A DNA stretch of 64,000 nucleotides, taken from Chondrosia reniformis (lineage: Eukaryota; Porifera; Demospongiae; Chondrillida; Chondrillidae). The notes under the pieces were generated by a model. That model was not told the DNA's origin and ran no database searches. It saw nothing but the letters and a program-made list of their open reading frames with translations. Shown here piece after piece: positions 1-64,000 of this stretch. The DNA lies in NCBI GenBank assembly GCA_947172415.1, contig OX359194.1, forward strand, positions 4,216,001-4,280,000, in the 5' to 3' direction. The translations under genes were made by a program, and so were the position numbers. The number at the start of each line of letters is the position of its first letter. The first letter of the stretch is position 1.

Positions 1-720
1 GCTTAGCGGAGGGGTTCTACGTGTGTCTAAAGTTGTTCGAGTGCGACTTGACAGAGGCGTTCTAAGTCTGTCTAAAGTTGTTCGAGTGTACCTTAGCAGA
101 GGCGTTCTAAGTCTGTCTGAAGTTGTTCGAGTGTATAGCTTAGCAGAGGGGTTCTAAGTGTGTCTAAAGTTGTTCGAGTTTAGCTTAGCCGAGGCGTTCT
201 AAGCGTGTCTAAAGTGGGACGAGTGTAGCTTAGCAGAGGGGTTCTACGTGTGTCTAAAGTTTTTAGAGTGTGACTTGACAGAGGCGTTCTAAGTCTGTCT
301 AAAGTTGTTCGAGTGTACCTTAGCAGAGGCGTTCTAAGTCTGTCTGAAGTTGTTCGAGTGTATAGCTTAGCAGAGGGGTTCTAAGTCTGTCTAAAGTTGT
401 TCGAGTGTACCTTAGCAGAGGCATTCTAAGTCTGTCTAAAGTTGTTCGAGTGTATAGCTTCACAGAGGTGTTCTAAGTCTGTCTAAAGTTGTTCGGGTGT
501 AACTTGACAGAGGCGTTCTAAGTCTGTCTAAAGTTGTTCTAGTGTAGCTTAGCAGAGGAGTTCTAAGTGTGTCTAAAGGTTATGAGTGTAGCTAACTTTG
601 CTGAGGAGTTTTAAGTCTATCTAAGTTGTATGAGTGTAGCTTGACAGAAGTGTTCTACGTGTGTCTAAGGTTGTACAAGTGTAGCGTACAGAAGCATTCT
701 ACCTGTGTCTGATGTTGTCT
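1..720. repeat. 45-bp minisatellite array, block 1
   Basis: Tandem units of about 45 bp built round the words GCAGAGG, GTTCTAAG, GTCTAAAG and TTGTTCGAGTG, with many point differences and some decay after about 560. The array runs off the left edge. No coding function is implied: 45 is a multiple of 3, so open frames arise by chance. A second block of the same repeat is at 3030-3463. Confidence 0.9.
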
Positions 721-1107
721 GTAATTATAGCACTACAACTGTAACTTATCTCATTGTACAAATTGTGTAGTCGATTATCGTCTTTACTCAACCCTTTTTT
801 AACTGCATGTGACATAAAAAGTCCTGCAATGGATTTGATCTCATGCTCGTGAAAGAGAGTTGATTAGACATTAAACAACCTTTAAATTAATATTGGTTAA
901 TCGTCTTGATTATCTTTTATTTTCCCGAATCAGGTTAATTAATGAATAATAAATTACATAAACAGTGCATGTATATGTTTATAGTTCTACTGGAAGAAAA
1001 TGTTCCCGCCTCCAGAAACATTTATTGAATGGAACGTCTAAAGGAAAAAAAGAGAAAAATCATTAATTTTTTATTTTACATATATTATACATTCAAGTGC
1101 ATGTTGT
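721..1107. other. unique AT-rich sequence
   Basis: Non-repetitive AT-rich DNA after the decaying end of the 45-bp array. I see no gene, terminal inverted repeat or structured RNA in it. Confidence 0.5.
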
Positions 1108-1571
1108 TTACCATTGAACCCTTCCCCTGTCTACCCACATTGCTTTTGGGGGAGTTGCATCTTTTGCACCTCCCCCTGAAGCCAAAGTTGTAGAACCTGC
1201 ATCTACACATGGAAAAGAGGTTATAATAACATACACAAAAAACTGCTTAAGACACATCTTACGTGTTACATGTCCACCCTTTCTTGCCTGCCTTCTTTTG
1301 TGTTTGAGGGCGGGGAACTGGGTGACAGGGTGGGGTGGTGGAGGTAGTGGGTGTAGTGCTTGGAAGGGGGGGGGTAAGTTATTGGGAGTAGTGTTGCTTG
1401 GAGGTGGAGGATTGTTGGATGTGATAGGTGTAATGTTCGGTGGGGGTGGTGTATTGGTGAGGGTGGTGGGAGTAGGGTTGGGTGGGGGTGGTGAAGTGGT
1501 GGGGGTGGTGGGGTTGATGTTTGGTTGGGGGGTTGGGTTTATGCTTTCTTCAAGCAAGAGTGCATCGTCCT
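1108..1571 (-). other. possible proline-rich exon over a G/T-rich tract
   Basis: The plus strand has a strongly G/T-biased tract (about 1330-1530). The minus strand is open for 149 codons and would give a Pro/Thr/Asn-rich segment followed by a basic stretch (KHKRRQARKGG). The frame begins at TTG rather than ATG. It is preceded on the minus strand by an AT-rich stretch ending in TATAG at about 1572, which could be a splice acceptor, and GTAAGA near 1259-1264 could be a donor. I recognise no domain. It may equally be a low-complexity repeat that is open by composition. Confidence 0.2.
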
Positions 1572-1588
1572 ATAATATATTTAAATAG

Positions 1589-2939
1589 AAAACGGGATCT
1601 AAACGATATTTACATAATCGTAACAGAATACCAATACCATAGAAACTACAATATCTCAAGCGGTTAGAGGCTTACCTACAGCTAGGGTATATGAAGACAT
1701 TCCTGTTGCAATGATATACGCTGTACAAGGATATATGTCCGTATTACGGAATATTGAGGTGTCTATAAATCAGACGTTACTTAAATACGTACGTCTACGG
1801 GCAACAATCGGGACCTTATATTTGTGTCCGCATAATCGCGATGTCCGCATTTCAGAGAGTCCCGTATAAGGGGTTACACTGTATTCTTCAATAAATTCGT
1901 ATGCACATGTTATACACTTCCTTTCGTTAAAATTCTTACCAATTAATAAAATAAACTTGATAATAATTTATTTTGTTTAGTTTACGTACGCCTACGGGTG
2001 GTATAGTTTACGTGTCGCTAAAACAGGGCAGAGTGAGTCCGCCATTCTTTATTTAGAGGAATATCGTCCGGTATATCATGCAAGAAATGAAACTCACTAC
2101 TTCCATCGTATCCATTCTTGTGTTCGCAAGCGTCTGAAATTCTTATCGCACAGCTGGAATCTGGTCCAACAGCCGAAGTTCGCTATAACGGCTGAAATTT
2201 GGCGTTTTAAGCGAGCATTTGGCGGTAACAATATTATCGATATCGCTATAACAATCTACGCTACAACGATGAACGTCGAAAAGTGGCTATTGCTTATAAC
2301 AGCGTTTTTCAACGCTACAGCTATCTATCACTCCCTTCGTGAACGCCAAACATCATCTCTAGTGAGTATATTGATTATCTTCTACTAAGCAATAACGCTT
2401 ATATGTATAAGTAGTAGACCTCCTATATTATATACGCGCTGCTTATACATTAACTGATAATAATTATGTAAAGACGATTTGGCCTTTGATCGCCGTCTCT
2501 AAACAAACAGTAGTGTACAATCCATATAAAGATTAATATTTACACTACTCCATGTCAAGAATCGGTGAACACAAAGACGTAGGGTGCTACACTGTAGAGT
2601 GAGGGAAACACATTATCAAATCAAGTTATAGGAGGCAGCCCCGTACTCGAGCTACTTGCTCATATTTCAGTATTAAGGCATCAAGCGTACGTTTCACCGG
2701 TTCCAATTCGTCGTTTAAAGTCCGTAAGTCTTTAAAACCTTGTACGCAGGCTTTACTTTGGTTTTCATCAGTTCAGTTTTCATCAGTGCCATTTTCATCA
2801 GTGACGCTAGTGAAGAGAAAGCTAATTAAAGCTTAGAATAGTATGCCCAAGTTAGCCTAAGCGTTGGGCATTTCGTTTACAAGTATTTGAAGATGGAAGC
2901 CATATCAAAATTTAATTTGAAATACAGCATAGGGATTTC
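1589..2939. other. unique sequence with one pogo-like terminus
   Basis: No gene seen. Near 1862-1883 the motif GGGTTACACTG followed by TA resembles the right end of the pogo-like MITE at 32894-33332, suggesting a decayed DNA-transposon end. The partner end, perhaps near 1721, is too diverged to call. The rest, including 2000-2900, shows no recognisable element. Confidence 0.35.
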
Positions 2940-3029
2940 ACGGTGCCTCCAAATACAGACTTTTCTGTTAGTCCTATAGTCTTACGGCTCATGACTTCCC
3001 TCTACTAAAGTCTTACAGTACATTTAGGC
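2940..3029. repeat. 90-bp direct repeat, left copy
   Basis: Starts ACGGTGCCTCC and ends CATTTAGGC. A second copy of the same length with few differences is at 3464-3553. The pair brackets the second 45-bp minisatellite block exactly. Confidence 0.85.
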
Positions 3030-3463
3030 AGAGGGGTTCTACATTTGTCTAAAGTTGTTTGAGTGTAGCTTAGCAGAGGCGTTCTAAGTCTGTCTAAAGT
3101 TGTACGAGTGTAGCTTAGCAGAGGGGTTCTAAGTGTGTCTAAAATTATTCGAGTGTAGCTTAGCAGAGGGGTTCTACATTTGTCTAAAGTTATTCGAGTG
3201 TAGCTTAGCAGAGGCGTTCTAAGCGTGTCTAAAGTTGTTCGTGTGTAGCTTAGCAGAGGGGTTCTAAGTGTGTCCATAGAGTTGTTCGAGTGTAACTTGA
3301 CAGAGGCGTTCTAAGTCTGTCTTAAGTTGTTCGAGTGTAGCTTAGCAGAGGGATTCTAAGTCTGTTTAAAGTTGTTCGAGTGTAGCTTAGCAGAGGGATT
3401 CTAAGTTTGTCTAAAGTTGTACGAGTGTAGCTTAGCAGAGGGGTTCTACATTTGTCTAAAGTT
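3030..3463. repeat. 45-bp minisatellite array, block 2
   Basis: About ten units of the same 45-bp repeat as 1-720. Minus-strand reading gives a 15-residue repeat (LLSYTRTTLDKCRTP type), a by-product of the period being a multiple of 3 rather than evidence of a protein. Confidence 0.9.
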
Positions 3464-3553
3464 ACGGTGCCTCCAAATATACCCTTTTCTGTTAGTCTTA
3501 TAGTCTTACAGCTCATGACTTCCCTCTACTAAAGTCTTACAGTACATTTAGGC
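3464..3553. repeat. 90-bp direct repeat, right copy
   Basis: Near-identical to 2940-3029. After it, unique sequence resumes. Confidence 0.85.
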
Positions 3554-5343
3554 TGTAAGTTCACTTCTAACTTAAATTAGATTCCCGTGTTTACAAACAG
3601 GACAGTATTTGTTTATAAACTGTTTATAATAAACACTGTAATGTTTGATCATCTATTGATAATCATGCTAATCAGTAATAAGAAGCGTAGGGCAAAGACA
3701 TCGACGGCGCCTGCCAAATGAATACACTAGTCTTTTGCGCTCTGAAGGCCTTCTTTTGATTTTTAGCCATATTATATGATATCCTTAAATATGTCCGGCG
3801 CCGTACGTAATCATTTTGTCTTTGTTTAAGACAAATTACATCTATGCGTAGTAATACCTTTACTATAACGTTTAATATACTTTTTCAAATTATCTTATCA
3901 ATAAACAAGGGCAAATATTACAATGATAGTGATAAAGATGATGGTACTGTAAGGATGAGACAGTGACGTTTAATCATAGATTATGTATACTACGTAACGT
4001 TACGTAGTATAGATAATTAATCTATGGTTTAATATAGGCACAATTCCTTTGGTGACGTTCCCTTGCTATGCTAAGGACGGCTGGTACCAAAGTTTTTTAG
4101 CTACGTGAATGAAAAGAAAAGCTTACCCCTTTGTGTGAAACTCTTTGGATATGATTTAGGGATGAACAATCACCAGTGTCCACCTCCCAAAACCTTAAAG
4201 TACCATCATCTGAACCTACAGAAATGTATACTTAGCTGTCGGTCTGTGAATGCTGACACCAATTTTCAGCTGCACATCTATCCATTCGAAAGAGTTGTAT
4301 TTCTTCATTCGGATTCCCTTCCTTTTCCTCCTACTTTCTTAAGCTGCTAAGATTTATCTTAAATTATTACTTAAATCCGACTTCTACTTAGGACGACTTC
4401 TACTTAGGAAAAGAACAATGACTATATCGGTATCCGCCAACGCGCGGCTGTCACCATGTTTGTTGAAATTTCGTTTTTGGGTACAGTGTTTCCGGGACGT
4501 ATGATGAGCTAAAGCGCTTTTATAAATGACTTGATACGTCAAATAGCCTTTGAAGAGGGATACTATAAAGGATTTCATATGATTCTCGTATATCAATATA
4601 GTGTAACGATATAGAACGATCGAGGTTGTTACGCTTCCAGTTGTAGAGAATAAGCTATAGATCGTTAGCAATGACGCCAAGCTTCTCAAACTGTCGATCG
4701 AAAGGCTACCTTGCTAGGTATTGTATTATTATTGATATATACAAAGAAGCGGAAGCGCGTAAATCGTTTATGTACCTGTAGTAGTAGCACCACAAAGTTT
4801 TTAAATGAATGCAGCATATCCCTAATAACAGATACATGTACTAAACGGACTCTAGTAGTTAATAGTAAGAGATAATAAAGTAGGCCATCCTTTTAGTACA
4901 CTTAGGAAAAACGCTTTAGATGGGTAACTTGTCCAGCAACTTTGTGTGTCTTTATCTTAGAACATGGGGTCTCCTGATATTAATCTATTTAAGTAGAGTT
5001 ACTCTCTGAACCCATTGTTACAATGTATATATCTCTCATTTGAATAATAAGAGAAATATATGCTTTTTAAATTATAGTAATGCAAAATGCGGTTCCAGAG
5101 AATGTACGCTGTCAAACACAAACAATAAAGTGTGTCTGAATGCAACTATCTTCACACCTCCAAAACTAAAATTTGGAAGCATAACAACCCTTGCTCACAT
5201 CACGTTATGCCATTTCCAATCAATTTAATAGTCTTATACACACCTATATAGTCTTATTATGCAATACTTAATTGCCTTCTGAAAACTTACTGACACCTTC
5301 CATATTTATTGGAATGTAGTCATTGACATACTTTATTTTACCG
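3554..5343. other. unique sequence, no gene seen
   Basis: AT-rich DNA with scattered short open frames (for example 4105-4350 plus and 4384-4689 minus) that match no family I know and show no domain. It contains the palindrome at 3986-4011 and no other structure that I can support. Confidence 0.45.
3986..4011. repeat. perfect 26-bp palindrome
   Basis: TATACTACGTAAC is followed immediately by its reverse complement, with no loop. The flanks are also partly inverted (CATAGATTA on the left, TAATTAATCTATG on the right), extending the imperfect symmetry to about 3972-4030. This may be a miniature hairpin element or a cruciform-prone site. Confidence 0.8.
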
Positions 5344-5917
5344 CAGTGGAACCTGTATAAGACAGTCAGCCTTGGGACCTGACCAACTGGCTCTTATACA
5401 GAGGTGGCCTGCTTATAGAGTTTGCATCAAATATAATTACAATATATAATAATATGGCGAAACAGTATAATTTCGAAGGTGGGGATGATCAACTCCTTCG
5501 CCTTCAAAATTGCCTGCACCTGCATTTGTCCACACTTAAAAGTGTCAGCGATCTTCCTCGTTCCAATGCCAAACAGTTTCATTTTTCTTCAGGAAGGGTG
5601 AGAGCATCGCCCTCTGTGAAGTGGCTGGGGGGATGGTTAACCGTGGCCTAGAAATTTCGTGCATGTACTGATTTTACGGATGCCTGGCCTACATAGAGAG
5701 GCTCAAGAACCTCTTTCCGTAGCAAAGAACTTTACTGACAAGTGTATTATTTTGTTTGTATTCGAGCAGTGGCCGTTTAACGTAATAGAGAGTGACCGTT
5801 ACTACAGGTTAATAATGCACACAAATTAATATGTATTCATTCGGGACTTCCCCTATAGTTACCGGCTTATACTAGGATACCGCCTAACACAGGTAACTGC
5901 TGACACAGGTTCCACTG
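5344..5917. mobile_element. pogo/Tigger-like MITE
   Basis: The left end CAGTGGAACCTGT is inverted at the right end (ACAGGTTCCACTG), and subterminal similarity extends inwards. CAGTGGAACC termini are characteristic of pogo/Tigger elements, and the Tigger at 42871 in this window starts the same way. TA follows the right end, but the left flank is CG, so the TA duplication is not intact. The 574-bp interior has no transposase. An open frame at 5454-5651 matches nothing I recognise. Confidence 0.75.
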
Positions 5918-6918
5918 TATATATATATATACATACATTTATAGCTTTTCCAAGGTATATAAATGAGTGAAAAACTGAATTTAGTTGCTTATGAAACTGC
6001 TTTTATGGTATGCACAGTGAAACCAGAACTGGCTGGCTGACAAATTAATTTTATTTACAAATTGCATGCTATCTTATTATTACATCCTTTTTATCCCATG
6101 CAGCAGGAATCATCCCAAAAAACAGAACATGAAAGAAACAGTAAGAAAAGTTGCACAGAACACAAGCCAACTAAGCCATCATTGATACCGTAAAGTGACA
6201 ATATTGCATGTATGTGTTTGTTTTATCTATAATTATGCAAGGCAATGTCTGGGCGCATAAATTTCTATTGCATTATTTAATTACAACATTTATAAAGCTC
6301 GACCACACCAACTTCAAGTACGTCACAATGAATTCCTTTTTCTAGCGTTGATAGTAAATTTGTTCGTAGAAGAATCGACGATAGTGGCAATAATGTTGAA
6401 GCAGCCATTTTTAAGTAAGTCGAAATCATCACTTCCATTTACTCTACAATATAGTTATTATTAGTCCAGAATCGTGCCGTCATGTGATTCTAGAAGGCTG
6501 TGAGTGGGGCAGCTGCTTAGAGGTGATGGGTGGGGCAGCTAGCTGCTCAAGCGGTGGTGCTATATAATCTTGATCGACAAGATCACATGCATAAAAAACG
6601 CTAATGTGTTTAGAGGCCAAATTTTTAATAATCACAGTAATTTTTTCACATGCATGCAATTGTACCTTTACGGTAAGTTGTTCTATTCTGTGTGACTGGG
6701 TTTTGTTGATAATCATTTCTATATATATTAGCTGCCTTTCTATTTTTTATTCCAGGCTATAGATGTCTGAAAAATGAACAATATACGGTACGTATGCATT
6801 CTAAGACTCCATTTGCATACATCTCAAATGAACAGACTGTCATGATAGGCACTATCTACAAACATAATTACACTCAGTCTGTCAATTCTTTGCTCTGTTT
6901 CTGGAGTCAAAGTAAATC
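5918..6918. other. unique sequence, no gene seen
   Basis: A short TA microsatellite (about 5918-5936) is followed by AT-rich unique DNA. Part of it may be the 5' flank or non-coding leader of the Helitron, but no terminus can be placed. Confidence 0.4.
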
Positions 6919-7150
6919 ACCCTGTGGCTGGGGTCGATTACCCTGTGGCTGGGGTTGCTCACCCTGTGGCTGGGGTCAATTACCCTGTGGCTGGGGTTGC
7001 TCACCCTGTGGCTGGGGTCAATTACCCTGTGGCTGGGGTTGCCCACCCTGTGGCTGGGGTTACTCACCCTGTGACTGGGGCTCTTCACCCTGTAGCTGGG
7101 ATCAATTACCCAGTAGCTGGGGTTGCTCACCCAATGCACATGGCTGGGTA
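6919..7150. repeat. 21-bp minisatellite (42-bp higher-order)
   Basis: Tandem repeats of CCCTGTGGCTGGGGT plus a 6-base variable part. Two variants (TCAATTA and TGCTCA types) alternate to give a 42-bp higher-order period. Since 21 is a multiple of 3, several frames on both strands stay open; these are shadows. The array lies just upstream of the Helitron reading frame. Confidence 0.9.
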
Positions 7151-7417
7151 GGTTTGCCCTGTTTAGTGTCATTTCCAAGTTATACATTTAACTTAACAGA
7201 CACAAATATTATTAACCATAAAGTAGTAGAGTACACTGTATTGAATGAAATAAGAATGGGCATTTTGTGTACCCTTTCTACTACTTATGGGTGTAACCAT
7301 GGGCATTACACTGCTAATTGGAAGGACTGTCATCCTAATTTAAGGAACTATTATTGTGAAATGGTGCAATTGTATAAGAAATGCATTCATCAAAATCATT
7401 TCTGACTTAGAAATTCA

Positions 7418-8014
7418 TTGGACCACTTGGCACGCAAAAGGAAACATTGTAAGCGTAACGTTTATTTAGCATGTGTGTTAAGCTTACTGTTATTGCTGGC
7501 CGGAGATGTTGAACTAAATCTGGGACCATATCACAATGATGAAATTTCCAGCCCTCCTGCATCGGCTGCTAAGTTGACTGATGATCAGAGTAAAAAAAAA
7601 AGAGCAGAGAGTGAAGCAAGGAGGTCTTCAAGACTATCAATGCTATCAACATATCAGAGAAAGTGTCTAGAAAATGAAACAGGAAAAGAATATTCTGCAA
7701 GGCTAGCAAAAATGTCTGAAAACCAAAGACTACGCCTACAGTGTGAAACAGAACAACAACGTTGTGTAAGACTGAGTAAATACTCTGAAAATCAAAAGAA
7801 GCGCTTAAAATCAGAAAGTGATGAGCAACATGAGGGGAGAGTTGCTAAACTTTCCGAAAATCAAAAGAAACGCTTAAAATCAGAAAGTGCTGAGCAACGT
7901 GAGGCCAGAGTTGCTACACTTTCCAAAAATCAAAAGAAACACTTAAAATCAGAAAGTGCTGAGCAACGTCAGGGTAGAGTTGCTAAGCTTTCTGAAAATC
8001 AAAAAAACGCTTAA
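7418..8014 (+). pseudogene. Helitron protein, N-terminal part (2A-like leader and 23-aa repeats)
   Basis: The frame follows an in-frame TGA (7403-7405) and has no ATG before about 7637; 7418 is a TTG, so the true start is unclear. It may lie upstream through the TGA or in a spliced exon. A basic segment is followed by a Leu-rich hydrophobic stretch and then GDVELNLGP (7502-7528). This resembles the 2A ribosome-skipping signature DxExNPGP, but the first Pro is Leu, which should abolish skipping. Then come 23-residue repeats (SENQKKRLKSESAEQREARV type), probably helical or coiled-coil and strongly basic. The frame breaks at the A7 run 8001-8007, one base short of the equivalent position in the preceding repeat, and continues in the next feature. 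Confidence 0.75.
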
Positions 8015-9021
8015 AATCAGAAAGTGCTGAGCAACGTGAGGCCAGAGTTGCTACACTTTCTGAGAATCAAAGGAAGCGTTTAAAGGCAGAAAGTGCTGAG
8101 CAACGTGAGGCCAGAGTTGCTACACTTTCTGAGAATCAAAGGAAGCGTTTAAAGGCAGAAAGTGCTGAGCAACATGAAGCCAGAGTTGCTACACTTCGTG
8201 AAAATCAAAAGAAGCGCTTAAAGTCACAAAGTATTGAAGAACGTCAAGCACGGCTTGCTACTCTCTCTGTAAATCGTAAGCAAAGGCTACTGTCAGAAAC
8301 AGATGAAAATCTGGAGTCAAGACTAAGTGGTATGAAGGAATGGAAAAAATCAAGAAGCGTAAAAGAATCTGAACAGGAGCGTACTCTAAGATTGAAGAGA
8401 GAAAAGGATCAAGCAAGATTAAGAATGCAGGCATTTAGAAAGCGAAAACAGGAATTGTTTACAAACCATGAGTCATTAGATGAATACCATGGAGTGCAAA
8501 AAACTGAAAATGTACAATGTGCCAGTGTTACTTCACAGGTAAATTTGGCTGTTGGAGATATAGATATTCTATCAAAAGAAGGACTACAAGGGGAACAAAT
8601 ATTGCTTTGCAACCATGCAGTTTTGTATGGTGCTGCTAAGCAAGATTGCATCTACCAAATGTCTGAAGAGAAAGACATGGAAGAGGATGCAGAAGTTACT
8701 GCTATTACAGTTTCAGAATCTGTTGTTACTGTACCAACACTTCAGATTGCATTGCCATCTAATCAAGGCAAAAAATTGAGAAATAATTTGCAAAAGTTTG
8801 AAAAAGTAATTCTGGAAGGGCCTACCCATAAATGTTATTCATGTGGAAAGTTGTGCTATAGACAGTTGGGTGCGACATTTAGCTTGGATGTTGCAGTTGA
8901 GTTACTTTCTACGATAAATGAATCAATTCAAGATAATATTAAAACTGTTTGGTTTTGTAACAGGTGTAAGAATTTGTTACAAAGAAAAAAATTCCAGCAG
9001 TGTCTCAGTTTAATAAAATGA
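8008..9021 (+). pseudogene. Helitron protein, middle part (repeats and zinc-finger-like region)
   Basis: This continues the upstream 23-residue repeats in a shifted frame, so the first ATG at 8332 is not a real start. About ten repeats span both parts. They are followed by a basic segment (KSRSVKESEQERTLRLKREK), an acidic linker, and a cysteine-rich region with CYSCGKLC and WFCNRCKN spaced as a zinc-binding pair. Such a Cys-rich segment precedes the Rep region in many animal Helitrons. A second A7 run (8985-8991) shifts the frame again: after a one-base correction the text reads on as KIPAVSQFNK into the next feature. The last ten or so codons before 9021 are therefore off-frame. Confidence 0.75.
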
Positions 9022-12000
9022 AAGTGGTGGACATCCCTTCAGTGTTAATGGGATTAAATACATTGGAGCAACGTTTGATTTCAAAGGCCACTGTTTTCAT
9101 GAAAATGGTGATATTACCAAGGGGTGGACAAAGGGCTGTCCGAGGGCAAGTGATTAACTTTCCTTCAAATGTTGACTCTGTCATTTCGGAACTCCCCCGT
9201 CTACCTAATGGGGAAGATATTGTTTACATTCAGCAGCCACAGTCACCAGAAAGTGAAGACAAAAGTAATGGGCCTGATAAAGCTTACCATTGCTGTCGGT
9301 ACTCTAGAGTTATGCAAGCATTGCAATGGCTAAAGCAGCATAACCCCTTGTATAGAGATGTCTCCATCAGCAACATATCAGAAGGTATGTTTGTTGATGG
9401 TGAAGAAGTCACCGAAGGTGAGAACAGCCGACAAGAAGAAAATCTTGAAATGGATGAAACTGGAATTGTCAGGTTGGATACTCTCCAGCCTAATGTAGTT
9501 GCTGTTGAATTGGTACAAGAACGTAAATCAATTGAACACCAGGTTCATGAGTTACAAAGAATAACAGCTACACCATTGAGCATATTTGAGGATCGGGATG
9601 ATCTTGAAGCAATGGCTTTTCCAACTTTATATCCTGATGGTGAAAATAGCTTTGGTAAAATCAGAGAGACCAAGGTTTCACCTCTACAGTATTTCCAAGC
9701 GAGATTGCTGAGTGCTGATACAAGATGGGCCTGTCATCCTTCATACATCTTTTGGGCATGCAACATTGTGGAAGCACTGAAGTTGCAGAGCAGCATTTCC
9801 ATCGCTATGAGAATGCGGTCTTTCAGAGTAAGCCACTTTGATAATAAGAATGACAATGAAACTGATGATAAGCGCTTACTCACAGCTGGATTGCTTAGAG
9901 GACCATTGGATGACAATCCCGAATTGCGTGAAAACTGTTACAGTTTCATGAAAGACATTCGTGGTACGCAAGCTTATTGGAACTCAGTGAAGATCCAATT
10001 ATTTGCTATGTTTCGCACTCTTGGTCCTCCCACATTTTTTATTACACTGAGTGCTGATGATAATAACTGGGTAGACTTGATGATAGTTCTAAGCAAAAGT
10101 CGGGGTCAAAATCTCTCAGAGGAAGAAGCAGCCAACCTGTCATCCAGTGAAAAAAGAAACCTGATGAGGTCCAATCCGGTGGTTACAGCTAGGCATTTTG
10201 CCCATCGTTTTCAGTCCTTTGTCAAGGAGGTCATTAAAGGATCTGGACAACCCATTGGCGAGGTGGTTGATTACTTTTGGAGAATTGAATTTCAGTTGAG
10301 GGGTTCCCCACATGTCCATTCTATGTGGTGGATAAAGGATGCTCCCAACCTAGACACAACAGTTGGAAGGCAGATTGCCCCACAGTACATTGATCGGTAT
10401 ATATCTGTGAACATACCAAATGAAGGTAGCAAGGATGAACAACTGCATTCTTTGGTAATGCACGTGCAGCAACACCATCATACAGTCACTTGCAAAAAGG
10501 CAACAAACAGACGTCCAAATGTGAAGGATTGTCGATTTGACTTTCCTCAGCCTCTCTCAGAGGTTACAAGGCTGAAAAACAATGACGATCCTGGAAACAA
10601 GTCCAGGTTTTATGTTCTGAAACGATCAGAAGGGGAGGAAAACTGCAATCCATACAATGCACACCTTCTAAAGGTTTGGAAGGCTAATATGGATATACAG
10701 TTGATTGGGTCTGTTTATGGGACAGCAGCATATGTTTGTTCATATATGTGCAAATCGGAAAGTGAGGAGGTTAGGAAAGCAATCCGGGATGCACTGGAAA
10801 GCTTGCCTCCTCGGGCTACAGCAAGAAAGCGCCTCTCAAAGGTTGGCAACACCATGTTGACACACCGTGAATTGAGTGCCCAGGAGGCAGCATATCGATT
10901 ATGTCATTTGCCTCTCAAGGAAAACTCCAGAAAAGTGGTTTTTGTTAACACCACCAAGCCAGAGAAGAGAACACGCTTGCTAAAATGTAAAGCTGAATTG
11001 CTTCAATTGGAGGATGATTCCACTGACATTTTTGCTCCTGGCATCTTTGATAGATATGCCTCACGACCAGACTCACAACACTTTGCCAACATGACGTTGG
11101 CTCACTTTGCCGTCTGGTATGATGTGGATGGATGTGATGGTTCCGTTGGAAGTGGATCAGGGCAGCCTCGTAGCCAACTGCAAAACAACTTGGGATGGGT
11201 GCGCCTTCGAAGGAAGCAAGCTTGCCTTCGAATACCAGTACAGACAGTAGAAAGTCATGGTGATGACTATTACTACAGTTTGCTGCTTCTTTACATTCCT
11301 TGGAGGAAGGAACCCGTGGATCTCCTACTACACCACTCTTCAGCAATGGAGGCTTTCATTGCAAGGGAGGGAGAAATGGTTGTTCTTAATGCAGAGAACC
11401 ACACTTTTGCAGACGAGGTGCAGAGGGCTGTTGTACAATTGCAAGCCTTGAAAGACGATGCTTATCAGGATGCAGTTGCACCTATGACACTCCAAGTTCA
11501 TCGAGAGGATGCTGCCAAACCTCCTGTAGAGGCTGAGGGTGGATTGATGAACCCTGAGAATTTTGCTGATCCTCATTACTTTCAGGATGACACTGAGGGT
11601 GCAGGAAATTTAGATGAAGGGATTATAAATGATGACGACAATGCCATTGGGGCAATGATTAGATGCACCCTTCCTGATGAGGTCTTTCGGCAACTAGTTG
11701 CAAACCTCAATACACAACAACGGGTTCCATTTGACATAGTTGTTCAGTACACTCGAGAATTACATAAGTACCAAATGAAGCTACGCCCAAAAGCTCCAGA
11801 AGCTTTTCATCTGTTTGTGACAGGTGGAGCGGGCACTGGTAAATCACACGTAATTAGAGCAATTAAAGAGCATTTGGAGCGCTCGGTCTCCAGTGGGCCA
11901 GACAAGCATGCATGCATCTTGATGGCACCTACAGGGGTTGCAGCTTTTAACGTTGGAGGCCTAACCATCCACAGAGCCCTGAGACTGCAAGTAGAGCATG

Positions 12001-14282
12001 GCAAGACGGCCCATCAGTTACAACTGCATGCTTTAGCATTGCATGATTTGAGAAAATTGTGGCCAGGGGTGCACACTATCATAATTGATGAAATCAGTAT
12101 GGTTTCATACCAGATATTGAAGTCTGTACACAGCCGTCTGTGTGAAATTTATGGCAATGATGAAATATTTGGTGGTTTGAATGTGATAGCTGTGGGAGAC
12201 TTATACCAGCTGTCGCCTGTGAATGGGAGCCATGTTTTCAGTAAGAAACCTGGTCGTTCATCAGGCCGATTGTCTTCACACCTTTGGAGAGATTTCTTCA
12301 AGGTCATTGAATTAGAAGTTAATATGCGGCAGCAAAAAGATGCTACCTTTTCAGATATCCTTAATCGTGTCAGAATAGGCAACCACACGGTTGAAGATGT
12401 TAAAGTTTTGCACACACAATTGCTTTCCAGTGGATCTGTGGATTTACTGGCTCCCCCATTTGATACTGCCCTCAGATTGTATCCTCGTTCAGTGGATGTA
12501 GAAGGATATAATGAAACCCAGATTACATGTTTGGCAAAAGACCATCAACTGTATAGAATTGATGCAGAACATGCAATTCTACAGAGTCGAGGACAATTCT
12601 ATGCCCATGTTAATTACAATGAGGTTCCTGAACGCCTCATTCCACAGGATGACAAAGATTGTGCTGCATTACCTCGTCAATTGAAGTTAGCAATTGGTGC
12701 CAGAGTGATGCTTCGCCGTAACATCAACTGTGGTGATGGCCTTGTGAATGGTGCCAGAGGTATAATTGTGGGATTCAAATGGCCAGGAAAAACAAATAAT
12801 CAGAGAAAACCTGGTGAAATGCCTACAGAGGTGTATGTCAAATTCTTTGATCCAAATGTGGGAAGCCTCTCAAAGGTGACAATTGCCTCTGGTGATCAGG
12901 AAGTTGTGCCGATTGCAGCAATTTCAGCATGCTTCTATGGAAAGGAAGGCACACTCTTGCAGAGAACACAGATTCCTTTGATTCTCTGCTGGGCAGCCAC
13001 TGTGCATAAAGTGCAAGGTTTGTCACTTGATGCAGCAGTCATGGATCTTGGTAAGAACGTTTTTGAACCTGGTATGGCCTATGTAGCTCTCAGTCGCGTG
13101 CGTACTCTAAATGGAGTGGCCCTACTGAACTTTGAGCCACAAAAGATGACAGCAAACAAGAGAGTTCATGAGGAAATGGCAAGGCTGCGACAACAGTCTA
13201 CTTGTGGTAGTGTATTGCAAAGTGACGGGCAGACATCAGATCTATTGGTTCAGAACTGCAAACGTCCTGACAAATCAAACAGTGAAAACAGGGCCAATCC
13301 TTTGGTGGAGGACAAAAGTGCTGCATTGCATAGTGAGAAGCAGACATTGTCTACTAAAAATAGGGATGATGAGTTACAAGGCAAGCAGAAGCCTATAGTA
13401 GTCCACATGGAAGTCAGTCAATCTGTACACTTAAATCCGATTGTTAATGTTGATGCACAGCTGGTGTCCTCACTGAAAACGGCACTAGAAGTGATAGTAA
13501 ATGAAAATAGTCCAACTGTTGAGTCGATAACAAAATGGGCAAACTCTCACAGCCATGAACTAGACTGTATTTTAAAAGTGATAAATATACCTTGCAGGGC
13601 TACATTTAGCAACTGTCATCTAGTAGATATTTTGGAAAAAGAAAAGATCTTTGCAGCTGTTACTTCTCAATATGTCCCAGTGTGCACTAAAGGAGATGGT
13701 AATTGCATGTATAACATGCTTTCCCTATCACTTTCTGGTACTGAGCAGTATATGTGGCACTTGAGGTTGTTGACTGCTTATAGTATAATTGTACATCGAG
13801 AACGCATGATAAAAGTCATACAACCAGTTGCAGGAATACATATACCGCCAGGGGAACGAGAGCCTCTTGCAGTTGCTAAGGCAGCAGAGAGACAATGGTT
13901 GGAAATCCTTTGCAGTTCAATCCACGATAAAGCATGGGGTGACCAATTTCATTTGTATGCCCTAGCTCTGATTTTAAAAAGGCCTATCTGGTTGTATGGT
14001 GTGATGTGCAACAGAAGTCTCTATCATGACGGGGAAAGGCTCCAACCAATTAAGCATGACATTACACAAGCTGAATTAAAAGATCTTTTTAAAATGAGAG
14101 ATAAGCGATTAAATAACAATTATTGCTATTGTCCTGACTCAGTCCTGGAAGAAAAAGTGCCACTTTTAGGTTTTTTGGATTCCTCTCATTTCACTGCCTT
14201 ACTTCCAGTAGAATCTGCAAAGATTTCAACAGATTTTGCTCCATTTGCCACCTTTTTGTCACAGTGTGGTCCTGAAGAATGA
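9000..14282 (+). CDS. Helitron Rep-helicase-OTU protein (main part)
   Basis: There are 1760 open codons; 9000 is a GTG in the middle of the protein, not a true start. A Helitron-like N-terminal region leads to the HUH endonuclease: GSPHVHSMWW, with His438 and His440, then AAYVCSYMCK with Tyr578 and Tyr582, the two-tyrosine motif used for rolling-circle cleavage and strand transfer. The PIF1-family helicase follows: Walker A GGAGTGKS (942-949), Walker B DEISM (1030), VGDLYQLSP, and the C-terminal HKVQGLSLD and YVALSRV motifs. A Ser/Lys-rich linker leads to an OTU-type cysteine-protease domain with GDGNC (Cys1569) and SHF (His1730). All catalytic residues I looked for are present, so this part appears intact. 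It should act in the nucleus on transposon DNA; the OTU role in these elements is unknown. Confidence 0.9.
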   Translation: MSQFNKMKVVDIPSVLMGLNTLEQRLISKATVFMKMVILPRGGQRAVRGQVINFPSNVDSVISELPRLPNGEDIVYIQQPQSPESEDKSNGPDKAYHCCRYSRVMQALQWLKQHNPLYRDVSISNISEGMFVDGEEVTEGENSRQEENLEMDETGIVRLDTLQPNVVAVELVQERKSIEHQVHELQRITATPLSIFEDRDDLEAMAFPTLYPDGENSFGKIRETKVSPLQYFQARLLSADTRWACHPSYIFWACNIVEALKLQSSISIAMRMRSFRVSHFDNKNDNETDDKRLLTAGLLRGPLDDNPELRENCYSFMKDIRGTQAYWNSVKIQLFAMFRTLGPPTFFITLSADDNNWVDLMIVLSKSRGQNLSEEEAANLSSSEKRNLMRSNPVVTARHFAHRFQSFVKEVIKGSGQPIGEVVDYFWRIEFQLRGSPHVHSMWWIKDAPNLDTTVGRQIAPQYIDRYISVNIPNEGSKDEQLHSLVMHVQQHHHTVTCKKATNRRPNVKDCRFDFPQPLSEVTRLKNNDDPGNKSRFYVLKRSEGEENCNPYNAHLLKVWKANMDIQLIGSVYGTAAYVCSYMCKSESEEVRKAIRDALESLPPRATARKRLSKVGNTMLTHRELSAQEAAYRLCHLPLKENSRKVVFVNTTKPEKRTRLLKCKAELLQLEDDSTDIFAPGIFDRYASRPDSQHFANMTLAHFAVWYDVDGCDGSVGSGSGQPRSQLQNNLGWVRLRRKQACLRIPVQTVESHGDDYYYSLLLLYIPWRKEPVDLLLHHSSAMEAFIAREGEMVVLNAENHTFADEVQRAVVQLQALKDDAYQDAVAPMTLQVHREDAAKPPVEAEGGLMNPENFADPHYFQDDTEGAGNLDEGIINDDDNAIGAMIRCTLPDEVFRQLVANLNTQQRVPFDIVVQYTRELHKYQMKLRPKAPEAFHLFVTGGAGTGKSHVIRAIKEHLERSVSSGPDKHACILMAPTGVAAFNVGGLTIHRALRLQVEHGKTAHQLQLHALALHDLRKLWPGVHTIIIDEISMVSYQILKSVHSRLCEIYGNDEIFGGLNVIAVGDLYQLSPVNGSHVFSKKPGRSSGRLSSHLWRDFFKVIELEVNMRQQKDATFSDILNRVRIGNHTVEDVKVLHTQLLSSGSVDLLAPPFDTALRLYPRSVDVEGYNETQITCLAKDHQLYRIDAEHAILQSRGQFYAHVNYNEVPERLIPQDDKDCAALPRQLKLAIGARVMLRRNINCGDGLVNGARGIIVGFKWPGKTNNQRKPGEMPTEVYVKFFDPNVGSLSKVTIASGDQEVVPIAAISACFYGKEGTLLQRTQIPLILCWAATVHKVQGLSLDAAVMDLGKNVFEPGMAYVALSRVRTLNGVALLNFEPQKMTANKRVHEEMARLRQQSTCGSVLQSDGQTSDLLVQNCKRPDKSNSENRANPLVEDKSAALHSEKQTLSTKNRDDELQGKQKPIVVHMEVSQSVHLNPIVNVDAQLVSSLKTALEVIVNENSPTVESITKWANSHSHELDCILKVINIPCRATFSNCHLVDILEKEKIFAAVTSQYVPVCTKGDGNCMYNMLSLSLSGTEQYMWHLRLLTAYSIIVHRERMIKVIQPVAGIHIPPGEREPLAVAKAAERQWLEILCSSIHDKAWGDQFHLYALALILKRPIWLYGVMCNRSLYHDGERLQPIKHDITQAELKDLFKMRDKRLNNNYCYCPDSVLEEKVPLLGFLDSSHFTALLPVESAKISTDFAPFATFLSQCGPEE

Positions 14283-14295
14283 TTAAAAGGAGCAG

Positions 14296-14318
14296 TGCAG
14301 TGGCAATGGGCCACTGCA
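14296..14318 (+). other. hairpin just after the Helitron stop codon
   Basis: TGCAGTGGC and GCCACTGCA form a perfect 9-bp stem with a 5-base loop, beginning 14 bases after the stop. Helitrons carry a short GC-rich hairpin near the 3' end, but no CTRR end follows within the usual 10-12 bases. It may be a Helentron-type subterminal hairpin or a 3'-UTR structure. Confidence 0.6.
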
Positions 14319-15159
14319 TTGGGATGTGATTAAAGACAACCGTGGTGGTGATATATACATTCACATTAATTGTCCAGCAATACTGGGTGTTGATTTAAAC
14401 GCATGCCTGTTAGTGATTGTGCATATTTTGTTTGCATGTTATAAGAGGTAATTTGTTTTGTATACTTTTTAATTGTATGCATGTAGATGTGTTCACATAC
14501 TTTTCTATTTCTATTGCAAAGAAGGATAAGGAGGAGTAAAGTCACTCGTAAGCCAATTATTAATCATTTTTTAAATTTGCAATGAATATTTAATCATTTC
14601 AGGGAGGTTTTATTTAATTGCAGGTTATCCAGTTTTATAGCCACTTAAATTTAAGTCTGCACATTAAGGAAAATGTAGATCAAGTTACACTTAGTGATTC
14701 TGGAGATGTCATGAAAAAGAAGCATTTTATTTATTGTCACATGGTAAGTAGATGCTTTACACTATTGTTGATTTGCACACATCATACATTCAGTGTTAAA
14801 ATCTCTTTCTTTATACAGGGGAGACTAATTCTTGCAAACCCAAATTTGATAAACTGGACAAGTCATTTTGGAACCAGTCTGCTACTAATTTCTACATGGT
14901 TATAGTCACTTACATTAACTTAACTCGGAACTTCAAGGTTCCTGACAAATTTATTTTTCCCACTAACTTTTGGTAACACTCTTTTAGAGGCTGTGTTTAT
15001 TAGTTCCATTTACTGTATTCATTTCTAAGTATTTCACTTCATATCATAGATATATATGATAATAGAAGTTGCAAAAATATAATACACATTCTACAATTTA
15101 CATCTTGAGAATATCTTAAGCTTAGAATATGACAGTATACAAAATCATCCGAAAGCCGC
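14319..15159. other. AT-rich flank downstream of the Helitron
   Basis: No gene recognised. An open frame at 14618-14905 has no domain I know. The Helitron's 3' terminus may lie within this stretch but cannot be placed. Confidence 0.4.
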
Positions 15160-15221
15160 CAAGTAGTTCGAGTGCGTGGGAGGCGGCAGCCCCCACGAGT
15201 TTTTTTAACTCGAACTACTTG
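15160..15221. repeat. 62-bp palindrome-ended short element, copy 1
   Basis: CAAGTAGTTCGAGT at the left is exactly inverted at the right (ACTCGAACTACTTG), around a GC-rich core containing GGCGGCAGCCCCCACGAG. The copy at 52146-52206 is the same element in reverse orientation. The array tail cassettes at 23786 and 40415 carry a related version. Confidence 0.8.
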
Positions 15222-15237
15222 TTTAAAAGGTATATAG

Positions 15238-15329
15238 ATGTATATATTTACAAAACTACGAACAGGAAAACATAATTTCTGAAAACAATATAGGGGCCCT
15301 TGCGGCGTCCCAATTAGAGACAACTAGAA
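15238..15329 (+). repeat. satellite head cassette, copy 1
   Basis: From TTTACAAAACTACGAACAGG to CAATTAGAGACAACTAG, this matches 24059-24152 except for a deletion of about 10 bp. In both copies the 13-bp satellite starts directly after GAGACAACTAG. It looks like a fixed left border of a satellite-bearing unit. Confidence 0.7.
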
Positions 15330-16030
15330 CATACAACTAGCACATAAAACTAGTTCATACAACTAGAACATACAACTAGTGCATACAAGTAGTACATATA
15401 ACTAGTACATATAGCTAGTACATACAATGAGTACATATAACTAGTACATATATCATTTTCACACAACTAGAACATGAAAATATTATATAAATAGTAGTCT
15501 AGTACACACAACTAGTACATACTTCTAGTTACTAGTTCATACAACTAGTACATATAACTAGTACATACAGTTAGTACATACAACTAGTACATATAACTAG
15601 TACATACAGCTAGTACATACAACTAGTACATATAACTAATACATACAACAATTTCAGACAACTAGCACATAAAACTAATACATATTATTACATACACATG
15701 GTACATACAACTAGTTCATACAACGATTACATAAAACCACTACATGCAACTACTTACTAGTACTTACAACTAGTACGTACAATTAGGACATACAACTACT
15801 ACATACAACAAGTACCTGCAACTAGTCTCAACAACTAGTAAATACAGATTGTTACTAGTTCTTACACCTAGTATATACATCTGGTACATACAATTATTAC
15901 ACACAACTAGTACATACAACAAAAACATATAACTAGTACATACCACAATTTTACAAAAATAGTAAATACAACTAGTCCATATAATTACTTACAACTAGTA
16001 CATACAACTAGTATATACAACCAGCGCATG
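15330..16030 (+). repeat. 13-bp satellite, forward orientation
   Basis: Diverged tandem units of CTAGTACATACAA, each normally with one ACTAGT hexamer. Variant units (CATATAACTAG, AATACAGATTG and others) recur in the same order elsewhere, which gives a higher-order pattern. For example, the block starting AATTAGGACATACAACTACT at 15781 recurs at 24789, 27711, 30331 and 34019. Confidence 0.95.
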
Positions 16031-17289
16031 TGTAACATGTCCACAAATTTCCGATTTTTGTAAATCGTCTTATTAGCGCTTTCAGAGGTGGCACATTCCA
16101 GGCGGAAGTGTCTCTAGCATGTGACCTGCGCGTGAAGCGGAGCACCAGCCACTGAAACGTCACGAGTCATCACTAGTCGTTACGATGTTAAATTATCAAT
16201 TGTGAAAACTTATGAGCAATTTATATAGTATAGTGGAGGAAGGCCAACGACGGAGGAAGGCCAATAAAGGCCTACGTGACCGAAACGTTCTATTTTTCTT
16301 TTGATTATACTACGTTAATAATCAAAAGAAGAATAGAACGTTTTTCTTTTGATTATACTACGTTAATAATCAAAAAAGAATAGAACGTTTCTGTCACGTA
16401 AGCCTAACGTATTATAATAGCTGAGGAATTAAGGCTTACGTGACCGAAACGTTCTATTTTCTTTTGATTATACTTCGTTAATTGCTCATACATTTTCGCC
16501 ATTGATAATTACATAGATATTAGTAGACATGCAATATGCTTACTGTTTCCACTTACCTCTTACAACAACAATAAACTCCGATCAAAGAAACTGTATCGCT
16601 ACCGAGAAGCCTTACTTGACATATCAACTTCAGAAGTCTAATGTTTGTACCAAATATTTGGGTGCATATTAAACGTCATAAGACGTCATTGTATAAGGGC
16701 TCAGCTATACTACTAATTTTGGCTGACAATCATGTGACAATACCATTACTCGAAGGAGAAGAGACAAATGGAAAACGAACCGATTATTAGACAGTGGAGA
16801 ATTTTATATCTAACCATTTTTTGACATCAATCTCTTCAGTAAGTAACAGCCTAAAGGTTGTATGTATACTCCTGGAATATTCCCTTGTTTAACTGAGATA
16901 TTAAGTACTAGAGGCGCCTGATAAAGGTACGAAAATACGTTTTCGATTATAATTTAAAAACTAAAGGGAATTTTAAAGGAGAATACATACCATCGTTAGA
17001 TATCATTATCCTTCATAGGTTGGTGTCACCATTTATTCTATATTCGTATTTTCCACTGTCTAATAAAACATTTTTGGCGATTTGGCACCTATCACTTACG
17101 GCCACTTACGTTCTCCTTTAAGCCTACAATCGTGACGCTCTTGTCGCCAAACTATTAAGAAAGAATAGCGCTTCAATTCTATATAATTTGTTTAGTGATA
17201 CGATGTTTCTAAAGTAAAATAGAATAAATTAAAAAGAATGTTAGTTAGCGACTTTTATCGAAAATTTCCGGAAGTATGGACATGTTCCA
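16031..17289. mobile_element. non-coding TIR DNA transposon, copy 1
   Basis: The left end TGTAACATGTCCA and the right end TGGACATGTTCCA form terminal inverted repeats; similarity continues inwards (AAATTTCCG against CGGAAGT). No transposase frame is present. Inside are several alternating inverted repeats of a block containing GACCGAAACGTTCTATTTT. A second copy lies inverted at 60985-62133. CCAGCG is found next to both ends and may be part of a target duplication. The superfamily is undetermined. Confidence 0.7.
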
Positions 17290-17357
17290 CCAGCGAGAAC
17301 ATACATCCAGTTACAAGTACATACAACCAGAACATACAACTAGTTACTAGTACATAC
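17290..17357 (+). repeat. 13-bp satellite remnant
   Basis: A short run of ACTAGT-containing units between the TIR transposon and the next insertion. Confidence 0.8.
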
Positions 17358-17605
17358 CAAGGATTTACAGAAGATCAAGATAAAGAAAAAGACAAAGACT
17401 CCCAGGATAACTGAAGAAGGGTGGAATTCCCAGAAACGGCTGTCTGACCCAGTGGAGAAGAAGGTGAAAGAAGGGAAAAGAAGGAAGAAAAGACTACTGT
17501 ATCTTCATCTAAAGCTCTCTTTAGGTTTAGTTCCCCTATAGGCTCTTTTTACAGAATAGGCATATAGCATGTAGGAAAATGGTATCTTAGATTTTTCATA
17601 CAATT
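17358..17605 (+). mobile_element. possible PLE-end fragment in satellite
   Basis: About 250 bp of non-satellite sequence. It contains CTGAAGAAGGG, then CCCAGAAAC and CTGTCTGACC, an order resembling the hammerhead-like core found in PLE terminal repeats elsewhere in this window. The closing stem I is poor and there is no coding part. The origin is tentative. Confidence 0.3.
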
Positions 17606-18498
17606 AGTACAGACAACTTGTACATATAACTAGTACATAGCACAATTACACACAACTAGTACATACAACTAGTATATACAACTAGTACATACTTCTAGTA
17701 CATACAACAAGTACATACAAGTAGTACATACAACTAGTTACTACTACATTTAACTAGTACCTAGAACTAGTTACTACAACTATATAGTAAATATAAGTAA
17801 TACATACAACAATTACACACAATTAGTACATAAAACTAGTAACTACAACAAGTAAATATAACTAGTACATACAAAAATTACACACAACTGGTACATACAA
17901 GTAATACATGTAACTCATGCAACTAGTTCAAACTACAAGTAATACGTATAGCTACATACAACTAGTTCAAACTACTAGTATATAAAACTAGTAAAAACAA
18001 CTAGTACACACAGCTTATACAAAAAACTAGTACATACAACTAGTACATACAACTAGTCACTAGTATGTACACCTAGTATGTACAACTAGTACATTCAACA
18101 AGTACATACAACTAGCATATACAAATAGAACATTCAACTAGTGCATTCATCAAGTACATACAACTAGTACATACAACTTGTAACTTCATCTAGTAAATAT
18201 AACTATTTCATACACAAATTTCACACAACTAGTACATACAAGTAGTACATATAATTACATACAACCAGTTCAAACAACTAGTACAAACCATTAGTACATA
18301 CAACTACTACACACAACTAGTGCATATATCTAGTTACTAGTACATACAACTAGTACATACAATTAGTAACTACAACTAGTAAATATAACTAGTTCATACA
18401 CAAATTTCACACAACTAGTACATACAAGTAGTACATATAATTACATACAACCAGTTCTAAACAACTAGTACATTCAACAATTTCACACAACTAGTAAA
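17606..18498 (+). repeat. 13-bp satellite, forward orientation
   Basis: The same 13-bp family; units vary mainly at the ACATACA part. No gene. Confidence 0.95.
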
Positions 18499-18815
18499 TA
18501 CAACTAGTTCATATAATTACTTAAAACTAGTACATTCAACTGGTATTTACAATTAGTAAATACAGATTGTTACTACTACCTACACCTAGAAACTACAACT
18601 AGTTCATACAACTATTACATATAACTAGTACATGCAACTACTTATTAGTACATACAACTAGTACATACAATTAGTAACTCCAACTAGTAAATATAACTAC
18701 TACATACAGCTAGTAAAAACAACTAGTACATACAACTAGTAAATACAACTAGTACATACACCTAGTACATAAAACTAGTTCATACAACTAGTTCATATAA
18801 CTAGTACATGCAACT
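18499..18815 (+). repeat. 317-bp direct repeat, left of LINE (candidate TSD)
   Basis: A stretch of satellite from TACAACTAGTTCATATAATT to ATGCAACT, ending exactly where the LINE begins. The copy at 23172-23488 has the same length with about four substitutions and no gaps, and begins exactly where the LINE ends. Confidence 0.85.
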
Positions 18816-18937
18816 GTCGTGGGAATTGGAGGCTGTGGTTCCGAGCTGACAAGAGGATGGGTATTGTCCAGTTCAACCCCCCGACGGAGCAGGGTGCTTA
18901 GCCCCTCATGTGGCATCCTGTGGCTAAATCAGCCTCC
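18816..18937 (+). ncRNA. HDV-like self-cleaving ribozyme at LINE 5' end
   Basis: The order of pairings matches the hepatitis-delta-type nested double pseudoknot. P1: 18816-18823 with 18878-18885 (one mismatch). P2: 18828-18835 with 18930-18937 (8 bp, perfect). P3: 18838-18840 with 18875-18877. P1.1: CC 18841-18842 with GG 18886-18887. P4: 18890-18897 with 18913-18920 (8 bp, one G-U). The joining strand between P4 and P2 is TGGCTAAAT, with C18924 a candidate catalytic cytosine. Cleavage would fall just before G18816, exactly at the target-repeat border. Such ribozymes are known to free the 5' end of R2 and related LINE transcripts. The fold was worked out by eye. Confidence 0.8.
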
Positions 18938-19131
18938 CTGTCAGTATGGGCTAACCCCCCGTCTGGCAGCTACACTGGGTTACGTTACGTCATGAGAATA
19001 ACAATTTTCAAGACAGGCTGTGGCCTAGGTGCACCGGTGGAGAAGAAAACCCTGGGTCAACCAGAATAGGCGATTCCACTGGTGCCTCACAGGTAGATGT
19101 ACCTGAATGTAATAACCCTTCTTCGGTCCCC

Positions 19132-19791
19132 GTGACGGGCCAACCAGCCCTATGGACCGAGGAAATGGTTAGGGCACTAATTGATTGCTTTGAGCGATCT
19201 GAACCCAAAAGAGGTGGCTATCAGAAGCGTTTAGAGCGGGAATGGCTGAGCAAATACCCACATTTGCCTCAGACCGGTCGAACCCTTGCCTTCCAAGCCA
19301 AAAGGAGCTTGGTAGGAGACGGAGTACTGCAAGTAACGGGTAGCCGAGATTTAGATTTGGTTAATGATGCACCGCAAGGTGCCTCTAGAAGGAGAAGGAT
19401 CCAAGGGGTGATCTGGAACCTTCAGAGGGATAATATCCTCATGGAGCTCTACCGAGAAAGAAAGCCCATGGAAAAGGGGTATGCCGAGCGGTTGTACCAG
19501 GCTTGGAATGCTGCAATGCCAGACCATAAAACCACAAAGGTAGCGCTAACTACAAGACTTAGTAGAATCCGAAGAGGTCAAGGTCTCTCAAGACTAAACC
19601 TTGTGGAACCTGACTCTTGTGGTGTAGCCACCCTAACTGGGACTGTGGAGGAAGGTGTGGGAGCCAAGGGACAGGAGGAGCTTCACCAAGTTCAGGCTGG
19701 GACTGAACAAAATGGTGAGCAGCCTGCAGTCCTGTTGAAACTCCTGCACATGATCATCCCAGACCCAGGACAAGTGGCAATGATAATCTGA
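19132..19791 (+). CDS. LINE ORF1 protein with two Myb/SANT-like repeats
   Basis: 219 codons, counted from a GTG; the frame is open further upstream without an ATG and the first ATG (19165) falls inside the first domain, so the true start is unresolved. Residues 7-60 (LWTEEMVRALIDCF, GYQKRLEREW, LAFQAKRSL) and 94-148 (IWNLQRDNILMELY, GYAERLYQAW, LTTRLSRIRRG) look like two copies of one tryptophan-based helix-turn-helix module of the Myb/SANT-like kind. In related LINEs such a module sits at the start of the RT protein and probably binds DNA at the target. Here it forms a separate ORF ahead of the RT. Its stop overlaps the ORF2 start as TGATG, suggesting coupled translation. The C-terminal 70 residues are low complexity. 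Confidence 0.75.
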   Translation: MTGQPALWTEEMVRALIDCFERSEPKRGGYQKRLEREWLSKYPHLPQTGRTLAFQAKRSLVGDGVLQVTGSRDLDLVNDAPQGASRRRRIQGVIWNLQRDNILMELYRERKPMEKGYAERLYQAWNAAMPDHKTTKVALTTRLSRIRRGQGLSRLNLVEPDSCGVATLTGTVEEGVGAKGQEELHQVQAGTEQNGEQPAVLLKLLHMIIPDPGQVAMII

Positions 19792-22700
19792 TGCAACTTT
19801 TAGGCAAAGCAAAAGATGCCTGTCTCCGAAAGAAACCTGGAGATTTCTCTGGAAGAAAACCCTGTGGGGCAGTGCGGTTCAACCATGTTGATACGGCACT
19901 GCTTCAGGAGGCCAATGATTGGGTGGAGAAAGAGTGGCAGGAAGGCCCTAGGTCGGCCTGGCACCTGAACTGCTTGGTCTACTCTGTTGCTATGGCTGTG
20001 AGGGGAAAAACAACCAACGAATCGCAGCCATGCAACCAGGGAAGGAAATCAGATAATCAGAAGGGAAGTAAGAGACAGGAAGGTCACATAAGTGACAGGA
20101 AGGCCAAGGGCCTTAGGTTTAGAAGACTGCTTGCCTGGTTGGATGTGGAAATAGCGCGTCAACAGAATAATAATCCTATGACCAAACGCCAGAAAGTACT
20201 CCGAAGAAAGCTTAGGAGGGAGTTCCATTCATTAAACCTGAATGTGCTGATCAGAGCTCGGGAACAGACATTGGGGAAACTCAGGGTCTGGACCCTACAA
20301 GAGCGAAGATCAGCTGAACGCAGGAAATTCCAGGAACAAAACCACCTTTGGAATACCCAAAGGAAGTTCCGGATGAATGGCAATGTTCCAACCTCCAATG
20401 AAGCTCCCTCAATTGAGGTAGTAAGAGACTTTTGGACAAAGATTGTAGGTACTGTTGGTAAGGTCAACAAAGACGACCCAGGGGTGAAAGAATGGCTAAA
20501 GGAAACCAAAAAGAGGGTGGGTAGAACCTCCTCTGAAGGTCCTGATAGCATTGATGAGACCAAAATGAGGAAGGCCTTGAAAAAGGCAAAAAGCTGGTCT
20601 GCCCCTGGGCCGGATGGCATCCACACTTTTTGGTGGAAAGCACTCCCCTCTGCACAGTCTGCCTTGGCAGATGTACTACGGAGGGTGGTGAGCGGAGATC
20701 TGTCAGTCCCAGACTGGCTTACAAGGGGTCGCACTCTACTCATCCCCAAAAAGGGTGACCCGAAAAGTGCGGCCAACTACCGACCTATTGCGTGTCTCAA
20801 CACAATGTACAAGGCTGTCACAGCATACATTGCGTCAGAACTACTCACTTACACCTACACTAATGATCTTTTGCCTATGGCCCAAAGGGCCATGAGGAAA
20901 GGGAGGTGGGGCTGTGTGGACTGTCTACTGCTGGATCAATCAATCGGTCTAGACGCCAAAATTATGGGTAAGCCACATAGTGTGGCATGGATCGATTATG
21001 AGAAGGCATATGACAGAGTCCCTCACAAGTGGGTGATGAAGGTGCTAAAAACCATCAAGTGCCCAGATTGGATCAGGAGGTCTATAGAGCTCTTCTCCAA
21101 ACACTGGGCTACTGCGCTTGAGTTGAGGACTGCGGGGAAGGTGGTTAGGAGCACCCCTGTTAAATATAACAGGGGACTCTTCCAAGGAGACTCCTTATCG
21201 CCACTCCTCTTTTGTCTGGCCATAGCTCCCATATCCCAAATTCTTAACAGAACCAAGGGATATGCCCTCTGGCATAATGGGGAAAGGAACACCATGTCAC
21301 ACTTGTTGTACATGGATGACCTTAAGATATATGCTGGAGGGCCTGATAAACTCAGGGAAGCCATGGAATGTGTGGAGAAAACCTCAAATGCCATTGGCAT
21401 GAGGTTTGGAGTGAGAAAGTGTGGAACAGCTCACATGCAAAAGGGGAAAGTTCTGGCTGGCCCAGACAACCCTGAACGCAGTGAAGAATCCATAAGGAGC
21501 CTTGAAAAAGGTACTACTTATAAGTACCTAGGGCTAGAACAACTGTTTGAGGTAGATGACAGCAAGGTCAAAGCTTGCTTGATCAACGAATTGAGGAGGA
21601 GACTCCACAAGGTGTGGGGCTCTTCCCTCAATGGTAAGAATGCTGCAGAAGCCTCTAACATGTTGTGTGCCTCTCTATTGAGATACTCTTACCCAGTTTT
21701 GAAGTGGACTCAAAGTGAGCTTCCAAAACTGGACCGAATGGTGAGAAAGATCATGAGAAAGTACCAGTGTCATCACTATAACTCTGCCATTGAAAGAGTG
21801 AATTTGCCTCGCTCTCAAAGTGGTAGAGGGCTCTGTAGTTTTCCTTTGGATCACGACAGGGCTGTTGTGAATCTGGCAAGATACCTCCATACTGCCAATG
21901 ATCCACTCATAGCTGTGGTGGTTAAACACCAAAAGTGGCTAGAGTGCTCAAAGCAGAGGAGGACTGTCTTGAAAGAAGCCAGATTGATACTGAGAAGCCA
22001 CGGAATAGAACTAGAACCGGAAATGTGGCTGAAGACAGATCCCTCACAAAATAGTGTAAGAGAATGGAGGAGAGTGGCACGTGAGCTCCGGGAGGCTCAG
22101 ACTGAAAAGTTAAAAAGTAACCTAGCCGAAAAGTCTCACCAGGGCTCATACCACAGACAAGTCACAAATAGGGAGTCTTATGTGTGGCTTTCTGAGGGGA
22201 GACTCAGACCTCAAACTGAGGCTCTGATTCTCGCAGCCCAAGATGATGTGCTGCACACTAGGTGGTACCAAAATAGGATTCTGAAGAATTCTAGCCTCCT
22301 AATGTGCAGAGAATGTGGCAAGGCTATGGAAACGGTCAAACACATACTAAACATGTGTGAGCCCAAGGGATTTTCTCTCTACAAAGAGAGACATGACCGG
22401 GCAATACTGATAGTGTTGTGGAGACTGTTGAAAGAATATGGATTCAGGCAGGAAGAGCCCTGGTACAAACTAGAAGCAAAACCAGTCTATGAGAATAGGT
22501 CTGTCAAAATCTTGTGGGATCCTAGTATCCCTACAGATGATGAAATGACAGAAAGAAGGCCAGACTTAGTGGTTGAGGATCGGCTAAGTAAGTCCATCTT
22601 CATTATTGAGATGTCAGTTCCTACTGACAGCAATATTAATGGAAGATGGCAAGAGAAGTTCCAAAAGTACCAGAAGCTGGCAGCTGATATGAGGAAACAA

Positions 22701-22907
22701 TTTAGGGGCTACCGAATTAAGGTAGTCCCGATGATAATTGGTGCTTTGGGGACAGTGGACACGCTCCTGGAAGACCTTAGGGGAATTCCAAAGCTGTCAA
22801 AAAGTGCAGTAGAAGTGATGAGAGCCATGCAGAGAACTGTTCTCTGTTCGGCTGTGAGGATATTGAGGCGACATCTATCTGTTGAGGGATTGGGGCCTGG
22901 ACGATAA
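19791..22907 (+). CDS. LINE ORF2: reverse transcriptase with restriction-like endonuclease
   Basis: An intact protein of 1038 residues. The first 200 or so residues are basic and lack the C2H2 fingers typical of single-ORF R2 proteins. RT fingers begin at about 270 (SWSAPGPDGIHTFWWK, RPIACLNTMYK). Palm motif A is IDYEKAYDRVPH with Asp402, followed by GLFQGDSLSPLLFCL, and motif C is YMDD (507-510). The C-terminal part has a CCHC knuckle (Cys839, Cys842, His851, Cys856) and the restriction-like endonuclease signature RRPD (Asp925), then IIEMSVPTDSN and VVPMIIGALG. In this LINE group the endonuclease nicks the target and the RT primes first-strand synthesis there. The start at 19791 shares its A with the ORF1 stop. 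No disabling change is visible. Confidence 0.93.
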   Translation: MQLLGKAKDACLRKKPGDFSGRKPCGAVRFNHVDTALLQEANDWVEKEWQEGPRSAWHLNCLVYSVAMAVRGKTTNESQPCNQGRKSDNQKGSKRQEGHISDRKAKGLRFRRLLAWLDVEIARQQNNNPMTKRQKVLRRKLRREFHSLNLNVLIRAREQTLGKLRVWTLQERRSAERRKFQEQNHLWNTQRKFRMNGNVPTSNEAPSIEVVRDFWTKIVGTVGKVNKDDPGVKEWLKETKKRVGRTSSEGPDSIDETKMRKALKKAKSWSAPGPDGIHTFWWKALPSAQSALADVLRRVVSGDLSVPDWLTRGRTLLIPKKGDPKSAANYRPIACLNTMYKAVTAYIASELLTYTYTNDLLPMAQRAMRKGRWGCVDCLLLDQSIGLDAKIMGKPHSVAWIDYEKAYDRVPHKWVMKVLKTIKCPDWIRRSIELFSKHWATALELRTAGKVVRSTPVKYNRGLFQGDSLSPLLFCLAIAPISQILNRTKGYALWHNGERNTMSHLLYMDDLKIYAGGPDKLREAMECVEKTSNAIGMRFGVRKCGTAHMQKGKVLAGPDNPERSEESIRSLEKGTTYKYLGLEQLFEVDDSKVKACLINELRRRLHKVWGSSLNGKNAAEASNMLCASLLRYSYPVLKWTQSELPKLDRMVRKIMRKYQCHHYNSAIERVNLPRSQSGRGLCSFPLDHDRAVVNLARYLHTANDPLIAVVVKHQKWLECSKQRRTVLKEARLILRSHGIELEPEMWLKTDPSQNSVREWRRVARELREAQTEKLKSNLAEKSHQGSYHRQVTNRESYVWLSEGRLRPQTEALILAAQDDVLHTRWYQNRILKNSSLLMCRECGKAMETVKHILNMCEPKGFSLYKERHDRAILIVLWRLLKEYGFRQEEPWYKLEAKPVYENRSVKILWDPSIPTDDEMTERRPDLVVEDRLSKSIFIIEMSVPTDSNINGRWQEKFQKYQKLAADMRKQFRGYRIKVVPMIIGALGTVDTLLEDLRGIPKLSKSAVEVMRAMQRTVLCSAVRILRRHLSVEGLGPGR

Positions 22908-23171
22908 GTAGTCCTGTCCCAGTCCTTGCCTGTCGACCTCTGGAAAGCAGTGGTGGATTGGTGTATGGAGGTACTCCCTCCTATTATGACAGTCAACTTT
23001 GGCCCGACGTGCACCCGTCTGCTGCTGTCGGAAGGAGGAAAAGCCGAGGCTTCTGGCTAAAAACCCAAAGAAAGGAAAACATAACTGACTGAGGGTTGTC
23101 CAAGCCAGATACTCCTTGCCTTAGTACACTAAGGCAAGAAGTAACAAGGTTCTCCGTTAAGGCTTTTGTTT

Positions 23172-23488
23172 TACAACTAGTTCATATAATTACTTAAAAC
23201 TAGTACATTCAACTGGTATATACAATTAGTAAATACAGATTGTTACTACTACCTACACCTAGAAACTACAACTAGTTCATACAACTATTACATATAACTA
23301 GTACATGCAACTACTTATTAGTACATACAACTAGTACATACAATTAGTAACTCCAACTAGTAAATATAACTACTACATACAGCTAGTAAAAACAGCTATT
23401 ACATACAACTAGTAAATACAACTAGTACATACACCTAGTACCTAAAACTAGTTCATACAACTAGTTCATATAACTAGTACATGCAACT
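23172..23488 (+). repeat. 317-bp direct repeat, right of LINE (candidate TSD)
   Basis: Copy of 18499-18815, in direct orientation, starting at the LINE's 3' end. Beyond 23488 the sequence (AATGACTAGTACATTCC) is ordinary satellite with no counterpart at the left. Confidence 0.85.
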
Positions 23489-23785
23489 AATGACTAGTAC
23501 ATTCCACTACTACATACAATTAGTACATACAACAAGGAAATACATCTAGTGCATACAACTAGTTCTTATAACTAATGCATAAACTACATACTAGAACACC
23601 TATACAACAAGTTCATACAAGTAGTACATAAAACTAGTGCATTCAACTAGTGCATAGAACTAGTACATACAACTAGTACATTCAAGAGTACATACAAGTA
23701 GTACATACAACTAGTTACTACTACATACAACTAATACATACAACTAGTAACTACAAATGGTAATTAAAATTAGTAGATACAAAAA
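23489..23785 (+). repeat. 13-bp satellite, forward orientation
   Basis: Satellite up to the tail cassette. Its last units (AATTAAAATTAGTAGATACA) recur directly before the second tail cassette at 40415. Confidence 0.9.
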
Positions 23786-24158
23786 CAAGGAGTTCGAGTT
23801 TAAGAAACTCGTGGGGCCCTAGGCGACCCTGAGTAAACTTGAAATACTTGACTGGTTCTCATGGATATCTGGTAAATTGATTTCAGATTGACTCTTGTTG
23901 GCCGTCAATTTTTGCACAAGCTTTATGTTACATTGTTTTAGTTAGGATGGTTTTAAGTCCATTTTGTTTGTTCAATGTTCTACCCAAAGGAAGAGAAAGC
24001 TAGAAAACGAAAGCTACCCGAGCATCCGCCATTGTTTAACAGATATATAAATGTATGTATTTACAAAACTACAAACAGGAAGCCATACGTTAACATAATT
24101 TCCGAAAACAATATAGGGGCCCTTGCGGCGTCCCAATTAGAGACAACTAGAAAATACA
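23786..24158 (+). repeat. satellite junction cassette (tail plus head), complete copy
   Basis: Begins with a palindrome-ended block (CAAGGAGTTCGAGTTT, inverted as AAACTTGAAATACTTG, ending 23850) around CTCGTGGGGCCC. About 210 bp of unique sequence follows, and then the head part (24059-24152), after which the satellite restarts. The first half recurs at 40415-40627 and the second half at 15238-15329. So the same borders flank separate satellite blocks. Confidence 0.75.
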
Positions 24159-24163
24159 ACTAG
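23975..24163 (+). other. short open frame in the junction cassette
   Basis: 62 codons from an ATT-TTG context, encoding a fairly normal-looking sequence (KRKLPEHPPLFNRYINVCIY, then IGALAASQLETTR) that stops just inside the satellite. The related head copy at 15238 has a 10-bp deletion that breaks this frame. I do not recognise the protein. It could be a captured gene fragment or chance. No promoter or partner exon was seen. Confidence 0.25.
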
Positions 24164-25267
24164 CACATACAAATAGTACATACAACTAGTACATACAACT
24201 AGTATATACAACTAGATCATATAACTAGTACATACAGCTAGTATATACTTACTGTTAGCGCATATAAATAGTACATACAACTAGTACATATAACTAGTAT
24301 ATTCAACAATTTCACACAACTAGTAAATTCAACTAGTGAATATAACTAGTTACTAGTACATACAACTAGTGCATACAACTAGTACATATAACTAGTACAT
24401 ATACCTAGTGCATACAACTAGTACATATAACTAGTACATATAGCTAGCACATACAATGAGTACATATAACTAGTACATACATCAATTTCACACAACTAGT
24501 ACATAAAACTAATATATACATGGTACTAGTACATACAACTAGTACATACATCTAGGTACTAGTACATACAACTAGTACATATAACTAATACATACAACAA
24601 TTTCACACAACTAGCACATAAAACTAGTACATATTATTACATACAACTAGTACATACAACTAGTACATACAATTAGTAAATACAGATTGTTACTAATACA
24701 TACACCTGGTACATACAACTAGTTCATACAACTGTTATATATAACCAGTACATGCAACTACTTACTAGTACTTACAACTAGTACGTACAATTAGGACATA
24801 CAACTACTACATACAACAAGTAGATACAACTAGTCCCTACAACTAGTAAATACAGATTGTTCCTAGTTCTTACACCTAGTATATACATCTGGTAGATACA
24901 ATTATTACATACAACCAGAACATACAACTTTTACATTAATCTAGTAACTACAACTACCAAATATAACTAGTATATAAAATTATGCACAACTATAACATAC
25001 CAGTAGTACCTATAACTACTTACAACTAGTACATACATCTAGTATAAAAAACTAGTACATAGAACTAGTTACTGCTACATACAACTAGTACATACAACTA
25101 GTAACTACAACTAGTAAATATAAGCAATACATACAACAATTACACACAATTAGTACATACAATTAGTTCATATAAATAGTACATAAAACTAGTAAATACA
25201 ACAAGTAAATACATCTAGTTACTAGTACATACGAAAAATACACACAACTAGGACAAACAACTAGTAT
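24159..25267 (+). repeat. 13-bp satellite, forward orientation
   Basis: Starts after the head cassette. From about 24655 to 25100 it carries a higher-order block repeated at 27560-28110 and 30290-30690. Confidence 0.95.
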
Positions 25268-25514
25268 TAGAGAAAAATAAAAATTTTCTACAAAAATAGT
25301 TAAGATGTAGGGATGGCACAAAAAGCACATAAACAAGAAAGGGATGTTACACAGTGAAGCATTAGCTATATATGCATGAATTATACAACACCCTTGCTTG
25401 TAGGATTCATGCCTAGCTAATGCTTCACTGTGTAACATCCCTTTCTTGTTTATGTGCTTTTTGTGCCATCCCTACATCTTCACTACTTCTGTAGAAAATT
25501 TTTATTTTTCTCTA
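25268..25514. repeat. long hairpin: 100-bp inverted arms
   Basis: The left arm 25268-25367 and right arm 25415-25514 are reverse complements with very few mismatches, separated by a 47-bp loop that itself shows partial pairing (GCATGAAT against ATTCATGC). It interrupts the satellite. The transcript from either strand would be a long double-stranded hairpin. It may be a foldback element. Confidence 0.9.
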
Positions 25515-26027
25515 GTTTCTGTTCTTTTTATGGAGTATAAGCTAGGAATTCGATTGTATTTAAACCCATTTTGATTTTGCAATCTTCGACTGAATATGAC
25601 GTCATTAAAATGGAGATTTATTGAGGTCTTGACTCTGGGGCCATGAAAACTGTCATACTCAATAATAGCGCTATCGCTCTCGCTTCTGCAAAAGAATACA
25701 GCTCTGGAAAATTTGCAATCGTTTCGTTTAACCATTAGTCCAAAAGCTTATATAGTTTTTAGTTATGGCTGACGAAGAAGCAGAAGAATGAGAATAAGAA
25801 GAAGAATATGAAGAAGACGAAAATGGGAATTTTTAAAGTTTATATTCGCCTGCCTTTAAGGTCTATTTAGAGTATGTATATTGTATATTTGGTTGTACAT
25901 AACCTTGTTTTGTCGATTTTCGGCCTATTTCGGGATTTTGCTCCTATACCGATGTATGGGGAAAACGAAAAAACCACGTCATCCCTACATAGGGAGTACT
26001 ACCGTACTCCCTGATATTCTGAGGGTT
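25515..26027. other. unique insert beside the hairpin
   Basis: Non-satellite DNA with an A/G-rich patch (about 25775-25830) and a small hairpin GGGAGTAC-TACC-GTACTCCC (25991-26010). An open minus frame at 25502-25735 has no recognisable domain. The hairpin at 25268 and this stretch may be one insertion. Confidence 0.5.
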
Positions 26028-29000
26028 ACTAGTACATACAACTAGTACATACAATTAGTACATACACTAATCCATAGAGCTAGTACATACAATTAGTACA
26101 TAGAACTTATACATACAACTATATACTACTTACAACTAATACATAAAACTAGATACTAGTACATCCAACTTGTACATACAACTAGTATATGAAACTAGCA
26201 ACTACAACTAGTAAATATAACTAGTACATACAAACATTGCACACAACTAGTACATACAAGTAGTACATATAACCACATTCAACTAGTTCAAACAGCGAAT
26301 ACATAAAACTATATAGTAAAAACAATTAGTACATAAAACTAGTCCATATAATACATAAAAAAATTAAAATACAGCTAGTACTTACAACTAGTATATAAAT
26401 ACAGATTGCCACTCCTTCATACGCCTAGTACATAGAGCTAATACATGCAACTAGTACATACAACTAGTAAATACAACTAACTACAAGTATATACTACTAG
26501 TACATAAAATTTGTACATTCAACTAGTACATACATCTAGTTCATACAACTAGTACATATAACTATTGCATCCACTACTTACTAGAACACATATACAACAA
26601 GTACATACAACAAGTACATACATCTAGGTACTAGTACATACGAAAAATACACACAACTAGTACATACAAGTAGTACATATAACGCCATACAACTAGTATA
26701 TTCTGATAGTTACTAGTACATACAACTAGTATATACAATTAGTACATACACTAGTCCCTACAACTAGTACATAGAACTAGTACATACAAATAGTACATAC
26801 AGCTCGTATATAAAACTAGGACATAGACTATTTTTTACAACTAGTACATACAACTAGTTACTAGTACACACAACTAGTACATACAAAAAGTATATACAAC
26901 TAATATATATAACTAGTACATGCAGCTATTACATACAACAAGTACATATAACTAGTACATGCAACTACTTACAAGTACAAAAAACTAGAACATACAATAA
27001 TGACATACAACTAGTACATATAACAATTACATACAACAATTAAACACAACAAGTACATACAACTAGTACATATAACTAGTACAGGCAACCATTTACTAGT
27101 ACATACAACTAATATATACAATTAGTACATACAACTAGTATATACAGCTAGTACATACAATTAGTCTATAAAATTAGTAAATACATCAATTTCCTGCAAC
27201 AAGTACTAAAAACTAATACAGAGAACTAGTTCATACAACTAGTACATGCAACAAGTTACTAGTACATATATACAACTAATACATACAACTAGTACATACA
27301 ACTAGTACATATAACTAGTATATACAGCTAGTACATACAACTAGTACTTATAACTATTAAATACATCAATTTCCTGCAACTAGTACTTAAAGCTAATAGA
27401 GAGAACTAGTTCATACAACTAGTACATACAACTAGTTACTCGTACATATATACAACTAATACATACAACTAGTACATACAACTCGTACATACAACTAGTA
27501 CATATAACTAATACATACAACCACTTTACACAACTAGCCATAAAACTAGTACATATTATTACATACAACTAGTACATACAACTAGTACATACAATTAGTA
27601 AATACAGATTGTTACTAGTACATACACCTGGTACATACAACTAGTTCATAAAACTGTTACATATAACCAGTACATGCAACTACCTACTAGTACTTACAAC
27701 TAGTACGTACAATTAGGACATACAACTACTACATACAACAAGTAGATACAACTAGTCCCTACAACTAGTAATTACACATTGTTCCTAGTTCTTACACCTA
27801 GTATATACATCTGGTACATACAATTATAACATACAACCAGAATATACAACTTTTACATTAATCTAGTAACTACAACTACTAAATATAACTAGTATATAAA
27901 ATTACACACAACTATAACATACCAGTAGTACCTATAACTACTTACAACTAGTACATACATCTAGTATAAAAAACTAGTACATAGAACGAGTACATACAAC
28001 CAGTACATACAACTACTTACTAGTATATACAATTAGTACAGACAACTTGTACAAATGACTAGTTACTGCTACATACAACTAGTACATACAACTAGTAACT
28101 ACAACTAGTAAATATAAGTAATACATACAACAATTACACACAATTAGTACATACAATTAGTTCATATAACTAGTACATAAAACTAGTAACTACAACAAGT
28201 AAATACATCTAGTTACTAGTACATACGAAAAATACACACAACTAGTACATACAAGTAATACATATAACTATATACAACTAGTTCAAACAACTAGTACATA
28301 CAACTATTATATACTGATAGTTACTAGTACATACAACTAGTTCATACAATTAGTACATACACTAGTCCATAGAGCTAGTACATGCAATTAGTACATAGAA
28401 CTTATACATACAACTATATACTACTTACAAGTAATATATACATCTAGATACTAGTAAATAAAACTTGTACATACAATTAGTATATACAACTAATTAATAC
28501 ATCTAGATACTAGTACATCCAACTTGTACATACAACTAGTATATGAAACTAGTAACTACAACTAGTAAATATAACTAGTACATACAAACATTGCACACAA
28601 CTAGTACATACAAGTACTACATTCAACTAGTTCAAACAGTGAATACATATAACTAGTAAAAACAATTAGTACATAAAACTAGTCCATATAACTACATACA
28701 AATTTTAAATGCAGCTAGTACTTACAATTAGTATATAAATACAGATTGGCACTCCTTCATACACCTAGCACATAGAGCTAATACATACAACTAGTACATA
28801 CAACTAGTAAATACAACTAACTACTTGTACATACTACTAGTACAAAAAATTTGTACATTTAACTAGTACATACATCTAGTTCATACAACTAGTACATATA
28901 ACTAGTGCATCCACTACTTACTAGAACACATATACAACAAGTACATACAACTAGCACATACAAGTAGAACATTCAACAAGTACATACAACAAGTACATAC

Positions 29001-32000
29001 ATCTAGTTACAAGTACAAACGAAAAATACACACAACTAGTACATACAAGTAGTACATATAACTGCACACAACTAATTCAAACAACTGTTACATACAACTA
29101 GTATATTATAATAGTTACTAGTATATACAACTAGTATATACAATTAGTACATACACTAGTCCCTACAGCTAGTACATACACTTAGTATATATAACTAGTA
29201 CATACAACTACTTACTAGAACATATATACAACTACTACATAGAACTAGTACATAGAACTAGTGCATACAAATAGTACATACAGGTCGTATATAAAACTAG
29301 GACATAGAACTATTTTATACAACTAGTACATACAACTAGTTACTAGTATATACAACTAGTACATACAAAAGGTACCTACAACTAATATATATAACTAGTA
29401 CATACAGCTATTACATACAACAAGTACATATAACTAGTATATGCAACTATTTACTAGGACATACAACTAGTATATACAATTAGTACATAAAACTAGTACA
29501 TACAACTAGTACATACAACTAGTACATACAATTACTATACACATTTAGTTATTAGTACATTCAACTGCTACATAAAACTAGTAGCTACAAATTTAACTAG
29601 TATACAAAAAATCCACACAACTTGTACATACAAGTAGTTTATATAACTACATACAACTAGTACACGCAGCTAGTACATACAACTAGTTACCAGTACATAC
29701 AACTATTATATACAACTAGTGCATATAACTAGTACATACAGCTATTTCATACAACTAATACATACAACTAGGACCTATAACTAGTATATACAGCTAGTAC
29801 ATACAATTAGTCCATAAAACTAGTAAATACATCAATTTCCTGCAACTAGTACTTAAAGCTAATACAGAGAACTAGTTCATACAACTAGTACATACAACTA
29901 TTATATACAACTAGTGCATATAACTAGAACATACAGCTATTTCATACAACTAGTACTTAAAACTAGACATACAGCTAGTACCTACAACTAGTACTTATAA
30001 ATAGTACATAAAACAATGTCACACAACTAGTATATACCACTAGTACATATAATTATATATATACAACTAGTACCTACAACTAGTACACAGAATTAGTAAA
30101 TACAGATTATTACTAACGTATACACTAGTACATACAATGAGTTCATACAATTATTACAAATATCCAGTACATGCAACTAATCACTAGTACTTACCACTAC
30201 TACATACAACTAGTACATAAAGTTAGTAAATATAGTTTGTTAATAGTACATACACCTAGTGCATACAACATAGTTCATACAACTGTTACATAAAACCAGT
30301 ACATGCAACTACCTACTAGTACTTACATACAATTAGGACATACAACTACTACATACAACAAGTATATACAACTAGTCCCTACAACTAGTAAATACAGATT
30401 GTTCCTAGTTTTTACACCTAGTATATACATCTGGTACATACAATTATTACATACAACTAGAACATACAACTAGTACATTAATCTAGTAACTACAACTACT
30501 AAATATAACTAGTATATAAAATTACACACAACTATAACATACCAGTAGTACTTATAACTACTTACAACTAGTACATACATCTAGTATAAAAAACTAGTAC
30601 ATAAAACTAGTACATACAACCAGTACATACAACTACTTACTAGTATATACAATTAGTACAGACAACTTGTACAAATAACAAGTTACTGCTACATACAACT
30701 AGTACATACAATTAGTTCATATAACTAGTACATAAAACTAGTAACTACAACAAGTAAATACATCTAGTTACTAGTACATACGAAAAATACACACAACTAG
30801 TACATACAAGTAATACATATAACTATATACAACTAGTTCAAACAACTAGTACATACAACTATTATATTCTGATAGTTACTAGTACATACAACTAGTTCAT
30901 ACAATTAGTACATACACTAGTCCATAGAGCTAGTACATGCAATTAGTACATAGAACTTATACATACAACTACTTACTAGAACATATATACAACTAGTACA
31001 AAGAACTAGTACATAGAACTAGTGAATACAAATAGTACATACAGCTCGTATATAAAACTAGGACATAAAACTATTTTATACAACTAGGACATACAACTAG
31101 TTACTAGTACATACAACTAGTACATACAAAAGGTACCTACAACTAATATATATAACTAGTACATACAGCTATTACATACAACAAGTACATATAACTAGTA
31201 CATGCAACTACTTACAAGTACATACACTTAGAACATACAATTATGACATACAACTAGTACATATAACTAGTACATACAATTACTACACATATTTAGTTAT
31301 TAGTACATTCAACTACTACATAAAACTAATAGCTACAAATTTAACTAGTATACAAAAAATCCACACAACTTGTACATACAAGTAGTATATATAACTACAT
31401 ACAACTAGTACACTCAGCTAGTACATACAACTAGTTACCAGTACATACAACTAGTACATACAACTATTATCTACAACTAGTGCATATAACTAGTACATAC
31501 AGCTATTTCGTACAACTAATACATACAACTAGGACCTATAACTAGTATATACAGCTAGTACATACAATTAGTCCATAAAACTAGTAAATACATCAATTTC
31601 CTGCAACTAGTACTTAAAGCTAATAGAGAGAACTAGTTCATACAACTAGTACATACAACTATTATATACAACTAGTGCATATAACTAGAACATACAGCTA
31701 TTTCATACAACTAGTACATAACACTAGTACATATAACTAGTACATACAGCTAGTACCTACAACTAGTACTTATAAATAGTACATAAAACAATGTCACACA
31801 ACTAGTATATACAACTAGTACATATAATTATTTACATACAACTAGTACCTACAACTAGTACACAGAATTAGTAAATACAGATTATTACTAACGCATACAC
31901 TAGTACATACAACTAGTTCATACAATTATTACAAATATCCAGTACATGCAACTAATTACTAGTACTTACCACTACTACATACAACTAGTACATAAAGTTA

Positions 32001-32893
32001 GTAAATATAGTTTGTTAATAGTACATACACCTAGTGCATACAACTAGTACATACAACTAATACATATAACTAGTACATATGATAACTACATACAACTTCT
32101 ACATATAATTAGTACATATAACAATTTCACACAACTAGTACACACAACTAGTACATATAATTACAAACAACTAGTACATACAACAAGTACATACAATATT
32201 AAAATAAAGATTGTTACCAGTACATACATCTAGTACATACAACTAGTTCGTACAACTATTACGTATAATAGTTGCTAGTACATATAACTAGTACATGGAA
32301 CTAGTACATAGAACTAGTAGTTACAGATTGTTACTAGTGCTTACACCTAGTACATACAACTAGTACATGCAACTACTTACTAGTACATAGAACTAGTACG
32401 TAAAATTATTACACACAACTAGTACATATAACTAGTACATACAACAATTTCACACAACTAGTAAATACAACTGGTAAATACAATTAGTACATACAACTAT
32501 GTACTAATACATACAACTACTACATTCAACTAGTAAATACAGAGAGTTATTAGTAGATACACCTATTATATACAGCCAGTACACACAACTAGTACATATA
32601 ACTGGTTCATACAACAAGTATATACAACAAGTACATACAACTAGTACATATAATTAGAACATGCAACTTTTACTAGTTCATTCAACTACTACATACAATT
32701 AGAACATCCAACTAATGCATCTAGTACATGCAAATAGCACATAAAATTAGTGCATAAAACTACATACTAGAACACATATACAACAAGTACTACAACTAAC
32801 GACTAGTATATACAACTAGTATATGCAACAAGCTACTAGTATATACAACTAGTACTTAAAACTAGTACGTACAACAATTACACACTAGTAGTA
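26028..32893 (+). repeat. 13-bp satellite, forward orientation, longest block
   Basis: Nearly 7 kb of CTAGTACATACAA-type units with higher-order structure: landmarks such as AATTAGGACATACAACTACT occur at 27711 and 30331 (spacing 2.62 kb; 2.92 kb from 24789). No other feature is seen inside. Confidence 0.95.
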
Positions 32894-33332
32894 CAGTGTA
32901 ACCCGGATAATCTGCCCCCGCTTAATACGCACAACCCCCCTATCGGTCTGAGTTCCTATTAAACGAATTCATTTACATACTAGAAGTATATATGTAATCT
33001 GCCAACCGCCAAATCCACCATCCGCCATTATTTTCTCGCCTCAATTGTACATTTATAGGTGCTTTCCACCTTTGTAATCCGCCGCTTTCATCAACATTTT
33101 AATCGTACGACATAAATCTTAGAGATTACCTCTAAGCGTTCCAAAACTGACTTGAAAATTGCCCGATATGTGACTGTAAGAGGAAGAATTCGACGGTAAC
33201 GAAAAGCAAATATTGTTCATCATTTTATTTAGCTGGTTATAATTAATGACGATATTTGGCTAATCCACCAAACTCAATATTCTGCCAAAAAAGTGCTTGA
33301 ACGAATTGTGGCGGATTTTCCCAGCTACACTG
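32894..33332. mobile_element. pogo-like MITE with TA duplication
   Basis: Left end CAGTGTAACCCGGATAATCT; the inverted right end reads CAGTGTAGCTGGGAAAATCC. TA stands on both sides (32892-32893 and 33333-33334), the target duplication of pogo/Tc1-type elements. 439 bp with no transposase. Confidence 0.8.
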
Positions 33333-34258
33333 TACATATAAGTACATACAACTAGTACATATAACTATTACATATAACTAGTTCATACATCTATTGCACA
33401 CACTAGTACACACAACAAGTACATATATTTAACCATATACAACTAGTACATACAACTAGTAAATACAACAAGTAGAGACAACTGGTACATAAAATTTGGT
33501 ATATACTACCAGTACATACAACTATGTAATACTTACAACTAGTAATACAACTAGGACATAGTTCTAGTACATATAACCTGTATATATAACTAGTACATAC
33601 AAATAGTACATACAAATAGTCCATACAAGAAGTACATACAACTAATTAATACTATATAGAACTAGTACACACAACTGCTAACTGCAACTAGTAAATATAT
33701 TTAGTAGATACAAAAATTACACACACCTAGTACTTTCAACTAGTACATACAACTAGTACATACAAATAGTTCATAAAACTAGTAAATATAACTGGTACAT
33801 ACAACTCCATAATAGTACATACAACTAGTACATGCAACTAGTACAAACAACTAGTACATATAACTAGTACAAACAGCTAGTACATACAACTAGTACATAC
33901 AATTAGTAAATACAGATTGTTACTAGTACATACACCTGGTACATACAACTAGTTCATACAACTGTTACATATAACCAGTACATGTAACTACTTACTAGTA
34001 CTTACAACTATTACATACAATTAGGACATACAGCTACTACATAAAACAAGTACATACAACTAATCCCTACAACTAGTAAATACAGATTGTTACTAGTTCT
34101 TCAACCTATAATATACATCTGATACATACAATTATTACATAAAACTAGTACATACAACTAGTACATGCAACAAGTATATATAACTAGTACATACCACAAT
34201 TTCACACAAATAGTAAATAAAACTAGTACATATAATTACTTACAACTAGTACATACAA
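33333..34258 (+). repeat. 13-bp satellite, forward orientation
   Basis: The block around 33421-33650 recurs almost unchanged at 38035-38260 (offset about 4.6 kb), which produces matching chance open frames on the minus strand. Another higher-order landmark is at 34019. Confidence 0.93.
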
Positions 34259-35491
34259 CTTCACTGGTACCTTATGACTGTTCCTTAGGGATAGGCTGCC
34301 TTATAGCAATCAACACGTAACAAGCGATAATTAATAAAGAATATTCATTTTCAATCGGTAAGAGTGAATGGGTCATTTAGTGTTATCGGTTACACACCGG
34401 AAGGAATTAAAAATCGTCCATTGTTAAATTGGTTATAGCATCATTTGGCTTAATTGATTTACATATCGTATATAATCATCTCGCTTCGTATCATTGTCTT
34501 ATAATCGTCTCACTTCGTATCCTATTAATGTTTTATTTAATCATCTTACTTTGTACGTATTGTATTATACAATTAATGTAAAGCTATAAAATGATTCACT
34601 TCTCTAGCTATCATCGAATACTTACTTTTTACGTACCTTTTGTTAACGAATAATTCGTATGCAGCAACTCTTGCAAAGCCGCAGTTGAACTTCAGAGCAA
34701 TCTGATTATCGACTGATATCCCTCTTGCCTTTTTGGGGGGCATAATCTTCTCTGTTGTAGACGAAAATTCGAAAATTGGCGATCCTTAGTATGAATAACA
34801 CCTTACGGCGATCCTCGATCACTTGCGTCAACATACATACATACATGAATACCAGTTACACAACTTAGGATTTGCGCAATATTAACATCTGGCTATAAAA
34901 TTTCACCGTTTGCGTTTCAAATGTGTAAATCATCCCATGAATAAACTTATTTGCTAATGAATATGATTTAAATGTTAAGAAATGGCATCTGTTGCAGAAG
35001 TGAAGGAAAATTGCCTATGCGCTTAAGTTAGAAGATCCTCATAGTCGCGTAGTCAGCTTCAATGGATTCAGTGAGTGTCATTTAGTAAGAATTAAGAAGT
35101 CCGTTTGCGTCTGAGCTTTATTTCCCAAGATATGAAAGATTAAATAGCATTTACTAATCTATTAAAAGTGTATTTTCACAGTTTTCTTCTCAACGGATGG
35201 GCGAATCGAAACGGACTTCTTAATTTTGTTAGAATACATTGTAACCTTTCCAATAAAATATAGAACGTAGTTCTAGCTTTTTCCTAGACTAAGCGCATAG
35301 TGTCTAAGAGTTTTAAAATCGGCCCTTTTTAACACGTTATATCTTCGATATTGGTTGTTCAATCTCGCTCAAATTTTTGATTTCGCTGACATTTAAATAA
35401 GCGCTTCGATGTATACCAGTTTAAGTTAGCAAATCATTTCTGTTAGAACGAAACTTGCTTTTAAAAGTGTTTATAAAAAACGTAAAAACAC
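34259..35491. other. unique 1.2-kb insert, origin unknown
   Basis: Non-satellite AT-rich sequence between satellite blocks, with no gene or clear terminal repeats. It contains a 15-bp inverted repeat, TTAAGAAGTCCGTTT (near 35086) and AAACGGACTTCTTAA (near 35209), about 105 bp apart. It is probably a decayed insertion. Confidence 0.5.
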
Positions 35492-36421
35492 GCTAGTGCA
35501 AACAACTAGTACATACAACCAGAACATACATCCAGTTACTAGTACATACAACCAGAACATACCAGTAGTACCTATAACTACATACAACTAGTATATAAAT
35601 CTAGTATAAAAAGCTAGTACATAGAACTAGTACATACAACTAGTTACTAGTATATACAATTAGTACAGGCAACGTCTAAATATAACTAGTACATAGAACA
35701 ATTACACACAACTTGTACACACAACTAGTACATACAACTAGTCCATACTACTAGTACATACAAAAAGTACATACAAGTAGTACATACAACTAGTTAATAC
35801 TACATACAACTAGTTACTCCTACATACAACTAGTACATACAACTAGTAACTACAACTAGTAAATAAAAGTAATACACAAAACAATTACACACAATTAGTA
35901 CATACAATTAGTTCATATAACTAGTACATAAAACTAGTAACTACAACTAGTAAATATAACTTGTACCTACAAAAATTACACACAACTGGTACATACAAGT
36001 AGTACATATAACTACATACAACTAGTATATAAAACTGGTAAAAACAACTAGTACATACATGTAGTACATACAACTAGTTAATACTACATACAACTAGTTA
36101 CTACTACATACAACTAGTACATACAACTAGTAACTACAACTAGTAAATAAAAGTAATACACACAACAATTACACACAATTAGTACATACAATTAGTTCAT
36201 ATAACTAGTACATAAAACTAGTAACTACAACTAGTAAATATAACTTGTACATACAAAAATTACACACAACTGGCACATACAAGTAGTACATATAACTACC
36301 TACAACTAGTATATAAAACTGGTAAAAACAACTAGTACATACAGCTAATACCAAAAACTAGTACATAAAACTAGTACATACAATCAGTACATTCAACTAA
36401 TAAATACAACGAGCACATACA
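35492..36421 (+). repeat. 13-bp satellite with a local duplication
   Basis: About 290 bp are tandemly duplicated (about 35775-36050 and 36065-36340), sharing the unusual units AATAAAAGTAATACAC and CTGGTAAAAACAACTAG. Otherwise ordinary satellite. Confidence 0.9.
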
Positions 36422-36495
36422 TCTAGACGCTCCCAAAGTCGAAAGATGAACCGTTACAAAGATAAGTTCGACGCAGTTAGAAGAAATCCTTAATC
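36422..36495 (+). mobile_element. PLE terminal fragment
   Basis: TCTAGACGCTCCCAAAGTCG to GTTAGAAGAAATCCTTA matches the right end of the PLE at 56036-56755 (56681-56748) almost exactly. It is a short solo end with no coding part. Confidence 0.75.
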
Positions 36496-39400
36496 CATCA
36501 CATACATCTAGTTACTAGTACATAATAAAAGTAACTTAAACTAGTAAATATAACTAGTGCTTACAAAAAATACACACAACTAGTACATACATGTAGTACA
36601 TACAACTAAATACAACTAATGCAAACAACTAATACATACAACTAGTATATACTTAAAGTTACTAGTACATATAACTAGTACATACAACTTCTGCCTACAA
36701 CTAGTACATAAAACTAGTACTCAGAACAAGTACATACAACTATTACATGCAACTACCTACTAGAACATACAACTAGCACATAAAACTAGTACAGATAAGT
36801 ACATACAACTAGTACATATAACTAGTATATACAACTAGTATATACATACAATTAGTACACAACTAGTACATACATCTAGTAAATGCAACTATATATTACA
36901 TACAACTGGTACTACAACTAGGACATAGAACTAGTACATACAAATAGTACATACAGCTAGTATATAAAACTAGGACATAGAACAATTACACACAACTAGT
37001 ATATAAATAAACCTATTTACATAAAACTACATACAACAAGTGTGTGCAACAAGTTACTAGTACATCCAACTAGTACATCAAACTAGTACATACAACTAGT
37101 ACATATAACTAGTTACTAGTACATACAACTAGTACAAAGAAATAGTCCATACAACTACTACACATAATTAGTACATACATCAATTTCATAAAACTAGTAC
37201 ATAAAACTAATACTTAGAACTAGTACATAAAATTAGTACATACAACTAGTTACTAGTATAATCCAACTAGTGCATACAGCTAGTACATCCAACTAGTACA
37301 TATAACTAGTACACACAGCCAGTCCCTCCAACTAGTACATATAACTAGTACATATAACAATTTCACACAACTAGTAAATACAACTAGTACATACAACAAG
37401 TACATACAATATTTAAATAAAGATTGTTACCAGTACATACATTTAGTACATATAACTAGTTCATACAAGTATTACGTATAATAGTTGCTAGTACATATAA
37501 ATAGTACATACAACTAGTACATACAACTAGTACATACAACTAGTACATACAAAAAAACACAACTAGTACGTATAAGTAGTACATAAAATTACATACAAGT
37601 TGTTCAAAAAACTAGTACATACAACTAGGACATACAGCTTGTACATTCAACTAGTACAAAAAACAATTTTACACAACTAGTTCATACAATTAGTATATAT
37701 AATTACAAACAACTAGTACAAACAACAAGTACATACAACTAGTTCGTACAACTGTTACATATAATAGTTGCTAGTACATATAACTAGTACATACAACTAG
37801 TACATAGAACTAGTACATAGAACTAGTAAATACAGATTGTTACAAATACTTATACCTAGTACATACAACTAGTATATGCAACTATTTACTAGTACGTAGA
37901 ACAAGTATGTAAAATTATTACACACAACTAATACATATAACTAGTACATACAATTAGTACATACAACTAGTATATACAACTATTACATATAACTAGTTCA
38001 TACATTAATTGCATACGCTAGTATACACAACAAGTACATATATTTAACTATATACAACTAGTACATACAACTAGTAAATACAACAAGTAGAGACAACTGG
38101 TACATAAAATTTGGTATATACTACCAGTACATACAACTATGTGGTACTTACAACTAGTACTACAACTAGGACATAGTACTAGTACATATAACCTGTATAT
38201 ATAACTAGTACATACAAATAGTACATACAAATAGTCCATACAAGGAGTACATAAAACTAATCACTTCTATACAGAACTAGTACACAAAACTGGTAACTGC
38301 AACTAGTAATTATACTTAGTAGATACAAATATTACACACACCTAGTACATTCAACTAGTACATACAACTAGTACATACAGCTAGTTCATACAACTAGTAC
38401 ATATGACTGGTACATACAACTAAATAATAGTAGATACAACTAGTACATACAACTAGTACAAACAACTAGTACATACAACTAGTACATACAGCTAGTACAT
38501 ACAACTAGTACATTTAACTAGTACATACAAAAATTACACACCACTAGTACATACAACTGGTATGTATAAATACATACAACTAGTGCATACATTTAGTCTA
38601 TACAACTAATAAATACAGATTGTTACTAGTACATACAATTAGTACATACCACTGGTACAACAGCTAGTACATACAACTAGTAGATATAACTAGTACATAC
38701 AACTACTGACCAGAAGATATATACAACTAGTACATTCAACAAGTACATATGACTAGTACATACAAAGAGTACATAGAAATAGTACATACAACTAGTAACT
38801 ACATCTAGTAAATATAACTAGTTCATACAAAAATTTCACACAACTAGTACATACAACTAGTACATATAACTAGTACATACAACAATTTCACACAACTAGT
38901 ATATATAACTAGTACATACAACAACTTCACACAAGTAGTACATACAACTAGTACATATAATAAATTAAAACTAGTATATACATTCAACTGGTATTTACAA
39001 TTTGTAAATACAGATTGTTACTAGTACCTACACCTAGTACCTACAACTCCTTCATACAACTATTACATATAACTAGTACATGCAATTACGTACTAGTATT
39101 TACAACTATTACATACCATTAGTACATACAACTACTACATACAACTAGTGCATATATCTAGTTACTAGTACATACAACTAGTACATACAATTAGTAACTA
39201 CAACTAGTAAATATAACTAGTTCATGCACAAATTCCACACAACTAGTACATACAAGTAGTACATATAATTACATACACCTAGTTCACACAACTAGTACAT
39301 TCACCAATTTCACACAACTAGTACATACAACTAGTACATATAATTACTTAAAACTAGTACATTCAACTGGTACATATAACTAGTACATAGAACAATTGCA

Positions 39401-40414
39401 CACAACTTGTATATATAACTAGTGCATACAACAATATCACACAACTAGTACATACAACTAGTACATTTTATTAATTAAAACTAGTATATACATTCAACTG
39501 GTATATACAATTAGTAAATACAGATTGTTACTAGTACCTACACCTAGTACCTACAACTCCTTCATACAACTGTTACATATAACAAGTACATGCAACTACG
39601 TACTAGTACTTGCAACTATTAAATACCATTAGTACATACAACTACTACAAAATAGTGCATATATCTAGTTACTAGTACATACAACTAGTACATATAATTA
39701 GTAACTACAACTAGTAAATATAACTAGTTTATACACAAATTTCACACAACTAGTACATACAAGTAGTACATATAATTACATACAACTAGTTTAAACAACT
39801 AGTACATTCAACAATTTCACACAACTAGTACATACAACTAGTACATATAATAACTTAAAACTAGTACATTCAACTGGTATATACAATTAGTAAATACAGA
39901 TTGTTACTAGTACCTACACCAGGTACCTACAACTAGTTCATACAACTATTACATTTAACTAGTACTTGCAACTACTTATTAGTGCTTACAATTAGTATAT
40001 ACTATTAGTATATACAACTACTACATACAACTAGTTCATATATCTAGTTACTAGTACATACAACTAGTAAATACAACTAGTACATACAACTAGTTCATAT
40101 AACTAGTACATGCAATGAATAACTAGTAGATACCACTACTACTTACAATTAGTACACACAACTAGTACATACATCTAGTACATACAACTAGTTCATATAA
40201 CCAATGCAAAAACTACATACTAGAACACCTATACAACAAGTTCGTACAACTAGTACATAAAACTAGTACATTCAATTAGTACATAGACCTAGTACATAGA
40301 ACTAGTACATTCAAAGAGGACATACAAGTAGTACATACAACTAGTTACTACTACATACAACTAATACATACACTAGTAACTACAAATGGGAATTAAAATT
40401 AGTAGATACAACAA
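36496..40414 (+). repeat. 13-bp satellite, forward orientation
   Basis: Continuous satellite. Blocks around 38985-39130, 39480-39620 and 39870-40000 are versions of the same higher-order segment, which is also related to the 317-bp repeat flanking the LINE. Confidence 0.94.
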
Positions 40415-40627
40415 CAAAGAGTTGGAGTTTAAAAAACTCGTGGGGCCCTAGGAGACCCTGAGTAAACTCGAAATACTTGACTCGTTCTCATGGATATCCG
40501 GTAAACTGATTTCAAATCGACTCTTGTTGGCCGTCAATTTTTGCACAAGCTTTATGTTACATTGTTTTAGTTAGGAAGGTTTTTAAGTCCATTTCGTTCG
40601 TACAATGTTCGACCCTAAGGAAGAGAG
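40415..40627 (+). repeat. satellite tail cassette, copy 2
   Basis: Palindrome-ended block (CAAAGAGTTGGAGTTT; AAACTCGAAATACTTG to 40479) plus about 150 bp matching 23851-23995. It stops at AAGAGAG, where satellite resumes, so the head half seen at 24059 is missing. Confidence 0.75.
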
Positions 40628-40885
40628 TACATACAACTAGTACATACAACTAGTAACTACAACTAGTAAATGTAACTAGTACCTACAAACATTACACACA
40701 ACTGGTACATACAAGTAATACATATAACTACATACAACTAGTTCAAACTACAAGTATATAAAACTAGTGAAAACAACTAGGACATACAGCTTATACCAAA
40801 AACTAGTAGGTACATACAACAAATACATACAACTAGTTATTTGTATGTACAACTAGTATTTACAACTAGTGCATAGAACTAGTAG
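40628..40885 (+). repeat. 13-bp satellite, forward orientation
   Basis: Short satellite block after the tail cassette. Confidence 0.9.
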
Positions 40886-40995
40886 AGATAAGTGTTTTCC
40901 GAGCCGGAAGGCGAGACAAGTAATCTGGATGCCAGTCTCATCGTGCGTCTGTATGTATGTATATATCTATATATATATATCTATATCCGTAGCAT
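40886..40995. other. small unique insert with TA/TC microsatellite
   Basis: Contains GAGCCGGAAGGCGAGACAAG and a GTATGTATGTATATATCTATATATA run. No gene. Confidence 0.6.
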
Positions 40996-42870
40996 TTACA
41001 TCAATTACATACAACTAGAACACACATCTAGTACCTACATCTAGTAAATAAATAACTAGCACATACAACTAGTACATATAACCAATACAAACAACTACTT
41101 CATAAAACAAGTACATACAACTAGTATATACCACTTGTACAATCAACTAGTAACGAGTACATACAACTAGTACTTGGAACTAGTACAAACAACTGATACA
41201 TACCACCGGTACATATAACTAGTACCTTCAACTAGTACATACATCTAGTGCATATAACTAGTATATACAACTAGTACATACAACTTATACATACAACGAG
41301 TACTTTCAAATAATTTCAGCAGCTAATAAATACAACTAGTACATACAACTAGTAAATATAACTCCGACATACAACTAGTACATTACACTAGAACATACAA
41401 CTAGTACATTCAACTAGTACATGCAACTAGTACATAAAAGTAGTATATACAACTATTACTTTAAACTAGTACTACAACTAGTACATAGAACTAGCAGATA
41501 GAATTAGTAAATGCATATAGTATATACAACTAGTACATACAACTAGAACTTACAACTTATCCATACCACTAGTATATGCAACTATAACAACAACTAGTAC
41601 ATAGAACTAGAGTATACAATTAGTACATACAATTAGTACATACAACTTGTATGTACAACTAGTACTTACAACTAGTACATACAAGTGAAAGTCCAACTAG
41701 TATATACAACTAGTTCAGGTAATTAGTGCATACAACTAGTACATACAATTCGTACATACAAGAACTATATACAACTGGTACTACAATTAGTACATACAAC
41801 TGGACCCTACAACTACAACATACACATAAAACTAGTATATTGAAATACTACATCCAACTAATACATAAAACTAGTAAATACAACTAGTACATACAACCAG
41901 TACATAAAACTAGTACAATCAACCAGTTCATACAGCTAGTTCGTACAACTAATACATACAACTTATACATTCAACTAGTGCAAACCACTAGTACATAAAA
42001 CAAGTTCAAACAACTTTTACATACAACTTATACTTACAACTAGTACATCCAACTAGTATATACAACTATGTACATACAAATAGTACATAAAATTCGTACA
42101 TTCAACCACTACATACAACTAGTGCTACAACTAGTACATAGAACTAGAGTATACAACTACTACATACAACTTGTACATACAACTTGTAAGTATATACAAC
42201 TAGTGTATACAACTAGTACATACAACTATATGCTACATACAACTGGTACGTACAATTAGCGCATACAACTAGTTCATACAACTGGTACATACAACTAAAA
42301 CATACAACTAGTATTTACAACTAGTAACTATAACTAGTACTTACAATTAGTACATACAACTAGTCCATACAACTAGTGCATACAACTAGTACGTAAAACT
42401 ACAACATACAACTAGTACATACAGCTAGTACATATAACTAGTACATACCACAAGTACATAAAACTAGTACCTACAACTAGTAGATATATCTAGTAATAGT
42501 GCGTACAACTAGTACATACAACTATTATGTACAGCTAGTTCATTCAAATTGTAACGAGTACATACAATTAGTACATAGAACTAGTTACTAGTACATAAAA
42601 CTACTACATACAACTAGTTAATCGTACATTCAACTAGTACATACAACTAGTACACACAACCAGTTACAAGTACATGCAACTTGTAAATAGAAGTAGTACA
42701 TAGAACTAGTACATACAACTAGTACATACAACTAGTACACACAACTAGAACGCACAACTACCACATATAACTAGAACATACATATATTACTATCACATAT
42801 AGATAGTACATACAACTAGATCTAACAACTAACACATACAACTAGTATATACAACTATTACATACAACTA
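40996..42870 (+). repeat. 13-bp satellite; outer left arm of inverted duplication
   Basis: From about 42540 this matches the reverse complement of 55700-56035 closely (shared AGTTAATCGTACATTCAACT and AACTAGATCTAACAACT). An open frame at 42068-42259 is a satellite shadow. Confidence 0.93.
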
Positions 42871-45359
42871 CAGTGGAACCTCCTATAACGGACTCCCCGA
42901 ATAGCGGAAACGTCTCTACTACAGACATTTTCCTGTGGCCCGAATAGTTGTCATAGGATTCCATACTTACGTAACCTCCGAATAACGAAACCTCTATATC
43001 CCATATAATGAATGCTAAAGAAATGATATAGCCCCAATAAAATCTCTATGAAACGGAACATAATGTAAAATCGTATTAAAATGAATTATATAAAGATAGA
43101 TTGTATGACTCTGCGATAACTCTGTGCCAATGTGCCGACTAGTTAACACCCTTCCTGTGATGATTTAGTGCCACGGTCGTCTAGCCTCGTGAACCACACC
43201 CCTGAAAGGTTCGAAGAACTGCCAGGGGTCTGGTTCATGTTCACAAGACTAGACACCATCATGCCTCCCTTTTCAATTTGGCAGTACGGGGACCTATTCG
43301 CACGCTTCCATATTCTATTCGCACGACTGCCTCAGCTCAGGCTCGCCCCACGATGATAAGCATCTGCCTAGTGTAAATATAGATCGCACAAAAGAGGTAA
43401 CTTCGACGACCGAACTCTGTTCAGACTGATTGTACTGTACGACATTGTTAATAATGTTTTTGGCGCTTAGGTGCTCTACCATGTGTTCGAGAAGTATGGC
43501 TTCAGCAAGCTTCAAGAATGCTACCTGTTCAAGAAACGCTTTAACACTGAAGGAGAAATACAGTGTAATCAAAGAGGCAGAGAAACATCCCAAGCCTGAT
43601 ATAAAAGCAATTGCTAAGCAGTTTAAATGTGGAAAAACTCAAGTTTACACCATCTTGCAGAAAAGGGCTTCAATTACAGAAATGTATGAATCAAATGCTT
43701 CCGATGGCATCCAACATTGCAGCAAGCAGAGCAGGACATCAAAGTATACAGATATAAATGACAACCTGTACAAGTGGTACCTAATGGCTGTGCGCAAAAA
43801 TATCTACCCTGATGGCCCCATCCTTTCTCAACAGGCCAAAAAAATTGCTGAGCGTCTCAACATAGAGGATTTCAAGGCCTCCAATGGATGGCTTGAGAAG
43901 TGGAAAGCAAAGCATAACATAAAAAAGATGAAAATCAGTGGTGAATCAGGTTCTGTCTCAGGTCAGACCATAGAGTATTGGAAGGAGTGTCTCCCTGAAA
44001 TTTTGGCAGGATACAATCCCAGGGATATATGGAATACGGATGAGACTGGATGCTTCTGGAGGACATTACCAACTACTGGTCTGGCACAAAAGAGCAAAAG
44101 TTGCAAACGAGGCAAAAACAGTAAGCAAAGGATGACATTGGCATTTTTTGTCAATGCTGCAGGAGGAAAGAAAAAAAGCCAATTTTGATTGGGTCATCAG
44201 AAAATCCAAGATGCTTTAAGGGTGTTGACAAAAAGCAGCTACCAGTTCATTATTATCACAATGCATCATCATGGCTGGATGGAAACATTCTTCACAAAGT
44301 CCTTTGTAAAGTCAATCAAAGGTTATTATCAGAAGGTCGCTCAGTATTACTTTTAATGGATAATGCTGGTTGCCACCCAGTTGATGTAGTTGATAAATAC
44401 AGCAATATCAAAGTAGTGTTTCTTCTGCCAAACACTACGTCCATGCCCCAGCCCTTGGATCTAGGCATCATTAAGAGCTTCAAAGTACATTACAGAAATT
44501 TTTTTCTCAGCCATGTGATAGCGAAACTAGAAGAATCTTCATGTGCTTCAGAAATTGTCAAATGTGTCAATAGTTTGCATGCATTGAGGTGGGCAGCCCA
44601 AGCATGGGAAAGTGTTCGTTCAGAAACCTTCAAAAAATGTTTTCGCAATGCTGGTATTTTAACAGCTGATTTCTCTGTTGTGTCATCTCACTCTACTCCA
44701 AGCAGTGATCCCTGGATGCAGATCCGAGCATTGGTGATTTGGAGCCCCTTATAAATGATATTTCTGGAGAAACCTGCAGTGTTGAAGAGTTTGTTTCTGG
44801 TGACAATGAACTGCCCACATGCCAAGATATGGCTTCTGAACACTGGGAGGAGGAGTTTCTGGCACAATTGACAGATGACACCAAGTGAAGAACCAAATGA
44901 TGATGATATTAGTGATTTGGTTACTACTGTGCCCACGATCAGAAATTTCAGAGAAGCAGTCACATCACTTGAGGATGTAGCAGCATTCTTGGACTATCAT
45001 GGACACACTAAGGAAGCTAACAATACAAGCAGGCTAGTGGATGTAGTTACCACTTTGTGTATTAACAGTAGTAAAAGTCAAACAAGTTTAGACACTTTTT
45101 TTGGCAGGATCTAACCTTCTATGGTATCTTGTTTTCTTTAACATAACATTATATACTATTATTGTAGTAACTGTTATAATAGTTTTGGTTTATCATTATA
45201 GCCTTTATAAACTGTCATTTTGGTTTAGTGTTAATCATATATATTCATATATTCATTACATATTCATTGACTTCAGTGAAAACCTCTGAATAGTGGAAAG
45301 CTCTGTATAACATCCTTTCTTTCAGTTCCCAAAGTGTCCATTATAGAGAAGTTCCCCTG
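42871..45359 (+). mobile_element. Tigger-like (pogo superfamily) DNA transposon
   Basis: Starts CAGTGGAACCTCCTATAACG; the inverted right end reads CAGGGGAACTTCTCTATAAT. TA duplicates flank it (42869-42870 and 45360-45361). Inside is a CENP-B/DDE transposase gene with several frame breaks. The mirrored satellite arm near 55.69 kb lacks the insertion and shows the empty site. Confidence 0.92.
43496..45114 (+). pseudogene. broken Tigger/pogo transposase (CENP-B HTH plus DDE_1)
   Basis: I take ATG 43496 (MASASFKNATCSRNALTLKEKY); an earlier in-frame ATG exists at 43454. The N-terminal helix-turn-helix (LTLKEKYSVIKEAEKHPKPD, CGKTQVYTIL) and the CENP-B-type domain (LSQQAKKIAERLN, SNGWLEKWKAKHNI) would bind the terminal repeats. 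The catalytic core has NTDETG for the first Asp, LLMDNAGCH for the second and PQPLDLGIIKSF for the third. The gene is broken: a one-base loss in the A7 run 44171-44177, another shift near 44711 and a third near 44880. The tail then runs to a typical end (QTSLDTFFGRI). With at least three shifts the protein is not made whole. Of the sizeable genes in the window it is the one most clearly dead. Confidence 0.9.
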
Positions 45360-48355
45360 TAGTACATATAATTAGTACATACAACTAGGGCATAGAACTA
45401 GTACATAGAACGATTCCATAACACTTGAACGAGCCTAACTCTAACCCTAACCCTAGCAATAGTACATAGTAAATTACTAGCATATACAACTAGTACCTAC
45501 AATTAGTACAGAAAACTGCCACATACAACTAGTACATATGACTAGTACATAAACCTAGTACATGCAACTAGTAAAAACAAGTAGTCCTTACAACTAGTAC
45601 ATACAACAATTACATACACCTAGTACATACAACTCTTACCTAGTATTGCTAGTTCTAGAACCTACAACAGTATAGTATCTAGAGCTAATACATACAACTG
45701 AAACATATAACTAGTACATATAACTTGTACATATACTTAGTACATACACATATCACTAGTACATATAAAGAGTACATACAACTAGTACATATAACTAGTA
45801 CATATAACTGGTACCTCCAACTAGTACCTAAAAATAGTAAATATAACTTGTACTAGTACATTCAACTAGTACCTACAACTAGTAAATGAAGCCAGTTCTA
45901 GTACATACAATTAGATCATAATACTTGAACATTAAACTAGTACATACAACTTGTTACTAGTACATACAATTAGTATATATAACTAGTACAATCAACAAGT
46001 ACATACAACTAGTACATACAACTAGTACCTAAAGCTTGTATTTAAAACTACTACACACAACTATTACAAAAAACTAATACATACACCTAGTACAAGCAAC
46101 TAGTATATACACCTAGTACACACAACTAGTACATATACCTAGAACACACAAATACCACATATAACTAGCACATACACAAAAACTAGTACATAACTAGTAT
46201 ATATAACGAGTAATAAAACTAGTACATAAACTTAGTTCATAAAACTACTACATACAACTAGTATATGCAAGTAGTACGTACGACTAGTAAATTTAACTAG
46301 TACTAGTAAATAACCCTAGTACATACAACTAGTTCATACAATAAGTATATACAACTAGAACGTAAAACTAGTAGATACAACTAGTTTTATTCAAGTAATA
46401 CTTAAAACTAGTACACACAACTAGTACATTAAACTAGGACTACAACTAGTACAAACAACTAGCACACACAACTTGTACTAGTACCTACAACTAGTATATA
46501 TAGCTAGTACATGCAACTAGTACATTCAACTAGTACATTCAAGTACTACTTACAACTAGTAAACACAACTAGTACATTAAACTTGTACTACTACTAATGC
46601 ATACATAAAACTAGTATATACATACAACTAGTACATTCAACTAGTACATTAAAGTACTACTTACAACTAGTACATTTCAATAGTAAATATAACTTGTATT
46701 TGTACATTCAACTAGTACCTACAACTAGTAAATAAAACCAAAACTAATGCTAAAAACTGGTATTTAGAACTAGAGCGTACAACTAGTTACTAGTTCCTAC
46801 AACTAGTTACTCCTACATACAACTAGCTCATGCAACTAGTACATACAACTAGTAACAACAACTAGTAATTATAACTAGTACAAACAACAATTACACACAA
46901 CTAGTACATATAACTAATAAATGCAGCTAGTACATACAATTAGTGCATGCAACTATTACATACAACTAGTACATGCAACTCTAGAACACGCAACTACCAC
47001 ATATAACTAGCACATACAAATATAACAGGTACAAATAAATAGTGAATACAACTAGTACAAACAACTAGTACATACAACTAGTACAAAAAACTAGTATATC
47101 CAACTAGTACTTATATCTAGTACCACAACAAGTGAATAAGCTAGTACATGGAACGATTCCATAACACTAGAACACAAAAATAAGTACATACAACTAGTAC
47201 ATAACTAGTACACACAACTAGTACATACAAATATATACAATGAGGTCATAAACTACAAATAGTATAACATAAAACTAGTACATAAAACTAGTACTAACTA
47301 TACAACTAGGACATAGAACTAGTCCATACAACTAGTACATAAAACTATTCCATACACCACATAAATAGAACTAGTACATATAATGAGAACATATAACTAG
47401 AACATGCAACTAGTAACTGCAAATAGTAAGTATAACTTATACTAGTAGATACACATAGTACCTACAACTAGTAAATATAACCAGTACTAGTACTTACAAT
47501 ATTACATACAACTAGTATATATACCTAGAACATACAACTAGTACATACAACTAGTAAATATAACCAGTACTAATACATACATACAAATAGTACATAACTG
47601 GCACACACAACTAGTACATACAAATACATACAGTTAGTACATAAAACTACTGTTTACAACTAGTTCATACAAGTAGTACCTAGGATTAGTAAATAAAACT
47701 AGTACTAGTACAGACATCTGGTACATACAACTACTACATACAACAACTATATACAGCTAGTACACACAACTAGTATATACAACTAGTACACCCAACTATT
47801 ACTTTAAACTAGTACTACAAATAGAATATAGAACTAGTACATAAAACTAGTACATAAAACTAGTACTAACTACAACTAGAACATAGAACTAGTAAATACA
47901 ACTAGTACATAAAACAATTCCATACAACTAGCACATACAACTAGTACATATAACAAGCACATATAACTAGTAAATGCAACTAGTAAATATAACCAGTACT
48001 AGTACTTACAATAGTACATACAACTAGTATATATACCTAGTACAAACAACTAGTAACTACAACTAATACATACAACTAGTATCTAGTACATACAACTAGT
48101 ACATAGAACTAGCACATACAACTAGTACATAGAACTAGCAAATACAAAAACTACTTCCAACTAGTACATCCAACTAGTACTTGGAACCAGTTACTAGTAC
48201 ATGCAACTAGTACATACAACTAGTCTTTACAACTTGGATATACAACTAATTACCAGTACATACAACTAGTACATACAATTATTACACACAACTAATACAT
48301 ACAACTAGTATCTAGTACATACAACTAGTACATAGAACTAGCACATACAACTATT
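45360..48355 (+). repeat. 13-bp satellite, inner left arm of inverted duplication
   Basis: Mirrored by 52985-55690 in reverse complement. Anchors: the telomere-like motif at 45434, TATTGCTAGTTCTAGAACCT near 45650 (partner near 55365), and CACATACACAAAAACTAGTA near 46170 (partner near 54825). Confidence 0.93.
45434..45457 (+). repeat. short telomere-like tract
   Basis: CTAACTCTAACCCTAACCCT: about three units of the animal telomere repeat in the middle of satellite. The inverted partner is at 55588-55608. Confidence 0.7.
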
Positions 48356-48905
48356 AATGGCAAAGCAAAAGGAATCTAAGTTGTAAATTGAAGGTTGTCA
48401 GGGTACTAAATGGGCAGGCTAAACTAACATTTCTGTAAATATATAATTATGTGTAACTTAAGAAACAAGTAGAAACTGTAAAAAAGGCTTCTATTGCAAT
48501 AAATACTACTTATCAATCTACAAATTTACAACAAATCCTATGTAAAAAGGGCAATTTTGGAAAATAACAGAAACTAAGTCGAATCTCAATAACTCATGTG
48601 ACGAATGAGCTCGAAGCTTCTAGATTTCATCAGTTATTACTTATAATACATCTAATAATTGTATAACGTCATTAAGATAACACTTACCTAACCTTAGAAA
48701 CGGCTACTTCTCAACAAGAAGGAATCCTTTAACTACTCGATTCCACAACTACCGGTGTCCGTAGCAACGGATGTCGCAATAATTATATATAATGTTACAT
48801 TCCCAAACTATTAATATTTTAGTTTCTGAGTGTTTTGAAGGCTATCTTATTTCATTAATCGCTTTTTCAGCATTAATCAAGCACCTCTTGGCATAAAGAA
48901 ATTTG
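48356..48905. other. unique spacer at the centre of the inverted duplication
   Basis: 550 bp of non-satellite, AT-rich sequence. The satellite reads forward to its left and reverse to its right. No gene or inverted structure is seen inside. Confidence 0.75.
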
Positions 48906-49216
48906 TCTAGTGGTATGTACTAGTAACTAGTTGTATTTATTATATTGGTTTTGTTTATTACTTATAGGTACTGGTTATATGTACTAGTTCTATGTACTAG
49001 TTAGAGTACTATTTGTATGTACTTGTTGTATGTAATTATATGTACTACTTGTATGTACTAGTTGTGTGTAATTGTTGTATGTTCTAGTTATTTGTACTAG
49101 TTGTAGTTACTAGTTGTATGTACTAGTTGAATGTACTGGTAACTAGATGTTTGTACTAGTTCTATGTAGTAGTTGTATCTACTAGTTGTATGTACTAGTT
49201 TTATGTATATATAGTG
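48906..49216 (-). repeat. 13-bp satellite, reverse orientation
   Basis: Units now read TTGTATGTACTAG on the plus strand. The block ends where the PLE starts. Confidence 0.93.
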
Positions 49217-49432
49217 CATTTACCTTAGGGATGGTACATCCTTCGACTTTTGAGCGTTTAAAAACACAGTTGGTTTTTTGATTCTTGGTCAAAGGTTTCA
49301 ACCCTGGGGGTCTTCCTCAGTGACTGATGGTTGAGTAGAAGAATTGCCTCTATTTATAGAGGATTTTTCCTGCCATTTCCACTTCCTGTCTTGAGACCCT
49401 CAGCAGGATGAGAAAAACAGGAAGTATGAATA

Positions 49433-49851
49433 TTAAATTGTCTCCAGGCTTGATGTAACACAATGCCTTGATCTAAATTCATTCTCACCTGACTCTTCTG
49501 GATCCTGATGGCTTCTTTGACCCTTCACCTTTGCCAGTGGGTTTCCCTGTCTGTAATCTTGGACTTGTCCCAAGCAATTGAGTGGCCAGTCTTGAGGGAG
49601 TGAACAGCTATACCGTTGTTCACATCCCCCCTCCTGACTGCTCGCTTGTGTTCTGCCAATCTCTCTTTCAGGGTCCTTCCAATTCCACCAATGTAGACTG
49701 CAGAACACTCAGAGCAAGGAATTAGGTAAACTACACCCTTGAAATCCATAGGTGGTTGTGGCTGTTTTGGGTTGGATAAAATGGTACTCAGTGATCTCTG
49801 CTTGGAGAAAATGATCTGGATACCCATTTTTCTACAGCTTTTATCGATCAT
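49433..49851 (-). pseudogene. PLE GIY-YIG endonuclease region
   Basis: Minus-strand text VVYLIPCSECSAVYIG, then RTLKERLAEHKRAVRR, is a GIY-YIG nuclease core as found at the C-terminus of Penelope polyproteins, with paired Cys before the YIG part. The frame breaks after HWQR (about 49525) and resumes in another frame to about 49433. Upstream it joins the RT frame at 49848-49851. The domain would nick target DNA for insertion. The second Tyr motif reads YIGGIGRT where the copy at 60484 has YIGETGRA. Confidence 0.85.
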
Positions 49852-50537
49852 CTCACTGAGCCCTTTATATATGGAATAAAGAGTTTGTGTTTACACTCAT
49901 CCTCACTCCCCATAGTCTGCATTCTCCCGTTGAGCAGTCTGTGAGCCTCCCGTTTAGGGTATCCATTAGCTTGAAGTACTCCTTCCAGGTGCTCCTTTTC
50001 TTTTTCCAAGCTACTGGAGTTTGGTCCACAAATCTTTTCGGCTCTGTCTTTGAGACACAGTGCGATACCAGGTTTTACCCTAGGGTGGTGATGAGAGGTA
50101 AAGTGAAGGTCCCTGTCTGTGTGTGTTGGTTTCCTATACACAAATGTGTCCAAACTTCCCATGCACTTCTTTACTTGCACATCCAGGAAGGGTAAGGAAC
50201 CATTGGTCTCCTTCTCCATGGTAAATTTGATGTTGCGATGTCTTCCATTGAGGAAACTCAAGAAGTCCTCCAGCTGCTCGTCACTATAATTCCAGATGAC
50301 AAATGTGTCATCCACATATCTCAACCACAACTTAGGCCTTATCACAGCAGCACGAAGAGCTTCTATTTCGAATTCCTCCATAAAGATGTTCGCTACCACC
50401 AGGGAGAGAGGAGATCTCATGGCTGCCCCTTCCTTCTGCTCAAAGAACTCATCACTATACAGGAAGTACATTGTCCTGAGACAGAGTTCTGTAAGATCCG
50501 CAATGGTGGATACATCCAAGGGTGTCCGTTGCTCCAA
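49848..50537 (-). pseudogene. PLE reverse transcriptase, C-terminal half
   Basis: Minus-strand RT motifs: EGAAMRSPLSLVVANIFMEE and LWLRYVDDTFVIW, with the YVDD catalytic pair, then LPFLDVQV and the thumb (TFVYRKPTHTDRDLHFTSHH). This is the order of Penelope-type RTs, which are related to telomerase RT. Further upstream the RT continues in other frames: 50538-50900 gives GKTSHFLRDSHDFVKK and PLRPIVSSINSPTY, so at least one frameshift separates the halves and the copy is dead. Confidence 0.88.
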
Positions 50538-50937
50538 GTTAGGGTCTTGCGTAAGTCATCTCCTGATGATCTGTAGAGATAGATCAATGGGTATTTTGGT
50601 AAATAGGCTCCTTACATCGAAACTGATCAACTTATCTTCGGTGTTCACATCCATTCCCTGATCTTCTTGACAAAGTCATGAGAATCCCGCAAAAAGTGAG
50701 AAGTTTTCCCCATAGCGGTGACAATACCCCTGCCAGGTACCTGGAAAGGTTGTAGGTAGGGGAATTAATGGAGGAAACAATTGGTCTCAAGGGGGATTGT
50801 GGATTTTTGTAATCCGTAGAGCTGAGGTGTGGAGCTGTTTTGTTTCTGAACCTTCTTCCTCAAATCAGAGGGGAGTTTGCCTTTTTCCCAAGTGACCTTA
50901 GAACTTCAGTTACCTTCCGTTCTATCTTCATTGTGGG

Positions 50938-51107
50938 GTCACCTGAAAAAAGAAAAAAGTATACATCTTATATATGTATTATATATCTTATATATAATAT
51001 ATAATGCATATATCTTATATGTATATTATATATCTTATATATTACATATATATGTAGAGTCAAAAATGAGTGATATTTAAAAAAGACTTCATTTACAACA
51101 TATATTG
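50938..51107. other. TA-rich spacer of the tRNA-like repeat units
   Basis: Mostly ATATCTTATATATTA-type sequence, repeated after each tRNA-like unit (51201-51235, 51678-51803 and 51893-52051). Short open frames over it are composition artefacts. Confidence 0.7.
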
Positions 51108-51200
51108 GGTGACCCACATAACGGATGGTGTTACGGATGACATCGTCTGGATACATGGTACGAGGATGTCCTGGTTCAATACCATGCAGGCTGGGTCACC
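51108..51200 (+). repeat. tRNA-like unit 1
   Basis: Starts GGTGACCCA and ends TGGGTCACC, which pair as an extended acceptor stem. Before the end lies CCTGGTTCAATACCA, a B-box-like T arm. It is about 93 bases, slightly longer than the other two. The D and anticodon arms do not fold cleanly, so this is a tRNA-derived repeat (SINE head) rather than a tRNA gene. Confidence 0.5.
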
Positions 51201-51330
51201 TGAAAAAAGAAAAACAGTAGACATCTTATATATGTAATAGAATAAGGATTCCTTATAACTGCGTCGAACTTATCTTTGGGATGGTACATCCTTCGACTTT
51301 TGAGCGTTTAAAAACGCAGTTGGTTTCTTT

Positions 51331-51385
51331 CAATTCTTGGTCAAACGTTTCGACCCTGGGGGTCTTCCTCAGTGACTGATGGTTG
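51331..51385 (-). ncRNA. hammerhead-like ribozyme core, minus strand
   Basis: Reverse complement of the core at 51574-51610: GTCA, CTGAGGA, GACCC-CCA-GGGTC, GAAACGTT, TGAC. The outer part of stem I is lost, because the partner strand is cut off by the internal deletion of this element. Confidence 0.6.
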
Positions 51386-51551
51386 AGTGGAAGGATCCAG
51401 AAGAGTCAGGTGAGAATGAATTTAGATCAAGGCATTGTGTTACATCAAGCCTGGAGAAGATTTAATATTCATACTTCCTGTTTTTCTCATTCGGCTGAGG
51501 GTCACAAGACAGGAAGTGGAAATGGCGGGAAAAATCCTCTATAAATAGAGG

Positions 51552-51619
51552 CAATTCTTCCACTCAACCATCAGTCACTGAGGAAGACCCCCAGGGTCGA
51601 AACGTTTGACCAAGAATTG
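51552..51619 (+). ncRNA. hammerhead-like ribozyme in PLE end
   Basis: Core CTGAGGA (51578-51584), stem II GACCC-CCA-GGGTC (51586-51598), GAAA (51599-51602). A loopless 2-bp stem III (AC/GT) leads to the cleavage triplet GTT, with predicted cleavage after 51606. Stem I is GTCA/TGAC plus an outer 8-bp helix CAATTCTT (51552-51559) with AAGAATTG (51612-51619), separated by an internal loop. Minimal stem III is typical of the dimer-acting hammerheads described in Penelope-like elements. One extra A (51585) lies between the core and stem II. Confidence 0.7.
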
Positions 51620-51803
51620 AAAGAAACCAACTGCGTTTTTAAACGCTCAAAAGTTGAAGGATGTACCATCCCAAAGATATCTTATATATGTATTATGTAT
51701 CTTATATATTGTTTATATCTTCTATGCATATTATATATTACATATATATGTAAAGTCAAAAGTGAGTGATACATAAATAGAACTTCATTTACAACATATA
51801 TTG

Positions 51804-51892
51804 GGTGACCCACGTGACCAATGGTGTTATGGATGACATCGTCTGGATACAAGGTACGAGGATGCCCTGGTTCAATACCAGGCTGGGTCACC
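51804..51892 (+). repeat. tRNA-like unit 2
   Basis: 89 bases with the same plan as unit 1: GGTGACCCA pairs with TGGGTCACC, an A-box-like TGACCAATGG, and a perfect T arm (CCTGG, TTCAATA, CCAGG). It is followed by a short A-run and a TA-rich tail. Confidence 0.55.
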
Positions 51893-52051
51893 TGAAAAAA
51901 AGTATACATCTTATATACGTATTATATATCTTATATATAATATATATATATATATATCTTATATTCATATTATATATCTTATATATTACGTATATATGTA
52001 GAGTCAAAAGTGAGTGATATATAAATAGGACTTCATTTACAACATATATTG

Positions 52052-52140
52052 TGTGACCCAAGTGACCGATGGTGTTCCGGATGATATCGTCTGGATGCAA
52101 GGTACGAGGATGCCCTGGTTCAATACCAGGCTGGGTTACC
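52052..52140 (+). repeat. tRNA-like unit 3
   Basis: 89 bases, spaced about 248 bp from unit 2. The T arm is intact; the acceptor ends show compensated and uncompensated changes (TGTGACCCA against TGGGTTACC). Confidence 0.5.
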
Positions 52141-52145
52141 TGAAA

Positions 52146-52206
52146 CAAGTAGTTCAAGTTTAAAAACTCGTGGGGCTGCCGCCCCCGAATTAACTCGAAC
52201 TACTTG
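52146..52206. repeat. 62-bp palindrome-ended short element, copy 2 (inverted)
   Basis: CAAGTAGTTCAAGT and ACTCGAACTACTTG at the ends, core CTCGTGGGGCTGCCGCCCCC. Reverse orientation relative to 15160-15221. Confidence 0.8.
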
Positions 52207-52984
52207 TCCGCATCGTTGGGATTTAATATATATATTCGTAATGCTAAGTGGCTCTTGAGAACTTCCTGAAAATTATAAAATGGTATACGTTACTGTACTA
52301 GTGTTGTTGTATCCTTGTATACTTGTAGTTAATCCTTGGGAATGAAAAATTTGCGATACTGGGGCCCAACGTTTGGAGGCTGCTACCACCCTTGCTTCAG
52401 AACGTTTTTTCTTTCTCTAATAAGGCTACTTAGAGGTTGCTGTTGGTAAACATTCCATAGCATTATTAGACCTGCTGCTCTCCTGATTGTCCTGTAAATT
52501 GGCAGAATCTGTGTGGATCGGTAAACGGTCGTCATAGACTCTTCTTTCTTCAGTAATATTTTGATATTCATTGGACATATTATACTTTAAAGAGTTGTGT
52601 AACACTTTAAAATATTGGTTGCACTGTTAAACAAAGCGTTTTTAGCTTTGGAGGCTTGTGTGCAGCAAAAAAGCAAGTGTTTGTGGGAGTTGCTTCTATT
52701 TATAGAGTTAGCCATGTTTGTGTCCAAGGAAACCCATGAAGCTTGCATGTTACCTAGTTTGTGGTCTAATTAATTATGCAAAATTTACACAAGCTACTAA
52801 TCTGATTGGTTAAAAACGTTTTTATTATAAAATAGTTAATATCTCCTTTTCTGAGTGTGATATTAAAATTCCGATAACGACAGGTTGAGCCTGTTAAATG
52901 CTCTTTCTTTTAATATAAAGCACTTTAAAAGAATAACACTTTTAAGGAACTTTACATTTCTGCAATTTTATGGTGAAATGCACT
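52207..52984. other. unique sequence, possibly decayed PLE
   Basis: On the minus strand near 52405-52365 the order CTGAAGCAAGGG, GCCTCCAAACGTTGGG resembles a degraded hammerhead-type PLE terminus. Short minus frames upstream (52383-52571) have no recognisable domain. Confidence 0.3.
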
Positions 52985-55900
52985 ATAGGTACTGGGTAGG
53001 CTATAGTTGTTTGTACTAGTTTTTTGTACTAGTTATATGTTTTAGTTGTGTGGACTAGTAGTACATATTACTTGTATGTAGTAGATGTGTGAACTAGTTT
53101 GATGTACTAGTTGTGTGCACTAATTGTAAGTACATGTTATATGAACCAGTTAAATGTAATTGTACCAGTTATATTTCCTAATTGTAGGTACTAGTTGTAT
53201 GTACTAGTTGTATGTACTAGTTGTTTGTACTATTTGTATGTAGTAGTTTTATGTACTAATTGTATGTACTAATTGTATCTACAAGTTGTATCTACTAGGT
53301 ATATACTAATTGTATGGACCAGTTGTATGTACTATATAGTTGTATGGGTAACTACTAGTACTACACACTAGTTGTAGTATTAGTTCCAAGTACTTGTTGT
53401 ATGTATTAGTTGTATGTACTAGTTGTAGTAGTTTTATGTGCTAGTTCTATGTACTAGTTGCAAACGTTTTATGTACTAGTTGTAATGACTAGTTGTTTGT
53501 ACTAGTTGTATGTACTAATTTTATGTATTAGTACTAGTTATATTTCCTAGTTGTAGGTACTAGCGTATGTGCTAGTTGTATGTACTAGTTGTATGTACTA
53601 GCTTTATGTACCAGTTCTATATACTCTTGTAGTACTAGTTTAATGTAATAGTTGTGTGTACTAGTTGTATGTCCTAGTTGTGTGTTATAGCTGTAAGTAC
53701 TACTTGTATGAACTAGTTGTATGTACTAGTTGTATGTATTAGTTGTATGTACCAGGTGTGAGTACTAGTACTAGTTTTATTCACTAGTTGCAGGTAGAAC
53801 TTTTATGTCCTAATATGTATATATTTATATGTACTAGTTTAATGTACTAGTTGGGTGTACTAGTTGTCAGTAGTACTTGAATGTACTAGTTGTATGTATA
53901 TACTAGTTTTATGTACTAGTTCTATGCATTAGTGGTAGTACTAGTTTAATGTACTAGATGTGTGTACTAGTTGTAAGTAGTACTTGAATATACTAGTTGA
54001 ATGTGCTTGTTGTATATACTAGTTGCATGTACTCGTTTTATGTACTAGTTGTATGTACTAGTTATGTACTAGTTGTATGTACTAGTTGTAGGAACTATTT
54101 ATATGTACTATATAGTTATTTTTGTATGTATTAGTTGTATGGTCTAGTGTCATGTAATTGTTCTATGTACTAGTTCTATGTACAAGTAGTATGTATTAGT
54201 AACTAATTGTATATACTAGTTGTTAGTACTAACTATAGATACTAGTTGTATGTACTTGTACCAAATTGTATGTATCAGTTGTCTGTACAAGTTGTATGTA
54301 CTAGTTGTATGTACAAGAATTGGTTACATTTAGTAGTTGTAGGTGCTAGTTGAATGTACTAGTTGTATGTACTAGTTGTATGTATTCGTTGTATGTATTC
54401 ATTGTATGTACTAGTTGTATGTACTAGTTATTTTGTATGTGCTAGTTATATGTGGTAGTTGTGTGTTCTAGTTATATGTACTACTTGTATGTACTAGTTG
54501 TATGTACTAGCTATATATACTAGTTGTAGGTACTAGTAACAAATTGTGTGTACTAGTTGTTTGTACTGGTTACATTAACTGGATGCAAGTACTAGTTAAA
54601 TGTACTAGTTGTATGTACTAGTTTTATATAGTAGTTGTATATACTAGTTTTATGTACTAGTTGAATATACTTATTGTATGAACTAGTTGTATGTACTAGG
54701 GGTATTTACTAGTTCTAATTAAATTTACTAGTCGTACATACTACTAGTTGTATGTAGTAGTTTTAAGAACTAAGTTTATGTACTAGCCTTATGACTCGTT
54801 ATATATATTAGTTATGTACTAGTTTTTGTGTATGTGCTAGTTATATGTGGTAGTTGTGTGTTCTATTTATATGTACTAGTTGTGTGAACTAGGTGTATAT
54901 ACTAGTTGCTTGTACTAGGTGTATGTATTAGTTGTTTGTAATTGTTGTGTGTACTAGTTTTAAATACAAGTTTTAGTTACTAGTTGTATGTACTAGTTGT
55001 AGGGACTAGTTGTATGTACTTGTTGATTGTACTAGTTATATATACTAATTGTATGTACTGGTAACAAGTTGTATGTACTAGTTTAATGTTCAAGTATTAT
55101 GATCTAGTTGTATGCACTAGTACTGGCTTCATTTACTAGTTGTAGGTAGTAGTTGAATGTACTAGTACAAGTTATATTTACTATTTTTAGGTACTAGTTG
55201 GAGGTACCAGGTATATGTACTAGTTATATGTACTAGTTGTATGTACTATTTATATGTACTAGTGATCTGTGTATGTACTAAGTATATGTACTAGTTGTAT
55301 GTACTAGTTATATGTTCCAGTTGTATTTATTAGCTCTACGTACTATATAGTTGTAGGTTCTAGAACTAGCAATACTAGGTAAGTAAGAGTTGTATGTACT
55401 AGTCGTTTGTAATAGTTGTATGTACTAGTTATATGTACTTGTTGTGTGTACTAGTTGTAAGAACTACTTGTTTGTACTAGTTGCATGTACAAGGTTTATG
55501 TACTAGTTGTATGTACTAATGGTATGTAGCAGTTTTCTGTACTAATTGTATGTACTAGTTGTATATGCTAGTAATCTACTATATACTATTGCCAGGGTTA
55601 GGGTTAGAGTTAGGCACATTCTAGTTTTATGGAATGGTTTATGCACTAGTTCTATGCCCTAGTTATAGAACTAGTTGTATGTACTAATTATATGTACTAG
55701 TTGTATGTACTAGTTGTATGTACTAGTTGTATGTACTAGTTGTATGTACTAGTCGTATGTACTAGTTGTTAGATCTAGTTGTATGTACTAATTATATGTA
55801 TTAGTAATATGTGTATGTTCTAGTTATATGCGGTAGTTGTATGTTCTAGTTGTATGTACTAGTTGTATGTACTAATTGTATGTACTACTTCTATTTACAA

Positions 55901-56035
55901 GTTGCATGTACTTGTAACTGGTTGTGTGTACTAGTTGTATGTACTAGTTGAATGTACGATTAACTAGTTGTATGTAGTAGTTTTATGTACTAGTAACCAA
56001 TTGTATGTATTAGTAGTATTTACTAGTTGCATGTA
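52985..56035 (-). repeat. 13-bp satellite, right arm of inverted duplication
   Basis: Reverse-orientation satellite mirroring 42540-48355 after allowing for the Tigger (left) and the PLE/tRNA-like block (right). Confidence 0.94.
55588..55608 (-). repeat. short telomere-like tract, mirror copy
   Basis: AGGGTTAGGGTTAGAGTTAG; inverted partner of 45434-45457 in matching flanking sequence. Confidence 0.7.
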
Positions 56036-56755
56036 GTCATCTTTGTAAAGGTTCATCTTTCGACTTTGGGAGCGTCAAGAGAAGCAGTTTTTTTTCGTTT
56101 CTTCTTTCTGCCAAACATTTTGACTCTGGGGGTCTTCTTCAGTGACTGATGTTAGTCTTCAAGGTGTCTTCATTTATAGGCATCTTTTACTGCCATTTGC
56201 GATTACCTCATCAGTGATGTCATCGGTTACCTCATTTCCGGAGGAAGGAGAAGTGAAAGGAGTATTCATAAAAGAGGGTTTCCAACCATTTTTCAATACA
56301 ATTCCTTTATCAAAGTTCATTCTCACCTGACATTGTTGGATCTTCAGGGTTTCCTTAATTCTTCTTCTATACCAGTTCTCTTCCCTCTCCACCACTCTGG
56401 TTGGCTCCACTCAATTGGATGGCCAGTTTTAGGGAGTGAACAGCTAAGCCATTGTTCACATCCCCCATCCTGACTTTCAGTGTTCTTCCTGTTTCTCCAG
56501 TGTACACTGCAGGGCAACTAGAACTGGGAATCTGGTAAACGACACCTTTTATATCCATGATAGGCTGTGGTTGTTTAGGCCTAGAGAGGATACTCCTCAG
56601 TGATCTCTGCTTTGTGAAGATGAAGACCCCCAGGGTCGAAACGTTTGGCAGAAAGAAGAAACGAAACAACTGCATCTCTAGACGCTCCCAAAGTCGAAAG
56701 ATGAACCTTTACAAAGATAAGTTCGACGCAGTTAGAAGAAATCCTTATTCTATTA
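56036..56755 (-). mobile_element. PLE copy of a second subfamily
   Basis: 720 bp flanked by TTGCATGTA on both sides (56027-56035 and 56756-56764), a 9-bp target duplication. The ends are inverted relative to each other (TTCATCTTTCGACTTTGGGA left, TCCCAAAGTCGAAAGATGAA right). The interior keeps only a piece of the endonuclease. Hammerhead-like cores at both ends are damaged: the left one (about 56100-56150, minus) lost the core G before AAAA, and the right one (56622-56655) lacks the CTGA part. Confidence 0.8.
56174..56675 (-). pseudogene. PLE GIY-YIG endonuclease fragment
   Basis: Minus frame KGVVYQIPSSSCPAVYTGET, then GRTLKVRMGDVNNGLAVHSL: a GIY-YIG domain with an internal deletion between KVRM and GDVNNG compared with the 60484 copy. 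The frame then changes, and an overlapping minus frame (56174-56410) continues with RRRIKETLKIQQCQVRMNFD. Not functional. Confidence 0.8.
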
Positions 56756-59700
56756 TTGCATGTACTCGTTGTATGTACTAGTTGTATGAACTACTTGTAT
56801 CTACAATTTATATGTTCTAGTTATATGTATATGTTCTAGTTCTATGTACTAGTTGTAGTACTAGTTACAAGTACTAGTTGTATGTTCTAATTCTATGTAC
56901 TAGTTGTAGTACTAGTTACAAGTACTAGTTGTATGTTCTAATTCTATGTACTAGTTGTATGAACTAGTTGTATGTACCAGTTGTATGTGCTAGTTATATG
57001 TGTATGTACTAGTTCTATGTTCTAGTTGTAGAATTAGTTCCTAGTACTTGTTGCATGTACTAGTTATATGCACTGGTTGTATGTACTAGTTGCATGTACT
57101 AGTCCTAGTTGTATGTACTAATAACATATACTAGTTTTATGTACTGGTTGTATATATGTACTAGTAACTAGATGTTTGTACTAGTTATATATACTAGTTC
57201 TATGGACTAGTTGTATCTAGTACTAGTTTTATGTACTAGTTGTATAGACTAGTTGTAGTACTACTTTAATGTACTAGTTGTGTGTCCTAGTTGTAAGTAC
57301 TATATAGTTGTAGGTTCCAGAACTAGTTATACTAGGTACTAGGTAGGTTATAGTTGCTTGTACTAGTTGTTTTTACTAGTTGTATGTACTAGTTGTAGGT
57401 ACTAGTTGTATTTACTACTAATTAGTAGTATTTTATCAGTTGTATGTAGTAGTTTTATGGACTAGTTGTATGTACTAGTTTTATGTACTACTTCTATGTA
57501 CTAGTGGCAGAACTAATTAATGTACTAGTTGTGTGTACTAGTTGTATGTACTGGTTATATGTACCAATTGTGTGTCCCAGTTGTATGTACTATAGAGTTG
57601 TAGGTTCTAGAACTACTTATAATAGGTACTAGGGAGGTTATAGTTGCTTGTACTAGTTGTTTTTACTAGTTGTAAGTACTAGTTGTATGTAATATTTGTG
57701 CACACTTGTGTGTACTACTTGTATGTACTACTTGTATGTATTAGTTGTATGTACTAGTTGTATGTACTAAATGTATGTACTAGTATTAATTATATATACA
57801 AGTTGTAGGTACTAGTTGTATGTACTAGTTGTATCTACAATTTATATGTGCTAGTTATAAGTGTATGTACTAGTTCTACATACTAGTTGCAGTACTAGTT
57901 GCAAGTACTAGTCGTAGTACTAGTTCCAAGTACTAGTTGTATGTACTAGTTGTATGTACTAGTTGTATGAACTAGTTGTTTGTACTTGTTTGTTGTTGAA
58001 TTAGTCATATGTTCTAGTTGTATGTACTAGTTTTATGTAAAAGTTCTATGTACTAGTTGCAGAACTAATTTACTGTACTAGTTTTGTCTAGTAGGTGTGT
58101 ATACTAATTGTATGTATTAGTTGTTTGTATTAGTTTTATGTACTATTTATATGTACTAGTTACATGTACTAGTTATAACTGTATGTACTAGTTCTAAGTA
58201 CTAATTGTAGTATTAGTTGAAAGTACTAGTTTTATGTACTAGTTGTTTGTACTAGTTGTATGTACTAGTTTTATGTACTTGTTGTGTGGACTAGTTGTAT
58301 GTACTACTTGTATGTACTAGTTGTATGTACTAGTTGTATGTACTGGTTGTATGTACTAGTTGTATGTATTAGTTTTATGTTCCCGTTCTATGTACTAATT
58401 CTATGTACTAGTTATATGTACTAGTTATATGTACTAGTTGTAGAACTAATTGCATATACTACGTAGTGGTACGTACAAGTTGTATGTACTAGTTTTATTT
58501 ACTAATTGTAGGTACTAGTGCTAGTTATATTTACAAGTTATAGGAACTAGTTGTATGTACTAGTATTATGTAGTAGATTTATGTACTAGGTGTGCGTACT
58601 AGTTGTATGTACTAGTTGTATGTGTTTTTTGTATTAACTAGTAATAGTTATATTTACTTGTTGTAGGTACAAGGTGTATGTACTAGTTGTATGTACTAGT
58701 TATGTACAAGTTGTATATACTTTTTGTGTGTACTAGTTATATGTACTAGTTATATGTACCATTTAAATGTTTATGTACTAGTTCAATGTACTAGTTGTAG
58801 TACTAGTTGTAGGTAGTCGTTGTTTGTACTAATTGTATGTCGTAGTTGTAAGTACTTGTACTAGCTATATTTACTAGTTATAGGTACAACTTTTATGTAC
58901 TAGTTGTATATACTAGTTGTATGTACTAATTGTATGTACTAATTGCAAGTACTAGTTTTATGTACTATTTATATGTACTAGTAACATGTACTAGTTATAT
59001 GTATATGGACTAGTTCTATGCACTAGTTGTAGTACTAGCTGTATGTACTAGTTGTAGTACTAGTTGTATATACTAGTTGTATGTACTTGTTTTAGGTGTT
59101 AATTGTATAGTTATATTTACTTGTTTTAGGTACTAGATGTATGTACTAGTTGTATGTACTAGTTATGTAAAAGTTGTATGTACTTGTTGTATGTGCTAGT
59201 TTTATTTTCTCGTTCTATGTACTAGTTATTTGTACTAGTTGTAGAGCTAGTTGCAGGTACTGGTTGTATGTACTAGTTGTATATCCTAGTTGTAAGAACT
59301 AGTACTTGTTATATTTACTAGTTATAGGTACTAGTTTTATGTACTAATTGTATGTACTAGTTTAATGTACTCGTTGTATGTATTAGTTGTGTACTAGTTG
59401 TATATAGTAGTTTTATGTACTATTTTTATCTAGTTTTTCTATGTATTAGTTCTATGTACTAGTTGTAGTACTGGTTGTAAATGCTAATCATATGTACTAG
59501 TTGTATGTACTAGTTGTATATACTAATTGTATGTAATAGAGGAATGTACTAGTTGTATATATGTACTATTTATATAAACCAGTCGTATGTGTATTTACTA
59601 GTTATATGTAGTAGTTGTGTGTTCTAGTTAGAAGTACTAGTTGTGTGTCCTAGGTGTCTGTACTAGTTTAATGTACTAGTTGCATGTACTAGTTGTATTT

Positions 59701-60268
59701 ACTAGTTGTGTTTAATTGATGTAAGTACTAGTTACATTTACTAGTTGTAGTTAATTGTTGTATGTACTAGTTGTATGTACCAGCTGCATATACTATATAG
59801 TTTTAGGTTCAAGTACTAGTTATGCTAGGTATTAGGTAGGTTGTTTGTTTTAGTTGTATGTACTAGTTGTATGTACTGGTTGTGTGGACTAGTTGTATGT
59901 ACTACTTGTATGTACTAGTTATGTACAAGTTGTATGTAGTTTTTGTATGTACTAGTTTTATGTTCTCGTTCTATGTACTAGTTTATATATACTACTTATA
60001 TATACTAGTTACATGTGTATGTACTTCTTCTATGTACTAGTTGTAATACCAGTTGCAGGGATATACTTGTTGTATGTACTAGTTGTAGTTCTAGTTGTAT
60101 GTACTGGTTATGTGGACTAGTTGTATGTACCAGCTGTATGTACTATATAGTTTTAGGTTCTAGTACTAGGTATGCTAGGTATTAGGTAGGTTGTGTGTGT
60201 TAGTTGTATGTACTAGTTGTATGTACTGGTTGTATGTACTGGTTGTGTGGACTAGTTTTATGTACTAA
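56756..60268 (-). repeat. 13-bp satellite, reverse orientation
   Basis: A higher-order landmark (ACTATATAGTTGTAGGTTC, then TACTAGGTACTAGGTAGGTT) recurs near 57301, 57592, 59792 and 60148, and elsewhere near 55345 and 62640. A 57-bp tandem duplication is at about 56855-56955. Confidence 0.94.
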
Positions 60269-60483
60269 TAATAGAATATGGATTCCTTATAACTGCGTTA
60301 AACTTATCTTTGGGATGGTACATCCTTCGACTTTTAAGCGTATAAAAACGCAGTTGGTTTTCGATTGTTGGTCAATTCTTTGTCAAACCCTGGGGTCTTC
60401 CTCAGTGACTGATGGTTGAGTGGAAGAATAGCCTCTATATATAGAGAACCGTTTTATCCAACCCAAAACAGCGACAACCACCT

Positions 60484-60879
60484 ATGGATATCAAAGGTGT
60501 AGTTTACCTAATTCCTTGCTCTGAGTGTTCTGCAGTCTACATTGGTGAAACTGGAAGGGCCCTGAAAGAGAGATTGGCAGAACACAAGCGAGAAGTCAGG
60601 ATGGAGAATGTGAACAACGGTATAGCTGTTCACTCCCTCAAGACTGGCCACTCAATTGCCTGGGATAAGGCCAAGATTACACACAGGGATACCCTCTGGC
60701 AAAGGAGAAAGGTCAAAGAAGCCATCAGGATCCAGAAGAGTCAGGCGAGAATGAATTTAGATCAAGGCATTGTGTTACATCAAGCCTGGAGACGATTTAA
60801 TATTCATACTTCCTGTTTTTCTCATCCTGCTGAGGGTCACATGACAGGAAGTAGAAAGGGCGGGAAAAATCCTCTATAA
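60484..60879 (+). pseudogene. PLE GIY-YIG endonuclease domain, intact frame
   Basis: 131 open codons: MDIKGVVYLIPCSECSAVYI, GETGRALKERLAEHKREV, NNGIAVHSLKTGHSIAWDKA, then a basic helical tail (RRKVKEAIRIQKSQARMNLD) to the stop. This is the best-preserved endonuclease in the window: the GVVYLIP and VYIGETGR tyrosine motifs and the Arg/His residues of the GIY-YIG fold are present. It is a truncated piece of the Penelope polyprotein: the RT is absent and 60484 is only the first ATG after the deletion junction. The minus-strand copy at 49433-49851 is its close relative. Confidence 0.85.
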
Positions 60880-60984
60880 ATAGAGGCTATTCTTCCACTC
60901 AATCATCAGTCACTGAGGAAGACCCCCAGGGTCACAATTTTTTACAAAGAATTGACGAAGAATCGAAAACCAACTGCCCGCTAG

Positions 60985-62133
60985 TGGAACATGTCCAAAC
61001 TTCCGGGAATTTTCGATAAAAGTTGCTAAATGAAACTCTTTTTTAATTTATTCTATTTTACTTTAGAAACATCGTATTGCTAAACAAATTATATAGAATT
61101 GAAGAGCTATTCTTTCTTAATATTATGGCTACAAGAGCGTCACGATTGCAGGCTTTTAAAAGAGGGTAAGCAGCCGTAAGTGATAGGTGCCAAATCGCCA
61201 AAAATGTTTTATTAGACTGTGGAAAATACGAATATAGAATAAATGGTGACACCAATCTATGAAGGATAATGATATTTAATGATTGTATTGTAGTCCTTCA
61301 TATCTCAGTTAAACAAGGGAATATTCCAGGAGTATACATACAACTTTTAGGCTGTTACTTACTGAAGAGATTGATGTCAAAAAATGGTTAGATATACAAT
61401 CCTCCACTGTCTAATAATTGGTTCGTTTTCCATTTGTCTCTTCTCCTTCGAGTAGTGGTATTGTCACATGATTATCGGCTAAAATTAGTAGTATAGCTTA
61501 GCCAATATACAATAATTTTTTATGATGTTGCTTATGCACCCAAATATTTGGTAACATGTTTTACAAACATTAGACTTCCGAAGTTGATATGTCCAGGCTT
61601 CTCGATAGCGATACAGTTTCCTTGATCAAAGTTTTTTGTTGTTGTAAGAGGTAAGTGGAAACAGTAAGCATATTGCATGTCTACTAATATCTATGTATTT
61701 ATCAATGGCGAAAATGTATGAGCAATTAACGAAGTATAATCAAAAGAAAATAGAACGTTTTGGTCACGTAAGCCTTAATTCCTCAGCTATTATAATATGT
61801 AAATAATAGCTGAGGAATTAAGGCTTACGTGACTGAAACATTGTATTCTTTTTTGATTATTAACGAACTATAATCAAAAGAAAAATAGAACATTTCGGTT
61901 ATGTAGGCCTTTATTGGTCTTCCTTCGTCATTGGCCTTCCTCCGATATACTATATAAATTGCTCTAAGTTATCACAATTGATAACGACTAGTGATGACTC
62001 GTGACGCTTCAGTGGCTGGTGCTCCGCTTCACGCTCAGGTCACACGCTAGAGACACTTTCGCCTGGAATGTGACACCTCTGTAGGTGCTAATATGACAAT
62101 TTACAAAAATTGGAAATTTGTAGACATGTTATA
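60985..62133. mobile_element. non-coding TIR DNA transposon, copy 2 (inverted)
   Basis: Starts TGGAACATGTCCAAACTTCC and ends AGACATGTTATA; the reverse complement aligns with 16031-17289 along its length. The copy is about 110 bp shorter, mainly because it has fewer internal repeats. It interrupts the right end of a PLE. A minus open frame at 61058-61255 is not conserved in copy 1. Confidence 0.75.
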
Positions 62134-62186
62134 CATGCACATTTTTAAACGCTAAAAAGTCGAAGGATGTCCCATCCCAAAGATTC

Positions 62187-64000
62187 TATGTACTACTTGT
62201 ATGTACTAGTTGTATGTACTAATTGTATTGACCTGTTGTATGTACTAATTGTGTGTTCTTGTTGTATGTATTATTTGTATGTACTAGTAATAATTATATT
62301 TACTAGCTGTAGTTACTAGTTGTATGAATTACTTGTATGTACTTGTTCTTTGTACTAGTTCTATGTACTATTTGTATGTTCTAGTTATTTGTGTATGTGC
62401 TAGTTATATGTAATAGTTGTGTGTTTTAGTTATATGTACTAGTTTTGTGTACTAGTTGTATGAACTAGTTGTATGTACTAGTTGTATGTACTAGTTGTAT
62501 GTACTAGTTGTATGTAAATGTTGTAAGTACTAGGTATATTTACTAGTTGCAGTTACTAATTGTATGTACTAGTTGTATGTATTAGTTGTATATACTAGTT
62601 GTATGTACAGGTTGTATGCATCAGCTGTGTATACTGTGGAGTTGTAGGTTCTAGTACTAGTTATACTAGGTACTAGGTAGGTAATAGTTGTATGTACTAG
62701 TTGTTTGTACTAGTTGTATGTACTAGTTATATGTACTAGTTGTAGTGAAGGTTGCATGTACTAGTTGACTGTTCTAGTTGTATGCAATTGTTGTAAGTAC
62801 TAGTTATATTTAATAGTTGCAGTTACTAATTGTATGTACTAGTTGCAATTACTAGTTGCATATACTAGATGTATCAACTAGTTGTATTTACTAGTCGTAT
62901 GAACCAGTTGCATGTACTAATTGTATGTACTATTTATATGAACTAGCTATATGTGCATGTACTAGTTCTATGTACTTGTTGTAGTACCAATTGCAAGTAC
63001 TACTTGTGTGTCCCAGTTGTACTTACTAGTTGAATGTACTAGTTGTATGCACCAGTTGTTTGTTCTAGCAACTAATACAATGTTCTACTTGTATGTACTA
63101 GTTGTGTGTACTACATATTGTATGAACTAGCTGTATTCACTAGGTGTAAGTACTAGAACTAGTTGTATGCACTAGGTGTAAGTACTAGTACTAGTTATAT
63201 TTACTAGTCTTAGGTACTAATGGTATTATGTAGTAGTTTTATGTACTAGTTATATACTTGTTGTATGTACTATTTTTATGTTCCAGGGTTATGGAATCGT
63301 TCTATGTACTAGTTCAAAGTACTAATTTTAGTACCAGTTGTATGTGCTAGTTGTATGTACTAGTTGTTTGTACTAGTTGCATGTACTAGTTGTATGTACT
63401 AGTTGTATGGACTAGGTGTTTGTACTAGTTGTATGTACTATTTATATGTACTAGTTATATTTGTATGTGCTAGTTATATGTAGTAGTTGTGTGGTGTGTT
63501 TTATATATACTAGTTGTATGTACTAGTACTGGTTATATTTCTTAGTTGTAGGTACTATTTGTGTGTGCTAGTTGTATGTACTGTTGTATGTACTAGTAAC
63601 TAGTTGTAACTATTAGTTGTATGTAATAATTGTATGTCCTAATTGTATATATGTACTAGTAACAACTAGTTGTATGTACAAGTTGTATGAACTAGTAACT
63701 AGTTGTAAGTATAAGTTCTATGTTATAATTGTATGTACTAGTTGTATGTAAAAGTAACTAGTTATATGTACTAGTTGTATGTACTGGTAACTAGTTGAAT
63801 ATACTAGTTGTAAAGAGTAGTTGAATGTACTAGTTGTATGTACTGAATGTATTTACTAGTTGCATGTACTAGATGAAAGGACTAGTTGTATATGCTAGTT
63901 GCATGTTCTAGTTTTATGTGCTAGTAAATAGTTGTATGTACTAGTTGAATGGGCTAGTTGTATGTTCTAGGTGTATTTGCTTGTAACTAGTTGTAGGTAC
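62187..64000 (-). repeat. 13-bp satellite, reverse orientation, runs off the edge
   Basis: The same satellite. GGTTATGGAATCGTTCTATG near 63289 resembles, inverted, the AACGATTCCATAAC units at 45410 and 47155, so higher-order units recur here too. Confidence 0.94.

Follow-up and report, generated by a model that had tools for sequence, protein, structure and literature searches.

A full-length sponge LINE lies between 317-bp direct repeats that are most likely a target-site duplication

In a 64,000-nucleotide stretch of the Chondrosia reniformis genome (hereafter the window), a LINE of 4.36 kb is enclosed by two nearly identical satellite segments. Pairwise alignment of these segments, 18499-18815 and 23172-23488, gives 317 bp each, ungapped, with 4 mismatches (98.7% identity), which bears out a first-pass annotation, made from the letters alone, of two gap-free blocks of equal length with about four differences. 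The blocks were also said to meet the first and last bases of the LINE: they do adjoin 18816 on the 5′ side and 23171 on the 3′ side, but position 23171 is not the usual 3′ end of this family. Related higher-order blocks that had been noticed near 39-40 kb are present at 38.55-40.41 kb. The features of the locus are as follows:

17598..18498, + strand: upstream flank (17598-18815 is 93.4% identical to the LINE-free paralogue L003, and 17291-18815 is 96.4% identical to L005)
18499..18815, + strand: first copy (317 bp) of the duplicated satellite segment, upstream of the LINE (alignment; single copy in LINE-free L003 and in the best joined-query match)
18816..23171, + strand: LINE copy, full-length, 4356 bp, without the terminal TTCAAGTA usual in the family (alignment, copy comparison)
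18955..19791, + strand: 278-aa open frame, N-terminal region (resembles the N-terminal portion of P0003, a relative of 1210 aa)
19719..22907, + strand: 1062-aa open frame, reverse transcriptase with candidate C-terminal zinc knuckle and RPD motif (RVT_1 at residues 342-606, E 4.4e-30)
23172..23179, + strand: TACAACTA, with which the downstream block begins at the 3′ junction (target sequence)
23172..23488, + strand: second copy (317 bp) of this segment, downstream of the LINE (alignment)
23489..24982, + strand: downstream flank (23172-24982 is 90.5% identical to LINE-free L003)
38552..40410, + strand: satellite blocks without a LINE, 73-85% identical to the 317-bp unit (alignment)

An assembly error at this locus is unlikely because the mean HiFi read, about 12.9 kb as calculated from a table in the excerpted part of PMC12181767, exceeds the whole 5-kb structure. 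By eye, the window also contains Helitron-type helicase-like frames with an OTU-like end (6713-14282), two overlapping frames resembling a pogo/Tigger-type transposase (43430-44754), and a minus-strand frame that resembles a Penelope-like reverse transcriptase, with the motif RYVDDTF (49848-50555). At about 50000-52000, a 13-bp satellite (ACTAGT, commonest spacing 13) flips orientation around a satellite-free stretch.

The reverse transcriptase of the 1062-aa frame matches R2 chains in the PDB at ~1e-21 and is therefore related to R2-type proteins, and the 278-aa frame returned no Pfam match. The C-terminal part of the longer frame contains CRECGKAMETVKHILNMC, which we take to be a CCHC zinc knuckle, and RRPD...IIEM, in which RPD is presumably the PD-type motif found in LINEs with a restriction-like endonuclease; this is a candidate assignment, and a Pfam profile search of the frame matched no nuclease profile. 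By motif likeness the element thus looks like a LINE of the restriction-like-endonuclease type. The genome searched comprised 117,379,552 bases in 15 contigs, and the assembly is described in the excerpt of PMC12181767 as 14 chromosomes plus the mitochondrion. In this genome the best 40 of 273 candidate matches to the 5′ kb of the LINE are 97-100% identical, and the best 40 of 426 candidates for the 3′ kb are 99-100% identical; this young jumping gene has many close copies. Among the open-licence papers listed as matches, none dealt with this LINE or its duplications.

The 3′ end of the family is well defined by comparison of 30 three-prime loci, of which 27 continue with TTCAAG and 24 carry TTCAAGTA, with L041 differing by one base before TTCAAGTA. 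The TTCAAG continuation is missing at three loci: L036, L037 and the window copy. At the window copy the LINE is followed by TACAACTA, which agrees with TTCAAGTA in 6 of 8 letters. The 3′ flanks at the 30 loci are satellite or other DNA, with a single case of rDNA at L042 (C8:7450674-7454673), where the sequence runs from TTCAAGTA into what we take to be the end of an 18S gene and then into 5.8S and 28S (Rfam). The L042 tail AAGTA resembles the 18S target, and the 5′ junction of this rDNA copy on C8 is an N stretch. Locus L039 (C3:1607245-1611244) begins with the same 16 bases as L042, and despite this Rfam found no rRNA there.

Places that carry related sequence and no LINE were used as evidence on the empty site; these are paralogues, not alleles. 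In L003 (C6:4147904-4151219), both flanks are present around a single 317-bp block, and there is no LINE. A joined LINE-free query of 513 nt, in which the block is joined to 93 bp from the upstream side and 103 bp from the downstream side, has a contiguous match at C6:4149311-4149823 that is 98% identical over all 513 nt (1-513) and contains a single block. More than 10 further places among the matches listed align at 82-90% over nearly the full length, the blocks at 38552..40410 give a contiguous match at 86% (C6:4255741-4256220), and no tandem 317-bp block occurs among the LINE-free places listed at 90% or more. Because the LINE-free paralogues hold one copy of the 317-bp segment, the duplication goes with the LINE. 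The two blocks share the variant C at position 78, which is absent in 6 of 6 paralogues compared, an argument that rests on one site; of the 4 differences between them, 3 are private to one block and 1 is also found in L007. Contiguous LINE-free paralogues were likewise found for repeats of 138, 136, 135 and 303 bp at other copies of the LINE, those of the 303-bp repeat lying in arrays with a 390-bp unit.

Of 45 copies of the LINE attempted, 32 were readable at both ends and had 998 bp or more of flanking sequence on either side; 13 were dropped with one end outside the fetched pieces. The sample consists of the most similar copies and is not random, and 11 of the 40 best five-prime matches were left out. 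A long repeat was scored when an alignment of at least 60 bp and at least 92% identity ended at both LINE borders, with up to 18 bases of shared tail allowed on the 3′ side and up to 6 on the 5′ side. Of the 32 own flank pairs, 7 have such a repeat, and of 992 mismatched pairs none does; the alignments measure 317, 138, 144, 303, 1213, ~510-513 and 270 bp. Identity is 98.7-100% in five of the seven, the ~510-513-bp (96.9%) and 270-bp (92.2%) repeats being weaker. All of these copies are full-length or nearly so and start at LINE base 1, or at base 5 in the 1213-bp case. The 138-bp blocks are 100% alike and their nearest LINE-free paralogue is 97% identical over 261 nt, others listed reaching at most 94%; the 1213-bp blocks are 99.75% alike, and elsewhere in that interval repeats are mostly 72-85% similar, with short pieces up to ~92%. 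At the 303-bp locus the blocks are 99.3% alike and neighbouring repeats 78-89%, some of its relatives being arrays with the 390-bp unit.

Short duplications, which the first-pass annotation had counted as evidence against a long target-site duplication should other copies carry them, are the commonest class among the 32 copies: exact repeats of 9-16 bp flank 14 of them, and 39 of 992 mismatched pairs share at least 9 bp. One further copy has a 12-bp repeat plus 8 extra bases. The same LINE is thus accompanied by repeats of 9-16, 45, 135, 138, 303 and 1213 bp, so the earlier suggestion of nicks about 317 bp apart does not hold as a fixed spacing, and we rejected a fixed 317-bp stagger. No duplication was found in 9 of the 32 copies, and four of these nine (C8:2834891, C1:4214587, C12:3230363 and C3:4479107), when searched for a duplication of more than about 1 kb, have no distant partner of their 3′ flank near their own 5′ end among the matches listed. 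Re-examination of 12 of the 13 dropped copies as possibly truncated gave a readable 5′ junction in 8, internal rearrangement in 2 and a junction off the piece in 2; in 3 of the 8 readable copies the 5′ flank was extended before scoring. Anchored exact repeats of 7, 8, 9, 10 and 13 bp occur in 5 of these 8, the shortest being near chance in satellite; three show no repeat and none of the 8 has a long one. At C9:3428499 and C3:4479107, about 20 extra bases of the LINE's own 5′ end stand directly before the LINE start, as if copied twice. In the 13-bp satellite, scanning by eye for the usual target motif some 12 bp ahead of the 5′ junction did not help to tell recombination from a long duplication.

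Judged by motif density, both flanks are non-satellite in 7 of the 32 copies, comprising four with exact short repeats (two of them in related sequence), the one with 12 bp plus extra bases, and two with long repeats. The related pair, C7:3141774 and C2:5386291, share their insertion base within similar non-satellite DNA (the 5′ flanks are 92% identical over 388 bp), and each has an 11-bp repeat. At C6:2215286, a nested, truncated LINE fragment of 434 bp with a 45-bp repeat is followed by a full LINE with a 135-bp repeat, both repeats beginning at the same base, both 100% identical and both set against the contiguous LINE-free paralogue L100; a second LINE, besides the full one, ends exactly at the shared 3′ site, and the 144-bp alignment scored at this locus is the 135-bp repeat plus shared LINE tail. 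An eighth copy, C6:4922304, has a 136-bp repeat at 98.5% with 49 bp of satellite-like sequence between repeat and LINE, perhaps a transduced 5′ leader, and its LINE-free paralogues are contiguous at 97%. C6:4922304 lies in non-satellite DNA that by eye is gene-like, with repeated fibronectin-type exons.

LINE-free single-copy paralogues, the shared private variant and the recurrence of long repeats (7 of 32 own flank pairs, 0 of 992 mismatched ones) all tie the duplication to insertion, as had been proposed. We consider the 317-bp block most likely a target-site duplication, and we give a probability of about 0.65 to target-primed insertion with a second-strand step that normally falls about 12 bp away and sometimes far away, as at the window copy. 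One satellite unit would receive a LINE of the restriction-like-endonuclease type through target-primed reverse transcription, the 3′ end of the LINE RNA (...CAAGUA) pairing loosely with the target TACAACTA at the first nick, where cDNA synthesis would start; at the window copy, 6 of 8 letters would have sufficed for pairing of the RNA tail. Second-strand cleavage or 5′ joining would usually take place about 9-16 bp downstream and leave a short duplication. In about one-fifth of the sampled copies this second cleavage or joining, through a distant nick or distant joining, may instead have occurred from 135 to more than 1,200 bp downstream, and fill-in would then duplicate the whole stretch in between. 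The distance between the two steps at the window copy would be 317 bp.

Several observations sit less easily with target-primed insertion at variable distance. The 9 of 32 copies that lack a duplication, among them the four without a listed partner, are unexplained by pure duplication; the ~510-513-bp and 270-bp repeats could be array similarity; and the window flanks are mosaic, the upstream flank being closest to L005 and the downstream flank matching only L003 above 85%, which would also suit unit exchange. The identity of the 138-bp and of the 1213-bp blocks, higher than that of the related sequences compared with them, speaks against array similarity at these two loci. Unit exchange is possible at the 317-, 303- and 135-bp loci because their nearest paralogues (98, 98-99 and 100% identical, respectively) are about as close as the copies are to each other.

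The best surviving alternative, though an unlikely one, is recombination between two LINE insertions in the same or a paralogous unit, such that the two junctions derive from different insertions and the segment between them is duplicated. Many near-identical copies exist, most of those sampled lie in satellite, recombinants could be among the copies without a duplication, and recombination with the adjacent truncated LINE ending at the shared 3′ site at C6:2215286 would give the same structure. However, two nearby insertions would be required at each locus, 2 of the 7 non-satellite copies also carry long repeats, the LINE neighbouring C6:4124730 would yield a duplication of ~1.7 kb rather than 1213 bp, and the perfect identity of the 138-bp copies exceeds the 97% of their nearest paralogue. 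Ranked next, and likewise improbable, is a repeat-unit junction, in which the 317-bp blocks are two different array units and the LINE replaced or deleted the DNA between them. Array paralogues up to 98% identical, the different closest relatives of the two flanks and the 390-bp-unit arrays related to the 303-bp locus agree with such a junction, whereas the unit next upstream of the window LINE is only 75% similar, the private variant is common to both blocks, and the long class is seen outside satellite too. Satellites readily duplicate and more distant LINE-free arrays hold overlapping blocks ~245-280 bp apart at 80-86% (C6:4047461/4047732, C6:4431753/4431998 and C6:4490132/4490408), but a pre-existing tandem 317-bp duplication that received the LINE exactly at its joint is very improbable, as the first-pass annotation had also leaned, since no such pair occurs among the listed LINE-free matches of at least 90% and several loci, differing in repeat length, would all need an insertion exactly at a joint.

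Two further candidates were set aside. A check for NER loss as a cause, covering XPA and XPC domains, found XPA_C (C3:8351349-8351474) and XPC BHD_3 (C4:5619032-5619250) above cut-offs, leaving simple absence of XPA and XPC unsupported. Reintegration of an extrachromosomal circle was rejected by reasoning alone, as exact borders are not generally expected from it.

Second-strand cutting and joining is the least understood step of LINE insertion, and a natural family with many young copies, whose full-length inserts carry both short and very long duplications, supplies a data set on this step outside repair-deficient lines. It also suggests one way in which LINEs could assemble higher-order satellite repeats and copy parts of genes. 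As a wider and more tentative proposal, to which we give somewhat less than even odds, full-length germline copies of this LINE may, through a second-strand step that is loosely coupled, make duplications either of about 12 bp or of hundreds to a thousand bp, with the long events seeding satellite higher-order units; if true, each long event would be a LINE-made segmental duplication able to seed such units in the satellite that the element has colonised.

The 317-bp repeat is neither unique nor a record. What looks unusual, for a LINE of the restriction-endonuclease type, is how often long duplications flank its full-length germline copies. The L1 endonuclease is of the APE type, unlike the restriction-like-endonuclease type to which the sponge LINE appears to belong. 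In the excerpts of PMC5223499, human L1 makes duplications from a few bp to several kb, those above 1 kb mostly in repair-deficient cells, as well as target-site deletions, and variable placement of the second nick is proposed; the record length once suggested for the window repeat is thus exceeded by published L1 cases, as it is by the 1213 bp within its own family. The sponge LINE is like L1, so described, in that one element yields duplications from a few bp to hundreds or thousands of bp. L1 duplications above 100 bp make up 57-91% in XPA-, XPC- or XPD-deficient cells and 3 of 9 in complemented cells, and are stated never to exceed 10% in HeLa (PMC5223499, excerpts); unlike this strongest setting for L1, in which excision repair is missing, the sponge genome has XPA and XPC domains. 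In HeLa, according to the excerpt of PMC2912911, all 6 full-length L1 inserts have 10-17 bp and the extreme duplications are 5′-truncated, whereas the long sponge duplications flank full-length germline copies and 0 of the 8 truncated copies with a readable 5′ junction have one (45 bp at the 434-bp fragment).

The excerpts consulted describe rotifer R9, reported from 28S rRNA genes, as an R2-group element (PMC5035012) with a 126-bp duplication (as cited in PMC6895275). The sponge LINE resembles R9 in duplicating more than 100 bp; it differs from the 126-bp stagger of R9 in that the 32 copies show repeats between 9 and 1213 bp long, and from the 28S rRNA specificity in its many targets, one locus of which runs from the 18S end through 5.8S to 28S. 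R8 and R4 make duplications of 9 and 13 bp in the excerpt of PMC6895275, and the target of R8 is given as 18S rRNA genes in that of PMC5035012. Unlike R8, so far as described there, the sampled sponge copies lie mostly in satellite or other non-rDNA sequence; like R8 and R4, the LINE usually makes a short repeat of their length, and like R8 it has one copy whose 3′ end is joined to a putative 18S end.
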